Shown piece by piece: positions 1 to 32,554 of a stretch of DNA of 32,554 bases (positions are counted from its first letter, which is position 1; every line of letters begins with the position of its first letter). The translations under genes were made by a program, and so were the position numbers. The DNA is from Blastococcus sp. Its GTDB lineage: Bacteria > Actinomycetota > Actinomycetes > Mycobacteriales > Geodermatophilaceae. Under the pieces are notes generated by a model. It ran no database searches and had not been told where the DNA came from. It was given only the letters and a program-made list of their open reading frames with translations. The stretch is taken from assembly GCA_025965695.1 (NCBI GenBank), contig JAOPWM010000109.1, positions 1-32,554 of the forward strand, read 5' to 3'.

Positions 1-318
1 GCCCAGCACGCCGGCCGAGCCGGCGCGGGCGAGCAGCAGCCGGGCCTGGCCGAGCAGGTCCAGCGCGATGTTGGCCAGCGCCACCTCCTCCTCGAGTTCC
101 GGCGCTCCGGTCACCCACTGGGTCAGCCGCTGGGCCAGGACGAGCGCGTCGTCGCCGAGCATCAGGCAGTAGGTGCCGAGGTCTGCGGGGTCGATGCCGT
201 CGGGGACGGTGGTGTCGACGCCGGCCAGCGGGTCGTCGAACCCGGTGCCGAACGCCCACTGGCCCTCGCCACCGTGGGCCTGGTCGAGCGCGTCGTACAC
301 CGTTTCCTCGTGGGGCAT
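1..318 (-). CDS. paaC: PaaC, phenylacetyl-CoA epoxidase structural subunit (3' end outside window)
   Basis: PaaC is the non-catalytic partner of PaaA in the multicomponent monooxygenase that epoxidises phenylacetyl-CoA. The 106 visible residues hold the typical PaaC N-terminal region: GDDALVLAQRLTQW followed by ELEEEVALANIALDLLGQARLLL, the ferritin-like helices that pack on PaaA. The ATG at 318-316 is preceded on the minus strand by a purine-rich stretch (GAGAGGG). It is the third gene of a paaA-paaB-paaC run. Unlike paaA/paaB, which overlap, it is separated from paaB by about 95 bases that hold two hairpins. The gene continues past base 1, so its C-terminus cannot be judged. paaD and paaE would be expected further left. 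Confidence 0.93.
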   Translation of the reverse strand, partial: MPHEETVYDALDQAHGGEGQWAFGTGFDDPLAGVDTTVPDGIDPADLGTYCLMLGDDALVLAQRLTQWVTGAPELEEEVALANIALDLLGQARLLLARAGSAGVLG

Positions 319-332
319 GGGAACCCTCTCTT

Positions 333-351
333 CCGAGCACGGAGTGCTCGG
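333..351. repeat. Perfect hairpin in the paaB-paaC gap
   Basis: CCGAGCAC (333-340) and GTGCTCGG (344-351) form an 8-bp perfect stem with a GGA loop. It lies 15 bases upstream of the paaC start on the transcribed minus strand and next to the larger repeat at 357-412. It could slow ribosomes or nucleases in the intercistronic region. There is no U-tract, so simple termination is unlikely. Confidence 0.6.
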
Positions 352-356
352 CCATC

Positions 357-412
357 GGCCCTCGTGCAGGGACCCGCCGCGAGCGTGCGAGCGGTGGGGG
401 GCACGAGGGTCC
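357..412. repeat. Palindromic repeat family, copy A
   Basis: The outer arms CCCTCGTGC (359-367) and GCACGAGGG (401-409) pair over 9 bp. Inside is a second stem, CCCGCCGC against GCGGTGGG, around the core GAGCGTGCGAG. The core GCAGGGnCyCGCCGCGAGCnT recurs at 7726-7746 and, diverged, at 703-723. The element starts 2 bases beyond the paaB stop. On the minus strand one frame would read PPPLARSRRVPA, the same peptide type as the other copies, but this frame does not join paaC. See findings for the covariation. Confidence 0.8.
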
Positions 413-413
413 T

Positions 414-779
414 TCACATGTGGGGGACGTTCTCCGGGATCTCGTAGAACGTCGGGTGCCGGTAGACCTTGTCGCCGTTCGGGGCGAACATCGGGTCCTT
501 CTCGTCGGGGCTCGAGGCGGTGATGTCTGCGGCCTTCACCACCCAGATGCTCACACCCTCGTTGCGCCGGGTGTAGACGTCGCGGGCGGCGTGCACGGCC
601 ATCTCGTCGTCCGGCGCGTGCAGCGAGCCGACGTGGACGTGGTTGAGCCCCCGTTTGCCGCGGACGAACACCTCGTAGAGCGGCCAGTCCCGACGGCCCC
701 GTCCAGGGGCCCGCCCCGAGCCTGCGAGGGGTGGGGAGGACGGGGTGTTTTTCCCGCCCTCTGCGGTCATGTCGCTCAT
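414..779 (-). CDS. paaB: PaaB, phenylacetyl-CoA epoxidase subunit, with repeat-encoded N-terminus
   Basis: PaaB is a small subunit of the PaaABCE epoxidase, thought to bridge PaaA/PaaC units. From [20 protein letters not shown] through [19 protein letters not shown] to the terminal [16 protein letters not shown] the protein matches the family closely. It is 121 aa, while PaaB is usually about 95, because some 28 residues precede the conserved start. About 18 of those, [18 protein letters not shown], are encoded by the palindromic repeat at 697-752. The start ATG at 779 overlaps the paaA stop (ATGA) and has GGAG upstream. The only other ATG (770) also lies before the repeat. No ATG, GTG, TTG or CTG codon occurs in frame between the repeat and WPLYEV, so the repeat must be translated. 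Confidence 0.95.
697..752. repeat. Palindromic repeat family, copy B (inside paaB)
   Basis: CCCCGTCC (697-704) pairs perfectly with GGACGGGG (738-745). The plus strand then reads TGTTTTT, which looks like an intrinsic terminator for transcripts antisense to paa. The inner core matches copies A and C except that a G:C pair in the inner stem is replaced by C:G (GCCGCGAG to GCCCCGAG, GAGCGG to GAGGGG). It begins 24 bases after the paaA stop and lies inside the paaB reading frame. Confidence 0.8.
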
Positions 780-1714
780 GCGTGCTTCTCCGCATACGCG
801 GTGGCTGCGTCAATGACCCAGGCGTTCTCGTCCCGCGCGGCCCGCCGGCGGGCGATCCGCTCGTCGTTGCACGGGCCCTGTCCGCCGATCACCCGCTTGA
901 ACTCCGCCCAGTCGATCGCGCCGAAGCGGTAGTGCCCGGTCTCCGGGTCGAGGGAGAGCTCGGGGTCGGGCAGCGTGACCCCGAGGAAGTCCGCCTGCGG
1001 CACGGACATGTCCACGTACCGCTGCCGCAGCTCGTCGTTCGTGTGCCGCTTGATGCCCCACGCCATCGACTGCGCGCTGTTCGGGCTGTCGTCGTCGGGC
1101 GGGCCGAACATCATCAGCGACGGCCACCACCACCGGTCGACGGCGTCCTGCACCATCGCCCGCTGCTCGGGCGTGCCGCCCATCATCGCCATCAGCAGCT
1201 CGTAGCCCTGCCGCTGGTGGAAGGACTCCTCCTTGCAGACGCGGATCATCGCCCGCGCATAGGGCCCGTAGGAGCTGCGGCACAGCGGCACCTGGTTGCA
1301 GATCGCCGCACCGTCGACCAGCCAGCCGATGACGCCGACGTCGGCGTAGGTCAGCGACGGGTAGTTGAAGATCGAGCTGTACTTCTGCCTGCGCTCGATC
1401 AGCTTGTCGGTGAGGTCGGCCCGGTCGGCGCCGAGGGTCTCCGCGGCGGAGTACAGGTACATGCCGTGGCCGGCCTCGTCCTGCACCTTGGCCAGCAGGA
1501 TCGCCTTGCGCCGCAGGCTGGGGGCGGCCAGCAGCCAGTCGCCCTCCGGCTGCATCCCGATGATCTCCGAGTGCGCGTGCTGCGCGATCTGCCGGATCAG
1601 TCCGTTGCGGTAACCGTCGGGCATCCAGTCCCGGGGCTCGATGCGGTGGCCGGCCGCGATCGTGGCGTCGAAGTGCGCCTGCAGATCCACGTCGTCGAGC
1701 GCAGCGGCGGTCAT
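776..1714 (-). CDS. paaA: PaaA, catalytic subunit of ring-1,2-phenylacetyl-CoA epoxidase
   Basis: PaaA carries the di-iron centre that epoxidises the aromatic ring of phenylacetyl-CoA. At 312 aa the length is normal for the family. Diagnostic stretches include the iron-binding helices with [30 protein letters not shown] and [17 protein letters not shown], supplying the Glu and His ligands, and the later [17 protein letters not shown] chose ATG 1714-1712 because GGAGA sits 5 bases upstream. An in-frame start at 1777 would add 21 residues absent from the family and run through the operator. It is the first gene of paaABC, divergent from paaK, and ends in an ATGA overlap with paaB. Regulation is probably by the TetR protein encoded at 3156-3764. 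Confidence 0.97.
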
Positions 1715-1733
1715 CGCGTCTCCAGGAGGGGCA

Positions 1734-1762
1734 TTTACTGACCGTTTGGTCAGGAATAGTGT
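1734..1762. promoter_or_regulatory. Divergent paa promoter with TetR-type operator
   Basis: CTGACC-GTTT-GGTCAG (1738-1753) is a perfect 6+6 inverted repeat of the kind bound by TetR-family repressors of paa and acyl-CoA genes in actinobacteria. On the plus strand it sits between a possible -35 (TTTACT, 1734-1739) and -10 (TAGTGT, 1757-1762) with a 17-base spacer, so a bound repressor would cover the paaK promoter. It is also just 24 bases upstream of the paaA start. The linked TetR gene is the likely binder; that is inference. Confidence 0.7.
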
Positions 1763-1827
1763 GACGCACGACACCACGGCAGCACAAGGTCGGCACGACG
1801 CGCCTCGCGCGGTCAGAAGGGACGGCG

Positions 1828-3159
1828 ATGACGACGGAGACCAGCCGGCGACGAGGCAGCACCCCCGACCCCACGACGCTGGATCCGGCCGAGCGGATGA
1901 GCCTCGACGAACTGCGCGAGACGCAGCTGACGCGGTTGCAGTGGACCCTTCGCCACGCCTACGAGAACGTCCCGCACTACCGGCGGGCCTTCGACCTCGC
2001 CGGCGTCCACCCCGACGACTGCCAGGAGCTGGCCGACCTCGCGAAGTTCCCGCTGACGAGCAAGGAGGACCTGCGGGAGAACTACCCGTTCGGCATGTTC
2101 GCCGTCCCGCAGGACCGGATCCGCCGTGTGCACGCCTCCTCCGGCACGACCGGCCGGCCCACCGTCGTGGGCTACACCGAGGGCGACCTCGACACCTGGG
2201 CCACGGTCATGGCGCGGTCGATCCGGGCCGCGGGCGGCCGGCCGGGCGACAGAGTGCATGTGGCCTACGGGTACGGGCTGTTCACCGGCGGGCTCGGCGC
2301 CCACTACGGCGCGGAGAAGCTCGGCTGCACGGTCATCCCCGTCTCCGGGGGCATGACCCCGCGCCAGGCGCAGCTGATCACCGACTTCCGGCCCCGGGTG
2401 ATCATGGTGACGCCGTCCTACATGCTCGCCGTCATCGACGAGCTCGAGCGGCAGGGCATCGACCCGCGGACGACCTCCCTGGAGATCGGCATCTTCGGCG
2501 CCGAACCCTGGACCGACCGGATGCGCGAGGAGATCGAGGGCCGGCTCGGGATCGACGCCGTCGACATCTACGGGCTGTCGGAGGTCATGGGCCCGGGCGT
2601 GGCCCAGGAGTGCGTCGAGACCAAGGACGGCCTGCACGTCTGGGAGGACCACTTCTACCCGGAGGTGGTCGACCCGCTGACCGGCGAGGTGCTGCCCGAC
2701 GGCGAACGCGGCGAGCTGCTGTTCACCACCCTGACCAAGGAGGGCATGCCGGTCATCCGCTACCGCACGCGCGACCTGACCCGACTGCTCCCGGGCACCG
2801 CGCGCCCAGGGATGCGCCGCATGGAGAAGGTCACCGGCCGGACCGACGACATGATCATCCTGCGCGGGGTGAACCTGTTCCCGACGCAGGTCGAGGAGGT
2901 CGTCCTCCGGACGGCGGGGCTGTCCCCGCACTTCCGCCTGGTGCTGACCACGCACGGCCGCCTCGACCACCTCACCGTGGAGGTGGAGGCACGGACCGAC
3001 TGCCCGGACGACCGCCGGACGTCGGCTGCGGACGAGGTCGCGGCGACGGTCAAGGAGACTGTCGGGGTGAGCGTGGACGTCGTCGTCGTCGACCCCGAGA
3101 CGCTGCCTCGGTCGGTGGGCAAGCTCCAGCGTCTTCTGGATCAGCGCACCCGTCCGTGA
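1828..3159 (+). CDS. paaK: Phenylacetate-CoA ligase
   Basis: PaaK activates phenylacetate with ATP and CoA to phenylacetyl-CoA, the substrate of PaaABCE. At 443 aa the length is normal. The ANL-superfamily motifs are in place: [15 protein letters not shown] (phosphate-binding loop, about residues 102-116), [26 protein letters not shown] (hinge aspartate), [20 protein letters not shown], and a C-terminal VGKLQRL with the catalytic lysine. The ATG is preceded by GAAGGGA. The gene diverges from paaA across a shared operator, and its stop TGA overlaps the GTG start of the TetR gene, so ligase and regulator are translationally coupled. Confidence 0.97.
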
Positions 3160-3764
3160 GCGAGCAGGCGGCGCGGCGCGGGCGCCCGGGCCACTCGCTG
3201 GAGTCGCTGCTCGCCGTCGCCGTCGCCGTCTTCAACGAGCGCGGCTACGAGGCGACGAGCATGGACGAGCTCGCCCTGCGGGCCGGGATCACGAAGTCGG
3301 CGATCTACCACCACGTGCCGGGCAAGGAGGAACTGCTGCGGCTGGCCGTGAAACGGGCTCTGGACGGACTGTTCGCCGTGACCCGGGAACCGGAGGCGAC
3401 GACGGGCCCCGCGATCGGCCGGCTCGAGCACGTCGTCCGCGGGTCGGTCCGGGTGCTGACGGCGGAGCTGCCGTTCGTCACCCTGCTGCTGCGGGTGCGC
3501 GGCAACACCGACGTCGAGCGGGCGGCCCTGGAGCGGCGGCGCGAGTTCGACCGCATCGTCAGCGACCTCGTGCGGGCCGCGGAGCGTGAGGGCAGCGTGC
3601 GTCCGGACGTCGATCCGGCGGTGATCGGCCGGCTGCTGTTCGGCACGGTCAACTCCCTGACCGAGTGGTACCGCCCGGGCGGCCCGCTGACCGCTGACGA
3701 CCTCGCGAATGCGCTCGTGGCGACCACGTTCGACGGTCTGCGCACGGCGCCGCGACAGCGGTGA
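3156..3764 (+). CDS. TetR-family regulator, probable PaaR
   Basis: A 202-aa TetR-family repressor. The N-terminal helix-turn-helix reads ATSMDELALRAGITKSAIYHHVPGKEELL (about residues 30-58), the classic TetR signature. The rest is an all-helical ligand-binding domain ending TADDLANALVATTFDGLRTAPRQR. I chose the GTG at 3156 because it overlaps the paaK stop (GTGA) and gives the usual short N-terminus. No separate Shine-Dalgarno is visible, which fits coupling. Its place in the paa locus and the operator at 1738-1753 suggest that it represses paa genes and is released by phenylacetyl-CoA, as for other PaaR proteins. The last 60 or so bases are duplicated as a fossil at 4432-4495. Confidence 0.9.
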   Translation: MSEQAARRGRPGHSLESLLAVAVAVFNERGYEATSMDELALRAGITKSAIYHHVPGKEELLRLAVKRALDGLFAVTREPEATTGPAIGRLEHVVRGSVRVLTAELPFVTLLLRVRGNTDVERAALERRREFDRIVSDLVRAAEREGSVRPDVDPAVIGRLLFGTVNSLTEWYRPGGPLTADDLANALVATTFDGLRTAPRQR

Positions 3765-3931
3765 CAGCCGAGCGGGGGTCCAGACCGGGGACACCCGCAA
3801 CCGGCCACGGAGTTCCGGCAGGGCACTGGTCACTGCGCTCGGGCGCGCGCATCCTTGGACCCGTAACTCACCCGGACCCACTCCGAGCAGGAGAGTGACC
3901 TCAGCCCGAGAACAAGCAGAAGGAGAGGGCG

Positions 3932-4378
3932 ATGACCCTTTCTATGCCGTCCGCATCCCGCGTGACCGCTCGCTGGGACCCGTTCCGTGAGGTGGACGAG
4001 CTCTACAGGCAGATGAACCACCTCTTGGAGACCGGCGTCAGCACCGACGGTGCCACCCGCTGGGTTCCCCTGGCCGACATCGAGGAGACCGACGACGCCT
4101 ACATCGTCGAGATGGAGCTACCGGGCGTCAAACAGGACGACGTCGACATCGAGGTCAACGGCCGCGAACTCACCGTGTCCGGTGAGGTCAAGGAGAAGGA
4201 ACGCGCCGGGATCCTCCGCCGGCGAACCCGCAAGGTCGGCGAGTTCAGCTACACCGTGAGCCTGCCCATGGAGATCGACGCCGACAGCGTCAGCGCCGAC
4301 CTCGACAGCGGCGTGCTCACCATCAGGGTGCCGAAGTCCCAGGGGACGAAGTCGCGGCACGTGACCATCGGCAGCTGA
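3932..4378 (+). CDS. Hsp20 / alpha-crystallin small heat-shock protein
   Basis: An ATP-independent holdase chaperone that forms oligomers and keeps unfolding proteins soluble. At 148 aa it has the usual Hsp20 layout: a short N-terminal arm (RWDPFREVDELYRQMNHLLE), an alpha-crystallin domain from about residue 42 (WVPLADIEETDDAYIVEMELPGV, ELTVSGEVKEK, GEFSYTVSLP) and the A-x-x-x-n-G-V-L motif (ADLDSGVLTIRVPK, about 123-136), then a short tail. The ATG follows AAGGAGAGG. The gene stands alone between two TetR-derived sequences. The 167 bases upstream hold no HAIR/HspR-type or CIRCE repeat that I can see, so its heat control is unclear. Confidence 0.93.
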   Translation: MTLSMPSASRVTARWDPFREVDELYRQMNHLLETGVSTDGATRWVPLADIEETDDAYIVEMELPGVKQDDVDIEVNGRELTVSGEVKEKERAGILRRRTRKVGEFSYTVSLPMEIDADSVSADLDSGVLTIRVPKSQGTKSRHVTIGS

Positions 4379-4401
4379 TCGGTCGGTCCGCCCGGCGGGT
4401 G

Positions 4402-4426
4402 CCCGGACACGACGACCGCGTCCGGG
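4402..4426 (+). terminator. Hairpin after hsp20
   Basis: CCCGGAC (4402-4408) pairs with GTCCGGG (4420-4426) across an 11-base loop, 23 bases beyond the hsp20 stop. There is no T-tract, as is common for actinobacterial terminators. Placement is the main evidence. Confidence 0.45.
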
Positions 4427-4431
4427 TGCCC

Positions 4432-4495
4432 CGGCTGACTGCCGATGGCGTCACGAACGCGCTGGTGGCGACCGCATTCGACGGTCAGCCCACCG
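4432..4495 (+). pseudogene. Remnant of a TetR gene 3' end
   Basis: The translation RLTADGVTNALVATAFDG mirrors PLTADDLANALVATTFDG, the C-terminus of the paa-linked TetR. DNA identity to 3687-3749 is roughly 75-80 percent by hand alignment over about 60 bases. No start, helix-turn-helix or upstream body of a regulator remains here, so this is a fossil of a paralogous or duplicated regulator. It is in frame with the hydrolase that follows, which makes an artificially long start for that gene look possible; the remnant argues against it. Confidence 0.75.
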
Positions 4496-4515
4496 GCTGG
4501 CCCGCCGGGCGGCGG

Positions 4516-5364
4516 ATGCGGCAGGCTGGCGCCGTGGACAGCTTCCGCCGCGACGGCCTGACCTTCGACGTCCGGGACGCCGGCCCGCCCGACGGGGAGC
4601 CCGTCGTCCTCCTGCACGGCTTCCCGCAGGACTCGGCCGCCTGGGACCAGGTGGCGCCGGCGCTGCACCAGGCGGGACTGCACACGCTCGCGCCGGATCA
4701 GCGCGGTTACTCCCCCATGGCGCGGCCTCGGGGGCGCGGCCGGTACCGGCTGCGCGAGACGACCGCCGACGTCCTCGCCCTGCTCGACGCCGCCGGGCTG
4801 GAGAGCGCGCACGTGGTCGGGCACGACTGGGGTGGCATCGTGGGCTGGGCGCTGGGCGCCTGGCACCCGGATCGGGTGCGGACGCTGACGGCGCTGTCGG
4901 TGCCGCATCCCGCGGCGATGGCGAAGGCCATGGTCACGAGTGACCAGGCGCTGCGCTCGTCCTACGTGTTCGCTTTCCAGCTGCCGTTCCTGCCCGAGCG
5001 CCTCCTGCTGTCCGGTGGTGGCAGGCCGCTGCGCCGGATGCTGCGCGGCGGTGGCCTGTCCCGGGAGGCTGCCGCCCACTACGTCGGCCGCATGTGCGAG
5101 CCGGGGGCACTCAGCGCTGCCCTCGGCTGGTACCGCGCGCTGCCGCTGAGCCGCCTTGACCGGGTGGGCACCGTGCGCGTGCCGACGCTGCACGTGTGGA
5201 GCACCGGAGACACCTTCCTCGGCCGGGCCGCCACCGAGGCGACGGCGCAGTTCGTGGACGCCCCCTACCGGCTCGAGGTGCTCGAGGGCATCTCGCACTG
5301 GATCCCCGAGCTCGCCGGGGACCGCGTCGCGGAACTGGTCACCGCCCACGTCCGCACCGCCTGA
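4516..5364 (+). CDS. Alpha/beta-fold hydrolase (epoxide hydrolase/haloalkane dehalogenase-like)
   Basis: A 282-aa serine-hydrolase-fold protein. VVLLHGFPQDSAAWDQV carries the HGFPQ oxyanion-hole motif, and VVGHDWGGIVGW carries the nucleophile elbow with Asp (G-H-D-W-G-G), as in epoxide hydrolases and haloalkane dehalogenases rather than Ser esterases. The acid is probably in LHVWSTGDTFLG and the general base His in ISHWIPEL. A cap region lies between. The natural substrate is not predictable. The start is ATG 4516 or GTG 4534; the in-frame ATG at 4399 would include the TetR fossil and is rejected. Two perfect palindromes follow directly after the stop. Confidence 0.85.
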   Translation: MRQAGAVDSFRRDGLTFDVRDAGPPDGEPVVLLHGFPQDSAAWDQVAPALHQAGLHTLAPDQRGYSPMARPRGRGRYRLRETTADVLALLDAAGLESAHVVGHDWGGIVGWALGAWHPDRVRTLTALSVPHPAAMAKAMVTSDQALRSSYVFAFQLPFLPERLLLSGGGRPLRRMLRGGGLSREAAAHYVGRMCEPGALSAALGWYRALPLSRLDRVGTVRVPTLHVWSTGDTFLGRAATEATAQFVDAPYRLEVLEGISHWIPELAGDRVAELVTAHVRTA

Positions 5365-5422
5365 CGGACTTTCGGCGCCGAAAGTCCGGCCTGGTGCCCG
5401 GACTTTCGGCGCCGAAAGTCCG
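5365..5422. repeat. Tandem pair of perfect 24-bp palindromes
   Basis: The half-site CGGACTTTCGGC followed directly by its reverse complement forms a loopless 24-bp palindrome at 5365-5388 and again at 5399-5422. The second extends to 26 bp with flanking C/G. The copies are identical and their centres are 34 bp apart. The first starts at the base after the hydrolase stop. They may act as a bidirectional terminator (very stable hairpins), or as a site for a dimeric protein. The right copy abuts the truncated VOC gene fragment. Confidence 0.85.
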
Positions 5423-5560
5423 GTGCACCGCGACCTCGGCGGGAGGCATCTGCAGGATCAGCCAGCCTCCGCCGGCGTCCACGGCGGGTAGCTCGAGCAC
5501 GTCCCGGAGGAATACCCGGTCCGCCCCTGCGTCGCTGCTGCAGAGGATCACGTGGGCGCC
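5423..5560 (-). pseudogene. VOC (glyoxalase/bleomycin-resistance) family fragment
   Basis: The minus strand reads RGAHVILCSSDAGADRVFL, then RDVLELPAVDAGGGWLILQM, then PPAEVAVH. This is the first beta-alpha-beta unit of a vicinal-oxygen-chelate protein. It stops at the edge of the palindrome pair: the next codons read through the palindromes as RTFGAESPG. A family member would continue for about 70-90 more residues. The codon where a start would be expected reads AGG after an in-frame TGA. The fragment is therefore truncated at its 3' end and probably has no start. Confidence 0.65.
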
Positions 5561-5631
5561 TCGGAGCCTTCACCCGACCTAGGACCGGGCGCTGACCGGT
5601 TGCTGGCCGCGCCTCCGGGTAGCGGCTGTTC

Positions 5632-6714
5632 ATGGCTCAGTTCACCAGCGATCAACTCCGCGGGATGACGGTCGCCGTCACCGGCGCCAGCGGCAACCTC
5701 GGGACGGCGCTGCTGCGCCGGCTGAGCGCGCCGGGAGCCGGGGTGGCCGAGGTCCGCGGGCTGGCCCGCCGGCAGCCCCCGGAGGTCGCCCCCTACTCCG
5801 GAGTCCGGTGGCACCTGACGGACCTCGGTGGCCCGCACAGCGAGGAGGCGCTCGCCGATTTCATGGACGGCGTCGACGCCGTCGTCCATCTGGCCTGGGC
5901 GCTGCAGCCGGGCCGGCAGCCCGACGACCTGCGCCGGGTCAACGTCGAAGGCACCCGCCGGGTGGTGCGCGCGGCCGCGGTCGCCGGCGTCGGCCACGTC
6001 GTGCACCTGTCCTCCATCGGCGCCTATGCACCCGGTGCGGTCGGGCAGCGCGTCGCCGAGGACTGGCCGACCACCGGTATCCCGAGCGCGCAGTACAGCC
6101 GGGACAAGTCCGAGGCTGAGCGCGTCGTCCGGGAGATCGCGGCCCGGCACCCGGAGATGACGGTGAGCGTCGTCCGGCCGACGCTGGTCCTGCAGCCGGA
6201 CGCCGGCAGCGAGATCGGTCGCTACTTCCTCGGTCCGCTGCTGTTCGGGGCCGCGCGTCTGCTACCGGGTGCGGTCGCCCGGCTGCTCCCGCTGCCGCTC
6301 CCCCGGCTCGCGGTGTCCTTCGTGCACGCCGACGACGTCGCCGACGCCGTGGTCCGGATGCTCGACCGCCGGGCTCCCGGCCCGTTCAACCTCGCCGCCG
6401 AACCGCTGCTGGACGCCGATGGCCTGGCCCGCGCCCTGGGGACCATGCGGGTGCCCGTCCCCGCACTGGCCCTGCGGACGGCGCTGCAAGCCGCGTTCAG
6501 CGCGCACCTGGTCCCGACCGAGCCGGGGTGGCTCGACATCGCCACCCGCGTGCCCGCGCTGAACACCGCGCGCGCCCGGAAGCTGCTGGACTGGGCCCCG
6601 GTGTACCGCGGGGACGAGGTGCTCCGGGACTTCGTCGCCGCCCTCGGCCACGGCGAGGGTGCACCAGGCCCCCTCCTGCGGCCGGCCGGTACCCCGCTCA
6701 CCCGCGCGACCTGA
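5632..6714 (+). CDS. NAD-dependent epimerase/dehydratase (extended SDR)
   Basis: A 360-aa Rossmann-fold protein of the extended short-chain dehydrogenase group. VAVTGASGNLGTALLRRL (about residues 14-31) is the TGxxGxxG dinucleotide loop. DAVVHLAWALQPG follows, then the active-site region HLSSIGAYAPG with YSRDKSEAE (YxxxK) downstream. FVHADDVADAVVRML is the typical C-terminal substrate-domain helix. These proteins act on nucleotide sugars or on sterol/flavonoid-type substrates; nothing nearby settles which. The ATG at 5632 gives a full-length protein and has only weak ribosome-binding signal. It is monocistronic: a gene fragment on the opposite strand lies on each side. Confidence 0.85.
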   Translation: MAQFTSDQLRGMTVAVTGASGNLGTALLRRLSAPGAGVAEVRGLARRQPPEVAPYSGVRWHLTDLGGPHSEEALADFMDGVDAVVHLAWALQPGRQPDDLRRVNVEGTRRVVRAAAVAGVGHVVHLSSIGAYAPGAVGQRVAEDWPTTGIPSAQYSRDKSEAERVVREIAARHPEMTVSVVRPTLVLQPDAGSEIGRYFLGPLLFGAARLLPGAVARLLPLPLPRLAVSFVHADDVADAVVRMLDRRAPGPFNLAAEPLLDADGLARALGTMRVPVPALALRTALQAAFSAHLVPTEPGWLDIATRVPALNTARARKLLDWAPVYRGDEVLRDFVAALGHGEGAPGPLLRPAGTPLTRAT

Positions 6715-6771
6715 GGGCCAGATCTCAGCGCGCGAACAGCAGCGAACGACCCAGCCTCGCCCAGTCGTCCG

Positions 6772-7049
6772 TCAGCCCCACAACAGCGCAGTGGGGTCGC
6801 GATCGATCTCGGCCAGGAGCTCATCGACGGTGCGCGCGAAGCGCAGGTCGGGGTATTCATGCCAGCGTTCGTCGCTGCCGCACCAGTACAGCCGCCAGAC
6901 CCTCCGGGACGTGAGGTAGCGGAGCAGTGCAACAGGAGTGCTCATCCACTCCGGATCGGCCCGCAGGCCCCAGGGCGGCCTGCGCTCGACAATCGTGACG
7001 TCGCGGGCGGGACATCTCGCATTCGATGCGGAGCTGGCTCCGCACGTCG
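6772..7049 (-). pseudogene. DUF3024 protein gene, truncated and frameshifted
   Basis: The minus strand reads VRSQLRIECEMS in one frame. After a one-base shift near 7003-7015 it continues as RDVTIVERRPPWGLRADPEW, then MSTPVALLRYLTSRRVWRLYW, ending VDELLAEIDRDPTALLWG and TGA at 6772-6774. The WxLYW and L-AEIDRDP-xx-WG motifs are those of DUF3024 proteins, normally about 110-115 aa. The 5' end is missing at the junction with the thioesterase stop (7050). A 57-aa product could still start at ATG 6945, but it would lack half the domain. A sequencing error could explain the shift but not the missing N-terminus. Confidence 0.7.
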
Positions 7050-7784
7050 TCAGTTCCGGCTGGTCCAGGCCTTGATGTCGCGGCCGGTCTTCGCGAAGAC
7101 GTCGGCCGCCCGCTCGGGACGGAGGGCCACGAACAGCCCCTCGGCCTCGGCGAGGGTCGTGTCCGGGTCGTCCTCGGCGACCAGGCGGGCGCGCGCCGTC
7201 GTCCGCCGTCCCTCCGTGGCCCCCATCTCGGCGGTCGCGATCAGGGCGACGCCGAGCTGCACCGGACGCCGGTAGGTGACGGTGAGCGTGGCGGTCAGGC
7301 CCCCGCGGCCGGCCGCCCGCACGGCCCGGGCGAGCACGTGGTCGAGCAGGGTCGCGACGACGCCGCCGTGCACCAACCCGGGCGGGCCCTCGTGCGGCTT
7401 GCCGAGCACGACCCGGCCGGTGGCCCGGCCGTCGGCGGCGGCCGTGACGACCAAAGGGGGCGCCACCGGGTTGCCCGGGCCGTAGACCGGGCTGTACCAG
7501 CGCTCCCCGGTCTCCGGGTCGTCGACGGAGGCGATCTCGTGCAGCGTCCGGGTCTTGCCGCGCAGCCGGGCGGCGAGTTCCCGGGCGAGGCCCGCGGCCT
7601 CGGCCAGCTCGGGAAGCGGGACCTCGGTGCGGACGGCGGCATCGACCAGGTCGCGCAGCGCAGAGCCGAGATCCCCGACGGCGTCGCGCCGGACGCCCCG
7701 CTCCTCCGGGCTCAGCGGCCCTCCTGCAGGGTCTCGCCGCGAGCTTGCGAGCGGTGGGGGGAAGGAGGGCCCTTTCTCAGCCAC
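7050..7784 (-). CDS. Hotdog-fold thioesterase (PaaI/4HBT-like) with repeat-encoded N-terminus
   Basis: A 244-aa protein whose C-terminal two thirds is a hotdog acyl-CoA thioesterase: GKPHEGPPGLVHGGVVATLLDHVLARAV holds the HGG motif and the catalytic acidic residue, and LTATLTVTYRRPVQLG is the central strand. It probably hydrolyses an acyl-CoA. The helical N-terminal part (about residues 25-95) is unassigned. The GTG start at 7784 overlaps the stop of the acyl-CoA dehydrogenase, implying coupling and a shared pathway. Codons 5-22, GPSFPPPLASSRRDPAGG, come from the palindromic repeat copy C. Downstream of it only CTG codons are available as starts, so either the repeat is translated or a rare CTG is used. 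Confidence 0.85.
   Translation of the reverse strand: MAEKGPSFPPPLASSRRDPAGGPLSPEERGVRRDAVGDLGSALRDLVDAAVRTEVPLPELAEAAGLARELAARLRGKTRTLHEIASVDDPETGERWYSPVYGPGNPVAPPLVVTAAADGRATGRVVLGKPHEGPPGLVHGGVVATLLDHVLARAVRAAGRGGLTATLTVTYRRPVQLGVALIATAEMGATEGRRTTARARLVAEDDPDTTLAEAEGLFVALRPERAADVFAKTGRDIKAWTSRN
7717..7771. repeat. Palindromic repeat family, copy C
   Basis: GGCCCTCCT (7717-7725) pairs perfectly with AGGAGGGCC (7763-7771). The core between them is nearly identical to copy A (GCAGGGnCyCGCCGCGAGCnT, then GCGAGCGGTGGGGGG), although the outer arms differ in sequence. The plus strand continues CTTTCTC. It begins 6 bases beyond the stop of the acyl-CoA dehydrogenase and falls inside the first codons of the thioesterase frame. 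Confidence 0.85.
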
Positions 7785-8931
7785 GCGCCATGCCGGCCTC
7801 GCGCAACAGCGCGCCGCCGATGATCACCCGCTGCACCTCGCTGGTGCCCTCGTAGAGCCGGAAGAGGCGGGCGTCCCGGTAGAACCGCTCGACCGGCGTC
7901 GTCCGCAGGTAACCCATGCCGCCGTGCACCTGCACCGCCCGGTCGACGGCACGGCCGACCATCTCGGTGCAGAAGAGCTTCGCCGACGACGGGCCGACCG
8001 ACGTGTCCGCGCCGCTGTCGTAGGCGGCGGCGACCTCGCGGACCATGCTGCGGGCGGCAAGGAGTTCTGCGTGCATGTCGGCGAGCATCCCCTGGACCAG
8101 CTGGAACCGGCCGATCGGGGCACCACCCTGCTTGGCCGTCGCCGCATAGGCGACCGACTCGTCGAGCACCCGCTGGGCCATGCCGACGCACAGGGCCGCG
8201 ATGTGCAGCCGGCCACGGGAGAGAACGGTGAGCGCCTTCGCGTATCCGCGGCCCTCCTCGCCGATGAGCGCCTCAGCGGGCACCCGCACGTCGTCGAAGA
8301 AGACCTCGGCGGTCCAGGCGCCGGCCTGCCCCATCTTCTTGTCCTTGGGGCCGACGGTCACCCCCGGCGTCGACGTCTCGACGACGAAGCTGGAGATCCC
8401 ACGGCCGCCGCGCTCGTCAGGGTTGCTCCGGGCGAAGACGACGAAGAGGTCGGCGATCGGCGCATTGGTGATGTAGCGCTTGCTGCCGTTGATCACCCAC
8501 TCGTCGCCGTCGCGGCGGGCGGTGGTCCGCAGCCCGGCGGGGTCGGAGCCGGCCTCGGCCTCGGTGAGGGCAAAGGAGCCGATGAGCTCGCCGGCGGCCA
8601 GTCGGGGCAGGTAGGCCTTCTTCTGCTCGTCGGTGCCGAACTTGGCGATGACCTGTCCGGCGATGCCGTTGTTGGTACCGAACAGCGAGCGGAACGCGGG
8701 CGTCGTGTAGCCGAACTCGAACGCCAGCTGGACGTCCTCGCTCATGGTGACCCCGAGCCCGCCGTACTCCTCCGGCAGCGCATAGCCGAACAGGCCCATC
8801 TCGGCGGCCTGGGCGCGCAGCTGGTCGGGGATGCGGTCCTCGTCCTCGATCTGCTCTTCGCGCGGGATGACCGACTCGCGGACCAACTCACGTACGGCGT
8901 CCCTGATCTGGCGGAAGTCTTCAGCGTCCAC
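7777..8931 (-). CDS. Acyl-CoA dehydrogenase
   Basis: A 384-aa FAD-dependent acyl-CoA dehydrogenase, oxidising an acyl-CoA to the enoyl-CoA with electrons passed to ETF. Seen in order: N-terminal helical domain with PEEYGGLGV, the middle beta-domain with SFALTEAEAGSDPAGL (FAD/substrate signature) and WVINGSKRYITNAPIAD, and the C-terminal domain with VQVHGGMGYLRTTPVERFYRDAR. The catalytic glutamate is in LYEGTSEVQR (about residue 364). The GTG at 8931 is the only start giving the normal N-terminus; the ATG 8 bases upstream is out of frame. It is the first gene of a two-gene unit with the thioesterase. Chain-length preference cannot be read from sequence alone. Confidence 0.93.
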   Translation of the reverse strand: MDAEDFRQIRDAVRELVRESVIPREEQIEDEDRIPDQLRAQAAEMGLFGYALPEEYGGLGVTMSEDVQLAFEFGYTTPAFRSLFGTNNGIAGQVIAKFGTDEQKKAYLPRLAAGELIGSFALTEAEAGSDPAGLRTTARRDGDEWVINGSKRYITNAPIADLFVVFARSNPDERGGRGISSFVVETSTPGVTVGPKDKKMGQAGAWTAEVFFDDVRVPAEALIGEEGRGYAKALTVLSRGRLHIAALCVGMAQRVLDESVAYAATAKQGGAPIGRFQLVQGMLADMHAELLAARSMVREVAAAYDSGADTSVGPSSAKLFCTEMVGRAVDRAVQVHGGMGYLRTTPVERFYRDARLFRLYEGTSEVQRVIIGGALLREAGMARG

Positions 8932-9002
8932 GCCGTCATGGTGACGCGTGCGCGCCCCAGGCGCCGCAGCGGGTCCCCCACGGAAGACAGCGGTGCAGAC
9001 TT

Positions 9003-9055
9003 AACGGAGTCAAACGATTGCTCTCCGTTGTGAAAGCACCTATGGCCGGTTTAGT
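9003..9055 (+). promoter_or_regulatory. Possible promoter and inverted repeat upstream of the STAS gene
   Basis: This is a locally AT-richer stretch. AACGGAG (9003-9009) and CTCCGTT (9023-9029) are perfect 7-bp arms 13 bases apart. TTGTGA (9028-9033) and TTTAGT (9050-9055) could be a -35/-10 pair with a 16-base spacer. The sigma-B-type GTTT/GGGTA spacing is not met. Assignment rests on composition and position only. Confidence 0.35.
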
Positions 9056-9113
9056 CTCGATGGCGGTCCCCCTGGTACCGGGTGTCAAGCCACGACCATC
9101 GACCGGAGGCAGC

Positions 9114-9566
9114 GTGCCGCCCCTCAACGTCGCCCTCGTCCCGGGCCCCGACCAGGTCGTGGTCCGGTTGACCGGGGATGCCGACCTCTCCACGGTCGCG
9201 CTGGTGACCGACGCCCTGACCCAGGGCGCGGGCCTGGGCACCCGGCAGGTCGTCGTCGACGTCGCCGGTGCCCACTTCTGGGACTGCTCGGGCCTGGGTG
9301 CGCTGGCCGCGTTCACCGGTGAGCTGGCGGCGGCCGGGCGCTCCTGCCGCATCGTCGGGGCGCTCGCAGCCACCCGACGGATCATCGACCTCGCCGACCT
9401 CACCGACCGCCTGGTGCTGGACGGTCCGCTCCCGGCGCCGCCGGTGCGGGCCTCCGTCCCGGCCGGGCAGGGAGCGCCCGCCCCTCATCCGGCGAGCGGG
9501 CACCCCGTACCCGTGCGCGGCGCGCAGTCGCTGGTCGGGGCCGGACGACTGTCGCGCCGCGGCTAG
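9114..9566 (+). CDS. STAS-domain protein (anti-sigma factor antagonist-like)
   Basis: A 150-aa protein dominated by a STAS domain, the fold of SpoIIAA/RsbV that releases an anti-sigma kinase from its sigma factor. VVVRLTGDADLSTVALVTDAL and QVVVDVAGAHFWDCSGLGALAAF match the family, and the serine in DCSGLGAL is the usual phosphorylation site. The tail after residue 105 is proline/alanine-rich and looks unstructured. I chose GTG 9114 because GGAGG (9105-9109) lies 4 bases upstream; earlier in-frame ATGs (9042, 9060) lack such a site. No anti-sigma kinase or sigma gene is nearby, so the partner is unknown. It is convergent with the aldo/keto reductase, 3 bases away. Confidence 0.82.
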   Translation: MPPLNVALVPGPDQVVVRLTGDADLSTVALVTDALTQGAGLGTRQVVVDVAGAHFWDCSGLGALAAFTGELAAAGRSCRIVGALAATRRIIDLADLTDRLVLDGPLPAPPVRASVPAGQGAPAPHPASGHPVPVRGAQSLVGAGRLSRRG

Positions 9567-9569
9567 GAG

Positions 9570-10424
9570 TCAGGCGAGGGCGTCGAGGCGGGCCATGTCC
9601 TCGGCGGACAGCGTGAGCTGCGCTGCCCCCAGGTTCTCGGTGAGGTGCTCCACTGACTTCGTGCCCGGGATCGGCAGGATGACCGGCGACTTCTGCAGCA
9701 GCCACGCCAGCGCCACCTGCGACGGCGTCGCGCCGAGCTCGCGGGCGATGTCGGCGACCGGGCTGTCGGGTGCGGCGAGGTCACCGGTGGCGATCGGGAA
9801 CCACGGGATGAAGGCGATGTTCTCGGCCGTGGCGTAGTCCAGGACGTCCTGGCTCTTCCGGTTCGTCAGGTTGTAGAGGTTCTGCACGCTGACGACGTCG
9901 ACGATCTCCCGCGCCGCCTTCAACTCCTCGACCGACACCTCGGAGACGCCGATGTGGCGCACCTTGCCCTGTTCCTGCAGCTCCTTGAAGGCGCCGAGCT
10001 GGTCGGCCAGCGGGACGTCGGGGTCGATGCGGTGCAGCTGGATGAGGTCGATCCGGTCCAGCTTCAGGTGTCGCAGTGACAGCTCCACCTGCTGCTTGAG
10101 GTAGGCAGGGCGGCCCACCGGGACCCACTCCCCCGGCCCGGTGCGCACCAGGCCGGCCTTCGTCCCGATGACGAGGCCCTCCGGGTACGGGTGCAGCGCC
10201 TCGGCGATGATCTGCTCACTGACGAGGGGGCCATAGGAGTCGGCGGTGTCGATGAAGTCGACGCCCTGCTCGACCGCGGCCCGCACGACGCGCACCGCGC
10301 CGTCGTGGTCGGCGGGCTCGCCCCAGACCCCCGGACCGGGCAGCTGCATCGCGCCGTAGCCGAGCCGGTGGACGGGGAGGTCTCCGCCGATGCGGAACGT
10401 GTCAGCGGGTGCGACCGTGGTCAT
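9570..10424 (-). CDS. Aldo/keto reductase
   Basis: A 284-aa NADPH-dependent oxidoreductase of the aldo/keto reductase superfamily. The catalytic tetrad is visible: Asp and Tyr in [14 protein letters not shown], Lys in [10 protein letters not shown], His in [15 protein letters not shown]-binding residues lie in the C-terminal [17 protein letters not shown]. The start ATG 10424 is preceded by AGGAGGA. Longer in-frame starts up to 10781 cross the divergent histidine phosphatase gene and are not credible. The carbonyl substrate is unknown. It diverges from the phosphatase gene, and the 133-base gap should hold both promoters, though I could not assign boxes with confidence. Confidence 0.92.
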
Positions 10425-10557
10425 GGGTCCTCCTGGGAAGTCGGCGTGCCCCGGGCGGGATGCTCGCGGGGTGCTCTTCGGCCAGCACGGATCCCCGCGA
10501 GGCTCTTCCCGCGGCCCGAAGATGTGACCGGCGACACCGATGGAGTCAGGAGCCCCG

Positions 10558-11154
10558 ATGGGCGAAGTGATCGTGGTGCGGCATGGGCAGACCGAGTGGA
10601 GCAGGAGCGGACAGCACACCGGCGTCACCGACCTGCCGCTGCTCCCGGCCGGGGAGGAGGACGCCCGGCGACTGCGGACGGTCCTCGGCCAGCGGCACAT
10701 CACCCATGCGTTCGTCAGCCCCCTGGTCCGCGCCCGGCGCACGGCTGAGCTGACCGGGCTCTTCGACGGCGGCATCGACACCCGGATCGAGCCGGATCTG
10801 GTCGAGGTCGACTACGGGCGCTACGAGGGGCTGACGACGAAGGAGATCAGCGCGCAGCTGGGCCGCTCGTGGTCGCTCTGGCACGACGGCACGGTCCCCG
10901 GCGAGACCCCGGGCGAGACCCTCGATCAGGTGGCGCAGCGGGTCGACCGCGTCCTCGACCGGGCCCGACCGCTGCTCGCCGACGGCGACGTCGCGCTCGT
11001 TGCGCACGGGCACGTCCTCCGCGTCCTCACGGCCCGGTGGCTGGGCCTCGGCCCGGAGAGCGGCGCCCTCTTCCCTCTCGCGACCGGCCGTTACGGCGTC
11101 CTCGGCCACGAGCACGAGTGGCAGGCCCTGATCGGCTGGAACATCGCCTGCTAG
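10558..11154 (+). CDS. Histidine phosphatase family protein (phosphoglycerate mutase-like)
   Basis: A 198-aa member of the histidine phosphatase branch. [17 protein letters not shown] holds the RHG phospho-acceptor motif at the N-terminus. [16 protein letters not shown] gives the second arginine. [14 protein letters not shown] is the typical glutamate-containing loop, and [18 protein letters not shown] supplies the second catalytic histidine. Such proteins dephosphorylate sugar phosphates, nucleotides or cofactor intermediates. The substrate cannot be named. The ATG at 10558 has AGGAG six bases upstream and is preferred over ATG 10540. It ends 13 bases before the convergent EAL gene. Confidence 0.9.
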
Positions 11155-11167
11155 TGCCGGGACGCCG

Positions 11168-12283
11168 TCAGTGCGTGCGTGACCTGGTGACCGGCTGCCA
11201 GCGGCCCTCGGGCTCCTCGACCGGTGGCTCGGGGCGCACCGGGCGGCCGAACAGCCAGCCCTGACCCAGGTCGGCACCGAGCGCGGTGACCTCCTCGGCC
11301 AGCCGTTCGGTCTCGACGCCCTCGGCCACGACCACAGCGCCCAACTGGTGTGCGAGGTCGGTGACCGCCTTCAGCACGGTGCGCGCGCCGTCGTCCGGCA
11401 GCTCCTGGACCAGCGCCTTGTCGAGCTTGACCACCTCCGGCCGAACGGCGGCGAGCAGTGACAGGCTCGACCAGCCGGCGCCCACGTCGTCGAGGGCGAC
11501 GCGCCAGCCCAGCGAGCGGTAGTGGTCGAGGATGGAGACGAGGTGGCCCCGGTCGGCAATCGCGTGCGACTCGACCACCTCGAAGACCAGCCGCCCGGGC
11601 TCGATGCCGGTCTCGTGGACGACCCGCTCGGTGCTGGCCAGGCAGACCTGCGGCCGGTAGATCGAGGTCGGGTTGAAGTTGATGAAGAGGTCGTCGTCCC
11701 CGAGCCAGGGCACCGCGCCGGTGATCGCGGACTCGCGGCCGATCCGGTCCAGCCGGTGCAGCCAGCCGGCCTGCTCGGCGACGAAGAACAGGTCTCCCCC
11801 ACCGACCTCGCGGCCGTCGACGACACCGCGCAGCAGCGCCTCGTGGGCGACCACGGACCGGTCGGCGAGGGAGACGATCGGCTGGTAGGCCGACCAGAAC
11901 TCCGCCTCGGCGAGGACGCCGACCTCGACGGTCACCCCGCGGCGGGCCAGCTCGACGGCGAGACTGGGGGCGGTCAGCAGGCGCGCGGTGAGGGCAGCGC
12001 CTTCGCCGGGGGGGTCGGTGACCACCCGGAGCGCCTCGGTCTCGGCGGCGGTGAGCTCGCGGGCCAGCACCTGGAAGAGCCGGTCCAGCCGGCGGCCGCC
12101 ACGGTCGTCGACGATGTCCAGCAGCTGCGGGGCGGTGTAGACCGTCAGCCCCAGCGCCTTCGCGATACGGGCGACGCCCGGCAGGACGTGACCGATCGAG
12201 GTGGCGACGAGTACCCGGGTCGCGGGGCCCGGAATCTCCCAGTTCTGGCGGCAGCCGCAGACCCCACCGCACGTCGTTCCCAC
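11168..12283 (-). CDS. EAL-domain cyclic-di-GMP phosphodiesterase
   Basis: A 371-aa protein with a C-terminal EAL domain that hydrolyses c-di-GMP to pGpG. All main catalytic residues are visible: HEALLRG (EAL motif), INFNP, FEVVES, ALDDVGAGWSSL, VKLDKALV and VVAEGVET. The domain starts at about residue 120, and there is no GGDEF domain. The N-terminus begins MGTTCGGVCGCR, with three cysteines in seven residues, followed by about 100 residues (ATSIGHVLPGVARIAKALGL and on) that I do not recognise; it may be a sensor module or metal site. The GTG at 12283 is the first plausible start. It diverges from the TetR gene at 12418. Confidence 0.88.
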   Translation of the reverse strand: MGTTCGGVCGCRQNWEIPGPATRVLVATSIGHVLPGVARIAKALGLTVYTAPQLLDIVDDRGGRRLDRLFQVLARELTAAETEALRVVTDPPGEGAALTARLLTAPSLAVELARRGVTVEVGVLAEAEFWSAYQPIVSLADRSVVAHEALLRGVVDGREVGGGDLFFVAEQAGWLHRLDRIGRESAITGAVPWLGDDDLFINFNPTSIYRPQVCLASTERVVHETGIEPGRLVFEVVESHAIADRGHLVSILDHYRSLGWRVALDDVGAGWSSLSLLAAVRPEVVKLDKALVQELPDDGARTVLKAVTDLAHQLGAVVVAEGVETERLAEEVTALGADLGQGWLFGRPVRPEPPVEEPEGRWQPVTRSRTH

Positions 12284-12365
12284 ACCCGCAGGATGACTGA
12301 CCGGTTCCCGGCTTCCTCACAGGCGCGCTGCGGCTGGTCCGCACTTCCGGGTGACTCGCAGTTCC

Positions 12366-12403
12366 TTGTGAGCCAAGTTCTGGAACGTTCCTATCTTTAG
12401 TGT
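12366..12403 (+). promoter_or_regulatory. Candidate promoter/operator for the TetR gene
   Basis: GGAACGTTCC (12382-12391) is a perfect 10-bp palindrome in the EAL-TetR intergenic region, followed by TATCTTTAGTGT, an AT-rich stretch with possible -10 hexamers (TATCTT, TAGTGT). TTGTGA at 12366-12371 could be a -35, although the spacing to TATCTT is 20. Autoregulation through the palindrome is a reasonable guess, not shown. Confidence 0.4.
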
Positions 12404-12417
12404 CTAAGGTCTGCCCC

Positions 12418-13041
12418 ATGGCCGTCCTCACCACGACCGACATCGCCCGTCCGAGCCGTGGCGGGCGACCCCGCGACCCCAGCCGCGACGGCGTCATCCG
12501 GGCCGCGATCCTGCGCCTGCTGGCCGACGTGGGTTACGGGGCACTCACGATGGACGCCGTGGCCTCGGAGGCCGGCGTCGGCAAGGCGACGATCTACCGC
12601 CGCTGGCGCACCAAGCAGGACCTCGTCGTCGACACGATCTCCGACCTGAACCGGGCCGAGGCCACGCCGCCGGACACCGGCTCGCTCGAGGGTGACCTGC
12701 GGGTCATCCTGCAGTCGCTGGTCACCGTCATCACCGGGCCGACCGGGGCTGCGACGCTGTCCCTGCTGTCGACGGTGCCGCACCAGCCGGCGCTGGCGCA
12801 TGCCTTCCGCAACGGCCCGCTCGGCGTCTGGCGGCAAGCGTTCGAGCAGATCTGGGCGCGCGCCGAGGCGCGCGGCGAGGTGCGGCCCGGCGTGGCCGGC
12901 TCGGTCGTCGCCGAGACGACGAGTGCGCTGCTCGTGCAGCGCTGGCTGCTCACCGGCGAGACGGTGGACGAGGCCTACGCCGACGAGGTGCTCGAGACCG
13001 TGGTCCTGCCGTTGGTCCGTGCGTCGAGTGTGGCGGTCTGA
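12418..13041 (+). CDS. TetR-family transcriptional regulator
   Basis: A 207-aa repressor. The helix-turn-helix is clear: YGALTMDAVASEAGVGKATIYRRWRTKQDLVVDTI (about residues 41-75). The C-terminal part (GPTGAATLSLLSTVPHQPALAHAFR, LLVQRWLLTGE, YADEVLETVVLPLV) resembles the TetR C-terminal domain of the AcrR-type proteins with the YRRW recognition helix. ATG 12418 is chosen over GTG 12400, which lies inside the promoter-like AT-rich stretch. It is divergent from the EAL gene; no efflux pump or obvious target is adjacent, so the regulon is unknown. It ends before a strong hairpin. Confidence 0.92.
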   Translation: MAVLTTTDIARPSRGGRPRDPSRDGVIRAAILRLLADVGYGALTMDAVASEAGVGKATIYRRWRTKQDLVVDTISDLNRAEATPPDTGSLEGDLRVILQSLVTVITGPTGAATLSLLSTVPHQPALAHAFRNGPLGVWRQAFEQIWARAEARGEVRPGVAGSVVAETTSALLVQRWLLTGETVDEAYADEVLETVVLPLVRASSVAV

Positions 13042-13055
13042 CGCAGCACCCGCCC

Positions 13056-13094
13056 ACGAACGCCTGGTTCCGGACTCCGGACCCGGGCGTTCGT
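13056..13094. terminator. Bidirectional terminator between TetR and DUF427 genes
   Basis: ACGAACGCC (13056-13064) pairs perfectly with GGCGTTCGT (13086-13094). The loop contains a nested stem (GGTTCCGG against CCGGACC). It sits between two convergent genes, 15 bases from each stop, so it can serve both. No T-tract. Confidence 0.7.
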
Positions 13095-13108
13095 CCGTTC
13101 CGGACCGG

Positions 13109-13597
13109 CTACCAGCCGAGCGTGCCGGACTCGCCCTTGAACGGGCCCACCACGTCGCCGGTGATCCAGCCGCCGTAGAAGCCGCCGGCCTGCGGGCGGG
13201 CCGGCTCGCCGTCGACGAGCGCCCGGTCGACCTTGCCGGGGTAGAACGCGACGGCTCCGCGCAGGTGCTCGAAGCCCGGGCTCGGATCCTCGTAGGACCA
13301 GGCGGCCTGCGGCACGCGCCGCCCGTCGACGACGACGTCCCAGTAGGTAGCCGCACCCTTCCACTCGCACCATGAGCCGCCCGGGGCACGCTCGAGCACG
13401 CCGTCGGCGAGGTCCTCGCGGGGGACGTAGTAGACCGGCGGGTGGCTGGTCTCGCAGACGCGGACCGCGCGGACGGTGTCGGCCAGCAGTCGGTCACCCA
13501 CCTCGACGACGATGCGCCGGGGGGTCACCTCCGCCGAGGGCGGCCTCGGGTAGTCCCAGACCGACTCCTGGCCGGGACCGATGGGGTCGCGACGCAC
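13109..13597 (-). CDS. DUF427 domain protein
   Basis: A 162-aa protein of the DUF427 family, small beta-rich proteins of unknown function common in actinobacteria and fungi. Recognised by RIVVEVGDRLLADTVRAVRV, PPVYYVPREDL, GSWCEWKGAATYWDVVV, AAWSYEDPSPGFEHLRGAVAFYPGKVD. The cysteine and tryptophans in SWCEWKG are conserved in the family. It starts with GTG two bases before the end of the DUF3618 stop region (TGA-C-GTG), so the two are probably one transcript. A strong hairpin (13056-13094) follows the stop. Confidence 0.9.
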   Translation of the reverse strand: MRRDPIGPGQESVWDYPRPPSAEVTPRRIVVEVGDRLLADTVRAVRVCETSHPPVYYVPREDLADGVLERAPGGSWCEWKGAATYWDVVVDGRRVPQAAWSYEDPSPGFEHLRGAVAFYPGKVDRALVDGEPARPQAGGFYGGWITGDVVGPFKGESGTLGW

Positions 13598-13598
13598 G

Positions 13599-13829
13599 TC
13601 AGTCGTTGCGGTGCCGGACCTTCTGGACGAGGGCGAAGGTGATCAGCAGGCCGACCGCGCCCACCGTCGCCATCCCGGCCGGGGTCTGCAGGAAGCGCTG
13701 GACGGCGTCCTTCCCCTTGACCTTCAGGCGCGAGGGGCTCGTCCGATAGGTCAGCTGGTCCAGGGTGGCGGCCAGCGACTCGCGGGCGGCGTCGATCTCC
13801 AGCTGGATCTGTCGTGGGTCGCGAGGCAC
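13599..13829 (-). CDS. DUF3618 small membrane protein
   Basis: A 76-aa protein. The first half, PRQIQLEIDAARESLAATLDQLTYRTSPSRL, is the DUF3618 signature: an amphipathic helix followed by basic residues. AGMATVGAVGLLITFALVQKV near the C-terminus (about residues 52-72) is a single membrane helix with a short positive tail, predicting an N-in or membrane-anchored topology. Function is unknown. Family members often sit beside phage-holin-superfamily or stress membrane genes, but here the partner is DUF427. Confidence 0.88.
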   Translation of the reverse strand: MPRDPRQIQLEIDAARESLAATLDQLTYRTSPSRLKVKGKDAVQRFLQTPAGMATVGAVGLLITFALVQKVRHRND

Positions 13830-13917
13830 GGCGACAGCCTGCCAGACGAACAGCAGGTGGGCTCATCCACGAACCCCGAGGACCCCCGCGAGGGCTACTT
13901 CTAGACTCCGGAACCGA

Positions 13918-13998
13918 GCGGGAGTGGTGTAACGGCAGCCACGCCAGACTTAGGATCTGGTGCCTTCGGGCGTGGGGGTTCGAGTCCCCCCTCCCGCA
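13918..13998 (+). tRNA. tRNA-Leu (anticodon UAG)
   Basis: The acceptor stem GCGGGAG (13918-13924) pairs with CTCCCGC (13991-13997), with discriminator A13998. The anticodon stem CCAGA/TCTGG encloses the loop CTTAGGA, anticodon TAG at 13951-13953. A long variable arm (GCC-TTCG-GGC) marks a class II tRNA, consistent with leucine. The T arm GGGGG-TTCGAGT-CCCCC is perfect. CCA is not encoded. No other tRNA is adjacent. Confidence 0.96.
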
Positions 13999-14029
13999 CA
14001 TTGGGTCGGCGTGCGTCCAGCGACGACGG

Positions 14030-14278
14030 TCAGCCGAGCTGGTCCATGGCCTCCGCCCGGAACTGGGCCAGGAACTGGTCGCGGGTGATCCCCCGCCGCT
14101 CGGCCTCGCGATCGCACAGCATGGCGATGACCAGCGACGACTGGCGGACGACGTCGGCCCGGGTGTCCTCGTCCAGGCCACCGAGCACCTTCGTCCAGGC
14201 CGCCCAGTCGCCGTCCCCGGCCGCCTCGGCCATCTCCAGCACCAGGCCGAACCGGCGCAGTGACTCCAGGTTGGCCAT
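14030..14278 (-). CDS. Conserved-looking small hypothetical protein
   Basis: An 82-aa protein, MANLESLRRFGLVLEMAEAA at the start and FRAEAMDQLG at the end. It has strong GC3, looks mostly helical and acidic, and lacks signal peptide and membrane segments. I do not recognise the family. ATG 14278 is chosen because the predicted residues upstream (to 14500) lose coding character. It lies 31 bases downstream of the tRNA on the opposite strand and diverges from the methyltransferase gene. The 244-base gap between the two start codons holds GC-rich hairpins (GGGGCG/CGCCCC at 14361-14374) and the inverted repeat at 14503-14519. Confidence 0.65.
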   Translation of the reverse strand: MANLESLRRFGLVLEMAEAAGDGDWAAWTKVLGGLDEDTRADVVRQSSLVIAMLCDREAERRGITRDQFLAQFRAEAMDQLG

Positions 14279-14502
14279 CAGGCATTCCCCGCTCTCCCGG
14301 TCGCCCGGCGCGGCCGATCGCCGCTGACGGTATCGACGTCCAGCGAGCACCCCGGCCGCCGGGGCGTGCGCCCCGGGCGCCGTGCGTGTCGCGGGTCGAC
14401 CGGGGCGGTCACGACCCTCGGACCGGCGGCCCAGCCGGTCAGCAGCCAACCCCACCAGGTCACGCGCACTCCCCGTCCGTACCGCCAGATCCCCCGACAT
14501 CC

Positions 14503-14519
14503 GGATCGGGATCCGATCC
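14503..14519. promoter_or_regulatory. Inverted repeat at the methyltransferase start
   Basis: GGATCGG (14503-14509) and CCGATCC (14513-14519) are perfect 7-bp arms around GAT, ending 3 bases before the likely ATG at 14523. It could be an operator or an mRNA hairpin that hides the start. No regulator gene is adjacent to suggest a binder. Confidence 0.4.
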
Positions 14520-14522
14520 CCG

Positions 14523-15419
14523 ATGGGATCCCTTGTGGAGACAGGACCTTCAGCGCAGCCTGCGCCGGTGGGCGTCTACAACAAGCACCTGCGACCTTCG
14601 CTGCACACCCTCGCCCTCAGCGACCGCGTCACTGGCGCGGTACGGGACAGGGTGTGTACCGGGCTGACCGGGGACGTCCTCGAGATCGGCTACGGCTCCG
14701 GGCTCAACCAACCGCATCTGCCGACGTCGGTGAAGGCGGTGTGGGCGATCGAGCCGTCCGCGACCGCCCTCGGGCTCGGCGAGGGACGCCGGAGCGCCTC
14801 GGCGGTCCCGGTGGTCGTCGCCGGTGACGACGCGCAGTCGCTCCCTTTCCCCGACGAGCGCTTCGATGCCGCGCTGTGCACCTGGGTGCTCTGCGGCGTC
14901 CCCGACCCGGGTGCGGCTCTGGCGGAGGTGGCCCGCGTCCTGAAGCCCGGAGCGACGCTGCACTTCGTCGAGCACGGGCTGGCACCGGATCCCGCCGTCG
15001 TCCGCTGGCAGCGCCGGAGCAACGCGATCAACCGGGTCGTTGCCGGTTGCGTGCTCGACAACGACGTCCGGTCACTCCTGGACGCCTCGCCGCTCACGGT
15101 CACCGAGATGAACGAGCACTATGAAAAAGGCGCACCCAAGGCCGCCGCCTTCATGTACGAGGGCCGTGCGACTGCCAGACGACAGCGCCCGGTCGCCCGT
15201 CGGGATGGGACGGGCGCCGCCGTCGTGCACCCCGCCCCCGCCGTCCGGCCCGGAGGCCGACACCTCGCGCCCGAGATCCCCGGCATGGCGCGGATCGCCG
15301 CCCCGGAGGACCTCACCCGCTCCGGCCGGCACACCGAACCGGAGTGGAGCCGGGAGCTGCACGACCCGCGCCGCGACGAGGTCGACGCCTTCGACTGGCT
15401 CGGCTTCGCGCAGTACTGA
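14523..15419 (+). CDS. Class I SAM methyltransferase fused to a duplicated C-terminal segment
   Basis: A 298-aa open frame. Residues 18-215 are a class I methyltransferase of the Methyltransf_11/UbiE-like group: VLEIGYGSGLNQPHLP (motif I, SAM binding), VWAIEPS (acidic strand 2), DDAQSLPFPDERFDAALCTWVLCGVPDP (motifs II-III), EVARVLKPGATLHFVEHG. Homologues normally end soon after the region YEKGAPKAAAFMYEGRAT. Here the frame continues without a stop for about 80 residues into RPGGRHLAPEIPGMARIAAP to DAFDWLGFAQY. That tail is a near copy of the small protein at 19136-19390. The start is ATG 14523 or GTG 14535. The substrate is unknown. Whether the fusion protein is made or functional is uncertain. 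Confidence 0.78.
   Translation: MGSLVETGPSAQPAPVGVYNKHLRPSLHTLALSDRVTGAVRDRVCTGLTGDVLEIGYGSGLNQPHLPTSVKAVWAIEPSATALGLGEGRRSASAVPVVVAGDDAQSLPFPDERFDAALCTWVLCGVPDPGAALAEVARVLKPGATLHFVEHGLAPDPAVVRWQRRSNAINRVVAGCVLDNDVRSLLDASPLTVTEMNEHYEKGAPKAAAFMYEGRATARRQRPVARRDGTGAAVVHPAPAVRPGGRHLAPEIPGMARIAAPEDLTRSGRHTEPEWSRELHDPRRDEVDAFDWLGFAQY
15190..15419 (+). repeat. Direct repeat flanking lysX, left copy (with 96-bp deletion)
   Basis: Bases 15214-15419 match 19185-19390 over 206 bp with about 12 mismatches and no gap, by hand alignment. 15190-15222 match 19065-19097. Relative to the right copy, the left copy lacks 96 bp lying between two direct GCGCCGCCG nonamers (19089 and 19185); one nonamer (15214-15222) remains. 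The loss removes the small gene's start and fuses its remainder to the methyltransferase. Confidence 0.85.
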
Positions 15420-15587
15420 GCTCAGTGCCTCTTGGTGCTCCGTGATGGTCCCGATGCCGTCGCGAAACAGATCCACGCTGTGCTCCTGGCGGTGCACGAT
15501 GTGCCGCAGACCGTAGCTCGGCGGCCGGAAGCCGATGTCGGCTCGCCGGCACGGACCCCGGCCGCCGACAGGAGTTGGGACCGAGAA

Positions 15588-18500
15588 ATGGCGACACGGC
15601 TGGCCACCAGGAGCAGCGTCCTGACGCCTGCGCCACCGGCCCCGCCCCGCCCCGTCCGTCGCACCCGGGGGTGGCAGGAGCCGTTCGCCCGCGTGGCGGC
15701 CGCCGTCGTCACGCTGGCCGCCGTCTGGTCGGTCCTGTCGGTGTTCCTGCGCGGCTCATGGCGGGGCATCGGCGACCTGTTCATCCTGGTCAACGTCCCC
15801 GAGACCACCTCGCTGTTCACCATCGCGCTGCTCTTCCTGCTGGCCGGCGCGCTGCACCGACGCCTGCGCCTCGCCCTCTGGATCCTGGTGGTGTTCCAGT
15901 CGCTGGCCCTCGTGGACGCGGCCGCCCAGATCGCGCTCGCGCTGACCAGCGGAAGCGGTTCTGTCCTCCGCCATTTCGCCACCCGGGACCGGGTGGAACT
16001 CGTCATCAGCATCTCCGTTGCGGTGATCCTGACGCCGTTCCTGGTCGCGGCCCGCGGCACCTTCCCGGCGCGGCTCTATCCCGCTTCCCGCCGTTCGGCC
16101 CCGCTCGTCCTTCTGGCTGGCCTCGTCATCGCGGCGACGGTGTCACTCCTCCTCACCTACCTGTTCCCCGCCACCCTCACCAGCCCGGGCGAGCGCGTCC
16201 TCTGGGCGCTGCGAATCGTCCTCGGCGTCGACACCGGACGGGTCGATTCGGCGGGCGCCGTTCACCGGGGACACCACTGGATCGCCTGGGTCGCCGGCCT
16301 GTTGTCGGGTCTGGCGCTGGTGACCGCGACGGTGGTGTTCCTCCGCGCCGCCCGCGCGAAGCTCTTCATGGACGCGCAGGACGAACTGGATCTGCGGCGT
16401 CTGCTGCTCGACTCGGGCGCCCGAGACTCGCTGGGCTACTTCGCCACGCGCCGGGACAGGTCCGTGGTCTTCCCGCCGGATCGCCGGGCGGCGGTGACCC
16501 ACCGGGTGCTGGCCTCGGTCAGCCTGGCCTCCGGTGACCCGATCGGCCCTCCGGAGGCGTGGCCGCAGGCCATTCGCAGCTGGCTGGCGGAGGCTCGTGC
16601 CTACGGCTGGTACCCGGCCGCGCTCGGCGTCAGCGAGGAGGGCGCCCGCGCCTTCGTGGCCGCCGGCCTCAAGGGGATCCCCCTCGGCGACGAGGCGATC
16701 ATCGACGTCCGCGCGTTCTCCCTGCGGTCACCGGCACTGCAACCGGTTCGCCGGGCGGTGGAACGGGTGGCCCGCGCGGGGTACACCGTGCGGGTGGTCC
16801 GGCACGCGGACCTGGCCGCCGACGAACTGGCCGAGATCAGCCGCTGCGCCGAGGAGTGGCGGGGCGACGAGCCGGAGCGCGGCTTCTCGATGGCGCTCAA
16901 TCGGCTCGGCGACCCCACCGACGGGCGCTGCGTCGCGGTGCAGTCCTTCGACGCGTCGGGTCGGCTGCGCGGCCTGCTGTCCTTCGTTCCCTGGGGACCT
17001 CATGGCCTGTCGCTGGACGTGATGCGCCGCGACCCCACGGCGGAGAACGGCGTCACCGAGTCGATGGTGACCGGTCTGATCGCGGCCTGCCCCGACCTCG
17101 GTGTCGTGCGGGTGTCGCTCAACTTCGTCGTCCTCCGTGGCGTGCTGGAGGCAGCCGAACGCGTCGGTGCCGGGCCACTCGTGCGCACCGGCAACGCCGC
17201 ACTGATCTTCACGTCCCGGTTCTGGCAACTCGAGACGCTCTACCGCACAACCGCGCGTTACCTGCCACGGTGGGAACCGCGCTACCTCTGCTACGAGTCC
17301 GCGTTCGCACTCCCCCGCGTGGCCCTCGCGGCGATGATGGCCGAGGGGTTCCTCCCACTTCCACCGACGCCACCGGCGCAGCGCCCCTCGGCAACAGTCA
17401 CCTGGCAAGGCCGGCCCGATGTGCCGTTGGAGGACGCCGTAGCCGAGCTCGAACGCCTGTCCGGTCGGCGGACCGCGCTCGGCCCGCGGCTCTCGGGACC
17501 GGAGGTGGTCCGCCGAAGCAAGCTGCGCCTGCTCGCCCAGGCAGGAATCGATCCCTATCCGGTCGGTGTGCCTCGGTCGTGCGAGGTTGCCGAGCTCCGG
17601 CGCCGGCACGGTGGCCTTGCTGCCGGCACACACACCGGCCGGTCCGAGTCGGTGACCGGGCGGGTCCGGGCGCTGCGCGACTTCGGTGGCCTCGTCTTCG
17701 CCGACCTCCAGGACGGCGAGGCCCGCATCCAGGCCATGCTGACCCGCGACCGGCTGGGGCCGGACCTGTTGCGGACGTGGCAGCGGGCGGTCGACCTCGG
17801 CGACCACGTCGGCGTGACCGGGGAAGTGGCGGCTTCCGACACCGGCGAGCTGTCCGTACTCGCCGACTCCTGGGTCATGGCGGCCAAGTGCCTGGAGCCG
17901 ATGCCCGGCCCCCGGGCGTCCTTCGCCGACCCGGAGGCCCGGATCCGGCAGCGTTCCCTCGACCTCATCGTGAACACGACCGCCATGGACACCGTCCTGG
18001 CGCGCAGCCGAGCGACGCGCGCGCTGCGCGAGCTCCTGGGCGCACGCGGCTTCAGCGAGGTGGAGACGCCGATCCTGCAGGCCGTGCACGGCGGCGCGAA
18101 CGCCCGACCCTTCACGACCAGCATCAACGCCTACGGCATGGACCTGTACCTGCGGATCGCGCCGGAGCTCTTCCTCAAGCGGCTGTGCGTGGGCGGGATG
18201 CAGAGGGTCTTCGAGCTCGGCCGCAACTTCCGCAACGAGGGCGCCGATGCCACGCACAACCCGGAGTTCACGTCCCTGGAGGCTTACCAGGCCTACGCCG
18301 ACTACTCGGTGATGCGGGACCTCGCCCGGGACCTGATCCTGACGGCCGCCGTCGCGGTGCACGGCTCCCCCGCCGCCCAGCGACTCGCGCCGGAGGGAGG
18401 CGTCACCACCGTCGACCTCTCCGGGCCGTGGCCCGTCGTCCCCGTGCACGAGGCCGTGAGCTGCGCGACCGGGACCGAACTGACCTCGGCGACGACGCGG

Positions 18501-18977
18501 GCCGACGTCCTGGCTGTGTGCCGGCGCCACGATGTCGCGGTGTCCCCGACCGCCACGGCAGGCGAGGCCGTCGTGAAGCTCTACGAAGCACGCGTCGAAC
18601 CCACGACGACGGCGCCGACCTTCTACACCGACTTCCCGCTGGAGTCCTCCCCCCTGGCCAGGGTGCATCGGAGCGATCCCCGACTGGCGGAACGGTGGGA
18701 CCTGGTGGCCTTCGGAACCGAGCTGGGCACCGCCTACTCGGAACTGACCGATCCGGTGGACCAGCGCCGCCGTCTCACGGAGCAGTCCCTGCGCGCGGTC
18801 GCCGGCGACGCCGAGGCGATGCAGCTGGACGAGGACTTTCTCCGTGCCATGGCGTACGGGATGCCACCGACGGGTGGTCTCGGACTGGGGATCGACCGGT
18901 TGCTCATGATGCTCACCGGAGGCTCCGTGCGCTCGACCCTGACCTTTCCGTTCGTGCGCCCCGACCGGGCGCGCTGA
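15588..18977 (+). CDS. lysX: LysX/MprF-type lysyl-phosphatidylglycerol synthase fused to lysyl-tRNA synthetase
   Basis: A bifunctional 1129-aa protein: the lysyl-tRNA synthetase part charges tRNA-Lys and the membrane part transfers lysine to phosphatidylglycerol, lowering surface negative charge and giving cationic peptide resistance. In order: about six membrane helices (residues ~34-54, 73-90, 97-118, 137-155, 171-193, 226-250), a DUF2156-type transferase domain to about 580, an OB-fold (GRVRALRDFGGLVFADLQDGEARIQ), then a class II aaRS core with motif 2 (VFELGRNFRNEGADATHNPEFTSLE) and motif 3 (GLGLGIDRLLMMLTG). M. tuberculosis LysX is of similar size. ATG 15588 follows an AGGAG 13 bases upstream; earlier in-frame starts have poor coding character. 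It lies between two direct repeats. Confidence 0.95.
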   Translation: MATRLATRSSVLTPAPPAPPRPVRRTRGWQEPFARVAAAVVTLAAVWSVLSVFLRGSWRGIGDLFILVNVPETTSLFTIALLFLLAGALHRRLRLALWILVVFQSLALVDAAAQIALALTSGSGSVLRHFATRDRVELVISISVAVILTPFLVAARGTFPARLYPASRRSAPLVLLAGLVIAATVSLLLTYLFPATLTSPGERVLWALRIVLGVDTGRVDSAGAVHRGHHWIAWVAGLLSGLALVTATVVFLRAARAKLFMDAQDELDLRRLLLDSGARDSLGYFATRRDRSVVFPPDRRAAVTHRVLASVSLASGDPIGPPEAWPQAIRSWLAEARAYGWYPAALGVSEEGARAFVAAGLKGIPLGDEAIIDVRAFSLRSPALQPVRRAVERVARAGYTVRVVRHADLAADELAEISRCAEEWRGDEPERGFSMALNRLGDPTDGRCVAVQSFDASGRLRGLLSFVPWGPHGLSLDVMRRDPTAENGVTESMVTGLIAACPDLGVVRVSLNFVVLRGVLEAAERVGAGPLVRTGNAALIFTSRFWQLETLYRTTARYLPRWEPRYLCYESAFALPRVALAAMMAEGFLPLPPTPPAQRPSATVTWQGRPDVPLEDAVAELERLSGRRTALGPRLSGPEVVRRSKLRLLAQAGIDPYPVGVPRSCEVAELRRRHGGLAAGTHTGRSESVTGRVRALRDFGGLVFADLQDGEARIQAMLTRDRLGPDLLRTWQRAVDLGDHVGVTGEVAASDTGELSVLADSWVMAAKCLEPMPGPRASFADPEARIRQRSLDLIVNTTAMDTVLARSRATRALRELLGARGFSEVETPILQAVHGGANARPFTTSINAYGMDLYLRIAPELFLKRLCVGGMQRVFELGRNFRNEGADATHNPEFTSLEAYQAYADYSVMRDLARDLILTAAVAVHGSPAAQRLAPEGGVTTVDLSGPWPVVPVHEAVSCATGTELTSATTRADVLAVCRRHDVAVSPTATAGEAVVKLYEARVEPTTTAPTFYTDFPLESSPLARVHRSDPRLAERWDLVAFGTELGTAYSELTDPVDQRRRLTEQSLRAVAGDAEAMQLDEDFLRAMAYGMPPTGGLGLGIDRLLMMLTGGSVRSTLTFPFVRPDRAR

Positions 18978-19064
18978 CCCCACCGAGAGCCTTGCCGTCC
19001 ACCGTGTCGTCAAGGCGGTCAAGCCGGTGTACGAGGGCCTGGGCCACCGCCTGACGACGGCGTT

Positions 19065-19390
19065 CGGTCACCCGTCGGGGTGGGACGGGCGCCGCCGACC
19101 TCTGCTGCGGCGACGAACCGTCCGACGTCCTAGGCATGACCAGCTCTGCTTCGTCGGCCACCTGGCTGCCGGCTGCCATCGCCCGCGCCGCCGTCGTGCA
19201 CGCCGCCCCGGCCGTCCGGCCCGGAGGCCGACACCTCGCGCCGGCTGTCCCCGGCATGGTGCGGATCGCCGCACCGGAGGACCTCACCCGCTCCGGCCGG
19301 CACACCGAGCCGGAGTGGAGCCGGGAGCTGCACGACCCGCGCCGCGACGAGGTCGACGCCTTCGACTGGCTGGGTTTCGGGCAGTACTGA
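19065..19390 (+). repeat. Direct repeat flanking lysX, right copy
   Basis: This is the intact partner of 15190-15419, and it contains the small gene 19136-19390. Weaker similarity with a one-base indel appears to reach further left (19029 against 15155, GTACGAGGGCC in both), where the left copy is still methyltransferase coding sequence. Confidence 0.8.
19136..19390 (+). CDS. Small hypothetical protein, source of the duplicated tail
   Basis: An 84-aa protein, MTSSASSATWLPAAIARAAV followed by VHAAPAVRPGGRHLAP and ending DEVDAFDWLGFGQY. It is arginine- and proline-rich with no signal, membrane helix or domain that I recognise. The C-terminal 67 residues are shared with the methyltransferase fusion with 5 differences, which suggests protein-level constraint on the acidic-aromatic end. 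The start ATG at 19136 has no strong ribosome-binding site (CTAGGC upstream), so the start is tentative. It ends 3 bases before the convergent rdgB stop. Confidence 0.55.
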   Translation: MTSSASSATWLPAAIARAAVVHAAPAVRPGGRHLAPAVPGMVRIAAPEDLTRSGRHTEPEWSRELHDPRRDEVDAFDWLGFGQY

Positions 19391-19393
19391 GCA

Positions 19394-19999
19394 TCAGGCC
19401 CTGAGGATCTCGGCGAGCACCGGCACCAGCGCGGCGAACGCCTGGCCGCGGTGGCTGCGTGCGTCCTTCTCCTCGGGAGCAAGCTCCGCCGACGTGACCT
19501 CGAGCCCCTCGGGCACGAACACCGGGTCGTAGCCGAACCCGTTGGCGCCGCGCTTCTCGCGGATCACGCTCCCCCGCCACTGCCGCTCGAGGACCCGCTC
19601 GGTGCCGTCGGGCGTCACGAGGGCAGCCGCACAGACGAACGCCGCGCCCCTCCGCTCGTCGGGCACGTCGGCGATCTGCCCCAGCAGCAGGGCGGTGTTC
19701 GCGTCGTCGTCCCCGTGCCGGCCCGACCACCGCGCCGACAGCACGCCGGGCATCCCGTTGAGCGCGTCGACGGCCAGGCCGGAGTCGTCGGCCACGGCCG
19801 GCAGACCCGTGTACCGCACCGCCTCGCGCGCCTTCAGCAGCGCGTTCTCCGCGAACGTCGCGCCGGTCTCCGGCGCCTCCGGGTAGTCGTCGACGTCCCG
19901 CAGGCCGATGACCTCCACCCCGGGGACGGCGGTCTGGAGCAGCCGCTGCAGCTCCGCGAGCTTGCCCGCGTTCCGGGTGGCCAGGAGGAGCTTCGTCAT
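19394..19999 (-). CDS. rdgB: RdgB/HAM1 non-canonical purine NTP pyrophosphatase
   Basis: Hydrolyses dITP, ITP and XTP to monophosphates, keeping deaminated purines out of DNA and RNA. At 201 aa it is full length. [14 protein letters not shown] is the N-terminal substrate loop, [13 protein letters not shown] and [25 protein letters not shown] hold the metal-binding and catalytic residues, and [11 protein letters not shown] with [10 protein letters not shown] closes the site. ATG 19999 overlaps the rph stop (ATGA). rph-rdgB is a widespread pair, also seen as Rv1340-Rv1341 in M. tuberculosis. Confidence 0.96.
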
Positions 20000-20724
20000 C
20001 GCGCCAGGGCTTCGGCCTGCAGTCGGGTCAGCTCGGCGCACCCGGTGACCGCCAGGTCCAGCAGCTCGTCGAGGGTCTTCCGGTCGAACACCGCGCCCTC
20101 GGCGGTGCCCTGGACCTCCACGAAGTTCCCGTCGCCGGTGCACACCACGTTCATGTCGGTGCCGGCGCGCACGTCCTCCTCGTAGGCGAGGTCCAGCCGC
20201 GGCTCACCGTCGATGACACCGACGCTCACCGCCGCGACCGACTGGGCGATCGCGTTCGGCTTGGCCAGCTTCCTGCGGTCGCCGAGCCAGGTGACGGCGT
20301 CGGCGAGAGCCACGTAGGCGCCGGTGATCGCCGCGGTGCGGGTGCCGCCGTCGGCCTGCAGGACGTCGCAGTCGATCGCGATGCTGTTCTCACCCAGAGC
20401 CGCGAGGTCGATCGAGGCGCGCAGCGAGCGGCCGATCAGCCGGCTGATCTCGTGGGTGCGCCCGCCGATGCGGCCCTTCACCGACTCGCGGTCGCCTCGG
20501 GTGTGGGTGGCCCGCGGCAGCATCGCGTACTCGGCGGTCACCCAGCCCAGGCCCGAGCCCTTGCGCCAGCGCGGCACCCCCTCGGTCACGCTGGCCGCGC
20601 AGAGCACACGGGTACGGCCGAACTCGACGAGCACCGACCCTTCGGCGTGGTCGAGCCAGGAGCGGGTGATGGTCACGGGGCGGAGCTGGTCGGCCGCACG
20701 GCCGTCCGGGCGAGGCTGGGTCAC
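19996..20724 (-). CDS. rph: RNase PH
   Basis: A phosphorolytic 3'-5' exoribonuclease that trims tRNA 3' ends. The 242-aa frame matches the family: [54 protein letters not shown] (phosphate-binding arginine and TR-RE motif), [39 protein letters not shown]. The start is GTG 20724 (VTQPRPDGR); GTG 20730 is possible too. TACTGT just upstream on the minus strand could be a -10, placing the transcript start at or next to the GTG, so the mRNA may be leaderless. It is coupled to rdgB downstream and diverges from the YjbQ-like gene. Confidence 0.95.
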
Positions 20725-20824
20725 GTGCACCGACAGTAGTGCGCGCCCGCGGCGTCGTGTCGCGATGATGAGCGGGACCACGTCACCTCGCCTGGGGCGG
20801 TCCTCCTCGGAGAGGATCACCGCC

Positions 20825-21229
20825 ATGCGATCGGAACTGCGTGCCGTGCGGACCGGGGGCGTGCCGGTGGTGGTGGACCTGACCGACGACTGCGCCGAGT
20901 TCGTCCGGCAGGAGTCCGACGGGCTGCTGCACGTCTTCGTGCCGCACGCCACGGCCGGGATCGCGATCCTGGAGACCGGCGCGGGCAGCGACGACGACCT
21001 GCTCGCCCAGCTCGACGTGCTGCTCCCCCGCGACGATCGCTGGCGGCACCGGCACGGCAGCTCCGGGCACGGCCGCGACCACGTCGTCCCGGCGTTCCTT
21101 CCGCCGCATGCCAGCGTGCCGGTGCTCGAAGGCCTACTGCAGCTGGGCACCTGGCAGCGCATCTGCCTGGTCGACACCAACACCGACAACCATCAGCGAC
21201 ACGTCCGCTTCTCCTTCCTCGCCGGCTGA
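20825..21229 (+). CDS. YjbQ / UPF0047 family protein
   Basis: A 134-aa member of the UPF0047 family, whose E. coli member YjbQ has weak thiamine phosphate synthase activity in vitro but an unsettled cellular role. Signature: [19 protein letters not shown] (conserved His in PHAT), [50 protein letters not shown]. The His residues and DTN can form the bound-metal site seen in structures of the family. ATG 20825 follows GGAGAGG. It may be co-transcribed with the peroxiredoxin 63 bases downstream. Confidence 0.9.
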
Positions 21230-21292
21230 GTGCGGCGCAGAGAAGTCCCCCTCGGTGCCACGCCGTCGGAGGCACACGGCAGGATGCCGGTC

Positions 21293-21787
21293 ATGAGCGA
21301 CAGCGCCACCGACACGGCACCCGCCCGCCTGTCCGCCGGGGACCCGGCCCCGGACTTCACGCTGCCGGACGCCGAGGGCAGGCCGGTGGCGCTCTCGTCC
21401 TACCGCGGACGGCGCGTCATCGTGTACTGCTACCCCGCAGCGCTGACCCCGGGCTGCACGACCCAGGCCGTCGACTTCACCGCTGCCGCGGGCGACCTCG
21501 CCGAGGCCGGGCTGGACATCATCGGCATCTCCCCCGACGAGCCCGAGAAGCTGCTCCGGTTCCGGGAGACGGAGAACCTCGACATCACGCTCGTCTCCGA
21601 TCCGGACAAGCAGGTGCTCAAGGCCTACGGCGCGTACGGCCCGAAGAAGCTCTACGGCAAGGAGGTCGTCGGCGTGATCCGCTCGACGTTCATCGTCGAC
21701 GCCGAGGGCCGCATCGAGAGCGCCGCCTACAACGTCAAGGCGACCGGCCACGTGGCCAAGCTGCGCCGCGACCTCGGCCTGGGCTGA
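21293..21787 (+). CDS. bcp: Bcp/PrxQ-type peroxiredoxin
   Basis: A thiol peroxidase of 164 aa that reduces hydroperoxides. APDFTLPDAEGRPVALSSYRGRRVIVYCYPAALTPGCTTQAVDF holds the peroxidatic cysteine in TPGCTTQ. In many Bcp proteins a resolving cysteine follows five residues later (TPGCTTQACDF); here that position is valine, and the rest of the protein has only the Cys in VYCYP. This suggests 1-Cys chemistry with an external thiol. YGPKKLYGKEVVGVIRSTFIVDAEG fits the C-terminal half. ATG 21293 with CAGGA upstream gives a normal N-terminus. Confidence 0.93.
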   Translation: MSDSATDTAPARLSAGDPAPDFTLPDAEGRPVALSSYRGRRVIVYCYPAALTPGCTTQAVDFTAAAGDLAEAGLDIIGISPDEPEKLLRFRETENLDITLVSDPDKQVLKAYGAYGPKKLYGKEVVGVIRSTFIVDAEGRIESAAYNVKATGHVAKLRRDLGLG

Positions 21788-21802
21788 CCAGGTCGCGCCG
21801 CC

Positions 21803-22552
21803 CTAGTGGTGGGCGGCCTCGGCGCGCACCGCCGCACGGGCGTCGGCGTACCGCACGACCTCGAAGGCGATGAGCGCGACGAGGACCCCGGCGAGGACTG
21901 CGAGCGCCGCCAGCGCAGGGAGCGGCCGGACCGCCAGCGGAGCCAGCAGGAGCAGGAAGGCGACGACGGTCCGCGGCCGGTTCAGCGAGCCCAGGTTGCG
22001 CAGCCGGAACGCCAGGTGGCCGATCAGGTACGCCGCGACACCGGCCTGCCGAGGCGCAGACCGGGACCGCCGCCCGGACGACCTGCCGGCGCAGTCCCGC
22101 GTCGTCGCCGCGGCAGCCACGGAGACCGCCAGGTGGGTCAGCCGCACGACGGCCAGCGCGACCGCGAGGAGCACCGGCGCGTTGATGCCCCCGCCGTCGT
22201 CACGCCAGGCTTCGGGAATGGCGAGGGCGACCACGAACATCGCGGCCATGGCCACGATGACGGCGCCCCGCACGATCCCCTCGTCGGCATGCGCCTGATT
22301 GCCCAGCCAGGCGTAGCTACACCACACGAACCACAGCAACGAGAGCAGCACCAGGCCGCGGAGGACGCCGCGCCAGCCGAGGTCGACGGCCATGACGGCA
22401 GTGACCTGCGTGATCGCGAAGACGAACACCAGCTCGAAGAAGAGTTCGAGCGTTGTGACGCCGTGACCCTCGTCGGTGGGCACGATCCGAGCGCGTCGGC
22501 GGCCGGACCTGATTCCCGACGTCGGCGGCACGGGTTCGGTCTGGCGGCTCAC
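21803..22552 (-). CDS. LtrA-family membrane protein, internally shortened
   Basis: Low-temperature-requirement A family membrane protein of unknown activity. The N-terminal part is typical: TTLELFFELVFVFAITQVTAVMA, WFVWCSYAWLGNQAHADE, GAVIVAMAAMFVVALAIPEAW. The C-terminal part is also typical: AYLIGHLAFRLRNLGSLN, then two hydrophobic helices to FEVVRYADARAAVR. The protein is 249 aa, while the family is usually about 370-400. The central helices are replaced by an arginine-rich junction, TTRDCAGRSSGRRSRSAPR. The start is GTG 22552, directly after GGAGGGAGC. It is probably an in-frame internal deletion and may be non-functional. Convergent with the peroxiredoxin gene. Confidence 0.82.
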   Translation of the reverse strand: MSRQTEPVPPTSGIRSGRRRARIVPTDEGHGVTTLELFFELVFVFAITQVTAVMAVDLGWRGVLRGLVLLSLLWFVWCSYAWLGNQAHADEGIVRGAVIVAMAAMFVVALAIPEAWRDDGGGINAPVLLAVALAVVRLTHLAVSVAAAATTRDCAGRSSGRRSRSAPRQAGVAAYLIGHLAFRLRNLGSLNRPRTVVAFLLLLAPLAVRPLPALAALAVLAGVLVALIAFEVVRYADARAAVRAEAAHH

Positions 22553-22651
22553 GCTCCCTCCCTCCACCGGTCCCGGAGGGGACCTGGCGGCGCCAACCGA
22601 CATCATGGTCGGTCGAGGCCGCGAGCGGCGGTCGTCGGCCGGCCGGCCCGC

Positions 22652-23137
22652 TCACGCCCGCCACGTACCGGGCCGCGGCTGGCATTCCGGCCCGCAGGAC
22701 CAGCCGGCATCCCACGGAAAGTTGCCGTCGGGGTGGCACCAGGTGAGCTGGTAGGCCGGCACCGAGTACTCGGCGGGGCGCTCGTAGAACCTGTTCGCCC
22801 CGAGCACGACCTCGCCGGGATTCGGCAGCACCTCGACGACCAGGCGACCGCCCCAGTCGTGCCAGGACAACAGCTCCCCCGGCACGAGGTTGCGCCCGTC
22901 CGCCACCTCGTCCCCGACCCGGCCGAGGATCCCGTGGGCGTTGTCGTGCCGCACCCCGGCGATCACGCACTCGGGGTGCCCCAACCCGAACAGGCCGATG
23001 GTGTAACCGAAGGCGGGTTCGCCCGGCCCCTCGCCGGCGCCGACGTACTGCACGGCGTACTGGTGTGCCCGGATGACCTGGGCGAGACGGGCGTCCTCCT
23101 GGTCCAGCCAGGCGATGGTCTGTGGGTCGTGCGTCAT
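22652..23137 (-). CDS. DUF4262 domain protein
   Basis: A 161-aa protein of the DUF4262 family, function unknown. Recognised by [46 protein letters not shown] and the C-terminal [19 protein letters not shown]. Three cysteines occur, two of them near the C-terminus. No signal peptide. ATG 23137; a separate transcript from its neighbours is likely (gaps of 99 and 82 bases). Confidence 0.85.
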
Positions 23138-23219
23138 GCGAGCAGCCTGCGCCGGAGCACCGACAGAACGAGCCCTGCCGGGCGAGCCTGTGGACGGCGG
23201 CCCGGCATGGGGACAACGG

Positions 23220-24176
23220 TCAGTCGCTGCCGCCCTCCGCCCGCTTGGCCCTCGCCCGGCGGCGACCCTCGTGCATCGCCTGCACCCGGGCGATCGGGAT
23301 GGTGTGCCCCTCGGCGACCAGGTCGGCGTGCAGCTCCTGCGGCTCGGGCAGGCTCGCCGCCCAGACGTCGTCGGCGCCCAGCATCTCCCGCGACGTCGTC
23401 ACGGTGACGTCGTCCGGCCGCACGTCGTCCAGCGACTCCCAGGACACCGGCGCCGACACCGGCAGCCCGGGGCGCAACCGGGGGCTGTAGGCCACCACGA
23501 TCGTGCCCTGGCCCGAGCGGGTGGAGTCGACGAAGACCCGGCCGCCGCGGTCCTCCTTGAGGTAGGCCGTCGTCGCCACGTCCGGGTCGAGTCGCTCGGT
23601 GCGCGCGGCCAGCGCGCGGGTGGCCGCAGCGACGTCCTCGGCCGGGACGCCGTGCACCGGCACGACCACGTGCAGGCCCTTGGCGCCGCTGGTCTTGACT
23701 GCCGCGCGGAGTCCCGCGTCGTCCAGTGCGCGGCGGACCAACCGGGCCGCAGCCACCACGGCGGAGAAGTCGGCTCCCTCGGGCGGGTCCAGGTCGAGCA
23801 CGAGGCCCGTCGGCTCGTGCTCACCGACCCGGAGAAACGGCACGTGGTACTCGACCGCGCGCTGGTTGGCCAGCCACAGCAGCGTTCGCCGGTCCTCGCA
23901 GAGAACCTGGTGCACCTCGCGGTGCGCCGCCTCCGACCACACGGTCACGGTGCGCACCCAGTCCGGTGCGCCCTTGGAGACGTTCTTCTGCATGAACGGC
24001 GCCGACCCGGGCCGCACCCGCTTGATCGTCAGTGGCCGGCCGGCCAGGAGGGGCACCATCCGGTCGGCGAACGCGTCCAGGTGATCGACGAGGTCGCCCT
24101 TGGTGACGCCCAGGCCGTCACCCAGCGGCTGGTCGAGGCTGGTCAACCGGACACCGTCCCGCTCCTCCTCGGCCAT
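23220..24176 (-). CDS. LigD-type NHEJ polymerase domain protein (stand-alone)
   Basis: A 318-aa archaeo-eukaryotic primase-superfamily polymerase, the Pol domain otherwise found in LigD, which fills or extends ends in non-homologous end joining. Features: [49 protein letters not shown] with the two catalytic aspartates, [15 protein letters not shown] with the conserved His, and [37 protein letters not shown] 24176. There is no ligase or Ku gene in the window, so a partner would be elsewhere. It lies 8 bases after the MBL gene and is probably read from the murI transcript, interrupting the MBL-rph order seen in mycobacteria. Confidence 0.92.
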
Positions 24177-24184
24177 CGCCGTCC

Positions 24185-24925
24185 TCAGATCTCGTAGGTG
24201 GCGCCCGAGCGGACGAGCTCGGTCTCGGAGAAGACGGCACTGGCGGCGAACAGCTGGCCGATCCCATCGACCCAGGCCGGGATGTGCGTCAGCAGCAGGC
24301 GGCCGACGCCCGCCGCGGATGCGTGCTCGCCGGCCTCCCTGCCGGTGAGGTGCAGTCCCCCCGGCAGGTCCGGGCCAGGCGGGTGCGCCGCCTCGGCCAG
24401 GAACACGTCGGCCCCGCGGGCCAGATCGACGACGCGCGGACACGGACCGGTGTCGCCGGTGTAGACCAACGACCGGCCGTCGACCGCCAGCCGGATGGCG
24501 TAGCACTCCACCGGATGTGCCGTGCGGGCGAGCGTGACCTCGAACGGGCCCAGCGAGAACGAGCCCGGCCCGACCGGCACGAAGTCGAACACGTCGGTGA
24601 GCCCGTCGCCGTCCATGTCGTAGGCGAGCGCGAGCCGCCGCTCGGCGCCGACCGGCGCGTACAGCGGCACCAGGCTCCGGGGCTTCGGGGCGGCGTAGCG
24701 GTGCCACACGACGAACGGCGCGACGTCGAGGCAGTGGTCGGCGTGCAGGTGGGAGAGGAAGACCGCGTCGATGCTCGCCGGATCGGCGTAGCCCTGCAGC
24801 GGGCCGAAGGCGCCGTTGCCCAGGTCGAGCAGCAAGCGGAAGCCGTCGTGCTCGACGAGGTAACTGGAGGCCGGCGACGTCGGGCCCGGACCGCTGCCGG
24901 AGCAGCCGACGACGGTCAGCTTCAC
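24185..24925 (-). CDS. MBL-fold phosphodiesterase/hydrolase (Rv1339-like)
   Basis: A 246-aa metallo-beta-lactamase-fold protein. [19 protein letters not shown] is the HxHxDH metal motif, [11 protein letters not shown] supplies the bridging Asp, and [11 protein letters not shown] the last His. The position directly after murI matches Rv1339 of M. tuberculosis, reported as an atypical class II cyclic-AMP phosphodiesterase. RNase Z-like proteins look similar, but RNase Z's exosite arm is absent. Cyclic nucleotide hydrolysis is thus the best guess by synteny. The GTG start overlaps the murI stop (GTGA). Confidence 0.88.
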
Positions 24926-25755
24926 GCGGCGTCCACCGATGCGGCGCGCAGCACCGAGCCGATCTCAGGGCCCAGGAATCGCCGGCCCAGCCGGGCGAAC
25001 GGCTCGGGGTCGCCGGTGGCGAGGAAGCGGTGCTCGGGCTGCGGGGCGTCCGGGTCGCGCAGCAGGTCGGCCCGGGTGAGCACGCGGTAGACGTCCTTCG
25101 CCGTCTCCTCGGCGCTGGACACCAGCGTGACGTCGTCGCCCATCACCAGAGAGATGACGCCGGTGAGCAGCGGGTAGTGCGTGCACCCGAGGACGACGGT
25201 GTCGACGCCGGCGGCCAGCAGCGGGTCGAGATAGGACTGGGCCAGGCCGAGCACCTGCCGGCCGCTGGTGACCCCGCGCTCGACGAAGTCCACGAAGCTC
25301 GGGCAGGCCGCGCTGGTCACGGCGATCTGGGGCGCGGCGGCGAAGGCGTCCTCGTACGCGCCGCTGGTGACGGTGGCCTGCGTACCGATGACGCCGACCT
25401 GCCCGTTCCGGGTGGCGGCCGTCGCCCGGCGCACTGCCGGAAGCACCACCTCGACCACCGGGACGTCGTACCGCTCGCGGGCGTCGCGGAGGGAGGCGGC
25501 GCTGGCCGAGTTGCAGGCGACCACGAGCATCTTGACGCCATCGGCCACCAGGCCGTCCATCACGGCGAGGGAGTGCCGGCGGACCTCGGCGATCGGCAGC
25601 GGGCCGTACGGGCCGTTCGCGGTGTCGCCGATGTAGCGGATCGCCTCGTGGGGCAGCTGGTCGAGCACCGCCCGGGCGACCGTCAGCCCACCGACACCCG
25701 AGTCGAAGATGCCGATCGGCGCGTCTGCTCCGCGCACTTCCTGCGTACTCCCCAT
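24922..25755 (-). CDS. murI: Glutamate racemase
   Basis: Converts L- to D-glutamate for peptidoglycan. 277 aa. [17 protein letters not shown] contains the first catalytic region (DSG), [15 protein letters not shown] holds catalytic cysteine 1, and [15 protein letters not shown] holds catalytic cysteine 2 followed by His. [14 protein letters not shown] is also conserved. ATG 25755 is preferred over GTG 25788, as it gives the usual N-terminus. TAGCCT 10 bases upstream may be a -10. It starts a murI-MBL-polymerase run with four-base overlap to the MBL gene. Confidence 0.96.
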
Positions 25756-25823
25756 GTCGCGCGCAAGGCTAGCCGCCCGCTCTGACACGCCGCAGGACGT
25801 GCCCGTGGAACGACACCCGCCGG

Positions 25824-25852
25824 GAGCACTCTCCCGGTGCGGGAGAGGGCTC
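25824..25852 (-). terminator. Hairpin terminator after the 77-aa gene
   Basis: CTCTCCCG (25829-25836) pairs with CGGGAGAG (25840-25847) around GTG. After a 1x1 bulge, GAGC (25824-25827) pairs with GCTC (25849-25852). It starts 23 bases beyond the stop at 25876 on the minus strand and separates this gene from murI. Confidence 0.65.
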
Positions 25853-25875
25853 TCGAGGTGTGCCGGTCGCGCAGG

Positions 25876-26109
25876 TCAGCTGGACAGACGGCGGCCCAGC
25901 ATCTGCTTGCCCTGTTCTGCTCCCTTGCGGCTGTCCGCCTGGGCGCGGCGGAAGAGATCCATCAGGTCGGAGTCACCCTCGCGCTCGGCGTCCTGGATGT
26001 AGGTCTCCAGGCGCAAGGCGTTGTCCAGGCAGGCCTCGGTGAACCAGATGAGGTCGTAGTCCTTGTCCTTGGTTCCGGTGACGTTGCCGGTCTCGCTGCT
26101 GGTGGTCAT
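25876..26109 (-). CDS. Conserved small actinobacterial protein (77 aa)
   Basis: A soluble, charged, probably helical protein: KDKDYDLIWFTEACLDNALR, LETYIQDAEREGDSDLMDLF, RRAQADSRKGAEQGKQMLGRR. I recall similar short proteins in many actinobacteria but know no function. ATG 26109 follows GAGGAGC. It occupies the position that a rhomboid-protease gene has between cysM and murI in M. tuberculosis. The 179 bases upstream, to cysM, hold no other gene and no promoter boxes that I can assign. Confidence 0.85.
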   Translation of the reverse strand: MTTSSETGNVTGTKDKDYDLIWFTEACLDNALRLETYIQDAEREGDSDLMDLFRRAQADSRKGAEQGKQMLGRRLSS

Positions 26110-26288
26110 TGCGATGCTCCTCGGCTGAGCGCGGTGACGGGTGCCGGTGCCCCGAGGGCGAACCCGCGATGCCCCACAGGCACTGACACCGACAGTGCAT
26201 CGCATTCGCGCGAGGCGCACCAGACTCTTGCGTCCAGCGGGCCGGCGTCCGCGGCGCCCGTTCCTACGAACACACGCTGAAACAGGCG

Positions 26289-27254
<966 letters not shown>

Positions 27255-27279
27255 TCAGGGAGCAGGACGGGGAGGCCGG

Positions 27280-27558
27280 TCAGCAGCCGCCGGCCACCGC
27301 GGGGAGGATCGTGACGGAGTCGCCGTCCTTGACCTGGGTGTCCAGGGCACCGGTGAAGCGCACGTCCTCGTCGTTGACGTAGACGTTGACGAAGCGGTGC
27401 AGCTTGCCCTCCTCGGTCACGAGGCGGTTCTTCAGGCCGGGGTGCTTGCTGTCGAGGTCGTCGACGAGCGCGCCCAGCGTGGCGCCGCTGCCCTCGACGG
27501 TCTTGTTGCCGCCGGTGTGCGTGCGCAGGATGGTCGGGATCCGGACCTCGATGGCCAT
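27280..27558 (-). CDS. cysO: CysO, ubiquitin-like sulfur carrier with extra C-terminal Cys
   Basis: A 92-aa beta-grasp sulfur carrier. EVRIPTILRTHTGGNKTVEG, KLHRFVNVYVNDEDVRFTGAL and DGDSVTILPAVAGGC match M. tuberculosis CysO. The mature carrier must end in Gly-Gly, which is adenylated and thiocarboxylated by a MoeZ-type enzyme (not in the window). Here an extra cysteine follows GG, so one residue would have to be removed first. The adjacent Mec metalloprotease is a candidate. ATG 27558 follows GAGGAG. The gene lies in the order mec, cysO, cysM. Confidence 0.95.
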   Translation of the reverse strand: MAIEVRIPTILRTHTGGNKTVEGSGATLGALVDDLDSKHPGLKNRLVTEEGKLHRFVNVYVNDEDVRFTGALDTQVKDGDSVTILPAVAGGC

Positions 27559-27642
27559 GGCGTGCGGTTCTCCTCAAGAACGGGGATGACGGGGGTGCTG
27601 CGCGGAAGCAGCATTCGTGCGTCTGAGCGGGGCAACGCCCGG

Positions 27643-27668
27643 TCGCCGTCCGGGATTCCGGACGGCGA
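27643..27668 (-). terminator. Strong hairpin between mec and cysO
   Basis: TCGCCGTCCGG (27643-27653) and CCGGACGGCGA (27658-27668) form a perfect 11-bp stem with a GATT loop, 12 bases beyond the mec stop and 84 bases upstream of cysO. On position it should end or attenuate the mec transcript, so cysO-cysM probably have their own promoter or depend on read-through. Confidence 0.75.
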
Positions 27669-27680
27669 GGGAAGTCACCC

Positions 27681-28154
27681 TCAGTCGTAGACGACGGTGG
27701 TCGGCGAGTGGCCGAAGAGGTAGGACTCCACGATCTCGACCTCCTCCTCGCTCACCTCCCCGTCGACGATGCGGAAGCTGCGGAACTCGACGTCGTCGCC
27801 GGCCAGCCCCGTCTGCTTCTCGTGGTGCCGGGTGGAGACCAGCACGTAGTGCGCGTTGGGCTCGGAGGCGTAGCTGATGTCGGTGCGCGAGGGATGGGCC
27901 TCGGTGGCGGTGTGCGAGTGGTAGATGACCACTGGCTCCTCGTCCCGGTCGTCCATCTCCCGGTACAGCCGCAGCAGGTCACCGGAATCGAACTCGTAGA
28001 ACGTCGGCGACCGCGCCGCGTTGAGCATCGGGATGAAGCGCTCGGGCCGGTCGCTGCCCTCCGGACCGGCGACGACGCCACAGGCCTCGTCCGGGTGGTC
28101 TTCCCGGGCGTGGGCCACGATGGCGTCGTAGGTCGCGCGGTCGATGCGCAGCAC
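27681..28154 (-). CDS. mec: Mec, JAMM-family metalloprotease
   Basis: A 157-aa zinc peptidase that releases cysteine from the CysO-Cys adduct. The JAMM motif is intact: Glu in HPDEACGVVAG, then YHSHTATEAHPSRTDI (H-x-H, Ser, and Asp). The GTG at 28154 gives the standard N-terminus LRIDRATYDAI. It heads the mec-cysO-cysM group, with a hairpin separating it from cysO. The possible second role, trimming the extra CysO cysteine, is inference from JAMM partners of other sulfur carriers such as QbsD. Confidence 0.95.
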   Translation of the reverse strand: MLRIDRATYDAIVAHAREDHPDEACGVVAGPEGSDRPERFIPMLNAARSPTFYEFDSGDLLRLYREMDDRDEEPVVIYHSHTATEAHPSRTDISYASEPNAHYVLVSTRHHEKQTGLAGDDVEFRSFRIVDGEVSEEEVEIVESYLFGHSPTTVVYD

Positions 28155-28256
28155 GGCGCCAGTCTAGGCGGGCGCATCGGGGCGGCTCGGCCGCGCCCCC
28201 TGTCGGGGCGGAGGCGCCGACTGGGCGCGTTCACCGAACCGATACCGTCCAGCCTC

Positions 28257-28610
28257 GTGCTCGTCAACCTGCTGATCGCCGCCGGGGTCGTGCTGTTCCC
28301 GCTCCCCGCGCTGGTTCTGGGCGCCCGTGGCCTGCTCAAGCTCCCCGGTTACAGCGCCGACGAGCCCGCCGACCGGGTGTCCCACATCGTGCTGGTCACC
28401 CTGCGGTCGCTGCTGCTCGTGGCGGTGTTCGCACTGTCCGCGGTGATCCTCGTGTCCACCATCGGCGCCACGGTGCGCGACGTGGAACTGCACGGGCTGG
28501 TCTACGTGTTCTTCGCCCTCGACGTGCTCCTGGCACTGCTGATCGTGTTCACCTTCGGCCGACGCGACCGTCGGCGAGTGCGTCGACGAGCGAGCCCTGC
28601 AGCGCGGTGA
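28257..28610 (+). CDS. Small three-helix membrane protein
   Basis: A 117-aa protein with three hydrophobic segments (about residues 1-25, 45-70, 78-98) and a basic tail, [17 protein letters not shown], so the C-terminus is probably cytoplasmic. I do not recognise a family. GTG 28257 lies 8 bases after TACCGT (28243-28248), a -10-like box, so the mRNA may be leaderless. It diverges from mec, and its 3' end overlaps the end of the DUF2017 gene by 62 bases tail to tail. Confidence 0.7.
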   Translation: MLVNLLIAAGVVLFPLPALVLGARGLLKLPGYSADEPADRVSHIVLVTLRSLLLVAVFALSAVILVSTIGATVRDVELHGLVYVFFALDVLLALLIVFTFGRRDRRRVRRRASPAAR

Positions 28611-29049
28611 GCCAGTAGTAGACCGCCAGCTGCTGGTCCTGCTCCCCCACGACGTCCTCCGGCGGCTCGGTGTCCTCGGTGATGTCCAGCCGGGTGCCCA
28701 GCGCGAGGCGCAGGTCGTTGCTGGTACGCAGCCACGCCCCCGCCTGGTCCCGGTCGAGCCGGACCTCACCACCGCCGTCGGGCAGCGTGGCCCGGACGAT
28801 CGCCAGGTCGTCGTTCTTGCCGCTGCGCAACGAGGACTCGGTCAGCTCGCGGTAGTCGGCGGCCAGCTCGGGGTCTCCCCGGTGCCCGTCCGGCAGCAGT
28901 CGTGCCATCACGGGATCACCGGCGACGTCATCGGCGTCCGCGGCGAGCAACTGGTCCAGTTGGTCGAGGAGCAGACCGACGACGCCGGCCTCCGCCGGGT
29001 CCAGGCGGGCGACGACGTCGCCGCTGCGGGTGGCGCGGAACGGCCTCAT
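28549..29049 (-). CDS. DUF2017 family protein
   Basis: A 166-aa protein of the DUF2017 family, always near clpS in actinobacteria (Rv1332 region in M. tuberculosis). Features: [61 protein letters not shown], and the terminal [19 protein letters not shown]. Function unknown; the fixed pairing with clpS suggests a link to ClpP-dependent proteolysis. ATG 29049 overlaps the clpS stop (ATGA). Confidence 0.9.
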
Positions 29050-29342
29050 GAGTCGCGCTGGTAACTGGCCCACAGGCCGTAGGCGTGCAGCCGGCTGGTG
29101 TCGTGCTCCATCCGCTCACGCGGGCCTGAGCTGACGATCGCCTTGCCCTCGTGGTGCACCTGCAGCATCAGCGTCGTGGCCGTCGGCTCGTCGTAGCCGA
29201 ACAGCTCCTGCAGCACGAAGGTCACGTAGTTCATGAGGTTGACCGGGTCGTTCCAGACGATGGTCACCCACGGACGGTCGAGGTCGAAGTGTTCCTCGAC
29301 CGTCGTCTCGGGCGTCCGTGTCGGAGCGAGCGGTCCGGCCAC
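29046..29342 (-). CDS. clpS: ClpS, N-end-rule adaptor of ClpAP/ClpCP
   Basis: Delivers substrates with destabilising N-terminal residues to the Clp ATPase. At 98 aa it carries [46 protein letters not shown]. The N-D-x-V-N motif and His in VHHEGKA form the N-degron pocket and Clp contact. GTG 29342 lies 6 bases after TAAGGT, a -10 read on the minus strand, so translation probably begins at the very 5' end of a leaderless mRNA. It overlaps DUF2017 downstream. Confidence 0.95.
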
Positions 29343-29348
29343 GGGTCC

Positions 29349-29393
29349 ACCTTAGGACGCCGGTCGGACAACGTCCGCCGCCGCCTTTACGCT
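29349..29393. promoter_or_regulatory. Divergent leaderless promoters of clpS and pncB
   Basis: Plus strand: -35 CGGACA (29365-29370), 17-base spacer, -10 TACGCT (29388-29393), then 8 bases to the pncB ATG. Minus strand: -35 CGGACG (29377-29372), 17-base spacer, -10 TAAGGT (29354-29349), then 6 bases to the clpS GTG. The two -35 boxes are arms of one inverted repeat, CGGAC-AAC-GTCCG (29365-29377). Both spacings put the transcript start at or next to the start codon. Confidence 0.6.
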
Positions 29394-29401
29394 CCGGGAC
29401 C

Positions 29402-30703
29402 ATGCCGAACTCCGGACCCATCTCGCCGGCGCCCGCGCTCTTCACCGACCGGTACGAGCTGACCATGGTCGCCGCCGCCCTGGCCGACGGCACCGCCGAC
29501 CGCGACTGCGTCTTCGAGGTGTTCGCCCGCCGCCTGCCCCACGGCCGCCGCTACGGCGTCCTCGCCGGCACCGGCCGACTGTTGGAGGCCCTGCCGCACT
29601 TCCGGTTCGGGGACGGCGAGCTCGCCTCGCTGCGCGAGCAGGGGCTCACCGACCAGCGGCTGCTGGACTGGCTGGCCGACTTCCGGTTCACCGGCGACAT
29701 CGACGGCTACGCCGAGGGCGACCTGTACTTCCCGGGTTCGCCGGTGCTGACCGTCCGGGCGCCCTTCGCCGAGGGCGTGCTGCTGGAGACCCTCGCCCTG
29801 TCGGTCCTCAACCACGACAGCGCGATCGCCTCGGCCGCGGCCCGCATGGTGGCCGCCGCCTGTGAGCGGCCCTGCATCGAGATGGGCTCGCGCCGTACCC
29901 ACGAGGAGGCCGCCGTCGCCGCCGGCCGCGCCGCGTATCTCGTGGGCTTCGCGTCCAGCTCCAACCTCGAGGCCGGCCGGCGGTACGGCGTCCCCACGAC
30001 CGGCACCAGCGCGCACGCCTTCACGCTGTTGCACGACGACGAGGAGTCCGCCTTCCAGGCCCAGGTGGCCACCCTCGGCCGCGGGACGACGCTGCTCGTG
30101 GACACCTACGACGTCGACCAGGGCATCCGGACGGCGGTGAAGGTCGCCGGACCCGAGCTCGGGGGCATCCGGCTGGACTCCGGCGATCTACCCACGCTGG
30201 CCACCCACGCCCGTGCCCTCCTCGACGAGCTCGGCGCGACCTCGACGCGGGTCGTGGTCACCAGCGACCTCGACGAGTACGCCATCGCCGGGCTCATGGT
30301 TGCGCCCGTCGACCGCTATGGCGTGGGCACCTCTCTGGTCACCGGCTCCGGCGCGCCCACGGCCGGGATGGTCTACAAGCTGGTCGAGCGGGACGGCATC
30401 CCGGTGGCGAAGAAGTCGGAGGGCAAGAACACCGTGGGTGGCCGCAAGTTCGCCGTCCGCCGGCGCTCCCCCGACGGGACGGCGCTCGCCGAGGTGGTCA
30501 GCAGCGCGCCGATCACCCCCCGCGACGGCGACCGCAACCTCGTCGTCCCCCTGCTCCGGGCCGGCGCGGTGTGCAGCGAGGTGACCCCCGCAGAGGCGCT
30601 GGAGCAGGCGCGGGCCCACCACGAGCGGGTCCGGACGGAGCTGCCGCCGGAGGGCTGGGCGCTCTCCCGCGGTGAGCCCGTGCTCGAGACCGTGTCGGCA
30701 TGA
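29402..30703 (+). CDS. pncB: Nicotinate phosphoribosyltransferase
   Basis: Makes nicotinate mononucleotide from nicotinate, PRPP and ATP for NAD salvage. At 433 aa it has the family markers: ALFTDRYELTMVAAAL at the N-terminus, FEVFARRLPHGRRYGVLAGTGR, EMGSRRTHEEAA (the phosphoribosyl-contacting region), GTSAHAFTLLH with the phospho-accepting His, GGIRLDSGDLP, and GVGTSLVTGSGAPTAGMVYKLVE. It diverges from clpS as in M. tuberculosis Rv1330c/Rv1331. It is followed 11 bases later by pncA. The ATG is close enough to its -10 to be leaderless. Confidence 0.96.
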   Translation: MPNSGPISPAPALFTDRYELTMVAAALADGTADRDCVFEVFARRLPHGRRYGVLAGTGRLLEALPHFRFGDGELASLREQGLTDQRLLDWLADFRFTGDIDGYAEGDLYFPGSPVLTVRAPFAEGVLLETLALSVLNHDSAIASAAARMVAAACERPCIEMGSRRTHEEAAVAAGRAAYLVGFASSSNLEAGRRYGVPTTGTSAHAFTLLHDDEESAFQAQVATLGRGTTLLVDTYDVDQGIRTAVKVAGPELGGIRLDSGDLPTLATHARALLDELGATSTRVVVTSDLDEYAIAGLMVAPVDRYGVGTSLVTGSGAPTAGMVYKLVERDGIPVAKKSEGKNTVGGRKFAVRRRSPDGTALAEVVSSAPITPRDGDRNLVVPLLRAGAVCSEVTPAEALEQARAHHERVRTELPPEGWALSRGEPVLETVSA

Positions 30704-30714
30704 GAGGAGAAGCC

Positions 30715-31281
30715 ATGACGCGAGCACTGATCGTGGTCGACGTGCAGAACGATTTCTGCGAGGGCGGCAGCCTGGCCGTCGCCGGGGGTGCGGCGGTGGC
30801 CGCGGCGATCACCGGGCACATCCCGTCGGCGGGCTACGACCACGTCGTCGCGACCCGGGACCACCACGTCGACCCGGGTCGCCACTTCGCCGAGCACCCC
30901 GACTTCCTGGACACCTGGCCCGCGCACTGCGTCGTCGGCACCGGCGGCGTCGAACTGCACCCCGCCCTCGACCGGGACCCGCTGGAGGCGATCTTCGACA
31001 AGGGCGAGTTCGCCGCGGCCTACTCCGGCTTCGAGGGAGCAGCCGGCGGCGTGCCGCTGGCCGACTGGCTGCGCGAGCGCGGTGTGGACGCCGTCGACGT
31101 GGTCGGCATCGCCACCGACCACTGCGTCCGGGCCACTGCGCTCGACGCGGTCGGGAACGGCTTCGCGACCCGCGTGCTGCTGCCGCTCACGGCCGGCGTC
31201 GCCGAAGGGACCACGGATGCCGCCCTGGAGCAGCTCCGCACCGCGGGGGTCGAGCTCGAGGGCGAGGTCCATCGCCCCTGA
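30715..31281 (+). CDS. pncA: Nicotinamidase
   Basis: Deamidates nicotinamide to nicotinate, feeding PncB. 188 aa. The catalytic triad is visible: Asp in LIVVDVQNDFCEGG, Lys in IFDKGEFAAAYS, Cys in GIATDHCVRATALDA; metal ligands are in TRDHHVDPGRHF. ATG 30715 follows GAGGAGA. It is in one operon with pncB, so the pair carries nicotinamide to nicotinate mononucleotide. In mycobacteria the same enzyme activates pyrazinamide. A strong hairpin follows the stop. Confidence 0.96.
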   Translation: MTRALIVVDVQNDFCEGGSLAVAGGAAVAAAITGHIPSAGYDHVVATRDHHVDPGRHFAEHPDFLDTWPAHCVVGTGGVELHPALDRDPLEAIFDKGEFAAAYSGFEGAAGGVPLADWLRERGVDAVDVVGIATDHCVRATALDAVGNGFATRVLLPLTAGVAEGTTDAALEQLRTAGVELEGEVHRP

Positions 31282-31354
31282 GGCACGCCGCCTCGGGGGT
31301 GTTTCTCGCGCTGGAGGGGTCCTGCAGGACTCCCGAAGGACGAGAGACACCCCC
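31280..31354. terminator. Double hairpin, bidirectional terminator between pncA and serB
   Basis: GAGGC/GCCTC (31280-31294) is followed by a long stem of 14 bp: GGGGGTGTTTCTCG (31295-31308) against CGAGAGACACCCCC (31341-31354), one G-U. Inside is a further stem, GGGGTCC-TGCA-GGACTCC. It sits between convergent genes and can end both transcripts. It is not related in sequence to repeat copies A-C. Confidence 0.75.
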
Positions 31355-31375
31355 GAAGCGGGTCAGGGCGCCGGG

Positions 31376-32554
31376 TCAGGGCGCGGCGTCGAGGACCTCG
31401 TCGCGGGTGAAGCCCAGAACCTGGAGCACCGCGTCGAGGTAGGGCTGGTTGAGCGCCGTGTGCGCCTGCTCCCGCACGAACGGCTTGGCGTTGAACGCGA
31501 TGCCGAGGCCGGCGGTGTTCAGCATGTCCAGGTCGTTGGCGCCGTCCCCGACCGCGACGGTCTGCTCCAGCGGGATCCCGTACTGCGCCGCGAAGCGGGC
31601 CAGGGCGCGCGCTTTGCCGGGACGGTCGACGATCTCGCCGACCAGTCCGCCGGTGAGCTTGCCGTCGACGACCTCGAGGGTGTTCGCGGCCGCGAAGTCC
31701 AGGCCGAGCGCCTCGGCCAGTGGATCGGTGATCTGGGTGAAGCCGCCGCTGACGATGCCGCAGCGGAAGCCCAGCCGTTGCAGGGTGCGGATGAGGGTGC
31801 GCGCGCCGGGCGTGAGGACCAGTGCCTCCCGCACCTCGTCGAGCACCTCCACCGGCAGGCCGGCCAGGACGGCGACGCGGGCGCGCAACGATTCGGCGAA
31901 GTCCAGCTCACCGTTCATCGCCGCAGCCGTGATGCGGGCGACCTCGGCCGCGCGGCCGGCCCGGGCGGCGAGTTCGTCGATGACCTCCCCGCGCACCAGG
32001 GTGGAGTCGACGTCGAGCACGATCAGCCGCTTGCTCCGGCGGGCCAGCCCCACCTGTTCGACGGCGATGTCGGCGCCGGTGGCCGCAGCGACCGACGCCA
32101 GCGCCGTCCGCAGGGCCGTGGCCTCGGCGCCGGAGACGGTCAGCTCGAAGCTGGTCACCGGATAGTCCGAGAGCCGCCGGATGGCGTCGATGTTGCCGCC
32201 GATCCGGGCGATCGCATGGGCGGCCCCCGCGACGGCGTCCGGAGGGACGGGGCGGCCCAGCACGATCACGTGGTGCGGCCGGCCCGCGGGGGCGGTGACG
32301 GGCTCCGGGGTGGAGGCCGATTCGACCTGCACGGTCATGCCGGCCGCCGCAGCGACGTCACCCGCGAGCCGCCCCAGATGCGCCAGGAGCGCCCCCTCGT
32401 CGGCCGGAGGGGAATCGCCCACCGCCAGAGAGCCGACCACCACCCCCAGCACGAGGTGGCCGTGCACGACGACCTGCTCGACGTCGAGCACCTCCACGAC
32501 CGGGGCGCCGTCGGAGAACTCGGCCAGCGCCGAGAACAGCCGCGCCGTCACACC
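31376..32554 (-). CDS. serB: Phosphoserine phosphatase SerB with ACT domains (5' end outside window)
   Basis: The last step of serine synthesis, phosphoserine to serine. The HAD domain (last ~220 residues) carries LIVLDVDSTLVRGEVIDELA (DxDST, nucleophile), CGIVSGGFTQI (motif II Ser), the lysine in VDRPGKARAL, and VAVGDGANDLDML (motif IV). Upstream are two ACT-type regions (ARLFSALAEF to about residue 80, and HHVIVLGRPVPPDAVAGAAHAIARIGGNIDAIRRLS), as in M. tuberculosis SerB2, where serine feeds back. The frame stays open to the right edge, GVTARLF being the first residues seen, so the real start is further right. Confidence 0.95.
   Translation of the reverse strand, partial: GVTARLFSALAEFSDGAPVVEVLDVEQVVVHGHLVLGVVVGSLAVGDSPPADEGALLAHLGRLAGDVAAAAGMTVQVESASTPEPVTAPAGRPHHVIVLGRPVPPDAVAGAAHAIARIGGNIDAIRRLSDYPVTSFELTVSGAEATALRTALASVAAATGADIAVEQVGLARRSKRLIVLDVDSTLVRGEVIDELAARAGRAAEVARITAAAMNGELDFAESLRARVAVLAGLPVEVLDEVREALVLTPGARTLIRTLQRLGFRCGIVSGGFTQITDPLAEALGLDFAAANTLEVVDGKLTGGLVGEIVDRPGKARALARFAAQYGIPLEQTVAVGDGANDLDMLNTAGLGIAFNAKPFVREQAHTALNQPYLDAVLQVLGFTRDEVLDAAP

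Follow-up and report, generated by a model that had tools for sequence, protein, structure and literature searches.

GTAG-tagged REPs are tied to RAYT transposases, and Rickettsia palindromic elements (RPEs) are palindromic repeats that are read in frame inside proteins. REPs have been described as short palindromes whose copies number from tens to thousands, intragenic units and clusters among them, with stems of 5–13 bp in the tagged forms and without a dedicated transposase in the case of CGTC REPs (Di Nocera et al. 2013, PMC3733652). The same source names untagged stem-loop repeats for M. tuberculosis, D. radiodurans, Bordetellae, and Brucellae. E. coli REPs lying within 15 nt of stop codons were counted as 446/4,072 and, in an earlier study, as 260/496, and work cited by the same RepRanger paper indicates that REPs so placed stall ribosomes (PMC12306157). 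The tables of that paper include three Actinomycetota genomes (Arthrobacter, Acidipropionibacterium, and Acidimicrobium), so REP-like palindromes in this phylum are not new per se. Proteins that carry RPEs are listed in PMC2635572. The main text of PMC3733652 makes no mention of Geodermatophilus, Blastococcus, or Actinobacteri-, Geodermatophil- and Blastococcus are absent from the main text of PMC12306157, and our search of the open literature found no publication describing a repeat of this kind from Geodermatophilaceae.

The repeat described here resembles the GTAG and CGTC REPs of PMC3733652 in its many short palindromic copies, some intragenic and some in clusters, and resembles CGTC REPs in having no dedicated transposase; it differs from both in being untagged, in its two-part hairpin of ~18 pairs, and in its variable but complementary outer arms. 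With the untagged repeats of that source it shares a REP-like form lacking conserved terminal motifs, whereas it is set apart, by description only, by its sequence, by its constant distance from stops, and by arms that vary yet pair. As with the stop-proximal REPs of E. coli (PMC12306157), the hairpin lies close behind a stop codon; unlike those REPs, 123 of the 179 copies outside predicted ORFs have their right end at -6 to 12 nt from the stop, and the better-folding strand is the antisense one. We consider it probable that the repeat represents a new family of REP-like, untagged, non-autonomous mobile palindromes that are kept at, or aimed to, stop codons. One actinobacterial family with untagged, stop-locked repeats, matched stem changes, and no RAYT in the genomes searched offers a natural system for asking how repeats move and whether gene ends are targeted, and for telling covariation by selection from covariation by copying.

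The window, which is the whole 32,554-nt stretch of Blastococcus sp. DNA that was analysed, contains three copies (Table 1). An earlier note had described these as a three-copy palindrome, and all three sites, at the positions given there of 357-412, 697-752, and 7717-7771, proved to be real copies in a single orientation and true members of a dispersed family. Rereading confirmed the letters of the outer arms, the swap in the inner stem of copy B (column 26-39 is G-C in A, C-G in B, and G-C in C), and the distances of 2, 24, and 6 bases that separate the copies from minus-strand stops (414, 776, and 7777), which are ORF ends. What did not stand in the description was the placement of copies B and C outside genes and the folding of single copies. 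When the copies were folded singly, a clear advantage over shuffled sequences emerged for copy A (z -2.9 on the + strand and -2.7 on the minus strand), none emerged for copies B (-0.7 and 0.3) and C (-0.8 and -0.5), and the optimal fold of isolated copy B differed from the proposed hairpin. Since only copy A folds clearly by itself, the evidence for the hairpin is family-wide and does not come from the three copies. A search against Rfam gave no RNA family above the gathering score at the element, the sole match in the window being a tRNA.

Table 1. Copies of the repeat and neighbouring genes in the window
Feature	Position	Strand	Description
Copy A	357..412	+ (better-folding strand)	Arm-variable hairpin, arms CCCTCGTGC/GCACGAGGG; 80.7 bits
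Copy B	695..752	+	Constant-arm type, arms CCCCGTCC/GGACGGGG; 77.1 bits
Copy C	7717..7773	+	Arm-variable type, arms GGCCCTCCT/AGGAGGGCC; 75.5 bits
Putative paaC	2..319	-	Cut by window edge; start 317-319, downstream of copy A; name presumed from gene order; 105-aa stub without a Pfam match
paaB, 121 aa	414..779	-	Pfam PF06243, E 6.7e-43; includes residues encoded by copy B
paaA/paaC-type gene	776..1777	-	Pfam PF05138 PaaA_PaaC, E 2e-90; presumably paaA, from gene order
4HBT-type thioesterase	7050..7784	-	Pfam PF03061, E 2.9e-12; N-terminus from copy C
Acyl-CoA dehydrogenase	7777..8931	-	Pfam PF00441, PF02770, PF02771; stop codon adjoins copy C

Copy A closely follows the paaB stop codon (414-416, minus strand). 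The earlier placement of all three copies between cistrons is unsupported, because copies B and C sit in coding frames. Copy B lies in frame at the 5' end of paaB, where it replaces an HGA[VI]P... linker found in 23 of 28 genomes, and copy C supplies the first codons of the thioesterase ORF, just past a stop. The GTG start of the thioesterase overlaps the stop of the acyl-CoA dehydrogenase, and at this overlap the element occurs at the identical point in four genomes, in frame in all of them. Copies B and C are thus predicted, from their open frames, to be read in frame inside proteins like RPEs, a likeness by description; unlike RPEs, copies inside ORFs are a minority here, at least 11 of 190 according to a simple coding model that missed B and C. 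The same custom codon model, which is not a gene finder and from which all gene contexts were taken, placed the other 179 of the 190 copies, with B and C left unflagged, outside ORFs, and the family as a whole comprises many dispersed palindromes lying mostly outside genes, as REPs do.

Pattern searches revealed that the element is abundant and taxonomically narrow. The core pattern (20 bases, ≤2 mismatches) matched 61 sites in the source genome, compared with one for the reversed pattern, and a structural scan gave 86 matches, compared with one in the control. The source genome, which is incomplete, yielded 85 matches, and one complete chromosome of the same genus yielded 116. Geodermatophilaceae are soil bacteria, and the earlier note had proposed searching their genomes for further copies; many were found, the element being present in 32 of 37 genomes of the family and in 0 of 24 genomes from other families of the same order, in a survey that scored the best ~87 candidates per genome and whose per-genome counts are therefore lower bounds. 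Among other genomes of the class, 2 of 295 carried the element, as weak matches, with the best 18 candidates scored per genome and counts again lower bounds. In the pattern scan, 116 of 119 loci were labelled Geodermatophilaceae, and phage, plasmid, and viral collections gave no match. The element family is almost confined to Geodermatophilaceae.

The element is about 57-75 nt long, and its conserved two-part hairpin consists of a variable outer stem, an internal loop (AGGGN/GR), an inner stem, and a CGAG...CGAG tip. Across all 54 copies aligned from the source genome, 92.6% of cells paired, compared with at most 60.4% in slid versions, which supports the covarying stems reported earlier as a property of a repeat family; in an alignment of 46 copies, which left out 8 of the 54, mostly those with shifted arms or tandem junctions, the figure was 95.8%. 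A chance likeness of GC-rich sequence or a compositional artefact, which the unexceptional folding of copies B and C taken singly might suggest, is refuted by the reversed-pattern and structural-scan controls; pairing collapsed on sliding, none of 500 shuffles reached the pairing measures, and we regard this explanation as practically untenable. Within the inner stem, the G23.T42 wobble was G.T in 169 of 190 copies, a conservation that is partly by construction because the exact pattern used for L111-L229 fixes most inner-stem columns, the own-genome pattern also fixing T42 with ≤2 mismatches allowed. Columns 17, 21, and 44 changed jointly (G,C,G in 161 and A,T,A in 23 of 190 copies), which may reflect one subfamily event. 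Simple AAGGACC...GGTCCTT hairpins occurred three times in the loci examined, one of them with the element core.

The two strands differ in their folding. RNA of the + strand, which is antisense to the gene whose stop adjoins the element, folded better in 185 of 190 copies, with a mean energy of -38.3 kcal/mol compared with -32.8 kcal/mol for the minus strand. Wobble asymmetry also favoured the + strand, and it did so again with a strand-neutral copy filter, the filter of the first test having taken G.T as paired. In the 186 of 190 copies whose left end was clear (4 were dropped), at least four T occurred in the eight bases after the stem in 72 copies on the + strand and in none on the minus strand, in keeping with the earlier observation that the minus strand carries no T-rich tail. 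The two bases following the stem on the + strand were T in 85% and 75% of these copies, clear T-richness being limited to these positions. Of the features of an intrinsic terminator, the element has the hairpin and, on the + strand only, a short T-rich side. These features, together with a short and fixed distance to the stop and the 56 of 190 copies that lie between convergent genes, are consistent with an orientation-specific terminator or guard, in which the + strand hairpin and short T tail would halt convergent or antisense transcription before it enters the adjoining gene. However, the T-rich stretch is only two bases long, a terminator would face antisense in the 86 of 190 copies with tandem genes on either side, and some copies lie inside proteins; we consider this role unlikely. 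A terminator scan made no call at the three sites; it covers loops of 3-8 only, a range outside which this hairpin falls, and counts neither way.

Analysis of gene ends, a check proposed in the earlier note, revealed that one end of the element is locked to stop codons beyond random placement and in one preferred orientation. The right end lay ≤7 nt from a stop for 69 of the 86 copies between tandem genes, where 21.0 were expected, and for 46 of the 56 between convergent genes, where 23.0 were expected; in long tandem gaps 31 of 45 copies abutted the stop, compared with 2.6 expected at random placement. The distance from stop to element end was 3-4 nt in 82 of 149 cases, and contact with a stop was made by the right end only in 104 copies and by the left end only in 9. 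Stops beside elements were TGA, TAG, and TAA in 103, 24, and 4 cases, compared with 593, 60, and 12 elsewhere (TGA rarer, p 0.002), and C preceded the stop in 98 of 131 cases beside elements and in 408 of 665 elsewhere (p 0.004); the stop sequence was rejected as a target motif, these differences being real but mild.

The spacing of 3-4 nt and the excess of right-end contacts would also suit a sense mRNA element that follows the stop and acts by making the upstream mRNA more stable, by attenuating the operon, or by delaying release of the ribosome. By our reading of the comparison, 17 of the 28 genomes carry the element at the stop codon of paaB, which accords with such a role and favours old inheritance or function over random spread at this site. 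However, the minus strand folds less well, as the mean energies show, the wobble asymmetry points to the opposite strand, and occurrence at a given gene is patchy; we judge a sense role improbable. The earlier suggestion of a REP-like family at gene ends was borne out, whereas its reading as an mRNA stabiliser or attenuator is weakened because the better-folding strand, with its G.T wobbles and T-rich 3' side, is antisense.

The earlier note had also taken compensatory change to mean that the fold is selected, which the paired changes leave unproven. The 190-copy set comprises those of 272 core matches that show pairing, so covariation measured on it is partly built in: helix pairs made up 9 of the top 10 corrected covariation scores with the 190 copies and 5 with all 272. 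Among 11 pairs of orthologous copies, of which 3 share members (L111, L204, L206) and in which indel-shifted arms were compared in a fixed frame, 16 outer pairs had changed, 14 on both sides and 2 broken, and none of the 16 was a one-sided change with pairing kept. Because the changes are two-sided and lack one-sided intermediates, they are explained equally well if another copy took the place of the first or if the hairpin itself templated a correction. Covariation counted over repeat copies can mimic RNA selection without proving it.

Nested copies, of which a strict filter retained 3, and empty orthologous sites demonstrate that the element spreads. Copy C was present in 4 of 27 orthologues, and its site was empty in two genomes (G007 and G004) at 95-96% identity. 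Further chimeric copies were identified by eye. One genome (G015) gave a single match, compared with at least ~87 in several genomes of its genus. With regard to the target-site duplication characteristic of MITEs, flank repeats were no commoner than in shuffled flanks over 186 copies, and on this ground the 6-base CTCAGC repeat around copy C was rejected as a target duplication.

Dispersed imperfect palindromes, nested copies, and one better-folding strand would be expected of a true REP family moved by a RAYT (Y1/HUH transposase). However, Y1_Tnp (PF01797, RAYT), the sole enzyme family searched, occurred in 0 of 23 Geodermatophilaceae genomes, the same search detecting it in 2 of the 14 genomes that belong to other families and in 5 of 14 control genomes. 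Neither end bears an unpaired GTAG or CGTC tag, since the terminal columns and the flanks yield no consensus of that type, and the one chromosome analysed for strand bias (G009, replication origin unassigned) showed no replichore bias (best split 20, null mean 18.5, 95th percentile 30). On the genomes searched, mobilisation by a RAYT is largely refuted and very unlikely. The constant-arm type does contain CGTC-like letters, but as part of its paired arm.

Under the favoured reading of a non-autonomous, untagged mobile palindrome, a host or mobile-element activity would copy the folded single + strand into new sites, and insertion would proceed without general target duplication. Copies landing just past a stop codon would be kept, or would be directed there, and the hairpin at the gene end may then alter termination or decay, as is reported for E. 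coli REPs near stops. Counting against this reading are the absence of Y1_Tnp from the 23 genomes, the lack of a general target duplication, the lack of strand bias along the one chromosome, and the frequency of the element at the paaB stop. A selected function would account equally well for the stop lock and the arm turnover. A more specific proposal, which we hold to be rather unlikely, is that a RAYT-less palindrome is inserted as a folded single strand at stop/start junctions by some activity, possibly linked to host repair, its outer stem being rewritten as a matched pair at each renewal, so that orthologous ends would keep their shape and change their sequence. Derivation of the outer arms from a target hairpin was rejected as a general rule, since nested copies bear their own arms. 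Core-less hairpins were observed at orthologous sites (G012, L135, L144), and for some copies target-derived arms are possible.

The better-folding plus strand of the element has the consensus GGCC-arm-[AC]GGGN-CCCGCC-S-CGAGCNTGCGAG-S-GGTGGGG-arm'-GGTCCTT, which forms a hairpin with an outer stem of 10 pairs and an inner stem of 8 pairs. Across 46 copies from the source genome, 95.8% of cells were paired, with two-sided changes at 12 of the 18 pairs; slid alignments of these copies were 49.9–61.2% paired, and none of 500 shuffles reached any of five pairing measures. The full source-genome set of 54 copies had 92.6% of cells paired. Mutual information calculated without supplying the helix placed helix pairs at 9 of the 10 highest corrected scores in a 190-copy set that had been filtered for pairing, and at 5 of 10 in 272 unfiltered copies; the other five were adjacent columns at the element ends, whose frame moves with arm length, plus alignment columns 17–21 and 17–44. 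Internal-loop base 17 varied jointly with inner pair 21–44 (GCG or ATA), and this joint change may reflect one subfamily or a tertiary contact. A second tip, CGAGGNACGAG, occurred in 9 of 86 copies of a structural scan (reversed control, 1), and a third, CGAGCGGAGCGAG, was seen in genome G009; we take the tips to resemble a CNUG loop and GNA triloops on a tandem G.A stem.

Comparison of 11 copy pairs at orthologous positions (flank identity 82–98%; three pairs share members) revealed that 16 of 88 outer-stem pairs differed, 14 by two-sided changes that were still paired and 2 by broken pairing, with no one-sided change that kept pairing among the 16. For the inner stem, 6 of 88 differed (4 double, 2 one-sided). 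Had compensation proceeded gradually, more intermediates would be expected; replacement of a copy by another one, hairpin-templated correction or very strong selection would all fit the matched changes. The earlier note's covarying stems were upheld as matched pairing changes. Because of the scarcity of intermediates, however, covariation by itself does not, in our view, prove that an RNA fold is under selection.

The plus strand gave the better RNA fold for 185 of the 190 copies (mean −38.3 versus −32.8 kcal/mol) and the better DNA fold for 166 of them. Variable pairs included 54 G.T versus 19 A.C in the 190-copy set, and 70 versus 35 (p = 8e-4) in 227 copies passing a strand-neutral filter; in the latter, the inner stem had 26 versus 4, with one single pair supplying half of the 26, and the outer stem 44 versus 31. 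In the common orientation, the plus strand lies antisense to the gene that ends beside the element. The T-rich side was confined to this strand, in agreement with the reported lack of a U-tract on the minus strand, and would suit a terminator that stops convergent or antisense transcripts, the main functional rival; however, it is short, and we consider a terminator unlikely.

Context analysis of the 190 copies placed 86 between two minus-strand genes, 56 in convergent, 17 in +/+ and 6 in divergent gaps, with 11 inside predicted ORFs and 14 for which a neighbour was either unpredicted or outside the locus; baseline adjacent gene pairs numbered 260 −/−, 240 +/+, 138 +/− and 129 −/+. A minus-strand gene neighboured 149 copies, and in 121 of them the distance between its stop and the element's right end was −1 to 7 nt. 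Among the 179 copies outside predicted ORFs, stop contact was right-only in 104, left-only in 9, on both sides in 19 and on neither in 47. This contact exceeded that expected from uniform placement of the element in each gap: right ends within 7 nt of a stop numbered 69 of 86 in tandem copies (21.0 expected) and 46 of 56 in convergent copies (23.0 expected), and, for gaps of at least 60 nt, 31 of 45 versus 2.6 and 14 of 23 versus 1.6, respectively. The arrangement was reversed in the +/+ context, with the left end at the stop in 6 of 17 (1.3 expected). Stop usage beside elements differed only mildly from background, so the element is locked to the gene end and not to a stop sequence.

The shared orientation of the three window copies, described in the earlier note, was borne out, and related genomes yielded the further copies that it had proposed seeking with a covariance model. 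The 20-base core pattern (up to 2 mismatches) matched the source genome 61 times, versus once when reversed. Trained on 46 of the 54 source-genome copies, a covariance model gave 85 matches in that genome (81.5% complete; E ≤0.01) and 116 in one complete congeneric chromosome (E ≤0.001), with 150 candidates scored in each. In a 61-genome search, matches were found in 32 of 37 genomes of the same family, source genome included, and in none of the 24 genomes that represent the order's other families. Copy number was uneven within the genus, from 1 match in G015 to at least about 87 in several others. A search of 295 other genomes of the class (18 candidates scored per genome; some genomes shared with the 61-genome search) gave weak matches in two genomes, both of one other family, which look like real distant relatives. 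Related hairpins occur in small number at loci L230–L233 (G337 and G062, another family of the class); they combine a GAGGG internal loop with a CGAGCNTGCGAG-type tip and suggest an older origin of the element. Among at least 119 stretches listed by a pattern scan of named genomes, 116 carry Geodermatophilaceae labels (Geodermatophilus, Blastococcus, Modestobacter, Trujillonella, Goekera or the family name), two lie in the record 'UNVERIFIED_ORG: Bacillus sp. AZ43' and one in a 'Frankiales bacterium' MAG; these labels suggest that the source genome, too, belongs to Geodermatophilaceae. Searches of plasmids, phages and viral contigs found no element.

Two arm kinds were distinguished: a constant-arm kind (38 of 190 copies, 36 of them CCCCGTCC) and a kind with G-C at columns 13–49 (112 copies, 38 different left arms); 40 copies had neither. 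A subset carried a 5' extension near GGTGACGTGCTGGAAC (GGA[AG]C before GGCC in 23 of 186 copies; no match in the reversed control). Three copies were nested in another copy's inner stem or tip by a strict filter (loci L021, L120 and L191), and further chimeras were visible (e.g., L183, L196, L132 and L201). At orthologous gene ends of different species, the element was inverted (L060 versus L079 and L216) or another hairpin was present; L026, at the gene end orthologous to the element-bearing one of L216, has instead a double hairpin of another kind, based on GGACTTTCGGCGC and GAAAGTCC. Neither general target duplication nor strand bias along the G009 chromosome was found. Tandem runs with copies about 44–66 nt apart occurred at L033, L043, L200, L178 and L185 and in G033, where three equal-scoring copies lie in a row (C24, 140447–140641).

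In our classification, the element is an untagged, REP-like family of palindromic repeats in Geodermatophilaceae. It resembles REPs as a dispersed hairpin near stops. It was placed outside the tagged REP superfamilies because tests for both the tag and RAYT (the Y1/HUH transposase of REPs) were negative; a search of 23 family genomes found no Y1 transposase. A passage of PMC12306157 cites work on ribosome stalling by REPs that lie within 15 nt of a stop, and an effect of the element on the upstream gene would be plausible by analogy.

Features of the window
Feature	Positions	Strand	Remarks
Element copy A	357-412	+	between paaB and putative paaC
paaB	414-779	-	
Element copy B	695-752	+	inside paaB
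4HBT thioesterase ORF	7050-7784	-	overlaps acyl-CoA dehydrogenase gene
Element copy C	7717-7773	+	at dehydrogenase stop
Acyl-CoA dehydrogenase gene	7777-8931	-	
tRNA gene	13918-13998	+	
208-nt repeat, first	15214-15421		
ORF flanked by 208-nt repeats	15432-18977	+	LPG-synthase and lysyl-tRNA synthetase domains
208-nt repeat, second	19185-19392		

The proposed intercistronic placement failed for copies B and C, which lie inside PaaB and in frame in the downstream ORF, respectively. At the paaB–paaC junction, read by eye in 28 genomes with paaB, an element could be recognised in 17, its arms and tips varying, a degenerate or coreless hairpin stood in 2 (G012 and G019), and 7 had none. In the remaining 2, unrelated palindromes fill this gap (L089 of G002 and L106 of G001), as if it were a site attracting or needing a hairpin. 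Copy B was present within PaaB in 4 of the 28 genomes (G000, G004, G007 and G014), and also in the Blastococcus saxobsidens record L135; 23 of 28 carried an HGA[VI]P... linker at this position, and G033 had neither.

Among 27 acyl-CoA dehydrogenase orthologues, the element directly followed the stop in 4 (G000, G014, G011 and G029) and was absent from 23, including the close relatives G007 and G004. An open downstream frame beginning inside the upstream stop region was present in 16 of 27, all four filled genomes among them; our script found none in the other 11. The element was read in frame in all four (VAE-KGPSFPPPLASSRRDPAGGP-LSPEERG in the window versus VAE-LSPEERA in G036), so the same point and orientation were held even without intergenic space. 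We took the same-point element to span at least three lineages; separate gains and an old insertion with several losses both fit.

Elsewhere in the window, the 208-nt direct repeats share 94% identity and are accompanied by a weaker repeat immediately upstream; they look like a partial duplication around the ORF that they flank, presumably a LysX-type gene.
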